A DNA stretch of 64,000 bases from Blastococcus saxobsidens DD2 (GTDB taxonomy: Bacteria; Actinomycetota; Actinomycetes; Mycobacteriales; Geodermatophilaceae). Of this stretch, positions 1 to 64,000 are shown in pieces; position 1 is the stretch's first letter, and every line of letters starts with the position of its first letter. Below the pieces are notes generated by a model, which was given only the letters and a program-made list of their open reading frames with translations, did not search any database and had not been told where the DNA came from. Location of the stretch: positions 1,529,541-1,593,540 of the forward strand of contig NC_016943.1 in NCBI RefSeq assembly GCF_000284015.1, written 5' to 3'. The position numbers and the translations under genes were made by a program.

Positions 1-1101
1 ACCCGATGGCAGCGCCTGGGCTGGGCCGTGCCCTGGCTGCTGTTCCAGATCTTCCCGATCGCCGACCTGGTGACCACGCCCCGGCCGTTGTGGGTGCAGC
101 TGGTGGCCGCGGCGGCCCTGGTCGCCTTCACCGTCGCGTACCTGGGTGTCTTCGGCCGCGTCTTCGGGCGCGGCGGGGACTGGCCGCGCCTGCAGCTGGT
201 CGTCGTCGCGGTCCTGGGGGTGGCGCTGGCGGTCTGGCTGGGGCCCGCGTGGGCCGGGCTGATGATCTACCTGTCGGCGGCGGCGTCCTCGGGTCTGCCG
301 GAGCGGTGGGTGTGGCCGGCGGTGGTCGGTGCGGCCGGCGTCTGCACCGCGGTGCTCGCCGCGCACGGCGTCCTCGGCGAGGTGTTCATCCTGCCGGTGA
401 TCTGCGTGCTCACCGCGTTCGCCCTGCGGAGCACCCGGCACCTGATCTCGGTGAACGCCGAGCTGGTGGAGGCGCGCGACGAGCTGGCCCGCAACGCCGT
501 CGCGGAGGAGCGGCTGCGGTTCGCCCGCGACCTGCACGACCTGCTCGGCCACAGCCTGTCGCTCATCGCGCTCAAAAGCGAGCTGGCCGGGCGGCTGGCC
601 GAGCGCGACCCGGCCCGCGCCCGGCAGGAGATGGCCGATGTCGAGTCCACCGCGCGCCGGGCGCTGGCCGAGGTGCGCGACGCGGTCAGCGGCTACCGCC
701 AGGTGAGCCTGGCGCAGGCCCTGGCCGAGGCGCGCTCGGCGCTGTCCGCCGCCGGCATCTCGCTCAAGGCCCCGGCGCCGGGCCGGTCGCTGCCGGGCCC
801 GGTCGACGCCGTCCTGGGCTGGGTGGTCCGCGAGGCCACCACCAACGTCCTGCGGCACAGCGACGCCCGGACGGTCGCGGTCACGCTCCGGACCGGGGAC
901 GACGGCGTCGAGCTCAGCGTGGTCGACGACGGCCGCGGCGGGGACGCCCCCGCCGGGGCCGGGCTGTGCGGCCTGGCCGAACGGGTCGCCACGCTCGGCG
1001 GGCGGCTGGTGCACGGCCCGGCGGACGGCCGCGGGTTCCGGCTCACGGCCGCCATCCCGCTGAGCACGCCGGTGGCGGCCGGGCAGGTGACCACACCGTG
1101 A
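1..1101 (+). CDS. Two-component sensor histidine kinase, 5' end outside window
   Basis: This is a membrane sensor kinase of the HisKA_3/NarX-DesK class that phosphorylates the response regulator encoded immediately downstream. The frame is open from base 1, and the residues before the GTG at 28 (Trp-Gln-Arg-Leu-Gly-Trp) look like kinase sequence, so the true start is probably upstream of the window. Several hydrophobic segments fill about residues 10-145. The phosphoacceptor His is in the RDLHDLLGHS motif (visible residue about 179). The ATPase N-box (TNVLRH, about 281) and a glycine-rich G-box (about 310-325) follow. The stop overlaps the regulator start as GTGA, which implies translational coupling. 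The signal sensed cannot be read from the sequence. Confidence 0.9.
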   Translation, partial: TRWQRLGWAVPWLLFQIFPIADLVTTPRPLWVQLVAAAALVAFTVAYLGVFGRVFGRGGDWPRLQLVVVAVLGVALAVWLGPAWAGLMIYLSAAASSGLPERWVWPAVVGAAGVCTAVLAAHGVLGEVFILPVICVLTAFALRSTRHLISVNAELVEARDELARNAVAEERLRFARDLHDLLGHSLSLIALKSELAGRLAERDPARARQEMADVESTARRALAEVRDAVSGYRQVSLAQALAEARSALSAAGISLKAPAPGRSLPGPVDAVLGWVVREATTNVLRHSDARTVAVTLRTGDDGVELSVVDDGRGGDAPAGAGLCGLAERVATLGGRLVHGPADGRGFRLTAAIPLSTPVAAGQVTTP

Positions 1102-1703
1102 TCCGGGTGCTCATCGCCGAGGACCAGACCATGGTCCGCGGGGCGCTGCGCGCGCTGCTCGAGCTCGAGGACGACATCGAGGTGGTGGCCGAGGTGGGCC
1201 GCGGTGACGCGGTGGCCGCCGCCGCGGCCGAGCACCGCCCCGACATCGCCCTGCTGGACATCGAGATGCCGGGCGCCGACGGGCTGGCCGCCGCCCGCGA
1301 GCTGGCGACGGTGCTGCCGACCTGCCGGTCGGTCATCCTCACCACCTTCGGCCGGCCGGGCTTCCTCCGCCGGGCCATGGAGGTGGGCGCCGCCGGCTTC
1401 CTGGTGAAGGACGCGCCGGTGGCGGAGCTGGCCCGTGGCATCCGGGCGGTCATGGCGGGGGAGCGGGTCATCGACCGGGACCTGGCCGCCGCCGCCCTGG
1501 CGATCGGGGCGACGCCGCTGTCGGCGCGGGAGGCCGACGTGCTGCGGGCAGCCGCCGACGGGGCGACTGTCGCGGACATCGCCGGACGGTTGTTCCTGTC
1601 CGAGGGGACGGTGCGCAACTACCTGTCGTCCGCGATCGGCAAGACCGGCGCGCGCACCCGGGTGGAGGCGGCGCGGGTGGCCGCGGACAAGGGCTGGCTG
1701 TAG
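1098..1703 (+). CDS. NarL/LuxR-family response regulator
   Basis: This 201-residue DNA-binding response regulator is the partner of the upstream kinase. The receiver domain (about 1-118) begins IRVLIAEDQ, has the phosphoacceptor Asp at residue 54 in LLDIEMPG, the conserved Thr in LTTFGRPG and the Lys in LVKDAP. A LuxR-type helix-turn-helix (about 138-195) starts at LSAREADVL and contains the recognition segment FLSEGTVRNYLSS. The start GTG at 1098 overlaps the kinase stop by four bases. It is related to DesR-type regulators; its targets are unknown. Confidence 0.93.
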   Translation: MIRVLIAEDQTMVRGALRALLELEDDIEVVAEVGRGDAVAAAAAEHRPDIALLDIEMPGADGLAAARELATVLPTCRSVILTTFGRPGFLRRAMEVGAAGFLVKDAPVAELARGIRAVMAGERVIDRDLAAAALAIGATPLSAREADVLRAAADGATVADIAGRLFLSEGTVRNYLSSAIGKTGARTRVEAARVAADKGWL

Positions 1704-1723
1704 GAGGACCCGACGTCCGGCCG

Positions 1724-2101
1724 TCAGCCGTCGCGCCGGGCGGGCACGGCCGGCTGCGCGGGGATCGCGGCGGTGTCCGGCCCGCGCTGCGACTGCACCG
1801 GGGTGAGCGCGTCCAGGTCGAGCACGCGCACGTGGATCACGGTGCGCTGCTGGAGGGCCGCCCGCAGCGCGCGGTGGAGGCCGTCCTCGAGGTACAGCTC
1901 CCCGTGCCACTGCACGGCGTGCGGGAAGAGGTCGCCGTAGAACGTGGAGTCGTCGGCCAGCAGCGCGTCGAGGGCCAGTTCGCGCTTGGTCGTCGTCAGG
2001 GTGTCCAGCCGGACCTGACGAGGCGGGATCATCGCCCAGTCGCGGGTGGACAGCCCGTGGTCGGGATAGGGGCGCCCGTTGCGCACGCCTTTGAAGATCA
2101 G
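1724..2101 (-). CDS. Conserved actinobacterial protein next to hrcA (Rv2375-like)
   Basis: I recognise this as a small protein conserved in actinobacteria next to hrcA (Rv2375 in M. tuberculosis, from memory). The middle, with [16 protein letters not shown] and [18 protein letters not shown], resembles a ParB/Srx-like nuclease fold, but no function is established. Homologues usually begin M-I-F-K. Here that motif is encoded upstream of the first GTG (2086) and preceded by CTG at 2101. GGAGG (2110-2114) lies 8 nt before the CTG, while the GTG lacks a well-placed site. I therefore prefer a CTG start; GTG 2086 gives a 120-residue alternative. It is transcribed divergently from hrcA. Confidence 0.75.
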
Positions 2102-2239
2102 GGGACCGACCTCCGCTCTCAGCCCCGCCCCGGGGCGCCGACGCCGTCCACCCTAGACGCCGCGCGGCGGCCCCGTCGGCGTTCCCCGGCAGGGGTGAGG
2201 GCACCTCGCCAGCCGCGCGACGGCTCCCGCGCTCGGACG

Positions 2240-2245
2240 TATGCT
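2240..2245 (+). promoter_or_regulatory. Probable -10 box of the hrcA promoter
   Basis: TATGCT lies a few bases before the CIRCE dyad, so the transcription start would fall inside the operator. No convincing -35 element is visible, and the hrcA start is about 125 bases downstream. Confidence 0.4.
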
Positions 2246-2248
2246 GGC

Positions 2249-2275
2249 CTGGCACTCCGTCCGTGCGAGTGCCAG
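2249..2275 (+). promoter_or_regulatory. CIRCE operator (HrcA-binding site)
   Basis: A perfect 9-9-9 inverted repeat, CTGGCACTC then nine bases then GAGTGCCAG, matches the CIRCE layout (consensus TTAGCACTC-N9-GAGTGCTAA) in the inner GCACTC/GAGTGC core. It sits upstream of hrcA and just after a -10-like hexamer, which is the arrangement expected for HrcA autorepression of hrcA-dnaJ. Confidence 0.88.
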
Positions 2276-2370
2276 GTCCGGGGGTGTCCCGGACGGCCGC
2301 CAGGCCCCGGGGACATCGCTTCGGCGTCCGGCGCCGCACGGCGCGTCGACCGGTACGGGGAGGTGTCACC

Positions 2371-3393
2371 GTGGCGCACGACGAACGCCGCCTGGAGGTC
2401 CTCCGGGCCATCGTCCAGGACTTCGTCTCGACCAACGACCCGGTCGGCAGCAAGGCCCTCGCCGAGCGCCACGACCTGGGCGTCTCCCCAGCGACCATCC
2501 GCAACGACATGGCGGTGCTGGAGGAGCAGGGCTACATCGCCCAGCCGCACACCAGCGCCGGCCGGGTGCCCACCGACAAGGGCTACCGGCTGTTCGTCGA
2601 CCGGCTCTCCGCGGTCAAGCCGCTGTCGGCCGCCGAGCGGCGGGCGATCGAGCGGTTCCTCGACGGCGCGGTGGACCTGCACGACGTCCTCGGCCGCAGC
2701 GTCCGGCTGCTGGCGCAGCTGACCCGCCAGGTCGCCGTGGTCCAGTACCCGACGCTCTCCCGCAGCGCCGTCCGGCACCTCGAGGTCGTCCAGGTCGCGT
2801 CCGGCCGGCTCCTGGTGGTGCTCATCACCGACACCGGCCGGGTGGAGCAGCGGGTCGTCGAGTGCCCGGCCGACGTCGAACCCGGCGCCGTCCCGGAGCT
2901 GCGCACGCTGCTGAACTCCGCGTTCGCCGGGGTGAGGCTGGGTGAGGCCGGCGACAAGGTCCCCGGCCTGCTGGAGACGGCGCCGCCGCACCTGCGCGGC
3001 CTGGTCGCCGCGGTGAGCGCCACCCTTCTGGAGACCCTCGTCGAGCCCAGCGAGGACCGGCTGGTCGTCGGGGGGACGGCGAACCTCACCCGCGGCAGCG
3101 CCATGGACTTCCCCGGCACGATGCGGCCGCTGCTGGAAGCGCTCGAGGAGCAGGTCGTCGTCCTGCGCCTGATGAGCGAGGTCGACGCGAGCACCGTGCT
3201 GGTGCGGATCGGCGAGGAGAACGACCACGAGGCGTTGACGGGTGCCTCGCTGGTCACCGTCGGGTACGGCTCGGCGGACCGGCCGCTCGGCGGTCTCGGC
3301 GTCGTGGGGCCGACCCGCATGGACTACCCAGGGAACATGGCCGCGGTCCGTGCCGTGGCCCGCTACGTCGGCCATCTGCTGGCCGAGAGCTGA
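2371..3393 (+). CDS. hrcA: Heat-inducible transcription repressor HrcA
   Basis: HrcA represses class I heat-shock genes by binding CIRCE. This 340-residue product has an N-terminal winged helix (about 5-75: [14 protein letters not shown], then DPVGSKAL and [19 protein letters not shown]) and the conserved turn [14 protein letters not shown]. The dimerisation and GAF-like C-terminal part follows, ending with [14 protein letters not shown]. The start GTG at 2371 is preceded by GGGGAGG; an in-frame extension to 2263 would overlap CIRCE and is rejected. dnaJ follows after 14 bases, so the pair is probably one heat-regulated operon. Confidence 0.96.
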
Positions 3394-3407
3394 GGACGAA
3401 GACTTCG

Positions 3408-4538
3408 ATGGCAACCGACTACTACGGCGTGCTGGGCCTGGCCCAGGGGGCGACCGACTCCGACATCAAGCGCGCCTACCGGCGGCTGGCGCGGGACCTG
3501 CACCCCGACGTCAACCCCGACCCCGCGGCGAAGGACCGCTTCCAGGAGGTCAGCCGCGCCTACGAGGCCCTGACCGATCCGGAGAAGCGCCGGATCGTCG
3601 ACCTCGGCGGTGACCCGTTCGACTCCGGCGCGGGCGCCGGGGCCGGTTTCGGCGGCGCCGGCTTCGGTGGGCTGGGCGACATCATGGACGCCTTCTTCGG
3701 CGGCGCGGCGACGCGTGGTCCGCGCAGCCGCACCCGCGCCGGCCGCGACGCGCTGATCCCGGTGGAGCTGGAGCTGGACGAGACGGTCTTCGGCGTCACC
3801 AAGGAGATCACCGTCGACACCGCCGTCCTCTGCGAGACCTGCGCCGGGGCCGGTACCGCGCCCGGCACGCACGTCGCCACCTGCGGCACCTGCTCGGGCC
3901 GCGGCGAGGTGCAGAGCGTGCAGCGCGGCTTCCTCGGCCAGGTCGTCTCCAGCCGCACCTGCCCCACCTGCGTGGGCACCGGGCAGGTCATCCCCGAGCC
4001 GTGCCCCACGTGCGCCGGCGACGGCCGCGTCCGCTCCCGCCGCACCATCTCGGTGAAGGTGCCGGCGGGTGTCGAGAACGGCATGCGGATCCGGCTGACC
4101 GGCCAGGGCGAGGTCGGTCCCGGTGGCGGCCCGGCCGGCGATCTGTACGTGGAGATCCACGAGCGGCCGCACGACGTCTTCACCCGCGACGGCGAGGACC
4201 TGCACTGCCGCGTCACCCTGCCGATGACCTCGGCCGCCCTGGGCACGACGCTCAACCTCAAGACGCTCGACGGCGAGGAGGAGCTGGACATCCGGCCCGG
4301 CACCCAGTCGGGCAGCGTGCTCACCCTCCGGGCGCACGGCGCCCCCCGGCTGCGCGCCACCGGGCGGGGCAACCTGCTCGTGCACGTCGAGGTGCAGACG
4401 CCGACGAAGCTCGATGCGGAGCAGGAGAAGCTGCTGCGCGAGCTGGCCGCCCTCCGGGGGGAGGACCAGCCCGAGTCCAACCGCGAGGCGCAGGGCGGCC
4501 TGTTCTCCCGCGTCCGCGACGTCTTCAACGGCCGCTGA
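3408..4538 (+). CDS. dnaJ: Molecular chaperone DnaJ (type I, DnaJ2)
   Basis: This J-domain co-chaperone stimulates DnaK ATPase. The J domain is at about residues 4-67 with the HPD motif at 32-34. A Gly/Phe-rich linker ([11 protein letters not shown]) follows. Four Cys-X2-Cys zinc motifs lie at about 138-205 ([32 protein letters not shown]). The C-terminal substrate-binding domains follow. At 376 residues it is normal for the family. It sits in the hrcA operon, as dnaJ2 does in other actinobacteria, rather than with dnaK-grpE. Confidence 0.96.
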
Positions 4539-4541
4539 CCG

Positions 4542-5291
4542 GTGAGCGACACCCCGCAGCTCGACGGCGCACCGCTCTTCCTCGTCGACGACCTGCCCGA
4601 CGCACCCGAGGTCCTGGTCGACGGGGCGGAGGGGCGGCACGCGACCGACGTGCTCCGCCTGGGGCCGGGGGAGCGGGTGCACGTCGGCGACGGTCACGGG
4701 ACCGTGGCCGAGGGCGAGGTGGCGGCGGCCGGACCCGAGGGGCTGCGGGTCGCGGTGCGGACCCGGTTCGAGGTCCCGCCGCCGGCCGTCGAGTTCGTCC
4801 TCGTCCAGGCGCTGCCCAAGGGGGACCACGGCCCGCTCGCCGTCGACCTCGCCACCGAGCTGGGCGTCGACCGGATCATCCCCTGGCAGGCCTCCCGGTG
4901 CGTGACCCGGTGGCGCGACGACCGGGTGGCCAAGGGGGTCGCCAAGTGGCGGTCGGCAGCCCGCTCGGCGGCCAAGCAGTCGCGCCGCCCGCGGCTGCCC
5001 GAGGTCATCGAGCCGATGACCACCCGCGAGGTCTGCGGGTTGCTGGCCGACGCCGACCTCGCCGTCGTCCTGCACGAGGCCGCCCGTCGTCCCCTCGCCG
5101 AGCTGGCGCTGCCCGGCGCCGGGACGGTGGTGATCGTCGTGGGCCCCGAGGGCGGTCTCGCCGACGGCGAGGTGGTCGCCTTCCGCGCCGCCGGCGCCGA
5201 GCCGGTGCGGCTGGGCCCCGAGGTGCTGCGGACCTCCACCGCCGGCGCCGCCGCCCTCGCCGCTCTCTCCGCCAGGACGCGCTGGGCCTGA
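4542..5291 (+). CDS. rsmE: 16S rRNA (uracil-1498-N3)-methyltransferase RsmE
   Basis: RsmE is a SPOUT-class methyltransferase acting on U1498 of 16S rRNA. The 249-residue product has the PUA-like N-terminal part (RHATDVLRLGPGERVHVGDG) and the knotted SAM-binding C-terminus with VVIVVGPEGGLADGEV and LGPEVLRTSTAGAAAL, both diagnostic. The start GTG at 4542 lies three bases after the dnaJ stop, so it is cotranscribed with hrcA-dnaJ, a common actinobacterial arrangement. A strong hairpin follows. Confidence 0.95.
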   Translation: MSDTPQLDGAPLFLVDDLPDAPEVLVDGAEGRHATDVLRLGPGERVHVGDGHGTVAEGEVAAAGPEGLRVAVRTRFEVPPPAVEFVLVQALPKGDHGPLAVDLATELGVDRIIPWQASRCVTRWRDDRVAKGVAKWRSAARSAAKQSRRPRLPEVIEPMTTREVCGLLADADLAVVLHEAARRPLAELALPGAGTVVIVVGPEGGLADGEVVAFRAAGAEPVRLGPEVLRTSTAGAAALAALSARTRWA

Positions 5292-5306
5292 TCGGCGCGC
5301 ACCGGT

Positions 5307-5323
5307 GATCAGGTCACCTGATC
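5307..5323. repeat. Short perfect palindrome
   Basis: GATCAGGT-C-ACCTGATC is a perfect 8-bp dyad just after rsmE and just before the larger hairpin. It may contribute to termination; no other role is visible. Confidence 0.4.
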
Positions 5324-5324
5324 G

Positions 5325-5368
5325 TTCCGGGTCCTGGCTCACCGTCGACGCTGAGCCAGGACCCGGAA
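5325..5368. terminator. Bidirectional hairpin between rsmE and phnE
   Basis: A perfect 17-bp stem (TTCCGGGTCCTGGCTCA and its complement at 5352-5368) encloses a 10-base loop between two convergent genes. It has no long T-tract, as is usual in high-GC actinobacteria. The position suggests shared termination; it could also be a dispersed extragenic palindrome. Confidence 0.7.
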
Positions 5369-5408
5369 TGGTGAGCTAGGACGCGGCTCGGCCGGATCGC
5401 GCCGTCGG

Positions 5409-7028
5409 TCAGCGCAGCGCCGCACGGGCGCGGTCGCTGACCAGGTCCACCAGGAACGTGAGCAGGACGATCGCGGTCAGCACGGTCGCGACGGCGGGCC
5501 AGTCGAACGACGACGTCTCGGCCGACAGCAGCACGCCGATCCCGCCGGCGCCGAGCAGGCCCACCAGCACGGTGTCGCGGATCGCCACCTCCCACCGGTA
5601 GAGCGCCAGCGCGAGCACGGGTCCGGCCACGGCCGGCGCGGTGCCGTAGAGCCAACTCCCGGCCGGTGATGCGCCCGACGCCCGCAGCGCCTCCCCGGAG
5701 CGCCGGTCGGCCTCCTCGACCACCTCACCGACCAGCCGGCCCAGCACACCGAGGGTGTAGACGCCGATCGCCAGAGCGCCGGGCAGGACGCCGGGGAGCA
5801 GCACGAACAGCAGGACCAGCGCCCACACCGGCGGCGGCACCGCCCGCAGGAGCAGCAACCCGAGGCGGGTCAGCACCCCGAGGGCCCGGCGCGCCGGGCC
5901 GGCGGGAACGCGGGGCCGGGCCGCGAAGCCGGCCAGCGCGACGGCCCCCGCGGTGGCGAACACGATGCCCAGCACCGACATCTGGACGGTGACCAGGGCG
6001 GTGCTTCCGACCGTGCCGAGCAGATCCCCGTCGGTGGTCGGCGGCCACGCGGCCGAGACGACGTACTCCAGCTGCTGCGCGGTGCGGGCGGAGAACAGCG
6101 CGGCGGGCGAGAGCGCCAGGTACCAGGCCGCCCCGACCGCCAGCGCGAGCACCGCGACCACCGCCCCGGTGAGCAGCCGGTCGCGCCGGAACGCCGCTCC
6201 ACCCGGAGGCGGGGCCGTGACCCGGCGGCGGACGGCGCGGCCGGCGACGTCGGCGGCCAGGCACAGGGCGGCCAGCGCGTAGACCGTCGTCCACACCTGC
6301 GCCCAGCGCAGCGAGCTGAACGACAGGGCCAGCTGGTAGCCGAGCCCGCCGGCGCCGATCAGGCCGAGGACGACGGCCGAGCGGACCGCGCACTCCAGCC
6401 GGTAGAAGGAGTACGACAGCAGCCCGCCGGCGGCGGCGGGGAGCAGCCCGTAGAGCACCGCGGTCCCGCGCCCGGCCCCGGCCGCGAGCAGCGCGTCGTG
6501 CCCGCCCCGGGGCACCTCGTCGAGCAGGTCGGCGAAGACCTTGGCGGTGATGGCGCCGTAGGGGACGGCGATGGCGAGCACGCCCACCCACGGGTCCAGG
6601 CCCAGCACGTTGAGCAGCAGCAGCCCCCAGACCGCCTCGTGCAGACCCCGCGGCAGCGCCAGCGCGGCGCGGGTCGCGAGCCAGCCGGCTCGGCGGCGTC
6701 CCCAGCCGGCACGGGCGACCAGCGGCGCCCCGAGGGCACCGAGCAGCACCGACAGGGTGGCACCGAGCACCGCGTAGGCGAGGGTGACCAGGGTCGCCTC
6801 GGCGACGACGGCGAGGAAGCCGGCGTCGAGTTCCGGCCGCAGCGCCGCGGCGAGGAAGCGGCCGAACTCACCGCTGCCGGCCGGGTTGACCACCGGCCCC
6901 GAGAACAGGCCGCTGCCGGCCAGCGACCACGCCACCAGGGCGAGGCCGGCCAGGGACCATCCCCAGCGCCGCCGGTTCCGGCGCAGCTGCGGTTCGGGCG
7001 GTGCCGCCCGGGTGAGGACGGCGGTCAC
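5409..7028 (-). CDS. phnE: Phosphonate/phosphite-type ABC permease, two PhnE domains fused
   Basis: This is the membrane permease of a PhnCDE-type importer. The 539-residue chain holds two tandem PhnE-like permease units (about 25-265 and 275-535). Each ends in the conserved loop GLIGAGGLGYQL or GLLGAGGIGVLL, typical of the EAA contact region for the ATPase. Standard PhnE is about 270 residues, so one chain replaces the usual dimer. The start GTG at 7028 overlaps the phnC stop as GTGA; longer in-frame extensions only read phnC in the wrong frame. It is the last gene of a phnD-phnC-phnE operon. The substrate (phosphonate, phosphite or phosphate ester) cannot be fixed. Confidence 0.9.
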   Translation of the reverse strand: MTAVLTRAAPPEPQLRRNRRRWGWSLAGLALVAWSLAGSGLFSGPVVNPAGSGEFGRFLAAALRPELDAGFLAVVAEATLVTLAYAVLGATLSVLLGALGAPLVARAGWGRRRAGWLATRAALALPRGLHEAVWGLLLLNVLGLDPWVGVLAIAVPYGAITAKVFADLLDEVPRGGHDALLAAGAGRGTAVLYGLLPAAAGGLLSYSFYRLECAVRSAVVLGLIGAGGLGYQLALSFSSLRWAQVWTTVYALAALCLAADVAGRAVRRRVTAPPPGGAAFRRDRLLTGAVVAVLALAVGAAWYLALSPAALFSARTAQQLEYVVSAAWPPTTDGDLLGTVGSTALVTVQMSVLGIVFATAGAVALAGFAARPRVPAGPARRALGVLTRLGLLLLRAVPPPVWALVLLFVLLPGVLPGALAIGVYTLGVLGRLVGEVVEEADRRSGEALRASGASPAGSWLYGTAPAVAGPVLALALYRWEVAIRDTVLVGLLGAGGIGVLLSAETSSFDWPAVATVLTAIVLLTFLVDLVSDRARAALR

Positions 7029-7771
7029 CGGGTGACCCCGTAGAACTCCTCCAGCGCCGGAACGGTGAGCGTGCGGGCGGGGGCGTCGAGGACCACCCGG
7101 CCGTCGGCCAGCCCGACCACCCGGTCGCAGTGCCGCAGGGCCAGCGCGGGGTCGTGCAGGCAGGCCAGCAGCACGCCGCCGCGGGCGGTGGCCAGCTCGC
7201 CGAGCAGGCCGAGCGCGAGGTCGGCCAGGGCCGGGTCGAGCGCGGACGCCGGTTCGTCGGCGAGCACCAGTTCCGGCCGCTGCAGCAGCAGCCGGGCCAG
7301 CGCGATCCGTTGCCGCTGGCCGCCGGAGAGCCGGTCGGTCCGCTCGTACATCCGGTCGCCCAGGCCCACCCGGTCCAGCACGTCGTGCACCTCGGCGGTG
7401 CCCTGCGGCCGCACCAGCGACCACGCCGCCCGCGCCACGGACCACGAGCCGAGCCGACCGGCGTTGACGTTGTGCACCACGCGCAGGGCGCCGGGGAGCT
7501 CCAGGCCCTGGTGGATCGTGCCGGTGCGGGCCCGGAGGCGGCGCAGGTCCCGGCCGCGCAGGGCGGCCGGGTCGGCACCGAGCACGCGCACCTCGCCGAC
7601 GTCCGGCCGCACCGACCCGTTGAGGACGCCCAGGAGCGTGGACTTCCCGGCGCCGGAGGCCCCGACGACGGCGAGCCGCTCACCCGCGGCCACCTCGAGG
7701 TCCACGCCGGAGAGGGCGGGGGTGCCGCCGAAGCGCACCTCGATCCCGGTGAGCCGCGCGAGCGCGCTCAG
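7025..7771 (-). CDS. phnC: Phosphonate/phosphite-type ABC transporter ATP-binding protein
   Basis: This is the ATPase of the PhnCDE-type importer. Walker A is VGASGAGKST, the signature is LSGGQRQRIALARLLLQ, Walker B is LVLADEPASALD, and the switch His is in LACLHDPALAL. The first beta strand (LTGIEVRFGG) has no ATG or GTG in front of it. The most likely start is CTG at 7771, which overlaps the phnD stop as CTGA and has GGGG about nine bases upstream; this gives 248 residues, normal for PhnC. Translational coupling with both neighbours is likely. Transport function is well supported, the substrate is not. Confidence 0.88.
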   Translation of the reverse strand: MSALARLTGIEVRFGGTPALSGVDLEVAAGERLAVVGASGAGKSTLLGVLNGSVRPDVGEVRVLGADPAALRGRDLRRLRARTGTIHQGLELPGALRVVHNVNAGRLGSWSVARAAWSLVRPQGTAEVHDVLDRVGLGDRMYERTDRLSGGQRQRIALARLLLQRPELVLADEPASALDPALADLALGLLGELATARGGVLLACLHDPALALRHCDRVVGLADGRVVLDAPARTLTVPALEEFYGVTR

Positions 7772-8787
7772 TTGACCAGCCCCAGGTCGCGGCCGATCCG
7801 CTCGATCTGCTCGTAGTTCGCCGCCTCGGTGGGGACGAACGACCCCGCACCGAAGAGGTCGAGCACCTCGGCGTCGGCCGGGTCGTCGGCCGAGAGGCCG
7901 GTGAACCAGCCGGTCAGCCGCTGCGGCAGGTCGTCGCCGAACCGCTCGACCGCGTCGGGGCCGAGCAGCCAGTGGTAGTCGGAGTACGCGGGGCTCCGCG
8001 CGTACCGGACGACCGACGGGGGGATCTCCCCGGCGGCCTTCCGCGCCTCGAAGACCTGCTCGTTGAGCACCCCGGCCTGGTAGCTGCCCGATGCCACCAG
8101 GGCGAGGGTCGCGTCGTGCGATCCGGAGAAGCCCGGGCCGCCCGGGAATCCGGCGGGATCCACCCCGTGCTCGGCCAGGAACCAGGCGGGCATCAGCCGG
8201 CCGGAGGTGGAGGTCTCGCTGCCGTAGGTGAAACGCAGGTCGGCCAGCGGCGCCAGGTCGTCGGACGGCGCCAGCCCGGTCGCCTCGTTCACCACGAAGA
8301 CGGAGTGGAAGTCCGCGTCGATGTCGCGCTGGGCGATCGGCACCGACCCGGGGGTCTGCAGGCGGGCCTGGACGCCGGTGAGGCCGCCGAACCAGACGAG
8401 ATCGAGGTCGCCGGTGCGGAAGAGCGACACGGCGGCGGCGTAGTCGGTGACCGGCACGTACTCGACGTCGACGCCGAGAGCGTCGGACAGCGAGTCGGCG
8501 ACCGTGCCGTGGAGCCGCTGCAGGACCTCGGGGTCCTGGTCGGGGATGGCGCCGATGCGCAGGGGGTCCGGCTCGTCGGCTGCCGGGGAGGAGCTGCCGC
8601 AGCCGGCGAGGACGGCGGCGAGCAGGAGGGCGATCACCGTGCGGGCACGGTGGGCGAGCGGGAGAAGAACGTATCCGGGACCGGAGCCACCCGACCGGGC
8701 GGCGGCTGCGCTGCGCACTACGTGCGCGCTGGAGGGACGGGGCGGGGCACGGGGCACCTCCGGGGAGCGGGAGAGGGAGCGCCCCAT
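7768..8787 (-). CDS. phnD: Phosphonate/phosphite-type ABC substrate-binding lipoprotein
   Basis: This is the solute-binding component of the PhnCDE-type system. A signal peptide with lipobox LAGC is followed by a PhnD/PtxB-like domain: LRIGAIPDQDPEVL near the start, YVPVTDYAAAVSLFRTGDLDLVWFGG in the middle. The protein would be tethered outside the membrane. The N-terminus is uncertain. ATG 8787 puts about 45 residues before the hydrophobic core, which is long for a lipoprotein, and GTG 8718 or a nearer unusual start is possible. The gene overlaps phnC by four bases. The divergent region towards the amino-acid ABC operon should hold its promoter. Confidence 0.85.
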   Translation of the reverse strand: MGRSLSRSPEVPRAPPRPSSAHVVRSAAAARSGGSGPGYVLLPLAHRARTVIALLLAAVLAGCGSSSPAADEPDPLRIGAIPDQDPEVLQRLHGTVADSLSDALGVDVEYVPVTDYAAAVSLFRTGDLDLVWFGGLTGVQARLQTPGSVPIAQRDIDADFHSVFVVNEATGLAPSDDLAPLADLRFTYGSETSTSGRLMPAWFLAEHGVDPAGFPGGPGFSGSHDATLALVASGSYQAGVLNEQVFEARKAAGEIPPSVVRYARSPAYSDYHWLLGPDAVERFGDDLPQRLTGWFTGLSADDPADAEVLDLFGAGSFVPTEAANYEQIERIGRDLGLVN

Positions 8788-9044
8788 CCTGCACCGGCGT
8801 GACGGGATCGGTGCAGCGCGCCGTCGACGCGCGACCGGGCGCCGGCGTCGGTCACGTTCTGGGCACGCTCGCCACGCCGCCGTCCGCGCGCCGGACCGGG
8901 GTGCTTACTGTGGCGCCGTAACCGGCCGGCCGACCGCGGTCGGCCCACGACGACTGGACGGTGCGGGCCCTTCCCGTGGCCTCCAGGACGCACGCCGTTC
9001 CCCGTCGGGGCCGGCGTGGTCGTCGTGTTCGACAAGGGAGAGAC

Positions 9045-10223
9045 ATGCGCACCAAGCTCTACACCGTGGCCGCGGCGAGCGCCGCGGCGCTCGTCCTCGC
9101 CTCCTGCTCCTCCGGTGAGTCCGGCGGCGGGGACTCCGCCGCCTCCGGCGGCCTGACCGGCGAGGGCAGCGGCGACTCGTGCACCATCGAGGGCGAGGTG
9201 CCCATCGGCGCCGTGCTGAGCCTCACCGGCGCGGCGGCCAGCTACGGCGAGTCGCAGCAGCGCGGCCTGGAGCTGGCGGCCGCGGAGCTGGCCGAGCAGG
9301 ACGGCGTCACCTACGACCTGACGATCGAGGACGACCAGACCGACCCGCGTCAGGCCATCACGCTGTTCGACGAGTTCGTCAACGACGGCGCGAGCCTGAT
9401 CATCGGGCCCACGCTGTCCAACGCCGCCGTGCAGGCCGACCCGATCGCCCAGGAGGCCGGCGTCCCGGTGCTCGGCATCTCGAACACGGCCGCGGGCGTC
9501 ACCGAGATCGGGGACTACATCTTCCGCGACTCGCTGACCGAGCAGGCGGTCATCCCGCAGACCATCGAGGCCGCCACCGAGCAGTTCGGGCTCGAGAACG
9601 TGGTGGTCATGTACAGCAACGACGACGCGTTCACCGAGTCCGGCTACGAGGCGTTCGCCGCCGCGCTGGAGGAGCAGGGCGTCGAGATCAGCGAGACGAT
9701 CACCTTCTCCAAGTCCGACACCGACTTCCGGGCGCTGCTGACGCAGGCCCAGGAGAGCGACCCCGACGCGCTGGTCGTCTCGGCGCTGATCGAGGCCGCC
9801 GTGCCGCTGGTCACCCAGGCCCGCGAGCTGGGCATCGACGTGCCGATCATCGGTGGCAACGGGTTCAACAACCCGCGGCTGATGGCCGACGCCGGCGAGG
9901 CGGCCGAGGGCGTCGTCGTCGGCGCCGCCTGGAACTCCTCCTCCGACAACCCGGAGAACCAGGCGTTCCTCGAGGCCTACGAGGCCGAGTACGGCGCCCA
10001 GCCCGACCAGTTCGCCGCGCAGGCGTACACCGGGCTGAAGCTGGTCGACCAGGCCGTGCGCGCCAACTGCTCCGCGGAGCGGGACAGCATCCAGGAGGCG
10101 TTCGGCCAGATCGAGGACGTCCCCACCGTGCTCGGTCAGTTCTCGATCGACGAGAACCGCGACGCCGACCACCCCGCCGTCGTGCAGGTGGTCGAGAACG
10201 GCTCGTTCGCCGTCCTGGAGTGA
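9045..10223 (+). CDS. Branched-chain amino-acid-type ABC substrate-binding lipoprotein
   Basis: This is the periplasmic-binding-fold lipoprotein (LivJ/LivK, Peripla_BP_6 type) of the downstream Liv-type transporter. The 392-residue product starts with a signal peptide and lipobox LASC, then a Ser/Gly-rich linker, then VPIGAVLSLTGAAASYGESQQRGLELA and DDQTDPRQAITLFDEFV, typical of the family. ATG 9045 has AAGGGAG just upstream; an in-frame extension to 8961 would add implausible Arg-rich sequence before the signal peptide. Two strong hairpins separate it from livH. Liv-type systems also carry urea, amides or aromatic compounds, so the ligand is open. Confidence 0.92.
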   Translation: MRTKLYTVAAASAAALVLASCSSGESGGGDSAASGGLTGEGSGDSCTIEGEVPIGAVLSLTGAAASYGESQQRGLELAAAELAEQDGVTYDLTIEDDQTDPRQAITLFDEFVNDGASLIIGPTLSNAAVQADPIAQEAGVPVLGISNTAAGVTEIGDYIFRDSLTEQAVIPQTIEAATEQFGLENVVVMYSNDDAFTESGYEAFAAALEEQGVEISETITFSKSDTDFRALLTQAQESDPDALVVSALIEAAVPLVTQARELGIDVPIIGGNGFNNPRLMADAGEAAEGVVVGAAWNSSSDNPENQAFLEAYEAEYGAQPDQFAAQAYTGLKLVDQAVRANCSAERDSIQEAFGQIEDVPTVLGQFSIDENRDADHPAVVQVVENGSFAVLE

Positions 10224-10234
10224 TCCGGCACGTG

Positions 10235-10260
10235 GCCCCGGCCGGCTGACCGGCCGGGGC
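10235..10260. terminator. Hairpin after the SBP gene (first of two)
   Basis: An 11-bp GC-only stem (GCCCCGGCCGG and complement) with loop CTGA starts 11 bases after the SBP stop. It could partially terminate transcription or protect the SBP message, giving more binding protein than permease. Confidence 0.6.
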
Positions 10261-10274
10261 TGCTCGCGACCCTG

Positions 10275-10306
10275 CCGGGGGTCCGGTCCTCGGACCGGGC
10301 CCCCGG
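10275..10306. terminator. Hairpin before livH (second of two)
   Basis: A 15-pair stem with one wobble and a 2-base apex (CCGGGGGTCCGGTCC against GGACCGGGCCCCCGG) lies 50 bases before livH. Together with the preceding hairpin it probably attenuates read-through into livH. Confidence 0.55.
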
Positions 10307-10355
10307 CGGTCTGTCGGCTACCGTGCCCCGCACCCACGACGAGACAGGGACCGCT

Positions 10356-11230
10356 GTGCAGCAGCTCCTCAACGGCATCTTCATCGGCTCGATCTACGCG
10401 TTGTTCGCCATCGGCTTCACGCTGGTCTTCGGCATCCTGGACCGGCTGAACCTGGCGCACCCCGCGGTCTTCGCCGCCTCCGCCTTCGTCGGCATCGAGC
10501 TGGTCGAGCGCGGCGGCCTGTCCCTCTGGGCGGCGTTACCGCTCGTGTTCGTCGTCGGCGCGGTCCTCGGCCTGCTGATCGAGCGGCTGGCCTTCCGGCC
10601 GCTGAAGGGCCGGGCCGACGCGCACTTCGCCGGACTGATCTCCTCCATCGCGCTCGCCGGCATGCTCATCGCGCTGCTGCAGTGGCGCTACGGCCCCGAC
10701 ACCCGCCGCTTCCCGCCGGGCTCGTTCCCCGACACCCGGTTCCAGGTATTCGGCGCGCAGGTGACCCTCGTGCAGGTGGTCATCCTGGCGGTGTCCCTCG
10801 CGCTGATGGTGGGCCTCACCTACATGGTCACGCGCACCCGGCTGGGCCGGGGGATGCGCGCGGTCGCCGAGAACCCGACGGCGGCGCGCGTGCTCGGCGT
10901 GAACGTCGACCGGGTCACCGCGGTGACCTTCGCGATCTCCTCGGCCCTCGGTGCGGTGGCCGGCGTGCTGTTCGCCATCAACGTGAACACGGCGCAGCTG
11001 GGCATGGGCGCGGCCATCGAGCTCAAGGGCCTGGCGGTCATCATCGTCGGCGGCATGGGGTCGCTGCCCGGCGCGCTCATCGGCGGGTTGCTGCTGGGCC
11101 TGGCCGAGGTGTTCGCCGTCCAGTACATCGGCTCGTCCTGGGTGGACGTCATCGCCTTCGGCCTGCTGTTCGTCATCCTCCTGCTGCGCCCGCAGGGGCT
11201 GCTCGGCGCGCGGAAGGTCCGGGAGGTCTG

Positions 11231-11231
<1 letters not shown>
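10356..11231 (+). CDS. livH: Branched-chain amino-acid-type ABC permease LivH
   Basis: This is a polytopic inner-membrane permease of 291 residues. It opens QQLLNGIFIGSIYALFAIGFTLVFGILDRLNLAH and has the ATPase-contact loop GRGMRAVAENPTAARVLGVNVDR, the LivH hallmark. GTG 10356 is chosen because homologues start at this motif and GGGA lies just upstream. The stop overlaps the start of the next gene (TGATG). A rare TTA leucine codon occurs at 10536-10538. Confidence 0.93.
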
Positions 11232-13044
<1,813 letters not shown>

Positions 13045-13048
<4 letters not shown>

Positions 13049-13767
13049 GCGACCCCATCCTCACCGTGGACGACCTGCGGGTGAGCTACGGACGGGTCGA
13101 GGCCGTGCGCGGCGTGTCCTTCCGTGCCGAGCAGGGCTCGCTCGTGGCGCTCGTCGGCGCCAACGGGGCCGGCAAGTCCTCGGTCATCAACGCCGTCTCG
13201 GGGATGCTGCGCCCGGCGGGTGGGCGGATCACCTTCCAGGGCCAGGACATCACCCGGACCCCCGCCCACAAGCTGGTGAGCCGGGGCCTGGTGCAGGTGC
13301 CCGAGGGACGGCAGATCCTGGCCACGCTCACCATCGAGGAGAACCTCCAGATGGGGACCTGGCACACCGGGAACGGCGCCGCCCGCGCGATCGACGCCAT
13401 GTACGACCGGTTCCCGGTGCTGGCCGAGCGGCGGGCCCTGCCCGCCGGGGCGCTCTCCGGTGGTGAGCAGCAGATGCTGGCCATCGCCCGCGCGCTCGTG
13501 GCCGCGCCCACGGTGATGCTCATGGACGAGCCGTCCATGGGGCTGGCGCCCAAGATCGTCGACGAGGTCTTCCGCGTCATCGAGGAGATCCGCGCCTCGG
13601 GCACCACGGTCGTCCTGGTGGAGCAGAACGCGCGGCGGGCGCTGCGCGCGGCCGACCACGGGTACGTGCTGCAGAGCGGGGAGGTCGTGCACTCCGGCCC
13701 GGCCGACCAGCTGCTCGCCGACGAGCGGATCGTGCAGGCCTACCTCGGGGTCGAGAGCAGCAGCTGA
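13045..13767 (+). CDS. livF: Branched-chain amino-acid-type ABC ATPase LivF
   Basis: This is the second ATPase of the Liv-type importer. The 240-residue product has Walker A ALVGANGAGKSS, the LivF-specific QVPEGRQILATLTIEENL, signature LSGGEQQMLAIARAL, Walker B MLMDEPSMGLAP and LVEQNARRAL. The ATG at 13045 overlaps the LivMG stop by four bases. It is the last gene of the operon and is followed by a long imperfect inverted repeat. Confidence 0.94.
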
Positions 13768-13779
13768 CGGCCGGGGACG

Positions 13780-13853
13780 GCTGCGCCGAGATGCGCCCGA
13801 AGCGGCTCTCGGAGCGGTGGGAGACCGGCTCCGGGCGCATCTCGGTGCGCAGC
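13780..13853. terminator. Long inverted repeat after livF
   Basis: About 20 bp at 13780-13799 (ending GAGATGCGCCCG) pairs with 13832-13853 (starting CGGGCGCATCTC), with a 32-base loop and a two-base bulge. It lies in the gap between livF and the HIT gene. A terminator or a dispersed palindromic element are both possible. Confidence 0.55.
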
Positions 13854-13878
13854 TGCCGCCGCGGCTAGGGTCGGGCGG

Positions 13879-14238
13879 GTGACCGACTGCCTGTTCTGCC
13901 GCATGGTCGCCGGTGAGATCCCCGCCGACGTCGTCCACCGGACCGACCGGGTCCTGGCCTTCCGGGACATCAACCCCCAGGCCTCCACCCACGTGCTGGT
14001 GATCCCGACCGACCACCACCCGACCGCCGGTGCCCTGGCCGAGGCCGACCCGGCGCTGATGGGCGAGATCGTCGCCGCCGCGCACGCGGTGGCCCGGCAG
14101 GAGGGGCTGGTGTCCGGGGACGGCGCGGAGCCGGGCTACCGGATGGTGGCCAACACCGGCCCGGCCGCCGGCCAGACCGTCCACCACGTCCACCTGCACG
14201 TCCTCGGCGGGCGCGACCTCGGCTGGCCTCCGGGCTGA
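13879..14238 (+). CDS. HIT-family nucleotide-binding protein
   Basis: This 119-residue histidine-triad protein is likely a purine nucleotide phosphoramidase or related hydrolase (HinT group). It begins CLFCRMVAGEIPADVV, the usual HinT opening with two metal-binding-type Cys, and ends with the triad HHVHLHVLGGR. Start GTG 13879 fits the family N-terminus although the ribosome site is weak. It stands alone between the Liv operon and an enoyl-CoA hydratase-type gene. Confidence 0.93.
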   Translation: MTDCLFCRMVAGEIPADVVHRTDRVLAFRDINPQASTHVLVIPTDHHPTAGALAEADPALMGEIVAAAHAVARQEGLVSGDGAEPGYRMVANTGPAAGQTVHHVHLHVLGGRDLGWPPG

Positions 14239-14288
14239 CCCAGGGAACCGTCGTCGCCGACGGCCGCGCCGCCTGGGAAGGTGGACCC

Positions 14289-15110
14289 ATGACCGAGAGC
14301 ACCGCGCCCCTCCGCATCGAGCGCGACGGCGACGTCGCCGTCGTCGTGCTGGACAACCCGCCGCTGAACCTCTTCGACGCGGCGACGTTCGACGCGATGG
14401 AGGCGGTGGCCGGCGAGCTGGTCGAGCTCACCGACCCGGCCCGGGCCGACCGCGCCCGCGCGGTGCTGGTCGAGGCGCGCGGCAAGGTCGTCTCCGGCGG
14501 CGTGGACGTGACCTACTTCCGCGACGTCGCCGAGGGCCCCGACCCCGCCCGGGTCGGCGGGGAGCTGTGGGCCCGGCTGCTCCGGGTGGCCAACACCTTC
14601 GAGGACCTGCCGGTGCCCACCGTCTTCGCCGCCCACGGCCTGACGCTGACCGCCGCGTTCGAGCTGGCGCTGTCCTGCGACATCCTGCTGGCCGCGGAGA
14701 AGGCGTCCTTCGGCCTGGTGGAGATCGTCGTGGGGCTGACGCCGTCGATGGGTGGGCCGCAGCGGCTCGCCGAACGGGCCGGCCCGGCGCGGGCCAAGGA
14801 GCTCGTCTACACCGGCGAGCGCTACCCGGCCGCCGTCCTCGAGCGGTGGAACGTGGTCAACCGGGTGCTGCCCGACGACGGCTTCGCCGAGACGGCCCGC
14901 GGGTACGCCCGCCGGGTCGCCGCCGGTCCCACGGTGGCGCACGCGGCCACCAAGCGGCTGGCGACGGTCGCCGTCCGGGAGGGCGCGCGCGCCGCCGACG
15001 CCCTGGTGCCGGAGATCTCCGGACCGCTGTTCGCCACCGACGACCTGCGCGGGGCGGTCGCGTCGTTCCTGAGCGAGGGACCCGGGAAGGCCACCTACCG
15101 CGGGCGGTGA
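14289..15110 (+). CDS. Enoyl-CoA hydratase/isomerase family protein
   Basis: This is a crotonase-fold enzyme of 273 residues. The segment VLDNPPLNLFDAATFDAMEAV is the typical N-terminal strand-helix, VVSGGVDVTYF corresponds to the first oxyanion-hole region, and GLTPSMGGPQRLAERAGPARAKELVYTGERY is the conserved second half. The segment at about 120 (HGLTLTAAFELALSCDILLAAEKASFG) matches the CoA-binding helix. ATG 14289 is preceded by GAAGG. The substrate is not predictable. Confidence 0.9.
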   Translation: MTESTAPLRIERDGDVAVVVLDNPPLNLFDAATFDAMEAVAGELVELTDPARADRARAVLVEARGKVVSGGVDVTYFRDVAEGPDPARVGGELWARLLRVANTFEDLPVPTVFAAHGLTLTAAFELALSCDILLAAEKASFGLVEIVVGLTPSMGGPQRLAERAGPARAKELVYTGERYPAAVLERWNVVNRVLPDDGFAETARGYARRVAAGPTVAHAATKRLATVAVREGARAADALVPEISGPLFATDDLRGAVASFLSEGPGKATYRGR

Positions 15111-15221
15111 CCCCCCCAACGGGCGAACCGGGATTCGGTGGGTCGGGCGCGGGTAGAGTCGAGCGGGTTCCGAGTGCGCTGGTCGCACACCGCCGTCGCA
15201 GGAAGGCAGGGTCGAGGGTTC

Positions 15222-16382
<1,161 letters not shown>

Positions 16383-16387
16383 CCGCC

Positions 16388-16924
16388 GTGCCCGTCGAGG
16401 TGTCCAACGAGTCCGAGATCGCCGTGGACGAGGCCGAGCTGGCCGGCATCTGCCGGTTCGTCCTCGGCGAGATGGAGATCAACCCGATGGCGGAGCTGTC
16501 CGTGCTCTGCGTCGACGTCGACTACATGAGCAGCCTGCACGAGCGGTGGATGGGCGAGAAGGGACCCACCGACGTGCTGGCCTTCCCCATGGACGAGTTC
16601 GACACCGGGCGGCCCGACGACCCCGAGCCCGGCCCCGCGCTGCTCGGCGACATCGTGCTGTGCCCCGCGGTCGCCGTCCGGCAGGCCCGCGCCGCCGGCC
16701 ACACGATGGACGACGAACTCGTGCTGCTCGCCACGCACGGGGTGCTCCACCTCCTGGGCTACGACCACATGGAGCCCGACGAGGAGAAGGAGATGTTCGG
16801 CCTCCAGTCGACGCTCATCGACGCCTGGCGCGCGGCGCCCCGCGAACCGGTGACCGGCGCCCCGGCCGCACGAGCCGCGGCACCGGGCGCGCCGGCCGGG
16901 GGTCGGGAGACCGGGTCCCGATGA
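16388..16924 (+). CDS. ybeY: Endoribonuclease/rRNA maturation factor YbeY
   Basis: YbeY is a metal-dependent RNase involved in 16S rRNA 3' maturation and ribosome quality control. The 178-residue product contains the signature [17 protein letters not shown] with the three zinc-binding His residues. GTG 16388 begins [17 protein letters not shown], the family start, six bases after the phoH stop. An Ala/Pro-rich tail of about 25 residues is extra. The stop overlaps the next gene as ATGA. Confidence 0.95.
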
Positions 16925-18279
16925 GTCCCAGCGGGATCATCTCGCTGGTGATCGCCATCTGCCTGGTGCCCCTCGCCGGCCTCTTCGGCGCCATGGAAGC
17001 CGCCCTGCAGCGGGTGTCCAAGGCACGGGTGGAGGAGCTGCGCCGCGACGGCGTGAAGCGGGCGGCCGCCCTGGAGGAAGTGGTCGCCGAGCGCGCCCGG
17101 CACGTCTCGCTGCTCCTGCTGCTGCGGATCGTCTGCGAGATGGTCGCCGCGGTGATCGTCGCGCTGCTGTTCTTCGACCTGTGGGACAGCACGCTGCAGG
17201 CGGTCCTGGCCGCAGCGGGGGTCATGACCGTCGTCAGCTACGTCCTGGTCGGCGTCGGCCCGCGCACCCTCGGGCGCCAGCACGCCTACGGCACGGCGCT
17301 GGCCACCGCGGGCGTCGTGAAGCTGCTGGGCCGCGTGCTCGGCCCGGTGGCGACCCTGCTCATCCTCGTCGGGAACGCCATCACCCCCGGCCGCGGCTTT
17401 CGCGACGGCCCGTTCTCCTCCGAGGTGGAGCTGCGCGAGCTGGTCGACATGGCCGAGGAGCGCGGCGTGGTCGAGTCCGGCGAGCGGAACATGATCCACT
17501 CGGTGTTCGAGCTGGGCGACACCATCGCGCGGGAGGTCATGGTGCCGCGCACCGACGTCGTCTGGATCGAGCGCACCAAGACCGTGCGGCAGGCGCTCGC
17601 CCTGGCCCTGCGCAGCGGGTTCAGCCGGATCCCGGTGATCGGCGAGAACGTCGACGACGTCGTCGGCGTGGTCTACCTCAAGGACCTGGTCCGCCGCTCC
17701 CAGTACTCCGGTGACCAGCGCGGTCCGCGGGTCGAGGAGCTGATGCGTGCGCCGTCGTTCGTGCCGGAGTCCAAGCCGGTCGACGAGCTGCTGCGGGACA
17801 TGCAGGCCCAGCGCATCCACATCGCGATCGTGGTGGACGAGTACGGCGGCTTCGCCGGTCTGGTCACCATCGAGGACATCCTCGAGGAGATCGTGGGCGA
17901 GATCGCCGACGAGCACGACCGCTTCCAGCGGCCCCAGGTCGAGCAGCTCGACGACGGCTCGATGCGGATCACCGCGCGGCTGCCGGTGCAGGACCTCGCG
18001 CAGCTGTTCGACGTCGAGCTGCCCGAGACCGACGACGTCGAGACCGTCGGCGGGCTGCTGGCCCGGGAGCTGGGGCGGGTGCCGATCGAGGGCGCCGCGG
18101 CCGAGGTCGGCGGGCTGCGGCTGGTGGCGGAGAGCACCGGTGGACGGCGCAACCGGATCGACACCCTGCTGGTGTCCCGGCTCCCCGAGCCGTCGGAGGA
18201 CGGCGAGGAGAACAGGGACGGGCAGTCGGCGTCGGGGTCCACCCGGGCGGAGCTGCCGGCCGGCGTGGTGGAAGGCTGA
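16921..18279 (+). CDS. Hemolysin-family (CNNM/CorC) membrane protein
   Basis: This 452-residue CNNM-type transporter-like protein has an N-terminal DUF21 membrane domain (about 1-180, four hydrophobic segments). Paired CBS domains follow (about 200-330: [62 protein letters not shown]). The C-terminal CorC/HlyC domain ends with [16 protein letters not shown]. The family is implicated in Mg/Co export or membrane homeostasis. It is the third gene of the coupled phoH-ybeY-CNNM-era run, the standard actinobacterial order. Confidence 0.93.
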
Positions 18280-18285
18280 CGCCTC

Positions 18286-18618
18286 GTGGCTGACCTGGAT
18301 CCCGAGGACGCGAAGCTCGTCACCCTGGCCCGCTCGGCGCGCGGCCGCACCGGCGCGGCGGAGGGGGCTGCGGTGCGCGACACCGACGGCCGCACTTACG
18401 TCGCGGCCAGCGTCGCCCTGCCGTCGCTGCAGCTGTCGGCGTTGCAGGCCGCCGTCGCCGCCGCCGTCTCCAGCGGGGTGGAGGGCCTGGAGGCCGCGGT
18501 CGTGGTCTCGGTCGCCGACGCGGTGGAGCAGGAGGGCCTGGCCGCGGTCCACGACCTGGCGCCGGGCGCGCCGGTGCACCTCGCCGGCCCCGACGGGGCG
18601 CTGCGCACCACCGTCTAA
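18286..18618 (+). CDS. Cytidine deaminase-like fold protein without zinc ligands
   Basis: This 110-residue protein occupies the place of Rv2365c in the conserved phoH-ybeY-CNNM-x-era order. The sequence has the cytidine deaminase fold pattern (AAVRDTDGRTYVAASVALPSLQLSALQAAVAAA). It lacks the catalytic His/Cys-Ala-Glu and Pro-Cys-X2-Cys motifs, so deaminase activity is not expected. GTG 18286 follows the CNNM stop by six bases. Function unknown. Confidence 0.85.
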   Translation: MADLDPEDAKLVTLARSARGRTGAAEGAAVRDTDGRTYVAASVALPSLQLSALQAAVAAAVSSGVEGLEAAVVVSVADAVEQEGLAAVHDLAPGAPVHLAGPDGALRTTV

Positions 18619-19214
18619 CGCGCCAGCGGCACGTCGAGCGCGGCGGCGAAGGCGTCGGGGTCCCGCGCCCAGACGGTCAGGGCGTGCTCGCCGTCGTCGG
18701 CGAGGTACTGGACGGCGACGCGGGTCCGTCCCGGCCACCAGCCGCCGCGGCGCGTGGGACGCGACCACTCCCCGGGTGCCCGGCCGGCGCGCACCTCGCG
18801 CACGAGGACCGACGGCAGCACCGTGGCCTCGTCGGTCCGCCGGCCGGCGACGTCGAAGGAGACGCCGTGGTCGGAGACGGTGACCCGCCCGGTGCTGAGC
18901 ACGTAGAGAGCGATGCCCGCGGCCAGCGCCAGCGGCACCTCCTCGCGGGCGGCCGGCCAGCCTGCGATCCAGCCGAACACCGCGGGCCAGGCCACGGCGA
19001 CGGCCACGGCGAGCCCCAGGGCGACCGGCCCCCCGGGCCGGTACTGCCAGTAGCGCAGCGGTGCGGGGACGACGGTCGCCGAGCGCTTCGGCCCCCAGCC
19101 GGCCACGAAGCGGTGGCCGCGCACCTGCTCGACGTGCGACCGTCGCTCTCGCGCCACCACGGACTGCGGGGGTCGCGACCGGCTCCGCTCTCGTCCTGCC
19201 ACGGCGGCGATCAT
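18615..19214 (-). CDS. Membrane protein with PH-like C-terminal part, unknown function
   Basis: This 199-residue protein has a basic N-terminus (MIAAVAGRERS), two adjacent hydrophobic segments at about 60-110 (VALGLAVAVAVAWPAVFGWIAG, LALAAGIALYVL) and a beta-rich soluble tail (VTVSDHGVSFDVAGR, VQYLADDGEHALTVWARDPDAFAAAL). The layout resembles actinobacterial DUF3093-type proteins, but I do not recognise it with certainty. ATG 19214 is the natural start. It converges with the deaminase-like gene, the two stops overlapping by four bases. Confidence 0.7.
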   Translation of the reverse strand: MIAAVAGRERSRSRPPQSVVARERRSHVEQVRGHRFVAGWGPKRSATVVPAPLRYWQYRPGGPVALGLAVAVAVAWPAVFGWIAGWPAAREEVPLALAAGIALYVLSTGRVTVSDHGVSFDVAGRRTDEATVLPSVLVREVRAGRAPGEWSRPTRRGGWWPGRTRVAVQYLADDGEHALTVWARDPDAFAAALDVPLAR

Positions 19215-19320
19215 CCCAGCCCGCCGGTCCCGGTGTTCTTCGTGCCTCCCGGTGGCGGACTGGCAGGTTTCTTGTGCACGCCGTCGTTCCTGCCACTGTC
19301 CGTGGCGGCGGGGACGGCGG

Positions 19321-19533
19321 ATGCTCGAAGGCGTGACGACGTTGCTGTTCCTCCTGCTGCTCCTGCTCGTCCTGCAGTCGCTGGGGCGCCCCGCCGCCGG
19401 GCGCGTCCGCGCTCCGGCCACCTCCTGGTCCGAGGTGGCGCGCCGGCTGGCCGGCGACGCCCTGGCCGGCGTCCGCCTGCTCAGCCGGCTCGACGCCGTC
19501 CGCCGCGACCGGGCCGGTCGCCCCTGGTCCTGA
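19321..19533 (+). CDS. Possible small single-pass membrane protein
   Basis: A 70-codon frame begins MLEGVTT followed by a pure Leu/Val/Phe hydrophobic segment at about 7-20, then a basic amphipathic tail (WSEVARRLAGDALAGVRLLSRLD). It lies just upstream of era on the same strand. The pattern looks like a real small membrane protein rather than GC-driven noise, but there is no recognised family. Confidence 0.45.
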   Translation: MLEGVTTLLFLLLLLLVLQSLGRPAAGRVRAPATSWSEVARRLAGDALAGVRLLSRLDAVRRDRAGRPWS

Positions 19534-19595
19534 CGCCCGCGCGCCTCGGAGCTCCGGCGCGCGGGGCTGTCGGTCGCCGGTGGGAGACTGGAGCC

Positions 19596-20513
19596 GTGAG
19601 CAGCCCTGACCCGACGCCGTACCGCAGCGGCTTCGTCGCCCTCGTGGGCCGCCCCAACGCCGGGAAGACCACGCTGACCAACGCGATGGTCGGCGCGAAG
19701 GTCGGCATCGTGAGCAACCGCCCGCAGACCACGCGGCACGCCATCCGCGGCGTCGTCCACCGGCCCGGGGGGCAGGTGGTGCTGGTCGACACCCCGGGGC
19801 TGCACAAGCCCAAGAGCCTGCTCGGCAAGCGGCTCAACGACGTCGTCCGGGACACGTTGTCCGACGTCGACGTCATCGTGTTCTGCATCCCGGCCGACCA
19901 GCCCGTGGGGACCGGCGACACGTTCATCGCCCGGCAGCTGGCCGAGGTGAAGGCGCCGGTGGTCGTCGTCGTCACCAAGACCGACGCCGCGTCGAAGCAG
20001 CAGGTCGCCGAGCAGCTGATGGCCGCCAGCCGGCTGGTCGAGGCGGCCGAGGTGGTGCCGGTCAGCGCGGTGGGGGGCGACCAGGTGGCGCTGCTGGAGG
20101 ACCTGCTGATCGGGCTGCTGCCCGAGGGGCCGCCGCTGTACCCGCACGCGCAGACCACCGATGAGGACGTCGAGCGGCAGCTCGCCGAGCTGGTGCGGGA
20201 GGCGGCGCTGGAGAAGGTGCGCCAGGAGGTTCCGCACTCCCTGGCGGTGACCATCGAGGAGCTGAACCGCCGCCCCGATCCCAAGCGGGCCGGCGGCGAG
20301 CTGGTCGAGGTGCACGCCCTGCTGCACTGCGAGCGGGCGAGCCAGAAGCCCATGCTGCTGGGCAAGGGCGGGCAGATCATCAAGGCCATCGGTAGCGAGG
20401 CCCGGGTCGGCATGGAGACGCTGCTGGACGCCCGGGTGCACCTGGAGCTGCACGTCACCGTGCTGGGCGAGTGGCAGGACGACCCCAAGAAGCTCAACCG
20501 GCTGGGCTACTGA
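19596..20513 (+). CDS. era: GTPase Era
   Basis: Era is a ribosome-assembly GTPase that binds the 3' end of 16S rRNA. The 305-residue product has G1 GRPNAGKT (18-25), the switch region SNRPQTTRHAIRG, G3 DTPGLH, G4 TKTD and the C-terminal KH domain with GKGGQIIKAIGSEAR. GTG 19596 with GGGAG upstream matches the usual length; the much longer in-frame extension upstream has no family similarity. recO follows after two bases. Confidence 0.97.
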   Translation: MSSPDPTPYRSGFVALVGRPNAGKTTLTNAMVGAKVGIVSNRPQTTRHAIRGVVHRPGGQVVLVDTPGLHKPKSLLGKRLNDVVRDTLSDVDVIVFCIPADQPVGTGDTFIARQLAEVKAPVVVVVTKTDAASKQQVAEQLMAASRLVEAAEVVPVSAVGGDQVALLEDLLIGLLPEGPPLYPHAQTTDEDVERQLAELVREAALEKVRQEVPHSLAVTIEELNRRPDPKRAGGELVEVHALLHCERASQKPMLLGKGGQIIKAIGSEARVGMETLLDARVHLELHVTVLGEWQDDPKKLNRLGY

Positions 20514-20515
20514 CG

Positions 20516-21310
20516 ATGAGCGCGCACACCCCGAAGGCGCTCTACCGGGACGAGGGCATCGTCCTGCGCAACCAGAAGCTCGGCGAGGCCGACCGGATCA
20601 TCACCGTGCTCACTCGCCGGACCGGCAAGGTGCGGGCCGTGGCCAAGGGGGTGCGCCGCACCAAGAGCAAGTTCGGCGCCCGGCTCGAGCCGTTCACGCA
20701 CGTCGACCTGCAGCTCTACACCGGGCGCAACCTCGACATCGTGAGCCAAGCGGAGTCGATCCGGTCCTACGGCCAGGAGATCGTCGCCGACTACCCCTCC
20801 TACACCGCCGGGACCGCGGTGCTGGAGACCGCCGACCGGCTCACCGCCGAGGAGAAGGAGCCGTCGCTGCGGCTGTTCCTGCTGGTCGTCGGCGCGCTCC
20901 GGGCGCTGGGGGAGAAGACGCACCCGGCACCGCTGGTGCTCGACGCGTTCCTGCTGCGCGCCATGTCGGTCGCCGGCTGGGAACCGGCGCTGTCCGAGTG
21001 CGCGCGCTGCGGGGAGGCCGGCCCGCACCGGCACTTCTCCGTCCCGGCCGGCGGCACCGTCTGCCCCGCCTGCCGGCCCACCGGCTCGGCGATGCCCAGC
21101 CCGGTCACCATCGAGTTGCTCGACGCGCTGCTCACCGGCGACTGGGCGGTGGCCGAGGCCAGCCAGGGCACCAACCGGCGCGAGGGCAGCGGCCTCGTGG
21201 CTGCGCTCCTGCAGTGGCACCTGGAGCGCGGGCTGCGTTCGCTGCCCCTGGTCGACCGATCCGAGCCGTCGGCACTGCGCCGGGAAGTGAGCCTGCTCAG
21301 TGAGGCGTGA
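20516..21310 (+). CDS. recO: DNA repair protein RecO
   Basis: RecO mediates RecA loading with RecR. The 264-residue product has an OB-fold N-terminus ([39 protein letters not shown]) and the zinc motif CARCGEAG with CPACRP at about 160-182. ATG 20516 lies two bases after the era stop. The 3' end overlaps uppS by 11 bases, so era-recO-uppS are cotranscribed. Confidence 0.95.
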
Positions 21311-22064
21311 GGTCAAGGCCCCGAACCCGCACCCGTCCGGCGCCCGCCCGCCGCAGCTGCCGAAGGACAAGGTCCCGGGGCACGTCGCCATCGTCATGGA
21401 CGGCAACGGGCGATGGGCCAAGGAGCGCGGGCTCCCGCGGACCGCCGGGCACGAGGCGGGGGAGTCCTCGCTGTTCGACTGCGTCGAGGGCGCCATCGAG
21501 CTGGGCGTCACGGCCATCAGCGCCTACGCCTTCTCCACGGAGAACTGGCGGCGCAGCCCGGAGGAGGTGCGCTTCCTCATGGGCTTCAACCGGGACGTCG
21601 TCCGGCGCCGGCGCGACGAGATGCACGAACTCGGGGTGCGGGTGCGCTGGGCGGGCCGTCGTCCCCGGTTGTGGCGTTCGGTGATCCGCGAGCTCGAGCT
21701 CGCCGAGGAGCTGACCAAGGACAACGACGTCCTGACGCTGACCATGTGCGTCAACTACGGCGGGCGGGCCGAGATCGCCGACGCCGCCGCCGCGATCGCC
21801 CGTGAGGTCGCGGCCGGGCGGCTCCACCCCGAGAAGGTGGACGAGACCACCGTGGCCCGGTTTCTCGACGAGCCGGACATGCCCGACGTCGACCTGTTCG
21901 TGCGGAGCTCGGGGGAGAACCGCACCAGCAACTTCCTGCTGTGGCAGTCGGCGTACGCGGAGTTCGTCTTCCTCGACACGCTCTGGCCCGACTTCGACCG
22001 CCGGCACCTGTGGGCCGCCTGCGAGGAGTTCGCGTCCCGGCAGCGCCGTTTCGGCACCGCCTGA
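21300..22064 (+). CDS. uppS: Long-chain Z-isoprenyl diphosphate synthase
   Basis: This cis-prenyltransferase makes the polyprenyl carrier (decaprenyl or undecaprenyl diphosphate) for cell-wall synthesis, the Rv2361c/UppS type. The diagnostic motifs are [23 protein letters not shown] (catalytic Asp, Arg and His), [12 protein letters not shown], and [35 protein letters not shown]. The last motif normally reads R-T-S-G-E-x-R-I-S-N. The product has 254 residues. GTG 21300 lies inside the end of recO. Confidence 0.95.
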
Positions 22065-22116
22065 GCAGCGTGAGATCGTCTGCGCACGGTGACAGGCGCC
22101 GACGACGGGAGGTCCG

Positions 22117-22404
22117 GTGTTCGCAGTGACACGACTGCGCGTGGGCACGGATGAGGCCACGGTGCTCGCCGAGCAGGTCGAGGCGCTGCTGGCCGCGCTC
22201 GCTGCCCGGCCGGGATTCCGGGACGGCGAGCTGGGGCGCTCGACCGACGACCCGACCCTCTGGGCGCTCGTGACCCGCTGGGACGGCGTCGGCACCTACC
22301 GGCGCGCGCTCTCGGCGGCCGAGGTCAAGATCGCCGGCGCCCCGGTCTGGGTGTTCGCCTTGGACGAGCCCGGCACCTACCTCGGCGCTGCCGAGGGGAT
22401 CTAG
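22117..22404 (+). CDS. Antibiotic biosynthesis monooxygenase (ABM)-domain protein
   Basis: This 95-residue ferredoxin-like alpha/beta protein follows the ABM/quinol-monooxygenase pattern: AVTRLRVGTDEATVLAEQVEALLAALAARPGFRDGELGRS followed by WALVTRWDGVGTYRRAL. GGAGG stands four bases before the GTG at 22117. It may be a small heme or quinone-interacting oxygenase, but no substrate is indicated. It converges with the next gene, and the stops overlap. Confidence 0.75.
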   Translation: MFAVTRLRVGTDEATVLAEQVEALLAALAARPGFRDGELGRSTDDPTLWALVTRWDGVGTYRRALSAAEVKIAGAPVWVFALDEPGTYLGAAEGI

Positions 22405-23012
22405 CGACCGGACGTCGGCTCACCGGCTGTGTGCTTGCCGGCGTCCCAGCCGTGCCGCTGCAGGTTGTCGGTCGCCCAGCGCATGGGCGAACGCTCGAGT
22501 TCGGTGGCCATGGTGTCGTTCCACCGGTTGAGGAATCCGAAGTTGGCGATGACGGCGACGATCTCGACCACCTGCTCGTCGTCGAAGTGCCGCTGCAACT
22601 CGGCCATGTCCTCATCGGTCACGGCGTTGGGGGTGAGGCCGGCGCCGCGGGCGACCCGGAGGGCGGCTCGTTCGGCGGCGGTGAACAGCGGGTTCGTCTC
22701 GAACTCCCAGACCGCGGCGAGCTTCTCTGCGTCGGCGCCGCGTTGCTCTGCCACGTGCGACGTGTGGGCCTGGCAGTACGCGCATCCGGCGGCACCGGAC
22801 ACGACCGCGGCCACCAGTTGCTTCAGGACCCCGTCGACGCCGCCCTCGGCCATGACCACCGCATTGAGCCGCGCGAAGGCCTCCATGACAGCCGGCCGAC
22901 GAGCCATGGTCAGCGTGCTGTTGGGCAGCACGCCCAGTGCCGACTCCACCGCGCGGAAGGTGTCCTCGTACTGGGGCAGTGACTCACGCGGCAGCGGCTC
23001 GACCCTCGGCAC
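22401..23012 (-). CDS. Carboxymuconolactone decarboxylase / AhpD-like protein
   Basis: This 203-residue all-helical protein has the AhpD motif CAYCQAHTSHVAEQRG (Cys-X2-Cys and downstream His), which suggests thiol peroxidase or disulfide reductase activity. The segments LTMARRPAVMEAFARLNAVVM and AVIANFGFLNRWNDTMATELE are typical of the peroxidase-related subfamily. GTG 23012 has AAGGGA seven bases upstream and is preferred to the TTG at 23039. Confidence 0.9.
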   Translation of the reverse strand: MPRVEPLPRESLPQYEDTFRAVESALGVLPNSTLTMARRPAVMEAFARLNAVVMAEGGVDGVLKQLVAAVVSGAAGCAYCQAHTSHVAEQRGADAEKLAAVWEFETNPLFTAAERAALRVARGAGLTPNAVTDEDMAELQRHFDDEQVVEIVAVIANFGFLNRWNDTMATELERSPMRWATDNLQRHGWDAGKHTAGEPTSGR

Positions 23013-23162
23013 GGTGGTTTCCCTTCGTCGGAACGCCAACTCGCTCAGCGCTGAGGGATGCTACGTCGTCGTCGACGGTCATGCGCCCGGGAGGCGACGA
23101 CGCCGGGCCGACTACCGTGGAGCGGTCAACCGCCGACCGCCAGCCGGATGGAGCCTCTCGCC

Positions 23163-24566
23163 GTGAGCGACAGCACCGCCAAGCCCGACCCCGCCCGCCT
23201 CGACAAGGTCGTCAACCTCTGCAAGCGGCGGGGATTCGTCTTCCCGTCCGGCGAGATCTACGGCGGTACGCGGTCGGCGTGGGACTACGGGCCGCTGGGC
23301 GTCGAGCTCAAGGACAACATCAAGAAGCAGTGGTGGCGCACCGTCGTCCAGAGCCGGGACGACGTCGTCGGCCTGGACTCCTCGGTGATCCTGCCGCGTC
23401 AGACCTGGGTGGCGTCCGGGCACGTCGGCGTCTTCACCGACCCGCTGACCGAGTGCCAGAGCTGCCACAAGCGGTTCCGCGCCGACCACCTGGAAGAGGC
23501 CTACGAGGAGAAGAAGGGGCGGCTGCCGGAGAACGGGCTGGCCGACATCTCCTGCCCGAACTGCGGCACGAAGGGCGCGTGGACCGAGCCGCGCGACTTC
23601 AACATGATGCTCAAGACCTACCTCGGCCCGGTCGAGGACGAGTCGGGCCTGCACTACCTGCGCCCGGAGACCGCGCAGGGCATCTTCGTGAACTTCGCCA
23701 ACGTGATGGGCGCCGCGCGCAAGAAGCCGCCGTTCGGCATCGGCCAGATCGGCAAGTCGTTCCGCAACGAGATCACCCCGGGCAACTTCATCTTCCGCAC
23801 CCGCGAGTTCGAGCAGATGGAGATGGAGTTCTTCGTCGAGCCGGGCAGTGACGAGGAGTGGCACCAGTACTGGATCGACGAGCGCACCCGCTGGTACACC
23901 GACCTCGGCATCGACCCGGCGAACCTGCGGCACTACGAGCACGCCAAGGAGAAGTTGTCGCACTACTCGAAGCGCACCGTCGACATCGAGTACCGCTTCG
24001 GCTTCCAGGGTTCGGAGTGGGGTGAGCTGGAGGGCATCGCGAACCGCACCGACTTCGACCTCTCCACGCACACCGAGCACTCGGGCACGGACCTGTCCTA
24101 CTTCGACCAGGCCAGCAACACCCGGTGGACGCCGTACGTCATCGAGCCCGCGGCCGGGCTCACCCGCTCGCTGATGGCGTTCCTCGTCGAGGCCTACACC
24201 GAGGACGAGGCGCCCAACGCCAAGGGCGGCGTCGACGTCCGCACGGTGCTCAAGCTCGACCCGCGGCTGGCGCCGGTGAAGGCCGCCGTCCTGCCGCTGT
24301 CGCGCAACGCCGACCTCTCGCCGAAGGCCCGGGACCTGGCCGCGACCCTGCGGCGGAACTGGAACGTGGACTTCGACGACGCCGGCGCGATCGGCCGCCG
24401 CTACCGCCGGCAGGACGAGATCGGCACGCCGTTCTGCCTCACCGTCGACTTCGACACCCTCGAGGACGAGGCGGTGACCGTGCGGGCGCGCGACTCGATG
24501 AGCCAGGAGCGCATCGGCCTGGGCCAGGTCGAGGCCTACCTGGCGGCCCGCCTCCCCGGCTGCTGA
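23163..24566 (+). CDS. glyS: Glycyl-tRNA synthetase (alpha2 type)
   Basis: This class II synthetase charges tRNA-Gly. The 467-residue product shows motif 1 around [17 protein letters not shown], motif 2 [25 protein letters not shown], and motif 3 near [18 protein letters not shown]. It also has a zinc-type insertion with Cys-X2-Cys pairs ([16 protein letters not shown]) and a C-terminal anticodon-binding domain ([29 protein letters not shown]). GTG 23163 with GGAG nine bases upstream is chosen; ATG 23148 is a near alternative. Confidence 0.96.
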
Positions 24567-24611
24567 CCTGGTCTGGCAGCTCCGACGCGGCTCAACCCGA
24601 CAGGGGTGGGG

Positions 24612-24659
24612 TGGAGCCGTGCCATGACGCGGCTCCACGCCCCTCGGCGCGGCTCAACC
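24612..24659. repeat. 48-bp direct repeat, copy 1
   Basis: This copy matches 25841-25888 at 43 of 48 positions in the same orientation. The first half folds as a hairpin (TGGAGCCG pairing with CGGCTCCA). The minus-strand stop codon of the AbiEi/DUF559-type gene lies inside it (24654-24656). Confidence 0.8.
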
Positions 24660-25736
24660 CATGCCAGGTGCGCCCACCCCGTCGTCGGCACGGGCCAGCC
24701 ACCCGTCGTCGCCGTCGTCGTCGCCGCGCCATCGGCCCGCAGCGCGGGGGATTTCCCGGAAGTCGCGTACGCAAGGCCCCTCGACGGCGAGCTGGCGTCG
24801 CACGAGGGCGCCCAGTCGCGCGCGGCGTGCCGGTGGCATGTCCTCGGCGGCGACGCGGACGAACCGGATGCCGAGCGAGCGCAGCAGGTCCTCGCTGCGC
24901 TTCTCCTCCCACAGCACGTCCGCGGGTGTTCGACCGGATCGCGGCGCCCGGTACTTCACCCGCCCGTCGAACTCGATCGCCAGGGCGGCGTCGGGGTACC
25001 AGCCGTCGGCCACCTTCAGCAGCCGTCCGTCCGCCCAGAGCTCCACCTGGAGCACGAACGGAGGCAGCCCGAGTGCGGCGAAGGTCAGCCGGCCCCAGCT
25101 CTCGAGCCATGACTCGGCCCGGCCGTCGGCGAGCTGCACGGCACGCACCGCGCGAGGGATGCCGGGCACGTAGGCCTGGCGGTCGAGGACCCCGGTCAGC
25201 GTGTCCGTGGTGGTGAGCCCGCGCACGAGTGCAGCGTCGACGGCGGCGACGGCGTGTACCTCCGGCCAGGTGCGCGCCAAATCGACCACCGTCCTGGCTG
25301 CTGACGTCACGCGGTAGGCGCCGCGCACCGCCACGTCGTCGTCGGGGAGGCTCGCGCGCGTCATGACCCAGCCGCTGCCGCGGCGCCACCGGTGCGGATC
25401 CGTGAGGTGGACGGTGGTCATGGGTGTGCGCGGCCGAGGGAGTCCCCAGACCCAGGCGGCGGTGGTGCCGCTCAGGACCGCCGACGAGCGGCCCAGGCCG
25501 GTCGTGACCGCTAGGGCGTCCAGGCCCGGGCGGCGGCCGGTCCGCTCGACCTCGGCCAGGTCGGTCCGGCCGATGAACACCCCCGTCCGGAGCCGCACCC
25601 ATTCCCCGGTACGCGTCGCCGTCCGTACCTCCTCGTTGCTGACCCCGCGCTCGGTCAGATCAGCCGTGGTGAAGATGCCGAGTCTGCGGCGGGCCGGCTC
25701 GGCGACCGTCAGCGGGACGGCGAGGGGTGTGCTCAC
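24654..25736 (-). CDS. AbiEi-type antitoxin-domain / DUF559-like protein
   Basis: This 360-residue protein has an AbiEi-like N-terminal winged helix (FTTADLTERGVSNEEVRTATRTGEWVRLRTGVF), a middle AbiEi domain and a C-terminal restriction-endonuclease-like segment. The last has Asp/Glu/Lys candidates in LAIEFDGRVKYR and EEKRSEDLLRSLGIRFVRV. Such proteins occur in many copies in actinobacterial genomes and are annotated as type IV antitoxins, usually without an adjacent AbiEii toxin. None is adjacent here either. GTG 25736 gives the family N-terminus. The gene is bracketed by two 48-bp direct repeats, which suggests insertion of the whole unit. Confidence 0.8.
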   Translation of the reverse strand: MSTPLAVPLTVAEPARRRLGIFTTADLTERGVSNEEVRTATRTGEWVRLRTGVFIGRTDLAEVERTGRRPGLDALAVTTGLGRSSAVLSGTTAAWVWGLPRPRTPMTTVHLTDPHRWRRGSGWVMTRASLPDDDVAVRGAYRVTSAARTVVDLARTWPEVHAVAAVDAALVRGLTTTDTLTGVLDRQAYVPGIPRAVRAVQLADGRAESWLESWGRLTFAALGLPPFVLQVELWADGRLLKVADGWYPDAALAIEFDGRVKYRAPRSGRTPADVLWEEKRSEDLLRSLGIRFVRVAAEDMPPARRARLGALVRRQLAVEGPCVRDFREIPRAAGRWRGDDDGDDGWLARADDGVGAPGMG

Positions 25737-25811
25737 GGCCCGACGGTGGAGCACGACGGCGGCGGCGGACGGCCACCGCAGCGATCTGTGGACCGAGACG
25801 CACCCTGGGGA

Positions 25812-25833
25812 CGGCGCGGCTCGAGCCGCGCCG
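25812..25833. repeat. Perfect 22-bp palindrome
   Basis: CGGCGCGGCTC and its complement form a loop-less palindrome just upstream of repeat copy 2, between the AbiEi-type gene and dusB. It could be a regulatory dyad or part of the repeat element. Confidence 0.5.
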
Positions 25834-25840
25834 ACCGGCC

Positions 25841-25888
25841 TGGAGCCGCGCCAGAACACGGCTCCACGCCCCTCGGCGCGGGTCAACC
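25841..25888. repeat. 48-bp direct repeat, copy 2
   Basis: This is the second copy of the hairpin-containing repeat at 24612-24659, ending eight bases before the dusB start. Five substitutions separate the copies. Confidence 0.8.
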
Positions 25889-25895
25889 TACGCTG

Positions 25896-27062
25896 GTGAC
25901 CGTGACGAGCACTGTCGAGCCGACGACGACGGCCCTGCCGCCGCTGAAGCTGGGCGCGCTGGCGGTCGACCCCGCCGTGGTGCTCGCGCCGATGGCCGGG
26001 ATCACCAACCCGGCGTTCCGCACGCTGTGCCGGGAGTTCGGCGCCGGCCGCTACGTCTGCGAGATGATCACCACGCGGGCGCTGGTCGAGCGCAGCGCGA
26101 AGACGCTGCAGATGGTGCGGGCCACGGCCGACGAGAAGGACGCGTTCTCCGTCCAGCTCTACGGCGTCGACCCGGCCACGGTCGGCCGGGCGGTGGAGAT
26201 GCTGGTCGACGAGGGCGTCGCCGGCACCCGCCCCGCGCACATCGACCTGAACTTCGGCTGCCCGGTGCCCAAGGTGACCCGCAAGGGCGGTGGCTCGGCG
26301 CTGCCCTGGCGGCGGGTCCTGCTCCGCGACATCGTGCGCACGGCGGTGTGCGCGGCGCGCGACGTGCCGGTCACCATCAAGACCCGCATCGGCATCGACG
26401 CCGACCACGTCACCTACCTCGACGCCGGGCGGATCGCCCAGGACGAGGGCGCCGCCGCGATCACCCTGCACGGGCGCACCGCCGACCAGCTCTACAGCGG
26501 CACGGCCGACTGGTCGCCCATCGCCCGCCTCGTCGAGGCCGTCGACATCCCGGTGCTCGGCAACGGCGACATCTGGGAGGCCGACGACGCGCTGCGCATG
26601 GTCGCCGAGACCGGCTGCGCCGGCGTCGTCATCGGGCGGGGCTGCCTGGGCCGGCCGTGGCTGTTCGGCGACCTGGCCGCCGCCTTCGCGGGCCGGCCGA
26701 GCCGGGCGCTGCCGACCCTCCGCGAGGTGGCCGCGATCATGCACCGGCACGCCTCGCTGCTCAGCGAGGAGCAGGGCGAGCTGCACGGCTGCACCGACTT
26801 CCGCAAGCACGTCGCCTGGTACCTCAAAGGCTTCTCGGTGGGGTCGGACACCCGGCGTGCGCTGGCGATGGTGAGCCGCCTGGACGAGCTGGACGAGCTG
26901 CTCGCCGGCATCCCCGACCAGCCCTATCCGACCGTGGTCCTCGGCGCGCCCCGGGGACGCACCAGCACGCCGCGGCCGGTGTCGCTGCCCGAGGGATGGC
27001 TGGCCGACCGCGACGACCCGCGGCCTCCGGTCGGAGCGGAGCTGGAGGTGAGCGGCGGATGA
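25896..27062 (+). CDS. dusB: tRNA-dihydrouridine synthase (DusB type)
   Basis: This FMN-dependent enzyme reduces uridine in tRNA D-loops. The 388-residue product begins a TIM barrel at LGALAVDPAVVLAPMAGITNPAFR. It has the Dus motif DLNFGCPVPKVTRKGGGSAL with the catalytic Cys, then TIKTRIGIDADHVTYLD, ITLHGRTADQLYSG and VLGNGDIWEADDAL. GTG 25896 or GTG 25902 can serve as start. A short helical domain follows the barrel. The next gene follows after 37 bases. Confidence 0.94.
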   Translation: MTVTSTVEPTTTALPPLKLGALAVDPAVVLAPMAGITNPAFRTLCREFGAGRYVCEMITTRALVERSAKTLQMVRATADEKDAFSVQLYGVDPATVGRAVEMLVDEGVAGTRPAHIDLNFGCPVPKVTRKGGGSALPWRRVLLRDIVRTAVCAARDVPVTIKTRIGIDADHVTYLDAGRIAQDEGAAAITLHGRTADQLYSGTADWSPIARLVEAVDIPVLGNGDIWEADDALRMVAETGCAGVVIGRGCLGRPWLFGDLAAAFAGRPSRALPTLREVAAIMHRHASLLSEEQGELHGCTDFRKHVAWYLKGFSVGSDTRRALAMVSRLDELDELLAGIPDQPYPTVVLGAPRGRTSTPRPVSLPEGWLADRDDPRPPVGAELEVSGG

Positions 27063-27099
27063 TCGCACCGAAGGTGTTCCGATCCTTTGCGGAGCAGCG

Positions 27100-27543
27100 T
27101 TGAGCAGTGAAGGTCCGTTCCTCTACGACGAGGGCCCGGCGCCGCTGCACACCGGTACGCCGCGCAGCTACCAGGGCTGGCTGATCGGGGTCGTCGTCGG
27201 CATCACCCTGCTCGCCGGCGGCATGGTCGGTGCCCTCTACCTGGTCCGGGGCTCACCGGCGAAGCAGGCCATCGAGGTCACCGAGGTCTTCTTCACCGCA
27301 CTCGCCGCCGGCGACATGGAGACGGCCCACCAGCTGCTCTGCGAGGAGCAGCGGGACCGGCTGGACGTGGCGGGCATGGAGCAGGAGTACCTGCGACCGG
27401 GCGTCGCCGAGGTGGCCTCCGTCGCGGACGACGACGTCACCGGTGCGCAGGTCCAGCAGGTCACCGTCCGCTGGGACGACGGCGCCACGGCGCAGGTGTC
27501 GGTCGTCAACGAGGACGGCCCGCGCGTCTGCGGGATCGACTGA
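27100..27543 (+). CDS. Single-pass membrane protein, unknown function
   Basis: This 147-residue protein has a short cytoplasmic N-terminus, one transmembrane helix at about 26-50 (WLIGVVVGITLLAGGMVGALYLV), and an extracytoplasmic domain. That domain (KQAIEVTEVFFTALAAGDMETAHQLLCEEQRDRL) has the helix-turn of NTF2/DUF4878-like proteins, with one Cys in this segment and one at the C-terminus that could pair. TTG 27100 is the likely start. It is followed by a terminator-like hairpin. Confidence 0.75.
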   Translation: MSSEGPFLYDEGPAPLHTGTPRSYQGWLIGVVVGITLLAGGMVGALYLVRGSPAKQAIEVTEVFFTALAAGDMETAHQLLCEEQRDRLDVAGMEQEYLRPGVAEVASVADDDVTGAQVQQVTVRWDDGATAQVSVVNEDGPRVCGID

Positions 27544-27550
27544 CCCATGC

Positions 27551-27578
27551 AGGGGAGAGCCGAATCGCGGTCTCCCCT
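27551..27578. terminator. Hairpin after the membrane-protein gene
   Basis: AGGGGAGA pairs with TCTCCCCT across a 12-base loop, starting eight bases after the stop codon. No T-tract follows. Confidence 0.5.
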
Positions 27579-27709
27579 CTCCTGCGCCAAGATCGATCTA
27601 CTCGCCGGTAACGGCCGGAAACCGCCGGGACGGGGCAGACCGGGGGCTCCCGGTGCGGCACCATCTCGGTCATGCGAGGGGTCGGCTCTCGAGCACGGAG
27701 GTGTCAACG

Positions 27710-30442
27710 GTGACCATCGGTACTGATCAGTCGACGCGGACCAAGTGGGTCTACGACTTCAGCGAGGGCAACAAGGGCCAGAAGGACCTGCTCGGCGGCA
27801 AGGGGGCCAACCTCGCCGAGATGACCAACCTGGGCCTGCCGGTGCCGCCGGGTTTCACCATCACCACCGACGCCTGCCGCCACTACCTCGAGCACGGCGG
27901 CACCCCCGAGGAGCTCGCCGCCCAGGTCACCGAGCACCTGACGGCGCTGGAGAAGGCCATGGGCAAGACGCTCGGCGCCGCCGGCGACCCCCTGCTCGTG
28001 TCGGTCCGCTCCGGTGCGGCCGCCTCGATGCCCGGAATGATGGAGACCGTCCTCAACGTCGGCCTCAACGACCGGTCGGTGCAGGGCCTGGCCGCCCAGT
28101 CGGGCAGCGAGCGCTTCGCGTGGGACTCCTACCGCCGGCTGATCCAGATGTTCGGCAAGACGGTGCTCGGCATCGACGGCGAGCTCTTCGACGAGGCCTT
28201 CGACGACGTCAAGCGCGAGCAGGGCACCGAGTCCGACCTCGACCTGGACGCCGAGCACCTGCAGGACGTCGTCGCCCGGTTCGACGCGATCGTCCGCGAG
28301 CACACCGGGGCGGACTTCCCGCAGGACCCGCGTGAGCAGATGGACATGGCGATCAACGCCGTCTTCGACTCCTGGAACTCCGACCGGGCGATCATCTACC
28401 GCCGGCGCGAGCGCATCCCGAGCGACGCCGGTACCGCCGTCAACGTCTGCTCGATGGTCTTCGGGAACCTGGGCGCCGACTCCGGCACGGGGGTGGCCTT
28501 CACCCGCGACCCGGGCAGCGGCGCGCACGGCGTGTACGGCGACTACCTGCAGAACGCGCAGGGCGAGGACGTCGTCGCCGGGATCCGCAACACCGTCCCG
28601 CTGGCCGACCTGGAGCGCATCGACAGGGACGCCTACGACGAGCTGATGACGACGATGGCGCGGTTGGAGTCGCACTACCGCGACCTGTGCGACATCGAGT
28701 TCACGATCGAGCGCAACAAGCTCTGGATGCTGCAGACCCGCGTGGGCAAGCGCACCGCGGGCGCCGCCTTCGTCATCGCCACCCAGCTGGTCGACGAGGG
28801 TCTGATCGACATGGACGAGGCGGTCCGCCGGGTCACCGGCGACCAGCTGGCTCAGCTGATGTTCCCGCGGTTCGTCTCGGGCGGGGAGGCCACCAAGCTC
28901 ACCCAGGGCATGAACGCCTCGCCCGGCGCGGCGGTGGGCCGGGCGGTGTTCTCCTCGGAGGAGGCCGTGGCATGGGCCGGTCGCGGTGAGAAGGTCGTCC
29001 TGGTCCGGCGCGAGACCAACCCCGACGACCTCTCCGGGATGATCGCCGCCGAGGGCGTGCTGACCAGCCGGGGCGGGAAGACGTCGCACGCTGCCGTCGT
29101 CGCGCGGGGCATGGGGAAGACCTGCGTCTGCGGCGCCGAGGAGCTGCAGGTCAACACCAAGGAGAAGAAGTTCACCGCGCCCGATGGCACGGAGGTGAGC
29201 GAGGGCGACGTCATCTCGATCGACGGGTCCACCGGCAAGGTCTGGCTCGGCGAGGTGCCGGTGGAGCCGTCGTCGGTGGTCCGGTACTTCGAGGGCGAGA
29301 TCGACCCCGACTCGACGGACGCCGACGGCGGTGCTGATGACTTGGTGCGCAGCGTGCACCGCATCCTGACCCACGCGGACGAGGTGCGGCGCCTGGACGT
29401 GCGCACCAACGCCGACACCCCGGAGGACTCCGCCCGCGCCCGCCGCTTCGGCGCCCGCGGCATCGGTCTCTGCCGGACCGAGCACATGTTCCTCGGCGAC
29501 CGGCGGCAGCTGGTGGAGAAGCTGATCCTCGCCGACGGCGACGCGGAACGGCAGGCCGCGCTGGACGCGCTGGAGCCGCTGCAGAAGCAGGACTTCCTGG
29601 AGATCTTCGAGGCGATGGACGGGCTGCCGGTCACCATCCGGCTGCTCGACCCGCCGCTGCACGAGTTCCTGCCCGACCTCACCGAGCTGTCGGTGCGGGT
29701 GGCGCTGGCCGAGGAGCGCGGCGAGCCCGACGAGGGCAACCTGCGGCTGCTGGCCGCCGTGCGCGGCATGCACGAGTCCAACCCGATGCTCGGCCTGCGC
29801 GGGGTGCGGTTGGGCCTCGTCGTCCCCGGGCTGTTCGCCATGCAGGTGCGGGCGATCGCCGAGGCGGCCTGCGAGCGCAAGCAGGCCGGCGGCGACCCGC
29901 GGCCGGAGATCATGATTCCGCTCGTCGGCGCCGTGCAGGAGCTGGAGGCCATCCGCGAGGAGTCCGGGCGGGTGCTCGCCGAGGTCTGCGAGGAGTGCGG
30001 CATCGACGTCAGGCCGCTGATCGGCACGATGATCGAGGTGCCCCGGGCGGCCCTGACGGCGGGCGAGATCGCCTGCTCCGCAGAGTTCTTCTCCTTCGGC
30101 ACCAACGATCTCACCCAGATGACGTGGGGCTTCTCGCGGGACGACGTCGAGGCGGCGTTCTTCCACCAGTACCTGGACAAGGGGATCTTCGGCATCTCGC
30201 CGTTCGAGTCGCTGGACCGCGAGGGCGTCGGCCGGCTGGTGCAGATCGCGGCCGAGGCGGGCCGGTCCGCCCGCCCGGACCTGAAGCTCGGGATCTGCGG
30301 CGAGCACGGCGGAGACCCCGACTCGGTGCACTTCTTCCACGAGGTCGGCCTGGACTACGTGTCCTGCTCGCCGTTCCGGGTGCCGGTCGCCCGGCTGGAG
30401 GCCGGCCGCGCCGCGCTGGACGGGGACCGCGCCGGCTCCTGA
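27710..30442 (+). CDS. ppdK: Pyruvate, phosphate dikinase
   Basis: PPDK interconverts pyruvate, ATP and Pi with phosphoenolpyruvate, AMP and PPi. The 910-residue product has the nucleotide-binding N-terminal domain (KDLLGGKGANLAEMTNLGLPVPPGFTIT) and the phospho-histidine domain with catalytic His in GVLTSRGGKTSHAAVVARGMGK. The PEP-binding barrel includes RTEHMFLG, MIEVPRAALTAGEIA, FFSFGTNDLTQMTWGFSRDD and the catalytic Cys in LKLGICGEHGGD. GTG 27710 is preceded by GGAGG at 8 bases, which decides the start. Confidence 0.97.
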   Translation: MTIGTDQSTRTKWVYDFSEGNKGQKDLLGGKGANLAEMTNLGLPVPPGFTITTDACRHYLEHGGTPEELAAQVTEHLTALEKAMGKTLGAAGDPLLVSVRSGAAASMPGMMETVLNVGLNDRSVQGLAAQSGSERFAWDSYRRLIQMFGKTVLGIDGELFDEAFDDVKREQGTESDLDLDAEHLQDVVARFDAIVREHTGADFPQDPREQMDMAINAVFDSWNSDRAIIYRRRERIPSDAGTAVNVCSMVFGNLGADSGTGVAFTRDPGSGAHGVYGDYLQNAQGEDVVAGIRNTVPLADLERIDRDAYDELMTTMARLESHYRDLCDIEFTIERNKLWMLQTRVGKRTAGAAFVIATQLVDEGLIDMDEAVRRVTGDQLAQLMFPRFVSGGEATKLTQGMNASPGAAVGRAVFSSEEAVAWAGRGEKVVLVRRETNPDDLSGMIAAEGVLTSRGGKTSHAAVVARGMGKTCVCGAEELQVNTKEKKFTAPDGTEVSEGDVISIDGSTGKVWLGEVPVEPSSVVRYFEGEIDPDSTDADGGADDLVRSVHRILTHADEVRRLDVRTNADTPEDSARARRFGARGIGLCRTEHMFLGDRRQLVEKLILADGDAERQAALDALEPLQKQDFLEIFEAMDGLPVTIRLLDPPLHEFLPDLTELSVRVALAEERGEPDEGNLRLLAAVRGMHESNPMLGLRGVRLGLVVPGLFAMQVRAIAEAACERKQAGGDPRPEIMIPLVGAVQELEAIREESGRVLAEVCEECGIDVRPLIGTMIEVPRAALTAGEIACSAEFFSFGTNDLTQMTWGFSRDDVEAAFFHQYLDKGIFGISPFESLDREGVGRLVQIAAEAGRSARPDLKLGICGEHGGDPDSVHFFHEVGLDYVSCSPFRVPVARLEAGRAALDGDRAGS

Positions 30443-30519
30443 GGTCCTGCTCGGCGGGGTGGCCGGGCACACCGTCGCGGGGCACGCGCGCCGTCGTCCC
30501 CGCGTGGTACCCATGACGG

Positions 30520-31143
30520 GTGGTCGCGCGGGGTCTGATGACGAGGACGGTCGGTGCCGGATTCCTGGCCGCCGTGCTGCTCGTGGTCTCCACCGCGCTG
30601 GCCATCTGGTACACCGCCCGGCAGGACGCCCGGCCACCCTCGGACGCGATCGTCGTCCTCGGCTCGGCCCAGTACAACGGCGTCCCGTCGTCGATCTTCG
30701 AGGCGCGGCTCGAGCACGCGCGCGCCCTGTACGAGCAGGGGGTCGCCCCGGTGATCGTGACCGTGGGCGGCAAGGCGGCCGGGGACCAGTTCACCGAGGC
30801 AGAGGCCGGGCGCGACTACCTGGCCGCGACCGGCGTGCCCGCCGAGGCGCTGCTCCCGGTCGAGCAGGGCGTGGACACCCTGGAGAGCATGCGGGTGGTC
30901 GCCGCGGCCTTCGCCGAGCGGGGCTGGGAGAGCGCCGTCCTGGTCACCGACCCCTGGCACGCGATGCGGGCCGAGCGCATGGCCGAGGACGCCGGGATGG
31001 ACGCGGACAGCTCCCCGACCCGGCAGGGCCCGGCGGTGCAGACCCGCGCCACCCAGTTCCGGTACATCCTGCGGGAGACTGCTGCCTACCTGCTCTACCG
31101 CGTGACCGGCGAGAGCGTCGCCGGCGCACCCGGCATCGGCTGA
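30520..31143 (+). CDS. YdcF/DUF218-family protein
   Basis: This 207-residue protein has a membrane-anchoring N-terminus (FLAAVLLVVSTALAIWYTA) and a DUF218 domain: AIVVLGSAQYNGVPSSIFEARLEHARALYEQG, VIVTVGGKAAGDQFTEAEAG, VEQGVDTLESMRVVA and VLVTDPWHAMRAERMA. Relatives (SanA, ElyC) act in envelope permeability or cell-wall precursor metabolism, but the reaction is undefined. It lies 14 bases upstream of dnaG in the same direction. Confidence 0.88.
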   Translation: MVARGLMTRTVGAGFLAAVLLVVSTALAIWYTARQDARPPSDAIVVLGSAQYNGVPSSIFEARLEHARALYEQGVAPVIVTVGGKAAGDQFTEAEAGRDYLAATGVPAEALLPVEQGVDTLESMRVVAAAFAERGWESAVLVTDPWHAMRAERMAEDAGMDADSSPTRQGPAVQTRATQFRYILRETAAYLLYRVTGESVAGAPGIG

Positions 31144-31157
31144 GGAAGGGGAGGCAC

Positions 31158-33044
31158 ATGGCCGGGCGGGGACGCATCCGGGCCGCGGACATCGCGCTGG
31201 TCCGCGACCGGAGCAAGATCGACGAGATCGTCGGTGAGCACCTGCAGCTGAAGCGGGCCGGCGGCGGCAGCCTCAAGGGGCTGTGCCCTTTCCATGACGA
31301 AAAGACGCCGTCCTTCCAAGTGACGCCTTCACGAAACCTCTTTCATTGTTTCGGTTGTGGGGTAGGCGGAGATGTCATTTCCTTTATTCAACAGATCGAC
31401 CATCTGACCTTTTCCGAGGCCGTCGAGCTGCTGGCCCATCGCGCCAACGTCGAGCTCAAGTACGAGGACGACGGCGGTCGCCCGACGGCGGGCCCGGATC
31501 GTGCCTCGGTCGGCCAGCGGGCCCGGCTGGTCGCCGCCAACACCGCCGCGGCCGCCTTCTACGCCGATCAGCTGGGTACCCCGGAGGCCGCCCCGGCCCG
31601 CCAGTTCCTCGCCGACCGCGCCTTCGACCGGCAGGCCGCGCTCGACTTCGGCTGCGGCTACGCGCCCGGCGGCTGGGATGCGCTCACCCGGCACCTGCGC
31701 GCCAAGGGCTTCAGCCAGGCCGAGCTGGTCACCGGCGGGCTGGCCAAGGAGTCATCCCGGGGCACGCTGATCGACCGGTTCCACCGGCGGCTGGTCTGGC
31801 CGATCCGCGACATCACCGGCGACGTCATCGGCTTCGGCGCCCGCAAGCTCATGGGCGACGACCCGGGCCCCAAGTACCTCAACACCCCGGAGACGCCGCT
31901 CTACAAGAAGAGCAGCGTCCTCTACGGCATCGACCGCGCCAAGCGCGACATCGCCAAGCGGCACCAGGCCGTCGTCGTCGAGGGGTACACCGACGTGATG
32001 GCCTGCCACCTGGCCGGCGTGACGACGGCGGTGGCATCCTGCGGCACCGCGTTCGGCGCGGAGCACATCGGCGTGCTCCGCCGGCTGCTGATGGACCAGG
32101 ACGAGTTCCGCGGCGAGGTGGTCTACACCTTCGACGGCGACGCCGCCGGCCAGGCCGCGGCGATGAAGACCTTCGCCGAGGACCAGCGCTTCGTCGGGCA
32201 GACCTTCGTCGCGGTCGAGCAGGAGGGGCGCGACCCCTGCGAGCTGCGGCAGGAGCACGGCGACACCGCCGTCCGCGACCTGGTCGCTCGCCGCACCCCG
32301 CTGATCGCCTTCGTGCTGAAGACGACGCTGGCCGGCTACGACCTGAACACCGTCGAGGGGCGGGTGGCCGCGCTCGAGAAGACGGTGCCGCTGGTCGCCG
32401 GCATCAAGGACCATGCGCTGCGCCCGGCCTACGCCCGGGAGCTCGCCGGGATGATCGGCAACACCGACGAGGCGGAGGTGCTCGAGCGCGTCCGGCGGCT
32501 GACCGGCGACGGGGGAGGAGCGTCGGCCCGGGGCCGCTCGCGCGCGCCCAGGCGCACCCCGGACGACGCCGCGATCGCCGTCGAACGGGAAGCGATCAAG
32601 GCCGCGCTGCAGGCCCCCGAGTACGCCGGCCCCGCCTTCGACGCCGTCCCACCGAGCGCCTACACCGACCCCGACTACGCCGCCGTGGCCGAGGCGGTGG
32701 CCGGGGCGGGCGGCGCCGCTGCAGCGACCGTCACCGGGGCCGCATGGCTGGACCAGGTCGGCGCGCACTGCGGGCGGGAGAGCGCCCGCGCGCTGCTCAC
32801 GGCCCTGGCGGTGGAGCCGATGCGGTCGGTCACCGGCGAGCCCGACCCCTCGTACGTCAACGCGATCATGGCGCGGCTGCAGGAGATGGCGACGGTCCGG
32901 GAGATCGCCGCGCTCAAGGGGCGGCTGCAGCGGATGAACCCGGTCGAGCAGGCCGACGACTACATGAAGGCGTTCAAGCAGCTGATGGACCTCGAACAGC
33001 TGGCCATCTCGCTGCGCAAGCGGGCCATCGGCGGCCTCGGGTGA
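31158..33044 (+). CDS. dnaG: DNA primase
   Basis: DnaG synthesises RNA primers at the replication fork. The 628-residue product has the CHC2 zinc domain (CPFHDEKTPSF, HCFGCGVGGD) and the core with RFHRRLVWPIRDITGDVIGFGARKL. The TOPRIM region follows with VVVEGYTDVMACHLAGV and the metal-binding FDGDAAGQAA. The DnaB-interacting C-terminus is at about 480-628. ATG 31158 has GGGGAGG upstream. The zinc-domain codons (about 31290-31410) are strikingly AT-rich: 31321-31380 counts 29 G/C of 60, with TTT, CAT, ATT, CAA and GTA codons rare elsewhere in this gene. Confidence 0.97.
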   Translation: MAGRGRIRAADIALVRDRSKIDEIVGEHLQLKRAGGGSLKGLCPFHDEKTPSFQVTPSRNLFHCFGCGVGGDVISFIQQIDHLTFSEAVELLAHRANVELKYEDDGGRPTAGPDRASVGQRARLVAANTAAAAFYADQLGTPEAAPARQFLADRAFDRQAALDFGCGYAPGGWDALTRHLRAKGFSQAELVTGGLAKESSRGTLIDRFHRRLVWPIRDITGDVIGFGARKLMGDDPGPKYLNTPETPLYKKSSVLYGIDRAKRDIAKRHQAVVVEGYTDVMACHLAGVTTAVASCGTAFGAEHIGVLRRLLMDQDEFRGEVVYTFDGDAAGQAAAMKTFAEDQRFVGQTFVAVEQEGRDPCELRQEHGDTAVRDLVARRTPLIAFVLKTTLAGYDLNTVEGRVAALEKTVPLVAGIKDHALRPAYARELAGMIGNTDEAEVLERVRRLTGDGGGASARGRSRAPRRTPDDAAIAVEREAIKAALQAPEYAGPAFDAVPPSAYTDPDYAAVAEAVAGAGGAAAATVTGAAWLDQVGAHCGRESARALLTALAVEPMRSVTGEPDPSYVNAIMARLQEMATVREIAALKGRLQRMNPVEQADDYMKAFKQLMDLEQLAISLRKRAIGGLG

Positions 33045-33598
33045 CCTTCCTCGCCCAGGTGCGCCGCCGGTTCGCCCGCCCGCCGGAGGAGGTCCGGGCG
33101 GCGATGGCGGCCGATCCGGACGAGCGGGTGCTGACGTGGGGGGTGCTCGCCCGCGACGCCGGGTGGCTGGCCGCCACCTCGCGCGGTCTGCGCCGGGTGG
33201 GCACGGGCCACGGTAACGAGCTGCTGCCGTGGCACGAGGTGGGGCACGCCCGCTGGGCCGCCACCACCGACGGCGGCGGCACCTTCGCCGTCACCCCGCT
33301 GACCGAGGTGGAGCCGGGTGTGCAGGCCCGGCTGCCCGTGGTCCGGCACGTGCTCACCGACGCCGGCGACCTGCCGGCGATCGTGCGCCGGCGGGTGGAC
33401 CAGACCATCGTGACCAGCCGGCGGGTTCCGCTGCCCGGCCGGGGAGGACTGCTGCTGGTCGCCCGCCGGGTGCCCGGTCAGGCGGCCCGGGAGTGGACGG
33501 TCGTCTTCGACGACGACGCCGACCGCGACGACCCCGTGGCGCGGGAGGCGGCGCGGCGCAAGCTCGCCGAGGCGCTGGCCGCCGATCAGCCCGACTGA
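33041..33598 (+). CDS. Conserved actinobacterial protein downstream of dnaG
   Basis: This 185-residue protein of unknown function is translationally coupled to dnaG by a GTGA overlap. It has no signal peptide or membrane segment. Recognisable features are the Trp/Gly-rich centre (LTWGVLARDAGWLAATSRGLRRVG, LLPWHEVGHARW) and a basic C-terminal half (RRRVDQTIVTSRRVPLPGRGGLLLVARRVPG). Homologues sit in the same place in other actinobacteria, as I recall. Confidence 0.8.
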   Translation: MTFLAQVRRRFARPPEEVRAAMAADPDERVLTWGVLARDAGWLAATSRGLRRVGTGHGNELLPWHEVGHARWAATTDGGGTFAVTPLTEVEPGVQARLPVVRHVLTDAGDLPAIVRRRVDQTIVTSRRVPLPGRGGLLLVARRVPGQAAREWTVVFDDDADRDDPVAREAARRKLAEALAADQPD

Positions 33599-33611
33599 GC
33601 CGGGCGCACGC

Positions 33612-33821
33612 TCAGCGCGGGGGCTCGCTGCCCAGCTGGGCCTTGAGCGTCGAGACGGCGTCGTCGGCCTTGGCCTGGGCCATCCCGGCGATGCTCTGCA
33701 GGCGCGGATCATCCTTGGCCTGCTCCCAGGCGCGGCGGATCTGCTCGTAACGCTCGCGGCCGGCCCGCGCCCCGAGGACGTAGCCAGCACCGAATCCGGC
33801 GAGGAACGACAGCTTGGCCAC
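33612..33821 (-). CDS. Small YtxH-like protein
   Basis: This 69-residue protein has an N-terminal glycine-rich hydrophobic segment (LSFLAGFGAGYVLGARAGRERYEQI) and an amphipathic helix (AWEQAKDDPRLQSIAGMAQAKADDAVSTLKAQL), resembling YtxH-type stress-associated membrane proteins. GTG 33821 has GGAGG six bases upstream, which decides against the longer frame to 33986. It converges with the dnaG operon. Confidence 0.8.
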   Translation of the reverse strand: MAKLSFLAGFGAGYVLGARAGRERYEQIRRAWEQAKDDPRLQSIAGMAQAKADDAVSTLKAQLGSEPPR

Positions 33822-33959
33822 GGGGAACCTCCAGGGTGGACGGGCGGTGAACGACGGACACGCTACCTGTGGCGCACAACGCGTCGCGCCCTGCGAGCCG
33901 CACGCGGACCCGTCCTGAGCGTGGGGTACTCTCGTCGGGCCAGCGGGTCGCACCGCTGA

Positions 33960-34032
33960 TCCCCCGTAGCTCAATTGGCAGAGCATGCGACTGTTAATCG
34001 CAGGGTTACTGGTTCAAGTCCAGTCGGGGGAG
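33960..34032 (+). tRNA. tRNA-Asn (anticodon GTT)
   Basis: A complete cloverleaf of 73 bases has acceptor TCCCCCG/CGGGGGA, D-stem GCTC/GAGC, anticodon stem TGCGA/TCGCA with loop CTGTTAA (anticodon GTT), T-stem ACTGG/CCAGT with loop TTCAAGT, and discriminator G. CCA is not encoded. It is the boundary between core genome and the mobile region, with an integrase gene pointing at its 3' end, so it probably serves as an attachment site. Confidence 0.97.
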
Positions 34033-34243
34033 CAAAGCCGCAGATCACCGGCCTGTGGAGCTGTGTCGGGGCGATAAACTTTTGCTGCGACACATCACAA
34101 ACTCACCACCTAAGAGTTCGGCGGCGGGTATGGCTGGTCATGTCAGCCCACGTCCGCGGGCCGCCTTGTGCGGAGACGGCGGGGTCATACGTGCCGGCGA
34201 GGGGCGGTGCGCCGCACGACTTGCGCGCCGTGCAGCCTGATGA

Positions 34244-34430
34244 TCAGAAGCTGCGGTGCAGTGCATCAGCCGCTTCGGGGCTGGCCGTGCCGCGGCCGAG
34301 GTAGACGTCCTGGGTCAGGCTGGGACGGCTGTGCCCGAGGTGGTCGGCGATCTGGCGTGCGGAGAGACCGGCATCGTCGAGACGGGTCGCCACGGTTTTG
34401 CGAAACGTGTGCGAGGTGACCCAAGGAAAG
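34244..34430 (-). pseudogene. int: C-terminal fragment of a tyrosine integrase, cut off by IS256-family insertion
   Basis: On the minus strand this reads TSHTFRKTVATRLDDAGL, then QIADHLGHSRPSLTQDVYLGRG. These are the conserved H-x-F-R-K, L-G-H and catalytic Tyr motifs of tyrosine recombinases. The stop is at 34244. The N-terminal part is at 35894-36859 on the other side of the insertion. Joining the two across one copy of the 10-bp duplication restores an uninterrupted 380-residue frame. The gene points at the tRNA-Asn 3' end, as integrases at tRNA att sites often do. Confidence 0.9.
34421..34430. repeat. Target-site duplication, left copy
   Basis: CCAAGGAAAG borders the left end of the insertion sequence and recurs at 35894-35903. 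The IS256 family normally makes 8-9 bp duplications, so one or two of the ten bases may match by chance. Confidence 0.85.
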
Positions 34431-35893
34431 AGGATGTCCCGAGTTCCGTAGAACTTCGGTGGCGGCCCGTTGTGCGTCAGGCTGCGACGACCTCCTCATC
34501 ATGCACGGCGGGTGTGACAGTTCCGGTGATCTCGGCGTCGAGCGCGGCGCGCAGCTTCGCCAGGTGCAGGTGGCCGTTGACCCGGCGGAACTGCTTGCCG
34601 GCCTCGACCATGCCGGCGGCGCACCAGCGCAGGGCCATCTGCCCGTCCCGCCAGCGCTTGACGTTGCGGGCGTGATCACGACAGATGGAGATCATCGACT
34701 CGATCGCGTTGGTCGAGCGCAGCGTGCGGGCCAGCGTGGGCGGCACCCCCAGGCGCAGCACGGTCAGCGTCTCGTGCAGGCCTTCGCGCAGGCTGGCAGC
34801 CGCGCTCGGGTGGGTCTTGTCCAGCTCCCGGGCCAGCCCGGTCAGCGCCGCCTCGGCCTCTAGCGCCGAGTCGGCGTGGTAGGCCGCGCGCATCTTTGTG
34901 CCGACCGGGCCGCGTAGCCGCTGCGGTAGTCGGTCCTGAACGTTTCGGATCTTGTGCAATTGGCAGCGCTGGATCACCGGGTGGTCGAAGACGTCGACCA
35001 CGGCCTTGCGCAGCGCCTTCGCCCCGTCGATGCCGACCAGGATCGGCCGGCTCACGTCCAGCCCCCGATCGCGCAGGCCGACCAGCAGGTCGGTGACCAC
35101 CGTGGCGTTCTCCGTCGCCCCCTCGACCAGGGCGAGGGGGTGCTTGACCCCCTCGGAGTCGATGCCCAGCGCGACGACGCAGCAGGATTCGCCGAAGTGC
35201 ACCCCGTCGACCATCAGCGCGACCAGGTCCAATGCGGACAGGTCCGCGGCAAGCAGCTCGGCCAGGGCGGTCTCGGTCATCGCCACGAACTTCCGGGACA
35301 CCGCCGACTTGCTCGTCGCCTTCGCCGCCGCGCTGACGTGGTCGCCGACCGGTTCCAGGCCAACCCGGTAGCGGCGGGTGGACAGGCCGGCCAGCATCCG
35401 CTCCATCGCCATCGACCCGAGGATCTCGGTGCCGCTGAACAGCTCGTAGGTGGGCACGGACAGCTCGCCGGAGCCGTCAGCGGCGCGCACCCGCGGACGG
35501 CTCACTGGCACCCGCCGCCCGCCCAGGGTCACCGACCCGCGCTCGGAGCCGTGCCGGACCGCGGTCCGACCGGCATCGTGCTTGCCCTTCGGCCCGGCCA
35601 TCCCGGTCACGTCGGCCTCCATCAGCGCCTGCATCACCTGCAGGCCGGCGCCGACCGCGAGGGCGAGCAGGCCCTCACGCATCGTGCCGGCGATCTCGGC
35701 CATCGCCACATTCACCCGCTCCGGCACGACGACTCCGTCGCCGGTAGGCGTGTCGATCTTGTCCTTCTGGTACTTCTTGGTCACGGCGGTCCCCTGCTCG
35801 AAGTGGTGTCTTGGCGGACGCCCAACACCTACCTCACGGCCGGTGCGGGCGGGGGACCGGCCACCTCAACTTCTACGAGACCCGGGACAACCT
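34431..35893 (-). mobile_element. IS256-family insertion sequence, complete copy
   Basis: This element is 1463 bp and is bounded by a direct repeat. The terminal inverted repeats are imperfect: the left end starts AGGATGTCCCGAGTTCCGTA and the right end, complemented, starts AGGTTGTCCCGGGTCTCGTA. It contains one transposase gene on the minus strand. It interrupts the integrase gene. A second copy begins at 63440; over the 561 bases available I see one difference (T at 34897, C at 63906). Confidence 0.93.
34477..35784 (-). CDS. IS256-family transposase
   Basis: This DDE transposase of 435 residues is a normal length for the mutator/IS256 family. The catalytic Asp residues lie in LVALMVDGVHFGE and ILVGIDGAKALRKAV, and the Glu in RSTNAIESMISICRDHARNVKRW. 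The family motif VIQRCQLHKIRNVQDRLP is present. The frame is intact from ATG 35784, so the element may be active. Confidence 0.95.
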   Translation of the reverse strand: MTKKYQKDKIDTPTGDGVVVPERVNVAMAEIAGTMREGLLALAVGAGLQVMQALMEADVTGMAGPKGKHDAGRTAVRHGSERGSVTLGGRRVPVSRPRVRAADGSGELSVPTYELFSGTEILGSMAMERMLAGLSTRRYRVGLEPVGDHVSAAAKATSKSAVSRKFVAMTETALAELLAADLSALDLVALMVDGVHFGESCCVVALGIDSEGVKHPLALVEGATENATVVTDLLVGLRDRGLDVSRPILVGIDGAKALRKAVVDVFDHPVIQRCQLHKIRNVQDRLPQRLRGPVGTKMRAAYHADSALEAEAALTGLARELDKTHPSAAASLREGLHETLTVLRLGVPPTLARTLRSTNAIESMISICRDHARNVKRWRDGQMALRWCAAGMVEAGKQFRRVNGHLHLAKLRAALDAEITGTVTPAVHDEEVVAA

Positions 35894-36859
35894 CCAAGGA
35901 AAGCCGGCTCGGTCAAGAGCCTGGCGGAGATCGCCGCTGGTGTTGCTCGGGTCGCGTAGGAGACCCTTCCTGCTGGGGAAGACCACCTGCGGGTGGGATG
36001 CCCCGGGCGGATCGTTCAGGCGGCGCCGGAGGAGGTCGACCGTCTGCGGCGGCAGCGCGATGGTGCGCCGGCCGGCGTCGGACTTCGGTCGTTCCTGTAT
36101 GAAGAGACCGCGTAGCCGATCGCGGGTCACGGTGCCGCCCACCGACAGTGTGCTCGCAGCGGAGTCGATGTCGGTCGGGCGGACGGCGCAGGCCTCGCCG
36201 ATGCGCAGGCCGGTGCCGAGCATGAAGGCGACCAGGTCGGGGAGGTCCTGGAGCACCGCGGCAGGGTCATCGACCAGCCGTGCCAGCAGTTGGCGCGTCT
36301 CCTCGACGGTGAGCGACCGCGGGCGGCGGGAGCCGCGTGTCGCTCGGCGGGCCGGGGTCTCGCGGACGGGGTTCATCGGAAGCAGACCATGCCGGACAGC
36401 AAGACCGAGAATGCCCGAGACGACGCTTCGGGTGGACTTCGCGGCTGCGGGTCCGTGTGCCTGGCTGACCGAGGTCAGCAGACGGTCGATGACGGGAACG
36501 GTGACTTCGCGCAAGCGGAGCTCACCGAGCCTCGGAAGGACGTAGGACTCGCTGACGAAGCGGTACAGACGCTTCGTGCCGGCTGCCAGATCGCTGTCGT
36601 CGATGTCGGCCAGCCACTGGGCGGCCACGACGCTCAGGCGACTGTCGACCGGCACCGGGGGAGTGGCGCCCGTGGCACGGTCGCGCAGTGCCTCCCGCAG
36701 TCGTCGCTCCGCCTGCGCTCGGGTATCGCCGTAGCGGGTGACCAGTCGACGACGACCGTCGAGGTCGCGGAAGTACGTGCGGGCGCCGACGCGGTGCTTG
36801 CCGGACTCGAGGAAGTGGATCTGGCCGAAGGTCCCCACCGGCAGTGGCGGCCTTCCCAT
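35873..36859 (-). pseudogene. int: N-terminal part of the split tyrosine integrase
   Basis: This carries the first 322 codons of a tyrosine recombinase. The N-terminal arm/AP2-like region includes GQIHFLESGKHRVGARTYFRDLDGRRRLVTRYG. The core-binding SAM-like domain lies at about 75-165. The catalytic domain starts with FMLGTGLRIGEACAVRPTDID, which holds the first catalytic Arg. ATG 36859 has AGGAGG seven to eight bases upstream. After the FPW codons the frame runs into the IS end and stops at 35873. The His-Arg-His-Tyr half is at 34244-34430. As it stands the product lacks its nucleophile and should be inactive. Confidence 0.92.
35894..35903. repeat. Target-site duplication, right copy
   Basis: CCAAGGAAAG repeats the bases 34421-34430 and encodes, on the minus strand, the FPW junction of the integrase. 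Confidence 0.85.
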
Positions 36860-37129
36860 GTCAGCTCCTCCTCTCAAGTTCGCTCGGGCTCGGTGCCCGA
36901 CCGTAAGGATCATCACGGCCGTCGGCATGCCGGGGCGCGAAGCTGCGCGTCTGGGGACAGCACGCCGGCCTGTGCATGACGGGTTGCGCCTAAAGCCGGG
37001 TGCAGGCTCCAGTCGTCCTCCGGTCGTGGGGAGAGCGGCCGTGGTGGGCTTGATCTCGAAACTGTCGGTGCCGATGGGCATAGTGGAGCCGTTCACCCCG
37101 GTGGACCATGATCGAGGGAGGGGAGTGGC

Positions 37130-37309
37130 GTGCCGGTTGTCGAGACGTTGTCCGTAGAAGAGGCGAGGCGTCGCCGCGCGGAGGTTCTCGCCTGCGTAGG
37201 CGGGGATGAGTCCGACCTGCGCGACCGCGCCGCCCGCTACATGCTCAATGCCGAGGAGCTTGCCGCCCTCACCGAGCTGAACGAGCTCGACTACCTCCTG
37301 TCTGAGTGA
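37130..37309 (+). CDS. Small acidic helical protein, unknown
   Basis: A 59-codon gene starts at GTG 37130 behind a GGGAGGGGAG ribosome site. It encodes a charged helical protein (SVEEARRRRAEVLACVGG, LRDRAARYMLNAEELAALTELNELDYLL). Its TGA overlaps the GTG of the next gene (GTGA), so the two are coupled. It lies divergent to the integrase, where excision or control genes of integrative elements are often found, but no HTH is evident. No family recognised. Confidence 0.65.
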   Translation: MPVVETLSVEEARRRRAEVLACVGGDESDLRDRAARYMLNAEELAALTELNELDYLLSE

Positions 37310-38088
37310 CCACCGGGGACGCCCTCGTAGCGGAAGCGCAGCGGTTCGCTGCCGACCTCACCGCCACTGTTAAAGCCGTGGTGGGCGGCCATGTCGAGGC
37401 GTTCGGTGCCCGGGCGCTCCACCGTCAAGGCCTTGACCACGTAAGTGTTCGCCAGGAGCCTCGTACGGGGATTCCGCTCACTGTCGATGGAGCTCCGCTC
37501 CTGAACCTCACGGCTGAGTACTACTGCGTGTGGGACAGCCCAGGGCAGTACCTCGCTGTGGATGAGTCAGCCGTCAAGGTCTATGCCGGCGCCAAGGCCG
37601 CCGGCGAACCGCTGGTCCGTTACGAGTATCTACGTGCCGCGACGGGCGGCTGGCGCGGGGACAGCGACGAGCGACTGACCGAGGCCGGGCTCACGGTCGG
37701 TGACGCACTGTCCTGTGCAGCGCGGCGCAGCGCGCTGGTGCGGGGGCTTTTGTGGCGGTCGCACCTGACTGCTCTGGACTACTCGGCCACCGTGAACCGG
37801 CGCCTGTCGGCGGTCGTCGGGGCTGCCGGTGGGCAGGTGCTGCTCGACCAGCGAATCCGATCCCGGGGGAGCCATCATCAGAAGCTCGTCGTCATCCGCC
37901 ACCGTCGGAATCCCCGCGACGACGTCGCGTTCGGCGGCGGCATCGACCTCGCACACAGCCGTGGTGACGACCACCAGCACGCCGGCGATCCGCAGACCAC
38001 GGCGTTCAGCGCGCCCTACGGGCCATGCCCGGCTTGGCACGACGTGCAGGTGGAGCTGCGCGGGGCAACATCGCAGTGGAGCGGGTGA
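37306..38088 (+). CDS. Chimeric gene: island protein fused to truncated phospholipase-D-like domain
   Basis: The 260-residue product has two unrelated parts. Residues 1 to about 111 (FAADLTATVKAVVGGHVEAFG, LLNLTAEYYCVWDSPGQYLAVD) look like an integrative-element protein of unknown function. From about residue 113 (GWRGDSDERL) it matches the N-terminal half of an actinobacterial PLD-like protein, with the H-x-K motif in SHHQKLVVIRH and DVAFGGGIDLAHSR. Homologues continue after DVQVELRG with a second HKD half. Here the frame runs instead into a tRNA-Gly fragment and stops at 38088. The PLD part lacks both ends and is probably non-functional; the N-terminal part may still be expressed. Confidence 0.7.
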   Translation: MTTGDALVAEAQRFAADLTATVKAVVGGHVEAFGARALHRQGLDHVSVRQEPRTGIPLTVDGAPLLNLTAEYYCVWDSPGQYLAVDESAVKVYAGAKAAGEPLVRYEYLRAATGGWRGDSDERLTEAGLTVGDALSCAARRSALVRGLLWRSHLTALDYSATVNRRLSAVVGAAGGQVLLDQRIRSRGSHHQKLVVIRHRRNPRDDVAFGGGIDLAHSRGDDHQHAGDPQTTAFSAPYGPCPAWHDVQVELRGATSQWSG

Positions 38089-38120
38089 CGGGAATCGAAC
38101 CCGCACAGTCAGCTTGGAAG
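38077..38120 (-). tRNA. 3' fragment of tRNA-Gly (TCC), attachment-site remnant
   Basis: Read on the minus strand, 44 bases match the 3' half of tRNA-Gly(UCC): anticodon loop CTTCCAA (38120-38114), 3' anticodon stem GCTGA, T-stem GCGGG/CCCGT with loop TTCGATT, acceptor CACCCGC, discriminator T and an encoded CCA. The 5' half is absent; similarity stops exactly at the 5' side of the anticodon loop. This is the usual footprint of a tyrosine integrase using a tRNA gene as attachment site, so this is an attR/attL scar, not a functional gene. Confidence 0.85.
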
Positions 38121-38358
38121 GCGCGGGCTCCTCGCGCCCTTGTGGCTGGTCAGAGGTGTCTCTGCCCCCGTCCGTGCCTCCTACATGCCTTTGTAGACGA
38201 GAAGGCGCGCGACGGTCATGGCCGCATCCGTCGGTGGGTCGGCCTCGAACCTTCAGACGTGCGGTCCCCACGGCTCTCCATTCAGCGCCGCGGAGGACTG
38301 GCGATCGGAGCGGCCGACAGCGTCCCGAAGCACGCAAGGCATGACGTTCGCTGAGTCG

Positions 38359-38433
38359 ATCTCGAGGAGCATCGGTCTCCACGAACTGCAGGACGTCCGT
38401 GGGGTCGACCACCTCCTGAGCGATCGCCTTCAT
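38359..38433 (-). pseudogene. N-terminal remnant of a zinc/quinone-type alcohol dehydrogenase
   Basis: Twenty-five codons from ATG 38433 (MKAIAQEVVDPTDVLQFVET) match the opening of MDR-family NAD(P)H quinone or alcohol dehydrogenases. AAGGAG stands five bases before the ATG. Similarity ends at about 38359, after which the frame reads unrelated Arg/Ser-rich sequence. This is a gene stump left by a deletion or integration near the tRNA-Gly scar. Confidence 0.6.
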
Positions 38434-38771
38434 CGCGACTCCTTGGATCTCGGGGACTTGCTCCGGCGTTCGTCCGGGAACGCCCCCTTATGATCGCCCG
38501 GCAACAGTCAGCGCTGCCGCACCGGTCGTCCCGGATGCCGCCGGCGCGCTGGACCGGATGCGTCTGCGGGAACGTGGGCGCCGTGACGTGCTTTACGTCA
38601 GCGGTCACCGCAGCCGCGGTCTCCAGCTCGTGAATCGTTCGTCGTCTTCTCTCATGTGGGCGGCTCCCGGGCGGGGGGCGCAAGCGAGGGGCAGGCGCTC
38701 GGGTGCGTGCCATCGTGTCCCGCGTCCGTTGCTGGTGGCTCCTGCACCGCGGCTCCTACTACGGTTCCGCT
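38434..38771. other. Intergenic region without recognisable gene
   Basis: About 340 bases lie between the dehydrogenase stump and the first iclR gene. No coding frame has family-like sequence or a good start. The last 60 bases should hold the iclR promoter, but I see no clear boxes. Confidence 0.5.
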
Positions 38772-39554
38772 ATGCAAGACAGTCGCGTAGCCCGGGTCAA
38801 TTCCGTGCAGTCCGTCGATCGAGCTGTATCGATCCTTCAGGTTCTTGCGCGCCGTGGCAGCGTCGGCGTCACCGAGATCGCCGGCGAGCTGGGCATGCAC
38901 AAGTCGACCGCCTTTCGGCTCCTCGCCACCCTGGAGGCCCGCGGGCTGGTCGAGCAGAACGCCGAGCGCGGGAGGTATCAGCTCGGCTACGGGGTGGTGC
39001 AGTTGGCTGCGGGAGCGACGAAGTCCGCGGGACTCGCCCTGCTCGGACTCCCCATCTGCCGAGAGTTGGCGGAGACGGTGGGCGAGACGGTGAACGTGGC
39101 GGTGCACGACGGACGGTGGGTCGTCAGCGTCGACCAGGTGATCGGCGCCGCGGCCGTGACGACCGTGAACTGGGTGGGCCAGCGCAGCCCCATGCACGCC
39201 ACGTCGGCCGGCAAGGTGTTCCTGGCGCACATGTCGCCGGACCAGCTGGACGCCGCGATCGCCGAGGACCTGGAGAGGTACACCCCGCACACCGTGGTGG
39301 ACCAGGACGTCCTCAGGCATCAGCTCGCGATCGTCCGCGAACGGGGCTTCGCCTCTACCAGCGAGGAGCACGAGATGGGCCTGGCAGCCATCGCGGCTCC
39401 GGTCTGCTCCATAGACGGCGGTGTGGTCGCAGCCGTCACCGTCTCCGGGCCCACGTTCAGGGTCAACGAGGACACGATGCCCGGCCTGGCCAAGCACGTG
39501 ATCGCGGCGGCCGGCGAGATCTCGCAGCGCAACGGCCATCCCAAGCGCGGCTGA
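38772..39554 (+). CDS. IclR-family transcriptional regulator
   Basis: This 260-residue regulator has an N-terminal winged helix (SVQSVDRAVSILQVLARRGSVGVTEIAGELGMHKSTAFRLLATLEARGLVEQ). The C-terminal effector domain shows typical IclR segments (VGQRSPMHATSAGKVFLAHM, TVVDQDVLRHQLAIVRERGFASTSEEHEMGLAAIAAPV). ATG 38772 begins next to the HTH; a longer in-frame start at 38703 is less likely. It converges with the oxygenase reductase gene and probably controls the osmolyte cluster to its right. Confidence 0.93.
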   Translation: MQDSRVARVNSVQSVDRAVSILQVLARRGSVGVTEIAGELGMHKSTAFRLLATLEARGLVEQNAERGRYQLGYGVVQLAAGATKSAGLALLGLPICRELAETVGETVNVAVHDGRWVVSVDQVIGAAAVTTVNWVGQRSPMHATSAGKVFLAHMSPDQLDAAIAEDLERYTPHTVVDQDVLRHQLAIVRERGFASTSEEHEMGLAAIAAPVCSIDGGVVAAVTVSGPTFRVNEDTMPGLAKHVIAAAGEISQRNGHPKRG

Positions 39555-39626
39555 CCGGCCGGTACGCCTTCCTTCTCCGCTCGGCCGCCCCGGGCACCGG
39601 CCCGGTCAACCACGCGGACGGGTGGG

Positions 39627-40814
39627 TCAGGCGTCGATCCGCAGGTCACTCAGCGGCTTCGAGCAGCAGATGAGCAGCTTGTCCTGCGCGATCTCACGCG
39701 GCCGGATCCCGCCCTGGTGCTGCATGTCCACGGTGCCGGAGAGGATGGTCGTCTTGCATGTGCCACACATGCCCTGACCGCAGGACGACGGAGGGGTCAA
39801 GCCGGCTCCGTACGCCGCGTCGAGGACGTTCTCGTCGGCACCGCAGCGGAACGTGCGACCGCTACGGACGAACTCGACGGAGAAGGTCGCCATCTGCGCT
39901 CCAGCACTCGGCGGCTGGGATTCGTCCCCACCATGGGTCTCGACGGGCGCGGAGCGGTCCTCGCCCGTCAGATCCTCGAACGAGAAGGACTCCTCGTGGT
40001 ACCGCGCCATGTCGAAGCCGGCCGCGACGAGCATCCGGCGGACCGCGGCCATGTACGGGGAGGGTCCGCAGCAGAACACGTCGCGCTCGTGGAGGTCAGG
40101 CGCGAGCACCCGCAACATCTCGTCGCTCAGGAAGCCCCGCAGGCCGACCCACGGCTCCCGAGGGGAGTCCCGTTCGCAGACGTGGCCGACGCGGATCGTC
40201 GGCGCCACGCTCGCCATCACGTCGAGCTCGCGCTGGAAGATGATGTCGGACGGGGTCCGCGCACTGTGCACGAAGAGGATGTCGATGTCCGAGCCCAGGT
40301 CGTACAGGGTGCGCGTCATGGACATCAGCGGGGTGATGCCGCTGCCGGCCGACAGGAACAGGTACTTGCCTGCGGGATGGCGGGCGGCCGAGAAGCGCCC
40401 GAACGGTCCGTCGGCCGTGATGCGCTGCCCAGGGCGCATGGTGTCGTGCAACCAGTTGGACACGAGTCCTCCGGGCTGCCGCTTGACCGTGATGCCGATC
40501 AGATGGGGCCGCGTGGGCGGCGTGGAGATGGTGTAGCACCGGTCCACCTCGCGGCCGCCGATCTGCAGGCGCAGGGTGATGAACTGGCCGGGGTCGAAGT
40601 GAAACAGCGCAGGGTGCTCGGACTCGAAGAGGAACGTCTTCACGTCGTGGGTGATGTCCAGGACCCGGCGGCACACCAGCGGGTAGTTGTCCGACTCTCC
40701 CCAGACCGGGAGTGCGGACGGGTGGGCCGTCATGCCGACGTGTACCTCAGCGGGGCACGGCACCGGGACAGCGTCCAGTACCGCCACGGAACTGGTGGGC
40801 GCGGTCATCGTCAA
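39627..40814 (-). CDS. Rieske oxygenase reductase component (GbcB type)
   Basis: This NAD(P)H-dependent ferredoxin reductase feeds electrons to the neighbouring Rieske oxygenase. The FAD domain has DRCYTIST (FAD) and LFLSAGSGITPLMSM, with the NAD-binding segment ending FCCGPSPYMAAVRRML. A C-terminal plant-type [2Fe-2S] domain has Cys345, Cys350, Cys353 and Cys383 (CGQGMCGTC, then LLICC). The product has 395 residues. The architecture equals GbcB of glycine betaine and stachydrine demethylases. A Pro/Ala-rich N-terminal extension of about 40 residues precedes the FAD domain. It is the last gene of the minus-strand group M24-Rieske-iclR-reductase. Confidence 0.9.
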   Translation of the reverse strand: MTMTAPTSSVAVLDAVPVPCPAEVHVGMTAHPSALPVWGESDNYPLVCRRVLDITHDVKTFLFESEHPALFHFDPGQFITLRLQIGGREVDRCYTISTPPTRPHLIGITVKRQPGGLVSNWLHDTMRPGQRITADGPFGRFSAARHPAGKYLFLSAGSGITPLMSMTRTLYDLGSDIDILFVHSARTPSDIIFQRELDVMASVAPTIRVGHVCERDSPREPWVGLRGFLSDEMLRVLAPDLHERDVFCCGPSPYMAAVRRMLVAAGFDMARYHEESFSFEDLTGEDRSAPVETHGGDESQPPSAGAQMATFSVEFVRSGRTFRCGADENVLDAAYGAGLTPPSSCGQGMCGTCKTTILSGTVDMQHQGGIRPREIAQDKLLICCSKPLSDLRIDA

Positions 40815-40925
40815 GCCTCTCGAGGTCGTGCTGGGACGCCGGTTCGGTCAGCCGGCGGGCTGGTTGTGGAGGGCCTGCGAAAGCCCTGTCCGGGCCGTCT
40901 CGTGGCGGTTCCTCATGACGTCGGC

Positions 40926-41783
40926 TCAGAGGGCCCGGGCGCGATCCCGCCCCCGCTGGAGTGCTGACTCGATGCGGCCGGCCGCGAGCCCCACCTGGTC
41001 GGCCGCCTGTGTGGCCCGGTGCCCGGACAGCCGCTGGGTGGGGCCGCTGACGGTCAGGACGCCGACGAGCTCCTCCGCCGGCCCGTAGATGCCCGTCGCG
41101 ACGCCCGACAAGCCCTCTTCCGCCTCGTCGATGCAGAGGGCGTGCCCGCGGTCGCGTACGCGGCGGAGGTCCACGCGCAGCTCGGTGGCCGTCGCGATCG
41201 TCGACGGGGTGAGACGTTCGAGCGGCTCGCGGAGGAAGTGCTCGAGCTGCTCGTCGTCGAAGGTGGCGAGCAGCACCTTCCCGCTCGCGCTCGCGTGCAG
41301 GGGGAACCGCTGCCCGACCCACGACTGCGGGCGAAGATGATGGGGTGCATCGACCTGGTGCACGAGGTCCAGCCCTCCGTCGGGGGCCACCACACTCAGC
41401 GTCCCGGTCTCCTTGACCGCGGCCACGAGATCGCCGAGGACCGGCCGGGCTGCCTCCAGGAGCACGAGTGATGCGTCGCTGCCCCGCGCGAGGCGCAGCA
41501 GTTCCGGCCCGATCAGCACCCGGTCGTCCCCCGCGACCCGCAGCAGGAAGCCCTCCTGTTCCAGTGTCTGGATCATCCGCAGCGCCGTGGCCCGGGGGAG
41601 CCCCGCCGCCCGAGCCAGCGACGAGACGTTCGCCCCGGGGTCGTCAGCGGTGGCGCGGAGGAGTGTGATCGCCTTCCTGACCGACTGGTTCAGCTTGGCT
41701 CCGTCGTCGCCAGCCGTCGCACGGCCACGGGGTACCGGCCCCAGCAGGGCCGACGGCCTCGCCCGGCCTTCCGTCTCGTCCAT
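40926..41783 (-). CDS. IclR-family transcriptional regulator
   Basis: This second IclR regulator has 285 residues: a basic N-terminal arm, winged helix (SVRKAITLLRATADDPGANVSSLARAAGLPRATALRMIQTLEQEGFLLR) and effector domain (VGQRFPLHASASGKVLLATF, RDRGHALCIDEAEEGLSGVATGIYG). ATG 41783 has AGAGG five bases upstream, better than GTG 41789. It lies between the oxygenase and reductase genes, so it is likely a local, pathway-specific regulator. Confidence 0.93.
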   Translation of the reverse strand: MDETEGRARPSALLGPVPRGRATAGDDGAKLNQSVRKAITLLRATADDPGANVSSLARAAGLPRATALRMIQTLEQEGFLLRVAGDDRVLIGPELLRLARGSDASLVLLEAARPVLGDLVAAVKETGTLSVVAPDGGLDLVHQVDAPHHLRPQSWVGQRFPLHASASGKVLLATFDDEQLEHFLREPLERLTPSTIATATELRVDLRRVRDRGHALCIDEAEEGLSGVATGIYGPAEELVGVLTVSGPTQRLSGHRATQAADQVGLAAGRIESALQRGRDRARAL

Positions 41784-41824
41784 GCCCACCTCTCCGGTTC
41801 TGCGGTCTCGATCGTCGACCTGGC

Positions 41825-43090
41825 CTAGCGGGACAGGTGAGCGGCCAGCCGGGAGATGTACCAGTTGACGAAGGCCTCGACGTCACCTTCGACCGTCGAG
41901 TACGGGCCCGGCTGGTAGCCGGGGTCCGTGACGCCCTTCTGGGTGCGCGCCACCAGGGTCCCGTCCTGCTCGTTGGTCGCCTGCCAGACCTTGGTCAGGG
42001 TCGCCACGTCATAGTCCACGCCCTCCACCGCGTCCGGGTGCACCAGCCAGGTGGTACGCAGGAAGGTGGTGCTCGGGCCGAGCGGGAGCACCGAGAACAC
42101 GACCGTGTGGTCGGCCAGCAGGTGGAACCACGAGTTCGGTTGCATGTGGATTGACAAGTCGCCGAACCGGTCCGTGGTCATGGATCCCATGAGCCTGCTG
42201 CACAGCGATTCGCCGTCGGTGTTGAACGACTTGCCCGCGCCGTCGAGCGGGGCATGGGAGAGCTGGAATCCGGTGGCGCGGGTGTCCAGTTCCCGCAGCC
42301 CCTCGACGGGGAAGCCCCGCCGGACGCACGCCGTCTGGAGATCCGCGGCGGCCTTGGTGAAGCGCTCGAAGACCGGGCGCAGGCGTGGCGGAACGTCCTC
42401 AGCGGTGTAGCCGAACAAGGGGAAATAGGCGCTCAGCAGCTCGGGGTGCCCGTCGCAGTGGTAGCACTCACGGTTGTTCTCCATGACGAGCTTCCAGTTG
42501 CCGCTCTCCACGAGGTCGACCTGATGCGCCACCTTGGCCTGGCGCAGCCCGTACGGGGTGAGGAAGTGTTCGACGCGGGCGGCCACCTCGTCGAAATCGG
42601 CCGGCGGATCGTCCGCGAGACACAGGAAGACGAGACCTCCGACGCTGCGGACGTGGACCGGCTTGAGGCTGAAACAGCTGCGGTCGAACGTTGCCGGCTG
42701 GTTGTCGGCGTGCATCAGGCGTCCGTCGACTCCGTACGTCCAGTGGTGGTACGGGCAGACCAGGTTGCCGACACTGCCCTGCGGCTCGTCGAGGAGACGC
42801 GATCCCCGGTGCCGGCACACGTTGTGGAAGGCCCGTACGTCTTCGTCGTCGTCCCGCACGACGATGACCGAGTAGCGGCCGACCTCGACGGTGACGTAGT
42901 CACCGGGTTCGGGCAGTTCGGCCTCCGTGGCGGCGAAGATCCAGTGCCTGGCGAAGATGGCGTCCACGTCCAGGTCGAAGAACTCCTGGCTCGTGTAGAA
43001 GGGCGCCTCCAGGCTGTATCCAGGAACGCGAGCGTTCACCAGATCGATCAAGCCGTGGGCATCCGTCGGGCGCTCGAGCTGCACCGTCAT
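41825..43090 (-). CDS. Rieske non-heme iron oxygenase alpha subunit (GbcA/stachydrine-demethylase type)
   Basis: This 421-residue oxygenase probably catalyses oxidative N-demethylation of a quaternary amine. The Rieske [2Fe-2S] ligands are Cys92-X-His94 and Cys112-X2-His115 (CRHRG, CPYHHWTYG). The catalytic domain contains NWKLVMENNRECYHCDGHPELL, which holds iron-ligand His residues and the bridging acidic residue, as in GbcA and Stc2. ATG 43090 has GGAGG six bases upstream. Two palindromes lie 100-150 bases upstream. With the reductase and the DgcA-like flavoprotein in the same cluster, glycine betaine or proline betaine are the likeliest substrates; carnitine or DMSP-like compounds cannot be excluded. 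Confidence 0.9.
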   Translation of the reverse strand: MTVQLERPTDAHGLIDLVNARVPGYSLEAPFYTSQEFFDLDVDAIFARHWIFAATEAELPEPGDYVTVEVGRYSVIVVRDDDEDVRAFHNVCRHRGSRLLDEPQGSVGNLVCPYHHWTYGVDGRLMHADNQPATFDRSCFSLKPVHVRSVGGLVFLCLADDPPADFDEVAARVEHFLTPYGLRQAKVAHQVDLVESGNWKLVMENNRECYHCDGHPELLSAYFPLFGYTAEDVPPRLRPVFERFTKAAADLQTACVRRGFPVEGLRELDTRATGFQLSHAPLDGAGKSFNTDGESLCSRLMGSMTTDRFGDLSIHMQPNSWFHLLADHTVVFSVLPLGPSTTFLRTTWLVHPDAVEGVDYDVATLTKVWQATNEQDGTLVARTQKGVTDPGYQPGPYSTVEGDVEAFVNWYISRLAAHLSR

Positions 43091-43190
43091 GGTGCGCCTC
43101 CAGGGATGGCGGGAACGGCTCGCCGGCGGGGACGAGCCGTCAGTGCGGGCACGGCTCCAGGTGCTCGGCGCGACGAATGCCCAGGCCGTG

Positions 43191-43224
43191 ATCATCTAGT
43201 GGGCGGGGGTGTCCACTAGATGAT
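43191..43224. promoter_or_regulatory. Large perfect operator-like dyad upstream of the Rieske gene
   Basis: ATCATCTAGTGG and its exact complement CCACTAGATGAT are separated by 10 bases. The sequence is AT-richer than the surroundings and sits in the promoter region of the Rieske gene, so it is a probable binding site for one of the cluster's regulators (IclR or GntR type). Confidence 0.65.
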
Positions 43225-43238
43225 GTGATATCTATCAC
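43225..43238. promoter_or_regulatory. CRP-like palindrome GTGATA-TC-TATCAC
   Basis: A perfect 14-bp dyad directly adjoins the larger operator. With the preceding T it reads TGTGA-N6-TCAC, close to the CRP consensus, which would fit catabolite or global control of the cluster. Confidence 0.5.
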
Positions 43239-43280
43239 GCTGCCGCACCGGGGTCAAGGTGCGCTGGGAAGAGGCAGGTG

Positions 43281-44558
43281 TCAGGCGCCGGACAGCTGGT
43301 CATCGTGCGGCGCACGGCTGAGCTGCTCCACGCCCTCGTCCGTCACCAGGATCTGCTCCTCCAGCTTGAGTCCCTCGTCATCCCCTTCTGCGCCCATGTA
43401 GGCCTCGACGCTGAAGACCATCCCGGCCTCGATCTCGCCGGCGTGGTGGTCCTCGAAGCGGATGACCGGGTACTCGTCGCTGAGGCCGCTGCCGTGAGCG
43501 ATGAACGGATACCGCTGGGCGCGATAGGCCGGCGGAAGGCGGCGGCCGAGCTTCTGCCCCACGTCGTCGAAGGCGGCCCCGGGCCTCAGCTCGCCGATGA
43601 TCTCGCTCAGGAAGGTCTCTGCATCGGCGTAGAGCCGTAGTTGCCGCGCGGTGGGCTTCGTGCTGCCGACTAGGTACGTGCGGGACACATCGGCGAGGTA
43701 GCCGGCCGGGCCGATGAGGTCGGTGTCGAACGACACCAGGTCGCCGGATCGGATGCGTCTGTCCCCGGCCTCGCGGAACCAGGGGTTCGTCCGGGGTCCT
43801 GACGACAGCAAGCGCGCTTCCACGTACTCGCCACCGAGCGCGAACGCGCGGCCGGTGAACTCGCCCCACGCCTCGTTCTCCGTCATACCGGGCCGGAGGA
43901 CGTGGTGCAGGTGGGTGACCGCCTCGTCGCAGGCGCTGACCGATCGCCGGATGAGCTCGATCTCCGCCGCACCCTTTCTGGCGCGCGCCTCCTCCATGGC
44001 GAGCTGTGCCGGCCGGAGGTGGAGGCCGGCCTCCTGCAGGGCCAGGAACCCATACGTGTCCAGTCGGTCCACGCCGATCCGGGCGTCCCGGATCGCCCAC
44101 TCCTGCAGCACGCGGGCCACCTCGGCGGCGAATCGCGCGGCTCGGTCATGGGCCCGATCCCCGGACCCGAAGGCGGACCAACTCGTCGCCGTCCGCGTCT
44201 CGAGATGCGGATACGGCGACACGAGGTCGGCCGGCGCGGAGGCGTACTCCCACAGGACCGGCTGGCCCTCGGCCGGTACCAGCATGTAGCGGTCGATCAT
44301 GTGCAGCGTCCAGACCGGCATGGTGGACGTCCCTGTCACGTACCTGATGTTGACGGGATCGGCCAGCAGCGCGGCTGCCAGATCATGCCGGTGCAGCGAG
44401 TCGCGGGTCCGCGCGATCGCATGCTCGACGGCCCCTCGGACGAGCGTGACGTCGACCTCAAGTCGCGTCTCCCGCGTCTGGCCCGAGGCGACCGACCGAG
44501 GAGTGTCGTACCTCGGTCCGCCGGACGTGCGCGACGCCGTTCCCGTCACCCTCGCCAT
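43281..44558 (-). CDS. M24-fold enzyme, DddP-like (candidate DMSP lyase)
   Basis: This 425-residue enzyme has the pita-bread fold. Metal-ligand positions are Asp278 and Asp280 (SFDTDLIGP), Asp290 (ADVSRTY), His355 (AHGSGLSDEYP), Glu385 (SVEAYMG) and Glu400 (LKLEEQILV). The spacing follows DddP (literature numbering D295, D297, D307, H371, E406, E421) and the proposed DddP base D377 corresponds to Asp361. The stretch EARLLSSGPRTNPWF is also DddP-like. M24 relatives also include creatinase and Xaa-Pro peptidases, so the activity needs assay. ATG 44558 has GGAG eight bases upstream. It is flanked by a BCCT transporter and a Rieske demethylase, consistent with an osmolyte substrate. Confidence 0.82.
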   Translation of the reverse strand: MARVTGTASRTSGGPRYDTPRSVASGQTRETRLEVDVTLVRGAVEHAIARTRDSLHRHDLAAALLADPVNIRYVTGTSTMPVWTLHMIDRYMLVPAEGQPVLWEYASAPADLVSPYPHLETRTATSWSAFGSGDRAHDRAARFAAEVARVLQEWAIRDARIGVDRLDTYGFLALQEAGLHLRPAQLAMEEARARKGAAEIELIRRSVSACDEAVTHLHHVLRPGMTENEAWGEFTGRAFALGGEYVEARLLSSGPRTNPWFREAGDRRIRSGDLVSFDTDLIGPAGYLADVSRTYLVGSTKPTARQLRLYADAETFLSEIIGELRPGAAFDDVGQKLGRRLPPAYRAQRYPFIAHGSGLSDEYPVIRFEDHHAGEIEAGMVFSVEAYMGAEGDDEGLKLEEQILVTDEGVEQLSRAPHDDQLSGA

Positions 44559-44590
44559 CGGTGGCACTCCTCGTGTCGACTGACCGTGTA

Positions 44591-44604
44591 GCACTGACGA
44601 GTGC
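44591..44604. promoter_or_regulatory. Small dyad before the M24 gene
   Basis: GCACT-GACG-AGTGC lies about 35 bases upstream of the M24 start. It may be a regulator site; the stem is short. Confidence 0.3.
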
Positions 44605-44674
44605 ACTAGCGACGTCGAGGGGCACCGTCCAGCCGGGACGTTGCCCCTCGACGCGCACCGGCGGAGGTCTCGGA

Positions 44675-46486
44675 TCAGCTGGACGGCTGAGGCTGCTTCG
44701 ACTGGCGGGCGTCAGCGGCCACGCCGTTGCCTGCACCGTCCGGGGCCGGTTGCTGGACGACGTTCGCCGGCAGCTCCTGGACGGTGTTCGGTCGCATCTC
44801 GGCGATCACGGTGCGCACCCCCGGCGGAACGGTGGTCACCACCGGCTCGTCGCGCAGCTGCTTGACCAGGCTGTAGCAGACGCCGAGCATGACGACCAGG
44901 AACGGCACCCCGAACACGATCACGGTGGTCTGGATCGCGTCCAGGCCTCCGGCGAGCAGCAGGGCGATCGCGACCGCGCCGATCATCGATCCCCAGGTGA
45001 CGACCAGCCAGGTCCGGGGGTGGAGCGATCCGCCCTGCGAGAGCATGCCGAGCACGAGGGACGCGGCGTCCGCTCCGGCGACGTAGAAGAGCATGATCAG
45101 GACGACCACCAGCACCGCGACCACCGTCGAGAGCGGCATCGCATCGAGCATCGTGAAGAGCGTGTTCTCCACGCCACTGCTCAGCGACGCAGCCATGTCG
45201 GTGACTCCGGTGAGCTCGAACCGGATGGCGGTGCCACCCATCACGACGAACCACACGGTGCTGACGAGTGTCGGCACGATCAACACGCAGATCACGAACT
45301 CGCGGATGGTCCGACCTCGCGAGATCCGCGCCATGAAGGTGCCCACGAACGGCGCCCACGACAGCCACCACGCCCAGTAGAAGATCGTCCAGCCGGCCAG
45401 CCATTCGCCGCCGCCGGACGCGCCCGTGCGGAACGACATGGGCACGACCTGAGCCAGGTAGCCGCCGAAGGACTCGACCAACGTGTTCAGCAGGAAGATC
45501 GTGGGTCCGAAGGCGAAGACGAAAATCAGCAAGCCGACGGCCAACCCGGCGTTGATGTTGGCCATCCATTTGACGCCCCGCTCCGTCCCGCTGACCGCCG
45601 AGAGCACGAAGAGCGCGGTCAGCACGACGATGACCACGATGGAGACGGTGTTGCTGGTGGGTGCGTCGAACACCCGTGTCAGCCCGCTGTTGATCTGGAT
45701 CGCACCGAGACCGAGCGACGTGGCGGCTCCGAAGGTGGTGATGAAGAGTCCGAAGATGTCGACGGCCCGGCGGGCGGGGTGCGACGGGTCCTTCCGCGGG
45801 AACACGATAGAGCTGAGCAGGTTGGGCAGGCCCTTCCGGAACGTCGCGTAGGCCAGGGCGAGGCCGACGACGCCGTAGAGCGCCCACGGGTGCAGTCCCC
45901 AGTGGAAGATCGTGTACTCGAGACCGAGCTCCGCGGACTCGGGGGTCCCGGGTTCGGCCATGTCCATCGGCGGCGTGAGCAGGTGGGACAGCGGCTCGGC
46001 GACGCCCCAGAAGATAAGCCCGATCCCCATCCCGGTGGCGAACATCATGGAGATCCACGAGAAGGTGCTGAACTCGGGCCGTTCGTCGTCGCGACCGAGC
46101 CGGATCCGCCCGTACCGCGAGAGCGCGAGCATGAGCATCAGCAGCACGAAACCGGCGGTGACGGCCACGTACACCCAGCCGGTGGCGTCGATCATCCGGT
46201 CCAGGACCGCCGACGCCGTCGCGGCCAGCGAGGTGGGCGAGATGACGCCCCAGAGCACGAAGGCCAGGGTGAGGGCCATCCCGGCGATGAAGACGGTTCT
46301 GTCGACCGGCCGGTCCACGTCGGCGGCCCGCGGATGCGTCCGGTCGTCATTGGGTGCGGCGTGGACGAAGCGCCGGGTGACCACGAACGTCTCCTCGACC
46401 GCCACGTCACCGTCGGCGCTTCCGGGAGACAGTCGGTGGTCACCAGCACCGGCGGGGGGCTCGGGCTGGGGATCTTCGGGGCTCAT
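44675..46486 (-). CDS. BCCT-family betaine/choline/carnitine-type transporter
   Basis: This secondary transporter for quaternary ammonium or sulfonium osmolytes has 603 residues and about 12 transmembrane helices. Family motifs are MMFATGMGIGLIFWGVAEP (the Gly-rich Na-site region of TM3) and the Trp-rich TM8 signature TIFYWAWWLSWAPFVGTFMARISRGRTIREF. It has an N-terminal cytoplasmic extension of about 65 residues and a Pro/Gln-rich tail. ATG 46486 has GAGAGG upstream. It probably imports the substrate of the adjacent enzymes. Confidence 0.93.
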   Translation of the reverse strand: MSPEDPQPEPPAGAGDHRLSPGSADGDVAVEETFVVTRRFVHAAPNDDRTHPRAADVDRPVDRTVFIAGMALTLAFVLWGVISPTSLAATASAVLDRMIDATGWVYVAVTAGFVLLMLMLALSRYGRIRLGRDDERPEFSTFSWISMMFATGMGIGLIFWGVAEPLSHLLTPPMDMAEPGTPESAELGLEYTIFHWGLHPWALYGVVGLALAYATFRKGLPNLLSSIVFPRKDPSHPARRAVDIFGLFITTFGAATSLGLGAIQINSGLTRVFDAPTSNTVSIVVIVVLTALFVLSAVSGTERGVKWMANINAGLAVGLLIFVFAFGPTIFLLNTLVESFGGYLAQVVPMSFRTGASGGGEWLAGWTIFYWAWWLSWAPFVGTFMARISRGRTIREFVICVLIVPTLVSTVWFVVMGGTAIRFELTGVTDMAASLSSGVENTLFTMLDAMPLSTVVAVLVVVLIMLFYVAGADAASLVLGMLSQGGSLHPRTWLVVTWGSMIGAVAIALLLAGGLDAIQTTVIVFGVPFLVVMLGVCYSLVKQLRDEPVVTTVPPGVRTVIAEMRPNTVQELPANVVQQPAPDGAGNGVAADARQSKQPQPSS

Positions 46487-46531
46487 GGCACACCTCTCGT
46501 TGCGCACAGCGCTTCGGTATCGCCACACGAA

Positions 46532-46553
46532 ACAGTGTGATCTGGACCACTGT
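46532..46553. promoter_or_regulatory. Operator-like dyad upstream of the BCCT gene
   Basis: ACAGTG-N10-CACTGT is a perfect 6-bp dyad about 46 bases before the BCCT start codon, in position to control it. The nearby two-HTH GntR-type regulator is the obvious candidate ligand. Confidence 0.45.
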
Positions 46554-46689
46554 CAACGGCCACTTGCGGAGCCGTACGGTGACGCCGCGTTCCGGCGCGC
46601 CGGTCGATCGGACGAGCCGCCCTGACGGGATTCCGTCCTCCGACCGGGCGATCCGGCCAGCGTCTGCGGGGAGGCGTCGGTCCCCGGCC

Positions 46690-48270
46690 TCAGGTCCGCG
46701 AACCGGGCAGCTTTCCCCCGGTCGGCCGGGGCCCGGGGGCAGGGAGCTGTCCGAGCATGTACGCGGCGGCGTCGTCGATCTTGATGCGCCACCGGTGCAC
46801 CGCTGCGTCGGCGTCCCCGGAGTCGATGGCCTCGAAGAGGGCGCGGTCGTCACGCACCATGGCATCGATCGGATAGGCGTAATCGAGCCCCATCACGGCG
46901 ATGAACATGCGCAGGTGGTCGGCCAGGACCTCCAGCATGGGCGCGATGCGCACCAGCCCGGAGGCGTGGGCGAGGGCGTCCTGGAACGCGATGTCCGCGT
47001 CGCCGGTCCGGTGCACGTTTCCGGTGACGGCGCACCGCTCCAGCGCGTCCAGCGACTCCGCGACCGACTGCCGCTTCTGTGGGGACCACCGGACGGCGGC
47101 CCGGATCACCAGGGCTCCCAGCGCGCGCCGCGCGGCGTACGTCTCGACGACGTCGTTCGTCGTCAGGACGGGGACCACCGCCGCGTGCCCCGTCGTGATC
47201 GTGAGCAGCCCGTCCCGCTCCAGGAGCCGCATTGCCGTCCTCACCTGGGCTCGCGTCGTCCGCAGCCGACCCGACAGGTACCTCTCGGTGACGCGGTCTC
47301 CACCGGCGAGCCGACCTTCCGCGATGCCCTGCCGGATCGTCAGGACGACCTCGTCGGCGAGAGCTCGTTCCGGCCCCAGGTGACGGACCGCGGCTCGCAT
47401 CGCGGGGCCGCGGCTGCTTCCGGCCGGCGTGGGGGGACGCACCCATGTGAACGCGTGGCGGGGCGTGCGCGCCCACGTGCGCAGCCCGGCCTCCAGCTGC
47501 AGTGCCGCGGCGGGAGAGAGTAGCGGCCCCCGATCGAGCAGGAAAGGGAAGAGGGACAGCCACTCGTGGGCGTCCCGGCACACCCCGCCAACCGACACCT
47601 CGGCCGGTACGGGAGCCGCGTCGGAGGCGAGAGCCATCACGGTTGCGTCGGGGTCCGCCGCATTCCTCACCTCCTCCCAGAACGCCCGGGGGGCGGCGGC
47701 GGGAGTCGCCGGAAGCTCCGGGCGGACGAGATCGGCGGCGAGGAGAGTGCGCAGTGACCGGTGCACCGCCGGGTCGCCCCGTGTCGGCGGGTCAGGGGTC
47801 TCCTGCCGCGTGACGGGTGTGAGCTGGAAGGCCACGACGGCGGCCTCCGACGTCACCAGGAGGCCGAGGATCGCCGGCTGCCGCCCGATCATCGCGGCGG
47901 TCAGGTCGTCGCCGAGCGGGGTGCCGGACCGCATCTCCTCCCATGCGCGTGCCACGAAGGACTGGCTGACGCCCAGGGCCTCCGCGATCGAGCGACTGGA
48001 CCACTTGGTGGTGGGCATCCAGAGCGGCGCGGTGAGAGCGGCCCGCCTCAGCTCCTGCGTCGACCGGCGGCGGTGAGCGGGCCGGCTCAGCTGCGCCGCG
48101 CCGCCGGTGCGGTAGCGCTGAGCCCACTTGGCGGCGGTCTGCCGGGTGACGCCGTGTTCCCTGGCGGCGCGCGTGGGCCCGAGTGACAACACGTCCCGCA
48201 CCAGTCGTGCCCGCAGACGTACCGCCTCGTCGGCGTCTCGCGACAGGTCCTCGAGCTGGGGATCGCTCAC
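46690..48270 (-). CDS. Two-HTH regulator: transposase-like HTH fused to GntR/FCD regulator
   Basis: This is a 526-residue fusion. Residues about 10-80 form a helix-turn-helix of the IS630/IS481-type (DVLSLGPTRAAREHGVTRQTAAKWAQRYRTGG); a second HTH-like stretch follows (SIAEALGVSQSFVARAWEEM). The middle about 120-310 is unassigned. The C-terminal part is a FadR-type regulator: winged helix (EVVLTIRQGIAEGRLAGGDRVTERYLSGRLRTTRAQVRTAMRLLERDGLL) and FCD effector domain (YAARRALGALVIRAAV, IAFQDALAHASG). GTG 48270 has GAGGAG just upstream. It is divergent to the DgcA-like gene and likely controls the cluster. No closely similar architecture comes to mind. Confidence 0.8.
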   Translation of the reverse strand: MSDPQLEDLSRDADEAVRLRARLVRDVLSLGPTRAAREHGVTRQTAAKWAQRYRTGGAAQLSRPAHRRRSTQELRRAALTAPLWMPTTKWSSRSIAEALGVSQSFVARAWEEMRSGTPLGDDLTAAMIGRQPAILGLLVTSEAAVVAFQLTPVTRQETPDPPTRGDPAVHRSLRTLLAADLVRPELPATPAAAPRAFWEEVRNAADPDATVMALASDAAPVPAEVSVGGVCRDAHEWLSLFPFLLDRGPLLSPAAALQLEAGLRTWARTPRHAFTWVRPPTPAGSSRGPAMRAAVRHLGPERALADEVVLTIRQGIAEGRLAGGDRVTERYLSGRLRTTRAQVRTAMRLLERDGLLTITTGHAAVVPVLTTNDVVETYAARRALGALVIRAAVRWSPQKRQSVAESLDALERCAVTGNVHRTGDADIAFQDALAHASGLVRIAPMLEVLADHLRMFIAVMGLDYAYPIDAMVRDDRALFEAIDSGDADAAVHRWRIKIDDAAAYMLGQLPAPGPRPTGGKLPGSRT

Positions 48271-48435
48271 CTGGCTCCTCGCACGTGGGTGCACAGTCCG
48301 ACTCATCGACTCGAACGCGGTGTGAGTCCGGGCACGGTACTACCGGACCACCGGCCGCCGCTGCACTCTTCGTCGGGACGGGACCGAGGAAGGCCGTGAA
48401 GACGCCACCGGCCGCCGCTGCTCATGGAGGCACCC

Positions 48436-50469
48436 ATGCAGTCCGCTGACCCGCTGATGAGTCCGTTCACGCTGAAGAACATCACGCTTCGCAACCGGAT
48501 CGTCAGCACCTCTCACGAACCCGCGTACAGCGAGGACGGGCTGCCGGGGGACCGGTACCGGGCCTACCACGTCGAGAAAGCGCGAGGTGGGGTCGGACTG
48601 ACCATGATCGGTGGCAGCGCCATCGTCAGCCCGGAGAGCGCACCTGCCTTCGGCAACCTCCAGCTGTTCAAGGACGAAGCGGTCCCGCTGCTCCGTCGCC
48701 TCACGGACGAGGTGCACGGGCACGGGGCTGCCGTCATGACCCAGCTGACCCATCTCGGTCACCGGACCAGCAACTACACCGACGACTGGCTGCCGGCTCT
48801 GTCCGTCAGTGCTCTGCGCGAATCGGCGCACCGGGCGTTCACGCGGCCGGCGGACAGGTGGGACCTCGAGCGCATCGTCCGCGATTTCGCCGACACGGCC
48901 GTGCGATGCCAGGAAGGAGGACTGGACGGCATCGAGCTCATGGCGTACGGGCACCTGCTGGACGCCTTCTGGACGCCGGTCCGGAACCGTCGCGACGACG
49001 AGTACGGCGGATCGTTCGAGAACCGCATGCGCTTCCCGCTCCAGGTGGTCCGTGCCATCCGCGCCGCCGTCGGCGAGGAGTTCGTCGTCGGCGTCCGCAT
49101 GACCTTCGATGAGGGCCGCAGCGACGGTCTGCGGACCGACGAAGCCCTGCGGATCGCGCACGCGCTGACCGCCGCAGGCATCGACTTCTTCAGCGTGATC
49201 AAGGGTTTTATGGATACCGACGCCGGCCTGGCGCGGATGATCCCGCCGATGGGCACGCCGGCAGCACCACACCTCGCGTTCACCGGCTGGGTGAAGGAGA
49301 ACGTCGACGTACCGGTCATGCACGCGGCCAAGATCGGGGATGTGGCCACCGCGCGGTACGCGATCACGGAGGGCCTCGTCGACCTGGTCGGGATGACCCG
49401 GGCGTTGATGGCGGACCCGCATCTGCCGAACAAGGTCGCCGCACGGCAGACCGACCGGATCCGCCCCTGTGTCGGCGCGAACATGTGCATCGACAGCATC
49501 TACAGCTCCGGGGCCGCCTACTGCGTCCACAATCCGGCGACCGGCCGGGAACTGCGCCTCCCGCAGACGGTCCGCAAGGCGGCCGAGCCGAAGAAGGTCG
49601 CCGTCGTCGGCGGGGGACCCGCAGGGCTGGAGGCCGCTCGGACCCTCGCCGAACGCGGGCACGAGGTCGTCCTCTTAGAGGCGAATCCGAGTCTGGGCGG
49701 CCAGATCGCCCTCGCGGCGAAGTCCCCGCGGCGACGTGACCTGGTCGGGATCGTGGACTGGCGGATCGCCGAGTGCAAACGGCTCGGTGTCGACCTCGAG
49801 CTCAACCACTTCGTCGAACCGGACGAACTGACCCACGGGGACTTCCGCGTCATCGTCGTCGCCACCGGTGGCCTGCCGGACGTGGACGTCGCCGAGGGCA
49901 GCCACCTGGCGATCGACACCTGGGACGTCATGTCCGGAGCGGTCAAGCCCACCGGCGACGTGCTGGTCTACGACGACCACGGCGGCCACCAGGCACTCGA
50001 CGCCATCGAGATCCTGGCGCCGGCCGCGGCATCGGTCGGGCTGATCACGCCCGAGCGGACCATCTCACCCGACGTCGGTGCGCTGACGATGGCCGGGTAC
50101 CTGCAGATGCTGGCCGAGCACGACGTGACCATGACGCCTGCTCATCGTCTGATCCGTGTCGAGAGATCCGACGGACGACTCAAGGCGACGTTCGCCGTGG
50201 ACGGCGCCCGCCGCGCGATCGAGCGGTACGCCGACACGATCGTCATCGAGCACGGAACGCTACCTGTGACCGACCTCTACGACGCACTTGTGGACGCGTC
50301 GATCAACAGCGGCGAGATCGACACCAGGGAGCTCGTGACGCTGTCGCCTCAGTCGCCGATCCACAACCAAGACGGACGGTTCCGCCTGTATCGCGTGGGC
50401 GACGCGGTGAGCAGCCGTAACATCCACGCCGCCGTGCTGGACTCCTTCCGCCTCTGCAGTGCGATCTGA
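48436..50469 (+). CDS. DgcA / N-methylproline-demethylase-type flavoprotein (OYE + NAD-binding)
   Basis: This 677-residue member of the TMADH/2,4-dienoyl-CoA reductase family has an FMN TIM barrel (MSPFTLKNITLRNRIVSTSHEP, DGIELMAYGHLLDAFWTP, RMTFDEGRSDGLRTDEAL), an Fe-S region and a C-terminal FAD/NAD domain (KKVAVVGGGPAGLEAARTLAERGHEVVLLE). Fe-S Cys residues are 345, 351 and 363. The fourth TMADH Cys position is Ala348 (CVGANMC), a substitution I recall in the dimethylglycine/N-methylproline demethylase branch. Predicted role: the second demethylation (dimethylglycine to sarcosine, or N-methylproline to proline). ATG 48436 has GGAGG five bases upstream. A rare TTA codon occurs at 49675. Confidence 0.87.
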   Translation: MQSADPLMSPFTLKNITLRNRIVSTSHEPAYSEDGLPGDRYRAYHVEKARGGVGLTMIGGSAIVSPESAPAFGNLQLFKDEAVPLLRRLTDEVHGHGAAVMTQLTHLGHRTSNYTDDWLPALSVSALRESAHRAFTRPADRWDLERIVRDFADTAVRCQEGGLDGIELMAYGHLLDAFWTPVRNRRDDEYGGSFENRMRFPLQVVRAIRAAVGEEFVVGVRMTFDEGRSDGLRTDEALRIAHALTAAGIDFFSVIKGFMDTDAGLARMIPPMGTPAAPHLAFTGWVKENVDVPVMHAAKIGDVATARYAITEGLVDLVGMTRALMADPHLPNKVAARQTDRIRPCVGANMCIDSIYSSGAAYCVHNPATGRELRLPQTVRKAAEPKKVAVVGGGPAGLEAARTLAERGHEVVLLEANPSLGGQIALAAKSPRRRDLVGIVDWRIAECKRLGVDLELNHFVEPDELTHGDFRVIVVATGGLPDVDVAEGSHLAIDTWDVMSGAVKPTGDVLVYDDHGGHQALDAIEILAPAAASVGLITPERTISPDVGALTMAGYLQMLAEHDVTMTPAHRLIRVERSDGRLKATFAVDGARRAIERYADTIVIEHGTLPVTDLYDALVDASINSGEIDTRELVTLSPQSPIHNQDGRFRLYRVGDAVSSRNIHAAVLDSFRLCSAI

Positions 50470-50850
50470 CCGTCGGCGCGGCGAGTGCTGGCCCGGTAGC
50501 GCGACGGGGAGATGCCGTTACCCCAGAACACAGGTCGAGATCATGCAGAGGACGGCATGCGGGGCAACGCCGCAGGTCGGCTGCGGAGGCTGTCGTGTCG
50601 CGTCGGAGCGATTCCCGGCGGGATGGGGGCAGGGATACCGACGGCGAGACGGCGGGACCTCGTCGCACCAACCAGCCGTGGGTCGCTGACCGTCGTCGGG
50701 CGGCGCCCCGGGCGGTGCTGCGCATGGAGTACCGACGCACCCTCCACCGCAGTGTCCTGCACGAGTTCGTCGATCGGCTCGTGGACCGTCGGCCGCTGAG
50801 ACGACGCCGGCCCGCGCGGGGGGTACCGGGTGGGCCGCAGGGGCCGGTGG
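50470..50850. other. Intergenic region, no gene supported
   Basis: The 381 bases between two convergent genes hold no frame with family-like sequence. A short minus-strand stretch near 50500 reads GISPSRYRAS, reminiscent of the C-terminus of AraC-type regulators, but too short to call. No clear terminator hairpin was found. Confidence 0.5.
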
Positions 50851-52119
<1,269 letters not shown>

Positions 52120-52637
52120 TCACCGCTTCAGGAACGGTCGGTCGATCGAGCAGGCAGCGGATGCGGTGCCGCGGCGATTCCATGGCATCCTGGCGAGGGC
52201 CATCCCCATCGCGCAGGTGTTGGTCGCCGCGGCGAACACGAGGCCGCCGCCGACGAGGCCGGACAGCCACTTCGCCCGGGGCGCGACGAGGCTGCCGAGG
52301 ATGCCGGTGAGGACCAGCGAGCCGGCGGCGAAACGGACCTGACGCTCGAGGTCCCACACCTGTCGGCCGCGGTTGAGCGCGCCCCCGGTCTTCTCCCCGT
52401 CGACCATGCCGCCGGACAGCACAGTGCTGTCGGCCAGGCCGGCCGCCTGAGGGCCTGCTGCGCCTGTCCGGCGCGGGCGCCGGAGCGGCAGACCAGGACG
52501 ACGTCGGAGTAGTGCAGCATGCCGTGCAGCTCGTCCAGCTGACCGCGGAGCTCGTCCAGCGGGATGTTGACCGCCCCGGGAACGTGCGCGGCGTCGAACT
52601 CCACCGGCGTGCGGACGTCGATCAGCTCTGCTCCCAT
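52120..52637 (-). pseudogene. Rhodanese-DUF2892 (YgaP-like) gene with a frameshift
   Basis: The N-terminal rhodanese part reads ELIDVRTPVEFDAAHVPGAVNIP and the active-site loop VLVCRSGARAGQAQQAL with the catalytic Cys. At about 52450, one frame later, the protein resumes as AAGLADSTVLSGGMVDGEKTG and continues through QVWDLERQVRFAAGSLVLTG into a two-helix DUF2892 membrane tail. A single missing base near 52448-52453 explains the break. It may be a true inactivating mutation or a sequencing error. ATG 52637 is the nearest start; the real one may be a few codons upstream. The role would be persulfide transfer, fitting its CstR and TauE neighbours. Confidence 0.8.
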
Positions 52638-53234
52638 GTCCCGGGCGGCGGGCGCACGGGGAGGCGTCCACGTCGACGCCGTCCTGGTCCGCGCGGCCAA
52701 GGACGTGGCGCGCGCCGCCATCGGCGCGCCGACGTCAACGCGCTGACGTCTGGCACGCCGACACGCCGGCACGCACGAGCATCCGGCCGTGCTCGGAGCC
52801 GGGAGTCGCGCGCGGACCGATCGAGGCATGGCCGACACGTCGGCCGACGGGGTGCGGAGCGTGGTCGGAGTCCGAGCGCCGCGGCTGACCACCGCCGCGC
52901 CGCAGAGGGACGTCCTGACGAGCCGCGCGACGGCCTTCGGGCGGGAATCGACTCCCGGTTGAGGAGGCGGTCCGGACGCGGGAGGACGCGAGCCGCGCCC
53001 TGCCGAAGGAGGACCCGTTGCCGGCCGACCAGGGGGCCTCGGTCAGACGGGTGCTGGGCGACCGCCGCCGCGGGCTGCCCGAATGACCTCGACAGCGGTT
53101 TCAGCCCGCATGGCGCGACGGCGAATCGGCAGAGAGTGTCCGTCCAGGGGAACTCGATCGAGCTCATGCCCAAGGTCGGCGAAGGGTGCGCCGCCCCGCC
53201 GTTGTCCGCGGGGCCGCGGCGCGTCGTCGCTAGG
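52638..53234. other. Gene-poor stretch of about 600 bases
   Basis: Between the rhodanese gene and the MBL-fold gene no frame shows conserved sequence, a usable ribosome site or a plausible composition. It should contain the promoter of the rhodanese-TauE pair. It may hold decayed sequence, but I cannot name a source. Confidence 0.5.
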
Positions 53235-53840
53235 TCAGCGCGGGGTGCTGGCGTCCGGCACGAAGGACGCGCCGTGACCGGGGATGATCAGCGTGGCGAT
53301 GTCCAGCACCCGCTCCCTACCGGCTCGGAGGGCGGCGCCGTCCGTGGCCAACGGGTCCTCCGGCGGGCCCGCCTGGAACCACCACAGGTGCGTGAGCGCC
53401 ACCGTTCCCTCGGCCGTGTCGACGAGCGTGGTGATGTCCTGCGGCGTGTGCCCGGGGGTCTCGATCAGTCGGATCGAACCCGAGATCTCGAACCCCTCGG
53501 CGGGCCGGGACAGCCACGTGTCGTCGCGATAGATCGCCATGTGGTCGTGCATGCGGGCCCGCGGGAACAGTGCCGCGTTGACGGTGTGGTCGGGGTGGTG
53601 GTGGGAGAAGACGATGTCGGTGATGTCCTCGGGTGCCACGCCGAGGTCCCGCAAGGGGTCCAGGATGGAACTGCGGCCGCGGACCAGGCCGGGGTCGACG
53701 ATCAGGTGGGTGTCGCCGTCCCGGACGTAGGTGACGGTCGAGGCCACCGACCAGGGGGTCGGGCTCATGTCCGCGTACCCGTCGGTCAGCACGTGCACCT
53801 CGGCGGAGGTCGACGGAGGTCGAGATGAGTCGGTCGTCAT
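53235..53840 (-). CDS. MBL-fold metallohydrolase
   Basis: This 201-residue metallo-beta-lactamase-fold hydrolase has the zinc motif HHHPDH (IVFSHHHPDHTVNAALFPRA), an Asp after TYVRDGDTHLIVDPG, a later His in LIETPGHTPQDITTLV and a final PGHG. It is short for the family and resembles the MBLAC1-like group. ATG 53840 gives the family N-terminus; a longer frame to 54062 adds unlikely sequence. Substrate unknown. The sulfur-related genes next door make a persulfide-dioxygenase role tempting, but the motif set does not specifically show that. Confidence 0.85.
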   Translation of the reverse strand: MTTDSSRPPSTSAEVHVLTDGYADMSPTPWSVASTVTYVRDGDTHLIVDPGLVRGRSSILDPLRDLGVAPEDITDIVFSHHHPDHTVNAALFPRARMHDHMAIYRDDTWLSRPAEGFEISGSIRLIETPGHTPQDITTLVDTAEGTVALTHLWWFQAGPPEDPLATDGAALRAGRERVLDIATLIIPGHGASFVPDASTPR

Positions 53841-53967
53841 CCGGTCATCCTGCTCGCGTCCACTCGGTGGCACTACTCGATCGCAGTGGCTGCGCCGGGC
53901 CGCGGGCCATCCATCCAGCCGGTCGGCGGGTCCGTCGCTCGGTTGCCGCCGCCGGCCGTCGTCCCGG

Positions 53968-54558
53968 TCAGGACGCAGGGGCCCCAATCTGCCTGCGCGC
54001 ATAGGACCGGGCTGCACGGACGCGGTCCCCGCATCGGGTGGAGCACCAGTGCCGGCGTGCATGTGTGCGCAGCAGAAATCGATTGCACGGAGGCGCGTCG
54101 CAGCGCGCGATCTGGGCGGACGTGCTGCTCGTGAGCAGGCCGGCGGCGTCCTCGGCGACCTGGGCCATCGCGTGCTCGACGAGCTGGGTCACGGGATGCT
54201 CCGGTTCCCGCCACAGTCCCGTGGTCGGGTGGTAGCGGAGCAAGGGCGCGCTCGGCACCTTCGTGAGGGTCCGGTTGACCGCGTCCAAGGCGTGCTGCGG
54301 GGGTGTGGTGCCGGCCACGTGGGCCGCGAAGAGGGAGCGCAGGTGACCCCGCAGGCCGGTGAGCTGGTTCTGGCAGTACGCGAGGAGCGACGTGTGCTCC
54401 GGGACGAGGCCGTGGCTGATGAGCCAGCGGGTGGCCTGCTCGGGGCTGCCCAGTTCGTCCGCCTGCTGCCCGCTGGGGAGGGTGACGATGCTGTTGATCA
54501 GCGACAGGCTGACGTGCTCGTCTGCGCCTGGCGCCGGTGGGAGTGGAGTGATCGCCAT
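53968..54558 (-). CDS. CGNR zinc-finger (ABATE domain) regulator
   Basis: This 196-residue protein has an N-terminal ABATE-like helical domain (VSLSLINSIVTLPSGQQADELGSPEQATRWLI). The C-terminal zinc finger is CDAPPCNRFLLRTHARRHWCSTRCGDRVRAARSYARR; the usual CGNR box reads CGDR here. Such proteins are putative transcription factors of actinobacteria. ATG 54558 is chosen; an AGGGAG stands very close to it. It is divergent to the LLM oxidoreductase gene, sharing a 95-base promoter region, and may regulate it. Confidence 0.88.
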   Translation of the reverse strand: MAITPLPPAPGADEHVSLSLINSIVTLPSGQQADELGSPEQATRWLISHGLVPEHTSLLAYCQNQLTGLRGHLRSLFAAHVAGTTPPQHALDAVNRTLTKVPSAPLLRYHPTTGLWREPEHPVTQLVEHAMAQVAEDAAGLLTSSTSAQIARCDAPPCNRFLLRTHARRHWCSTRCGDRVRAARSYARRQIGAPAS

Positions 54559-54653
54559 CTCCCTCACGGTAACAGTGCACGTTCTCCATGAGCAGCCTGG
54601 TAGCGTCGGAATCACGCGAAACCGCGCTGTTTCCCATGAGAGCCAGGAGTTCC

Positions 54654-55721
54654 ATGATCCCCGCACGCCCGTCGGGCACTGCTCCGTTCGTCTTGTCGGT
54701 GCTGGACAACGCACACACCGCAGTCGGGCAGACCGTCGAGGAAGCCTTCGGGGAGATCATCGCGCTGGCCCAGCTGGCAGAGCGGCGGGGGTACGAACGG
54801 TTCTGGATGTCGGAGCACCACGCGATGCCGGCCGCGGCGACGTCGTCGCCTCAGTTGATGGTGGCGCGGTTGACCGGCGAGACGGACCGCATCCGGCTCG
54901 GTGCAGGCGGAGTGATGCTGCCCAATCATGCGCCGCTGGTCATCGCCGAGCAGTTCGGCATGCTGGACGCCCTGGCGCCCGGGCGGATCGATCTGGGGCT
55001 GGGTCGTGCACCCGGGACCGACCTGCCCACCGCCATGGCACTCCGCCGGCACCACGGCGCCAATGACGACTTCCCGCAGCAGGTGCTGGAACTGCTCGGG
55101 TTCCTCGGTGAGGAGTTCCCGGACGACCACCCCTACCGCAACGTCCACGCGGTCCCGGGACCGTGGCAGGCCGACCAGAACCGCGTGCCTCGCTCGACGA
55201 CGGCGCCGGACGTCTGGGTCCTGGGATCGTCGCCGTACTCTGCCCGCCTGGCGGGCCAGCTCGGCCGCCCGTACGCCTTCGCCCTGCAGTTCGGCGACGC
55301 GGACGTGGTCTCGGCCATGCGGCTGTACCGGGAGAGCTTCCAGCCGTCCGCCGTCCTGTCCGAGCCGTACGTGCTCCTCAGCGTCGGCGTCGTGGCGGAC
55401 GACGATCCGGCCGAAGCCCGACGCCAGGCGGCGTCATCGGCCATGGCCATGCTGCGGATGTTCCAGCGCAAGCCCTACAGCCTGCTCCCTCCCGAGGAGG
55501 TCGAGGGATACGTGGCGACTGCGCAGGAGCAAGAGGTCCTCGAGATGTACACCCGCCGGTTCCTCAACGGCACCGGGCCAGAGGTGGCGACAGCTCTCGA
55601 GCGACTCCACGCCCAGGCCGAGGTGGACGAGGTGATGCTCGTGGTCATGGGGCACTCTCGTCGCGCGCAGGCGCGGACGCTCGAGGTGATCGCCGACCAC
55701 TACGAGCTCCCCGCGCGCTGA
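54654..55721 (+). CDS. LLM-class flavin-dependent oxidoreductase
   Basis: This 355-residue luciferase-like monooxygenase of the MsnO8/alkanal-type group has PFVLSVLDNAHTAVGQTVEEAF at the N-terminus, RFWMSEHHAMPAAATSSPQLM and IRLGAGGVMLPNHAPLVIAEQFGMLDALAPGRIDLGLGRAPGTD, the usual flavin and substrate segments. ATG 54654 has GGAG four bases upstream; an in-frame ATG at 54636 is a near alternative. Substrate unknown. Confidence 0.92.
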   Translation: MIPARPSGTAPFVLSVLDNAHTAVGQTVEEAFGEIIALAQLAERRGYERFWMSEHHAMPAAATSSPQLMVARLTGETDRIRLGAGGVMLPNHAPLVIAEQFGMLDALAPGRIDLGLGRAPGTDLPTAMALRRHHGANDDFPQQVLELLGFLGEEFPDDHPYRNVHAVPGPWQADQNRVPRSTTAPDVWVLGSSPYSARLAGQLGRPYAFALQFGDADVVSAMRLYRESFQPSAVLSEPYVLLSVGVVADDDPAEARRQAASSAMAMLRMFQRKPYSLLPPEEVEGYVATAQEQEVLEMYTRRFLNGTGPEVATALERLHAQAEVDEVMLVVMGHSRRAQARTLEVIADHYELPAR

Positions 55722-55814
55722 GGTTCGGGCATGCGTGGCACCGCTCGTGTCGGTGAGGGCTGCTCAGGGCGCGCAGACCACCGCGACGTGCTGACCGGGG
55801 GAGCGGAGGGGCCC

Positions 55815-56495
55815 GTGTGGGCGAGCAAGGCGGGCGAGCAGTTGGCCGATCTGGTCCGACGGGGTGGGACGCGTCCGTGGGGCTGGGCCGGGCTGCCGCG
55901 CGCCACGCCTCGGCACGCATTCCGAGCGAGTGCGGTGATGGTTGTGGCCAGACCGGTCACCGACGACGTCGCCTTCCTGCTGCTGCGGCGTGCCTGGACG
56001 ATGCGCCACCACCCCGGCGAGTTCGCCTTCCCCGGCGGCGGCATCGAAGCGGGCGAGACCCCGGTCGCGGCCGCGATCAGGGAATGCCACGAGGAGACGG
56101 GGCTGCTCGTCGAACCCCGGCAGGTCCTGGGTGTCCTGCCAGCCTTGGCGTTGGAGGCGAGCGGCAATGTCGTCACCCCGGTGCTCGCCTGGGCCGGGGA
56201 CGGGGCTCGCGATCATCAGCAGGGTCGATGGTTCGACCGGGAGACGCATTCGACCCACTGGGTGCCCAGGGGACACCTCGCCGACCCGGAGCACCGCACC
56301 ACCATCACCGACGGCGAGAGCTGGACCGGACCTGGGTTCCTGCTGGACGGCTCGTGCATCTGGGGCTTCACCGCGAACGTCCTGGACTGGCTGCTCGACG
56401 AGCTGCACTGGAGCCGCCCCTGGAACAGGTCCCGTCTGCACCGGGTGGCACCAGGGACGAGCTCCCGCGCAGGCGGGGTGCCGGCCATGCAGTGA
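55815..56495 (+). CDS. NUDIX hydrolase (CoA-pyrophosphatase-like)
   Basis: This 226-residue NUDIX enzyme has the box GGGIEAGETPVAAAIRECHEETGLLV with the metal-binding E-E-x-G-x pattern. It is preceded by LLLRRAWTMRHHPGEFAFPGG, which resembles the CoA-pyrophosphatase (NudL) subfamily. GTG 55815 with GGAGG five bases upstream is preferred to the in-frame ATG 55731, which has no ribosome site. Confidence 0.88.
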   Translation: MWASKAGEQLADLVRRGGTRPWGWAGLPRATPRHAFRASAVMVVARPVTDDVAFLLLRRAWTMRHHPGEFAFPGGGIEAGETPVAAAIRECHEETGLLVEPRQVLGVLPALALEASGNVVTPVLAWAGDGARDHQQGRWFDRETHSTHWVPRGHLADPEHRTTITDGESWTGPGFLLDGSCIWGFTANVLDWLLDELHWSRPWNRSRLHRVAPGTSSRAGGVPAMQ

Positions 56496-56611
56496 GCCCC
56501 GTACCGACCTGATCGGCCGCCGTCCGGCTGCCGACCAGCTCTGCGCTCCACGCCTGCCACGAGAGACACCACACCAACGCCGCCGCCCGGCGGAACTGAC
56601 GAGGAGGACCC

Positions 56612-56776
56612 ATGTGTCGAGCTCTTGCCTGCAAGACCTGCGGGAAGACGACCTGGACGGGCTGCGGTCAGCACGTCGACCAGGTGATGGCAGGCGTGCC
56701 TTCGACCCGGCGTTGCCCGGGTCATCCACGCGCGGAACGCACCGGCGGCTGGCTGGCCAGACTCATTCGCCGCTGA
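56612..56776 (+). CDS. Small conserved Cys-rich actinobacterial protein
   Basis: A 54-codon gene encodes MCRALACKTCGKTTWTGCG, then QHVDQVMAGVP and CPGH, with five Cys and two His in a zinc-ribbon-like pattern. I recall close relatives across actinobacteria annotated as hypothetical. GAGGAGG stands four bases before the ATG. It is followed by a perfect 20-bp hairpin. Confidence 0.8.
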   Translation: MCRALACKTCGKTTWTGCGQHVDQVMAGVPSTRRCPGHPRAERTGGWLARLIRR

Positions 56777-56805
56777 TCCGAACGCCGATTACGGCGGCGC
56801 GGCGA

Positions 56806-56848
56806 CCGAGCCCCGCTCCATCACCGGTGGTGATGGAGCGGGGCTCGG
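56806..56848. terminator. Bidirectional terminator between Cys-rich gene and copA
   Basis: A perfect 20-bp stem with a 3-base loop (GGT) ends four bases before the copA stop codon. Two convergent genes share it. Confidence 0.85.
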
Positions 56849-56851
56849 CGG

Positions 56852-59197
56852 TCAGCGCGTGGCCCTCGTGAGGGCGCCGGTGACCGGCTCGGCGCTGGTG
56901 GGACCGCCGTCGGCCCGATCGGCGGTGAACGCCGTGAAGCGTCGCAGCCGCAGGCTGTTGGCCACGACGAATACCGAGGAGAACGCCATCGCTGCGCCGG
57001 CGATCATCGGGTTGAGCAGGCCCGCGGCGGCCAGCGGCAAGGCGGCCACGTTGTAGCCGAAGGCCCAGAACAGGTTGCCCTTGATGGTGCCCAGCGTCCT
57101 GCGGGACAGCCGGATGGCGTCGGCGGCGGCCCGCAGGTCACCACGGACCAGGGTGAGGTCGCTCGCCTCGATGGCCACGTCGGTGCCGGTGCCCATGGCC
57201 AGGCCGAGGTCGGCCTGGGCGAGTGCAGCGGCGTCGTTGACGCCGTCGCCGACCATCGCCACGACCTTGCCCTCGCCTTGCAGTCGCTTGACGACGTCCA
57301 CCTTGTCGGCGGGAAGCACCTCGGCGATCACCTCGTCGATGCCCACCTGACCGGCCACCGAACGGGCCACGGCCGCGTTGTCGCCGGTCAGCAGCACTGG
57401 CGTGAGACCCAGGCCGCGCAGCTGTCGGATGGCCTCGGCGGACGTTTCCTTGATGGCATCGGCGACCACGAGGACGCCGCGCGCGGCGCCGTCCCAGCCG
57501 ACCGCGACCGCGGTCTTGCCCTCGGTCTCGGCCGCGGCCATGGCCCGCTCCAGGTCGATGCCCAGGTGCATCGACCAGTCGGCCAGCAGCCGGGCGCGCC
57601 CGACGAGCACGGCGTGCCCGTCGACGACGCCTTGCACTCCGAGGCCCTGGATGTTGGCGAAGCCCTCGACCGGCGGCAGATCGCCGACCTGCTCAGTGGC
57701 GCCCTTGGCGATGGCCTGGGCGATCGGGTGCTCCGAGGCGTCCTCCAGCGCGCCGGCCAGCCGTAGCACCTGCTCGCGGTCCTCACCCGGCGCGACGACG
57801 ACATCGATCAGGGTCATCCGGCCGGTGGTGACGGTGCCGGTCTTGTCGAGGACGACGGTGTCGACCTTGCGGGTGTTCTCGAGGACCTCGGGGCCCTTGA
57901 TCAGGATGCCCAGCTGGGCGCCGCGGCCGGTGCCGACCATGAGCGCGGTCGGCGTGGCCAGCCCGAGGGCGCAGGGGCAGGCGATGATCAGAACGGCGAC
58001 CGCGGCGGTGAACGCGGCGGCCAGCCCGCCACCGGTGCCCAGCCAGAAGCCGAGGGTGCCGACGGCCAGGGCGATGACCACCGGGACGAAGATGCCCGAG
58101 ACGCGGTCGGCGAGGCGCTGGACCTCGGCCTTACCGTTCTGGGCGTCCTCGACCAGCCTGGCCATCTGGGCGAGCTGGGTGTCGGCACCGATGCGGGTGG
58201 CGCGGATGACGAGCCGGCCGCCGGCGTTGACGGTGGCACCGACCACGGTGTCGCCGGGTCCGACCTCGACCGGCACGGACTCGCCGGTGAGCATCGACGT
58301 GTCGACTGCCGAGGAGCCCTCGGTGATCACGCCGTCGGTGGCGATCTTCTCGCCGGGGCGGACGATGAACAGGTCACCGGCGGCGAGCTGGTCGGTGGGG
58401 ATGCGCTGCTCGGTCCCGGCGCGCAGCACCGACACCTCTTTCGCGCCCAGTTCGAGCAGGGCACGCAGGGCGGCGCCGGCGCGGCGCTTGGAGCGGGCCT
58501 CGAAGTAGCGCCCGGCGAGGATGAACGTGGTCACTCCGGCGGCGGCTTCGAGGTAGATGTTCCCCGACCCGTCGCTGCGGGCGATGGTCAGCTCGAACGG
58601 ATGCGTCATGCCGGGCATCCCGGCGGTGCCGAGGAAGAGCGCGTACAGCGACCAGGCCAACGCGGCGATGGTGCCCATCGAGACGAGGGTGTCCATCGTG
58701 GACGCGCCGTGACGCAGGTTGGTCCAGGCCGCCTTGTGGAACGGCCACGCACCCCAGACGACCACCGGCGCGGCCAGGGTGAGCGAGAGCCACTGCCAGT
58801 AGTCGAACTGGAGGGCGGGGATCATCGCCATCGCGATGACCGGGACGGTGAGGACCGCGGAGATCAGCGTCCGCTGCCGGAGGCTGCTGACCGGGTCCTC
58901 GGCAGCCGGTGTGGTCGCCTGGTCGCCGTCCGCCGAGGCCTTCGGTCGGGGGAGGGCAGCGGTGTAGCCGGTGCTCTCCACCGTCGAGATGAGGTCCTCG
59001 GCGGTGACGTCACCGGAGAAGATGACCTTCGCCTTCTCGGTGGAGTAGTTGACCGTGGCGGTGACGCCGTCGAGCTTGTTCAGCTTTTTCTCGATACGCG
59101 CGGCGCACGAGGCGCAGGTCATCCCGCCGATCGCCAGCTCGATGCTGTTGTCGCCGGCCGTCGCCTTCCCGGCTGTGTCGGGTGGTGCGGAGCTCAT
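56852..59197 (-). CDS. copA: Copper-translocating P-type ATPase CopA
   Basis: This Cu(I)-exporting P1B-type ATPase has 781 residues. The N-terminal heavy-metal domain has GMTCASC, membrane helices start at about 95, and the transmembrane metal site is CPC at 407-409 (ACPCALG). The phosphorylated Asp451 is in DKTGTVT, followed by [21 protein letters not shown] and [15 protein letters not shown] 59197 has GAAGGA upstream. It is the last gene of the copZ-csoR-His-rich-copA operon and is regulated by CsoR through the operator before copZ. Confidence 0.96.
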
Positions 59198-59240
59198 CGT
59201 CGTCGTCCTTCGATCGTGCTCGAGGTGGGGGAGGGGGATG

Positions 59241-60221
59241 TCAGTCGTGGGCGTGGCCGGCGTCGCCGTGCTCGCCCGTGCCGCCGGAGGTCGGAGCCCC
59301 GCTGGTGGCTGCGGCGACGGTGTCACCGGCGCGGACGGTGAACTCGGCGGTGCGCACGACGTCGTGGTGCTGGAAGTCCAGGAACAGCCGGTAGGTCCCG
59401 GCCGATGGCGCGGTGGCGTAGAAGGTGATGTCCGGACCGGGTGGGGTGGTGCCGTCGCCGGGCTCACCGGCCGGGTGCACGTGCAGGTAGGCCAGGTCAC
59501 CGTCGCGCAGGGCGACCAGGTGCCCGTAGGCGCCGAGGTAGGGCTGCAGGTCGGTGACCAGTGGCCCGTCCCGGCTGACCGACAGGGTCAGCTGCGACTC
59601 CTGGCCGGTGGCCATCGCGCCGGCGAGGGTGACGGTGTACCCGTCGACCTCGGCCGTGGTCGACGGCTCGGGCAGCGGCTGAGGGGTGTAGTCGCCGGCG
59701 ACGGCGACGTCGGCACCCAGGACGAGCGCGGCGTCCTCACCGGCCGGGTCGAAGTCGGCGAACAGTCGCCAGTCACCGGCGGTCAGGCCGAGCGAGATCG
59801 ACCACGTGCCGTCGGCGGCGAGCTGGGGGTGCACGTGCTGGTAGCCGGTCAGGTCACGGCGCACCGCGATGAGGTGCAGGTCCTCGTCGTGGGCGGTGTC
59901 GTAGGCGGTCACCGGCCGGCCGTCGGGACCGAGGATCCGGAACGACACCGGGGTGGCGGCGCCGGCCGGCAGCCGGCGGGCCACGTCGAGGGTGTAGCCG
60001 TTCTCCGAGATCTGCAGGCCCCCCGGTCGGTGTGCGCCGGTCGTGGCGGTGTGCTGGCGGGTGGTGCTCATGGGGGACTCCGTGTCCGCGTCGTGGGGGG
60101 TGGCGGTGTCGTGGGCTGCATCGGGGCCGACCGGGCCGACGGCGTTCCCGAGGCCGGCCGTGGCGCCGAAGACGGCGACCAGGCCGAGCGTGAAGGCGCC
60201 GAGCTTGGCGGGGGTGTTCAT
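59241..60221 (-). CDS. His-rich extracytoplasmic metal-operon protein
   Basis: This 326-residue protein has an N-terminal hydrophobic anchor or signal ([19 protein letters not shown]), a His/Asp-rich stretch, and two beta-rich repeats each containing conserved His pairs ([19 protein letters not shown] and [17 protein letters not shown]). The C-terminal tail is rich in His ([11 protein letters not shown]). Position in the copper operon and the His pattern suggest periplasm-like or cell-surface copper binding. Related proteins are found next to copZ/copA in actinobacteria. No enzyme motif. ATG 60221 gives the signal-like N-terminus. Confidence 0.8.
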
Positions 60222-60297
60222 CCGGGTTGCCCTTCTTGGGTCGCGCCCGTTCGGCTCCGAGTGCGCCGGCGTCGGGTGTGTGGGCAAAGCGGCGGGA

Positions 60298-60579
60298 TCA
60301 GGAACGGACGAGACGGGCGATGGCCTGGGAGGCCTCACGGACCTTCTCGTCGGCCTCGGGCCCGCCCTTCTGCGCGGCGTCGACAACGCAGCCGGCCAGG
60401 TGCTCGTCGAGCAGGCCGAGGGAGAACGACTGCAGGGCGCGGGTCGCCGCCGACACCTGGGTCAGGATGTCGATGCAGTACTTGTCGTCCTCGACCATGC
60501 GCTGCAGGCCGCGGACCTGGCCCTCGATGCGGCGCAGCCGCTTCAGGTGCTCATCTTTGGCGTGCGTGTAGCCGGCCAT
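60298..60579 (-). CDS. csoR: Copper-sensing transcriptional repressor CsoR
   Basis: This 93-residue DUF156 repressor has the Cu(I) ligand set Cys35, His60 and Cys64 (KYCIDIL, DEHLAGC), equivalent to M. tuberculosis C36-H61-C65. It derepresses the operon when it binds Cu(I). Two matching palindromic operators occur in the window, before copZ and before the MFS gene. It contrasts with the Gly-substituted paralogue at 50851-51117. Confidence 0.94.
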   Translation of the reverse strand: MAGYTHAKDEHLKRLRRIEGQVRGLQRMVEDDKYCIDILTQVSAATRALQSFSLGLLDEHLAGCVVDAAQKGGPEADEKVREASQAIARLVRS

Positions 60580-60658
60580 GTCGTTCTCCTCGTGGCTGGT
60601 GTGTAGAGGTGGAGCCGGGGCGGGCAGCTACTGAATCGGCGCCCGCCCCGGATCCGGG

Positions 60659-60868
60659 TCAGGCGGAAACGACCTCGTAGCCGGTCTCGTCGACCGCCTC
60701 GGCGACCGCGTCGGCGGAGATTGGCTGGTCGGACTCGACGCTCACACGGCCGGTGGCCACGTCGACCTGCACACCGGTGACGCCGGGGATCTTGGTGATC
60801 TCGGCGGTCACCGAACCCGCGCAGTGCCCACAGGTCATGCCGCGAACGGTGTATTCAGTGCTGCTCAT
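60659..60868 (-). CDS. copZ: Copper chaperone CopZ (HMA domain)
   Basis: This 69-residue metallochaperone has the metal site GMTCGHC and the ferredoxin-like pattern EYTVRG...VQVDVATGRVSVES. It delivers Cu(I) to CopA. ATG 60868 has GAGGAG upstream; an in-frame extension to 60919 is unnecessary. It is the first gene of the copper operon and starts about 50 bases downstream of the promoter/operator. Confidence 0.93.
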   Translation of the reverse strand: MSSTEYTVRGMTCGHCAGSVTAEITKIPGVTGVQVDVATGRVSVESDQPISADAVAEAVDETGYEVVSA

Positions 60869-60919
60869 GGTGGTGCTCCTCTCGGCACGGGGCGTGACCC
60901 CTCGTGGTATGCGGTACAA

Positions 60920-60948
60920 GCCTTACCCCTGGGGGGTATCTTCCGCAA
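60920..60948 (-). promoter_or_regulatory. CsoR-controlled promoter of the copZ operon
   Basis: On the minus strand, -35-like TTGCGG (60948-60943) and -10-like TAAGGC (60925-60920) are separated by exactly 17 bases. The palindrome TACCCC...GGGGTA (60923-60938, TTACCCCTGGGGGGTA on the plus strand) fills the spacer. CsoR bound here would block polymerase. Confidence 0.75.
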
Positions 60949-61129
60949 TGCCACGTGACCTCTCTCACGGCGGCGCCCGGGCTCAGTCGCGGTGAGTGCA
61001 GTGGCAATGGGGTTATGCAGGCGGCGTTGCTCGAGGTCGTCGACGACGCCCTCGGCTCGGCCGCGGTGCCGGTCGCTGCGGCCGCGCGAGCAGGGGCGGC
61101 GCCCCGCCGGTGACGCCGCTCACTGCTCC

Positions 61130-61158
61130 TTGCACAAGATACCCCTAGGGGGTACACC
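61130..61158 (+). promoter_or_regulatory. CsoR-controlled promoter of the MFS gene
   Basis: TTGCAC (61130-61135) and TACACC (61153-61158) are 17 bases apart. The near-perfect CsoR box ATACCCCTAGGGGGTAC occupies 61139-61155. The layout is the same as in the divergent copZ promoter, which predicts copper-inducible MFS expression. Confidence 0.75.
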
Positions 61159-61217
61159 TGTTGAGGGGTCCCGCTTAGGGGACCTCACGACGTCTCACGA
61201 GGGCCAGGAGTTTCCTC

Positions 61218-62750
61218 ATGTCTGCCGCATCGTGCGCCCGGTCTCAGATCTCCGCGGCTCCACCCGACGGTCGTCGGCTGGGTCTGTCGCTGCTCGTGAT
61301 CGCCACGGCGCAGCTGATGCTGGTCCTCGACGACAGCATCGCCAACATCGCCCTGCCGAGCATCCAGGCCGACCTGGACGTCTCCGCGGCGGACCTGCCG
61401 TGGGTGATCAACGCCTACGTCCTCGTCTTCGGGGCGCTGCTGCTCTTCGGCGGCCGGGTCGGTGACCTGTTCGGCCGGCGCCGGGTGCTGCGGATCGGCC
61501 TGGTCGTGTTCGTGGCCGCGTCGCTCCTCGGCGGCCTGGCGCCGAACACCGGGCTGCTGATCGCCGCCCGCGCCCTGCAGGGTCTGGGCGCGGCGCTGGC
61601 CGCCCCGAACGCGCTGGCGCTGATCGCCACCACCTTTCCGACCGGCAAACCGCGCAACTCCGCGATGGCCGTCTACGGCGCCATGTCCGCGGTCGGCATC
61701 GTCGCCGGTGTGCTGCTCGGCGGGGCGCTGACCGGGCTGCTCGACTGGCGTTGGGTCTTCTTCATCAATGTCCCCATCGGCCTGGCGGTGCTCGCCGGCA
61801 CCGGCGCGCTGGCCGAGGGCGGGCGCGGGCGCGGCCGGCTGGACACCCCGGGCGCGTTGACCGGCACCGGGGCGATGGTCGCCCTGGTCTACGGCATCAC
61901 CCGCGCCGGCGAGCACGGCTGGACCGACGCGCTGACCCTGGCCGCATTCGCCGTCGCCGCAGTGCTGCTGGCCGTCTTCCTGGTGCTGCAGTCACGCGCC
62001 GACCTGCCGCTGCTGCCGCTGGGCCTGTTCGCCGACCGCAACCGGGCCGGCTCCTACGCCACGATCCTGTTCATCGGTGCCGGGCTGATGGGCTCCTTCT
62101 ACCTGCTGGCGCTGTTCCTGCAGCAGGTGCTGCAGTTCGGCGCTCTGAAGACCGGTCTGGCCCTCCTGCCGTTCGCCGTTGGCATCATCCTGGCGTCGGG
62201 CATCAGCTCCACGCTGGTGGCGCGCCTCGCGCCACGGGTCGTCGCCGCGCCCGGCCTCGTACTGGCCGCCGGCGGCATGTTCTGGTTGTCCACGCTCACC
62301 GTGGACTCCTCCTACGCCTGGCACGTCGTGCCGGCGCTGTTCTTCACCTCGTTCGGTCTCGGCCTGGCGTTCGTGCCGCTGACCCTCACCGCCGTGCACC
62401 GCGTCGCCGAGGATCGGGCAGGGGTCGCCTCGGCGCTGGTCAACATGGCCCAGCAGATCGGCGCCGCACTCGGCCTGGCGGTGTTCACCACCGTCTCCAC
62501 CGCCGCCGCGGCCGAGAGGCTGCCCGATGCCGCACAGGTGCTGCAGGAAGGTGTGGCGGGCGCGGACACCGGCGCCGTGGCGAGGGCCAGCGAGGCGCTG
62601 GCGCAGGGCTACACCAGCGGCTTCCTCACCGGTGCGGGGCTGCTCCTGACCGCCGCTGGCCTCGTCGCCGTCACGGTGACCACCCGGGGAACCCAGCGGG
62701 CCGCCGACACCCGCCAGGGTCCCGGGCGGGGTGGAGGCAGCGGGCAGTGA
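61218..62750 (+). CDS. DHA2-family MFS exporter (14-TMS, EmrB/QacA type)
   Basis: This proton-coupled drug or metal-complex exporter has 510 residues and about 14 transmembrane segments. Motifs are LDDSIANIALPSIQADL (motif D1-like), GGRVGDLFGRRRVLRIG (motif A) and GAMSAVGIVAGVLLGGALTGLLDWRWVFFINVPIG (motif C). ATG 61218 has AGGAG upstream. The CsoR box in its promoter links it to copper stress; a copper-chelate or toxic redox compound could be the substrate, which is an inference. The stop overlaps the next gene as GTGA. Confidence 0.93.
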   Translation: MSAASCARSQISAAPPDGRRLGLSLLVIATAQLMLVLDDSIANIALPSIQADLDVSAADLPWVINAYVLVFGALLLFGGRVGDLFGRRRVLRIGLVVFVAASLLGGLAPNTGLLIAARALQGLGAALAAPNALALIATTFPTGKPRNSAMAVYGAMSAVGIVAGVLLGGALTGLLDWRWVFFINVPIGLAVLAGTGALAEGGRGRGRLDTPGALTGTGAMVALVYGITRAGEHGWTDALTLAAFAVAAVLLAVFLVLQSRADLPLLPLGLFADRNRAGSYATILFIGAGLMGSFYLLALFLQQVLQFGALKTGLALLPFAVGIILASGISSTLVARLAPRVVAAPGLVLAAGGMFWLSTLTVDSSYAWHVVPALFFTSFGLGLAFVPLTLTAVHRVAEDRAGVASALVNMAQQIGAALGLAVFTTVSTAAAAERLPDAAQVLQEGVAGADTGAVARASEALAQGYTSGFLTGAGLLLTAAGLVAVTVTTRGTQRAADTRQGPGRGGGSGQ

Positions 62751-63280
62751 GCGACCCCACAGCCACTGACGGGAACCGGCGGCCGTCGCGAACCGACTCT
62801 GAGGGGGTGCGCACTCTTCTGGCGGCGGCGTGGCCGTGGGTCGCGACGGCGGCCCGCGTTCTCCTCGGTGGCGTCTTCATCGTCGCCGGAGCGCTGAAGA
62901 TCCCCGACCCGGCCGCCGCCGTCCGCGCGGTCCGCGCCTACCAGGCGCTCCCCGAGGCGCTGGTCGAGCCGGTCGCGTTCGGGCTGCCGGTCCTGGAGAT
63001 CGCCGTCGGCCTGGCTCTGCTGGCTGGCGTCTTCGTGCGCACGGCCGCGCTGGCGTCGGGCGTCCTGCTGGTGGTCTTCATCGCCGGCATCGCGGCGGCC
63101 TGGGCGCGAGGCCTGCAGATCGACTGCGGCTGCTTCGGCGACGGCGGTCAGGTCGCGGCCGGTGAGACCGAGTACGGCAGCGAGATCGTCCGCGACCTGG
63201 CACTCCTGCTGCTCGCCCTGGCCCTGGTCCGCTGGCCCCGATCGCGGCTGGCCTTGGGCACCACCTACGACACCCACTGA
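62747..63280 (+). CDS. MauE/DoxX-family redox membrane protein
   Basis: This 177-residue protein has four transmembrane segments (ARVLLGGVFIVAGALKIPDPAAAVRAVRAYQALP, then VAFGLPVLEIAVGLALLAG) and a Cys pair in QIDCGCFGDGG, the MauE signature that accepts or transfers disulfides. It is translationally coupled to the MFS exporter. The next gene begins like a DsbA-type thioredoxin, a usual partner for MauE/DoxX proteins, but is interrupted by an insertion sequence. Confidence 0.9.
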   Translation: MSDPTATDGNRRPSRTDSEGVRTLLAAAWPWVATAARVLLGGVFIVAGALKIPDPAAAVRAVRAYQALPEALVEPVAFGLPVLEIAVGLALLAGVFVRTAALASGVLLVVFIAGIAAAWARGLQIDCGCFGDGGQVAAGETEYGSEIVRDLALLLLALALVRWPRSRLALGTTYDTH

Positions 63281-63311
63281 ACCGCTAACCGCACTGAAAC
63301 GGAGCTTCCTC

Positions 63312-63439
63312 GTGCCCACTGAGAACACCCGCACCCGCTCGAACACCGCCGCCCGTCAGCGCCAGGAGGCTCGCCGTGCCGTCGAGGCTGCGGCGCGCGC
63401 ATCGGCGCAGCGGCGCAGCCGCACGTTCATCGGCGGGGG
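63312..63439 (+). pseudogene. N-terminus of a DsbA-like gene cut by the second IS
   Basis: Forty-two complete codons from GTG 63312 encode a basic helical cytoplasmic lead (TRTRSNTAARQRQEARRAVE, ASAQRRSRTFIGGGG) of the kind that precedes the transmembrane anchor in actinobacterial DsbA/thioredoxin-domain proteins. The insertion sequence starts at 63440 before any catalytic Cys-X2-Cys. Identity as DsbA rests on position after MauE/DoxX and on the style of the N-terminus, so it is moderate. Confidence 0.55.
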
Positions 63440-64000
63440 AGGATGTCCCGAGTTCCGTAGAACTTCGGTGGCGGCCCGTTGTGCGTCAGGCTGCGACGAC
63501 CTCCTCATCATGCACGGCGGGTGTGACAGTTCCGGTGATCTCGGCGTCGAGCGCGGCGCGCAGCTTCGCCAGGTGCAGGTGGCCGTTGACCCGGCGGAAC
63601 TGCTTGCCGGCCTCGACCATGCCGGCGGCGCACCAGCGCAGGGCCATCTGCCCGTCCCGCCAGCGCTTGACGTTGCGGGCGTGATCACGACAGATGGAGA
63701 TCATCGACTCGATCGCGTTGGTCGAGCGCAGCGTGCGGGCCAGCGTGGGCGGCACCCCCAGGCGCAGCACGGTCAGCGTCTCGTGCAGGCCTTCGCGCAG
63801 GCTGGCAGCCGCGCTCGGGTGGGTCTTGTCCAGCTCCCGGGCCAGCCCGGTCAGCGCCGCCTCGGCCTCTAGCGCCGAGTCGGCGTGGTAGGCCGCGCGC
63901 ATCTTCGTGCCGACCGGGCCGCGTAGCCGCTGCGGTAGTCGGTCCTGAACGTTTCGGATCTTGTGCAATTGGCAGCGCTGGATCACCGGGTGGTCGAAGA
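63440..64000 (-). mobile_element. IS256-family insertion sequence, second copy, cut by window edge
   Basis: The left 561 bases of the same element as 34431-35893, in the same orientation, start at the same terminal AGGATGTCCCGAGTT. One base differs in the visible overlap. The other end and its target-site duplication lie outside the window. Confidence 0.93.
63486..64000 (-). CDS. IS256-family transposase, C-terminal part (5' end outside window)
   Basis: The last 171 codons of the transposase also found at 34477-35784 are present, including VIQRCQLHKIRNVQ and the catalytic Glu in STNAIESM. The single visible base difference is synonymous. The gene start is beyond the right edge. Confidence 0.92.
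   Translation of the reverse strand, partial: FDHPVIQRCQLHKIRNVQDRLPQRLRGPVGTKMRAAYHADSALEAEAALTGLARELDKTHPSAAASLREGLHETLTVLRLGVPPTLARTLRSTNAIESMISICRDHARNVKRWRDGQMALRWCAAGMVEAGKQFRRVNGHLHLAKLRAALDAEITGTVTPAVHDEEVVAA

Follow-up and report, generated by a model that had tools for sequence, protein, structure and literature searches.

In Blastococcus saxobsidens DD2, a DddP-like protein of the M24 fold is encoded amid genes of a predicted betaine N-demethylation pathway, within the stretch of 64,000 nucleotides analysed here (the window). The reading that we favour, at roughly even odds (about 0.5), sees in the protein a DddP-like lyase acting on an onium compound of the betaine type as part of a betaine-degradation island. 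The evidence supports DddP-like chemistry on a carboxylate that carries an onium group, and as physiological substrate a nitrogen betaine, or one of the intermediates formed when it is N-demethylated, is more probable than dimethylsulfoniopropionate (DMSP).

The gene encodes 425 residues, carries a GAGGAG stretch just 5' of its ATG, and its product matches Peptidase_M24 (E 6.5e-32) and Creatinase_N in Pfam. Among NCBIfam models, NF043017 for DddP matches best (E 2.6e-86); however, the score of 290 bits does not reach the curated cut-off of 600 bits, which proteins of Oceanisphaera, Oceanimonas, Psychrobacter and P. shirazensis pass with 617-629 bits. Nine further NCBIfam models listed (DoeA/EutD, peptidases and methionyl aminopeptidase) score 30-50 bits, the DoeA/EutD models reaching 39-50 bits against cut-offs of 575-613. 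A phmmer search of the PDB returned RlDddP at E 9.9e-66 and RdDddP at 1.9e-64, compared with 1.4e-15 for the best prolidase; with E values near 1e-65, a chance match to DddP was rejected. The dN/dS of the gene against four relatives is 0.19-0.31, indicating that it is under purifying selection. The closest named relative, from Pseudonocardia halophobica, is 69% identical (a comparison from which the records closest to the window may be missing), and the protein is thus actinobacterial, as a prior sequence-only reading had described it.

In a first tree (118 rows, four of them misread), the window protein paired with the P. halophobica protein (L035) outside a 101-row group that included DddP. 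In a second tree, built with a mixture model from 81 of 127 rows, the window protein and five Pseudonocardiaceae proteins formed one clade (100%; hereafter the query clade), which is joined on a long branch by Actinomycetospora cinnamomea L051 (96%). DddP proper is a 17-row group (99%) to which belong the two DddPs of known crystal structure and, besides these, Oceanisphaera L032 (626 bits) as well as Oceanimonas L057 (629 bits, whole gene). This group is nested in a 60-row clade (99%) outside which the window protein branches, and within which DddP is only one tip group among many lineages. The 77 DddP and DddP-like rows are split from four other M24 rows with 100% SH-aLRT, the nearest stand-ins for a named creatinase, DoeA or full prolidase being three M24 proteins of the same genome, two of them as outgroup; Oceanimonas DddP2 and the fungal DddPs are likewise not among the rows of either tree. 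By this placement, and with a sixth metal ligand, the window protein is assigned to a wider DddP-like M24 superfamily. Forcing the query clade and DddP together lowered the log-likelihood by 65 and was rejected, with a p-AU of 0.00217 that is optimistic because the DddP group was named after the first tree. The sequence-only reading had set clustering with creatinases or prolidases against clustering with DddP: the window protein does stand with the DddP-like rows and apart from the M24 stand-ins, but it lies outside the DddP clade. Plain DddP membership, which that reading implied, was rejected on score (290 of 600 bits), tree position (outside the 60-row clade) and AU test (p-AU 0.002).

Of 396 genomes of the phylum searched with a profile, 21 gave a DddP-like match at E 1e-40, and none of these genomes held a DddP-like match above the 600-bit cut-off. 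A protein search of the order found the protein in 10 of 397 genomes, six of which belong to the same family (B. saxobsidens itself and five at 70-81% identity, one of them over half the length), and in 1 of 23 genomes of the genus. Six actinobacterial proteins (L006, L007, L008, L009, L010 and L050) are much nearer to DddP than the window protein, at 428-458 bits, and these closer relatives would be better first candidates for an actinobacterial DMSP lyase. In both of the genomes G086 and G263, a closer copy (L010 and L011) exists alongside a distant one (L027 and L029).

The DddP-type catalytic set proposed from the sequence alone was borne out by a 128-row alignment, in which the RlDddP metal ligands D295/D297/D307/H371/E406/E421 correspond to D278/D280/D290/H355/E385/E400 of the window protein. 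DddP W95 (which we take to be its onium-binding Trp), Y366 and the proposed base D377 correspond to W83, Y350 and D361, the last of these pairings having also been proposed before. The ligands are separated by 2, 10, 65, 30 and 15 positions in the window protein and by 2, 10, 64, 35 and 15 in DddP; the one extra residue claimed before the His is therefore correct, but the first Glu is preceded by five fewer residues, not four. As described in the available excerpts of two DddP studies, metal-coordinating residues number five in M24 peptidases and six in DddP (PMC5395565), DddP Asp297 has no counterpart in methionine aminopeptidases (PMC4108388), a Trp and a Tyr of DddP bind the DMSP sulfur while an Asp takes the proton (PMC5395565, PMC4108388), and Tyr366 and Asp377 are assigned the onium-binding and base roles (PMC4108388). 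The position of D280 is Gly in the Deinococcus radiodurans prolidase and in three aligned M24 proteins of the same genome (of four others), and prolidase 5cdl has Gly at this position and His at the positions of Phe261 and Asp361. M24 peptidases carry two His beside the metal ligands, with a catalytic role, and the creatinase fold has a His at the position that is Phe261 in the window protein. In the window protein, Phe261 and Asp361 occupy the places of these two peptidase His; both His are kept in two M24 proteins of the same genome, and a third (L005) has Phe and Asp.

The set W95/D295/D297/D307/Y366/H371/D377/E406/E421 is identical in all six intact query-clade proteins. Across 85 further DddP and DddP-like rows, D297 is kept in 85, Y366 in 83, D377 in 82 and W95 in 82. 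Since the catalytic residues are near-constant across the wider family, they mark that family and do not specify DMSP. The exceptions include the f16 proteins (D307, D377 and E421 replaced in 7 of 8), L126/L127 (Y366 to Phe, D377 to Val) and L051 (W95 to Ala). In a lineage from actinobacterial genomes of 2.2-3.4 Mb (L019, L020, L022-L026), Cys, Gly and Glu take the place of D307, E421 and the base D377, and its chemistry is possibly changed. Agreement at 99 DddP-conserved positions is 68-70% in the query clade, compared with 76-93% in five lineages nearer to DddP, 70-71% in L126/L127, and 51-60% in the L051, f19 and f16 lineages.

An AlphaFold2 model built from the window protein and 33 relatives had a mean pLDDT of 84.7 and a pTM of 0.84, residues 1-32 and 82-86 being poor. 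Foldseek placed four DddP entries on top (TMq 0.84-0.86), followed at ranks 5-20 by M24 peptidases (0.66-0.70). With VIA-align 2, the model aligned to RlDddP 4rzy with Z 43.4 (rmsd 2.6, 391 residues aligned), compared with Z 34.5 for the best Xaa-Pro dipeptidase (rmsd 2.6, 363 aligned), 33.4 for DoeA (rmsd 3.1, 365 aligned) and 33.2 for creatinase (rmsd 3.0, 361 aligned). The structural comparison suggested earlier thus put DddP nearest, ahead of creatinase and prolidase. Prolidase identity was rejected on Phe261 and Asp361 at the His positions, on D280 and on the fold ranking, and creatinase or DoeA identity on the DoeA scores (39-50 bits against 575-613), Phe261 at the His position and the fold ranking.

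Table 1. Features of the M24 locus in the window (positions of the window; a dot marks features given without a strand).
Feature	Position	Strand	Basis or remark
tRNA-Asn, Mutator-family transposase and phage-type integrase frame, left of block	33960-37096		
Mutator-family transposase	34477-35784		
Phage-type integrase frame	35873-37096		
Second IclR-type regulator, cluster edge	38703..39554	+	
Flavin/ferredoxin reductase, GbcB type	39627..40814	-	NF058606 393 bits (cut-off 500); Pfam FAD_binding_6, NAD_binding_1, Fer2
IclR-type regulator between Rieske and reductase genes	40926..41789	-	Relative in 7/7 query-clade loci
Rieske oxygenase, glycine betaine/stachydrine demethylase type	41825..43195	-	NF058607 GbcA 429 bits (cut-off 670); PDB 4qup E 2e-105, 3vca 3e-105
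Perfect 10-nt inverted repeat CATCTAGTGG..CCACTAGATG, M24-Rieske gap	43193..43222	.	Read in sequence
DddP-like M24 gene (the finding)	43281..44558	-	425 aa
Codons of D278, D280, D290, Y350, H355, D361, E385, E400	43359..43727	-	Alignment and arithmetic from start codon
W83 codon (= DddP W95, N-terminal domain)	44310..44312	-	Alignment; model weak, residues 82-86 pLDDT <50
18-nt inverted repeat, 94% complementary, between BCCT and M24 genes	44613..44653	.	
BCCT transporter	44675..46528	-	Closest solved relative BetP E 2e-123; DddT lower, E 3e-66
GntR/FCD-type regulator with added N-terminal helix-turn-helix region	46690..48306	-	
681-aa flavoprotein, 2,4-dienoyl-CoA reductase/histamine dehydrogenase/trimethylamine dehydrogenase kind	48424..50469	+	Divergent from cluster; solved relatives

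Judged by its neighbours, a Rieske oxygenase, a reductase, a flavoprotein and IclR regulators (Table 1), the M24 gene lies within a betaine N-demethylation cluster, a setting that the sequence-only reading had overlooked. The BCCT transporter gene noticed beside it in that reading lies directly upstream and on the same strand, with 116 bases in between. The two solved relatives of the Rieske oxygenase, 4qup and 3vca, are labelled 'Monoxygenase; demethylase' and 'Ring-hydroxylating dioxygenase' in the PDB table, and we take both to be stachydrine demethylases. The window copy is the sole strong GbcA-like match in its genome, two others scoring 171 and 120 bits. A perfect inverted repeat in the gap between the M24 and Rieske genes overlaps the first ATG of the longest Rieske frame; this is a sign that the true Rieske start probably lies further in. 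The repeat is a possible operator, and its two matches in the window are not above chance (38 of 100 shuffles). The divergently encoded flavoprotein is possibly a second N-demethylase. In the 538-residue GntR/FCD-type regulator, which is 78-82% conserved in three relatives, the added HTH_23/28/29 region also matches IS481/IS630 transposase models.

Between about 39.6 and 50.47 kb lies a block that runs collinear with the loci L150, L151 and L154 at 82-89% DNA identity, and the likeness ends at 50,471 in all three. Its GC content is 69.5%, compared with 73.6% for the window up to 34 kb, 69.1% at 34-38.6 kb and 72.1% beyond the block. A transposase, an integrase frame and a tRNA-Asn gene stand to its left, so the block may be an acquired island. 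A search for tRNA genes beside the cluster in six relatives found none.

All seven query-clade loci combine the M24 gene with Rieske, reductase and IclR genes, in two arrangements. BCCT, GntR and OYE genes complete the first (window, L150, L151 and L154), while the second (L035, L152 and L153) has proline-racemase-family genes and gave no BCCT or OYE match. OpuA-type ABC transporter parts occur in L035 and L153, and L035 further encodes a fusion of a DHDPS-family domain with an aldehyde dehydrogenase (15974-18397), a combination that would suit the final steps of hydroxyproline breakdown. In one locus, L154/L125 (G732), the M24 frame is truncated, and the Rieske, BCCT, GntR, IclR, reductase and OYE genes remain, 78-90% identical to those of the window. 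This truncation indicates that the enzyme may be dispensable for the core betaine pathway, and it fits a separate substrate, such as DMSP, equally well.

Gene neighbourhoods were counted for the 79 of 115 loci with at least 12 kb of context (36 had less and were dropped), leaving aside the outgroup-like L117, L118, L157 and L158 and double entries; wide flanks were taken for 20 of the 24 matches listed in the phylum profile search. N-demethylation genes (Rieske, MttB, DMGDH or OYE type) were found within 8 kb of 38 of 62 non-DddP loci, 3 of 17 DddP-clade loci and 1 of 20 control stretches (Fisher p 0.002), in counts that are not phylogenetically independent, with reference genes drawn from the loci's own surroundings and controls from seven genomes only. 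When the loci that supplied the reference genes were removed, the counts were 32/56 versus 3/16 (p 0.0098), and they were 26/50 versus 3/16 (p 0.023) when the other six query-clade loci were removed as well. No N-demethylation gene of the kinds sought was found near 24 of the 62 non-DddP loci. In a literature search, no link between DddP-like M24 proteins and Rieske betaine clusters appeared among the matches listed, as far as the available excerpts of those sources extend.

A medium-chain (MDR) reductase gene lies near the M24 gene at 10 of 79 loci (controls, 0 of 20), including L116 (annotated dddP) and four of the seven query-clade loci; one lies beside the dddP-annotated gene of Paracoccus yeei. 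The match of this reductase to the acryloyl-CoA reductase model is weak (117-125 bits versus 500). The relatives' MDR gene was not found in the B. saxobsidens genome at E 1e-20, in a search that had no positive control. AcuI (acryloyl-CoA reductase) gave eight matches in this genome, the best at 71 bits and none above the 440-bit cut-off, which was exceeded in 1 of 14 control genomes. On plasmid pMPC6-328K of Pseudomonas sp. MPC6, an isolate from an Antarctic site, an osmolyte island (L115, 160000-205000) encodes an 838-residue CoA transferase, which is the length of DddD, together with BCCT, Fe-alcohol dehydrogenase and MMSDH genes. The DddP-like M24 gene of this island lies about 10 kb from the CoA transferase gene, in a Rieske/ALDH/FAD-oxidase cassette.

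If the favoured reading is right, the BCCT transporter (or OpuA-type ABC parts, in two relatives) would import a zwitterionic osmolyte, and the neighbouring Rieske and flavin enzymes would N-demethylate the betaine. In the M24 enzyme, the dinuclear metal centre would hold the substrate carboxylate, Trp83 and Tyr350 would hold the positively charged onium group, and Asp361 would abstract the alpha proton, from the carbon adjoining that carboxylate. A beta-elimination, as proposed for DddP in the available excerpts of PMC5395565 and PMC4108388, would then cleave the bond to the leaving group. For glycine betaine and proline betaine a chemically sensible elimination of this kind is hard to see, as neither has a leaving group beta to the acidic proton. 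The proline-racemase-family genes beside three relatives suggest proline-type betaines as the substrate. A nitrogen betaine is favoured because of the changed gene context, the BetP-like transporter, the lack of an AcuI match above the cut-off and the low DddP score; DMSP is kept in consideration because of the intact DMSP-type active site and the loss of the M24 gene in L154.

The foremost alternative, which we consider possible though somewhat unlikely, is that the protein is a true physiological DMSP lyase, the BCCT transporter importing DMSP and the M24 enzyme converting it to DMS and acrylate next to genes for co-occurring betaines. All DddP residues of shown or proposed function are present, including the sixth ligand that peptidases lack according to the available part of PMC5395565. 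Because the same transporters can serve betaine and DMSP, and the two can co-occur, a place among betaine genes is compatible with DMSP as the substrate. The available text of PMC10989825 describes a DddP, 55% identical to Oceanimonas DddP2 (scallop symbiont), that cleaves DMSP and is active in E. coli. For marine Actinobacteria isolates that cleave DMSP, no functional ddd gene is known (PMC6309047), and the degradation genes of DMSP-catabolizing Actinomycetia were still unknown in a 2026 paper (PMC13360808), both in the excerpts available; since the cleavage activity is on record for Actinobacteria while its gene is missing, a complete DddP active site from this phylum lends itself directly to testing. 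The MPC6 relative near a DddD-length CoA transferase with BCCT, Fe-alcohol dehydrogenase and MMSDH genes argues in the same direction, as do the MDR reductases (with their weak acryloyl-CoA reductase matches) of four query-clade loci and P. yeei. However, grouping with DddP is rejected, the protein scores 290 rather than 600 bits, and agreement at the 99 DddP-conserved positions is 68-70%, below the 76-93% of the five nearer lineages. Furthermore, the N-demethylation context is unlike that of most DddP-clade loci, the BCCT transporter is nearer to BetP than to DddT, and the genome gave neither the MDR gene at E 1e-20 (no positive control) nor AcuI above the cut-off.

It is decidedly unlikely that the enzyme instead hydrolyses a C-N bond, in an Xaa-Pro or Xaa-Hyp dipeptide or in a creatine-like or ectoine-like compound, and so feeds (hydroxy)proline or sarcosine into the cluster. 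The M24 fold, with prolidases and DoeA as the next best folds, and the proline-racemase-family, DHDPS and ALDH genes of the L035 arrangement would fit such a role; however, the peptidase His positions are Phe261 and Asp361, the peptidase Gly is Asp280, and the DoeA/EutD models score 39-50 bits against cut-offs of 575-613. RlDddP, which has the same residue set, was inactive on Val-Pro in the available excerpt of PMC5395565. That the gene is vestigial and merely carried along with the betaine island is highly improbable, given the intact active site of the six other copies and a dN/dS of 0.19-0.31 against a single truncated copy in seven loci.

Beyond the preferred reading of a betaine-type onium lyase, a broader and more doubtful proposal is that the DddP-like proteins form an old, widespread family of iron-dependent onium-carboxylate lyases for nitrogen betaines in soil and sea. 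On this view DddP would be one late offshoot of the family, and the window protein would belong to a deep actinobacterial lineage that has retained activity on a nitrogen betaine and liberates an amine in place of the DMS formed by DddP. The DddP catalytic residues recur throughout a large group of M24 proteins, and betaine-demethylation genes lie near more than half of these (38 of 62 non-DddP loci), which bears on the origin of DddP. Residue motifs or loose homology cut-offs may thus overcount dddP in soil and ocean data.

Among known systems, the window protein has the fold, the six ligands, the Trp and Tyr and the base Asp in common with DddP (RlDddP 4rzy/4s00/4s01, RdDddP 4b28; NF043017). 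It differs from DddP in that it is 32-34% identical to it, scores 290 of 600 bits, branches outside DddP, has T79/P81/S360 in place of N91/Q93/C376, and is encoded in a betaine-demethylation context, unlike most DddP-clade loci. This betaine context is shared by other DddP-like M24 proteins of Proteobacteria and Actinobacteria whose genes adjoin betaine genes of the Rieske or MttB/DMGDH type (for example L030, L031, L034, L016/L131 and L051); they mostly keep the catalytic set but are 36-46% identical and form separate lineages. DoeA/EutD and creatinase, which act in the degradation of osmolytes or nitrogen compounds feeding sarcosine pathways, have the same M24 fold, but with a Z lower by 10 and with the first peptidase-type His being Phe in the window protein. 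Prolidase and Xaa-Pro dipeptidase share the fold and five of the six metal ligands with the window protein.
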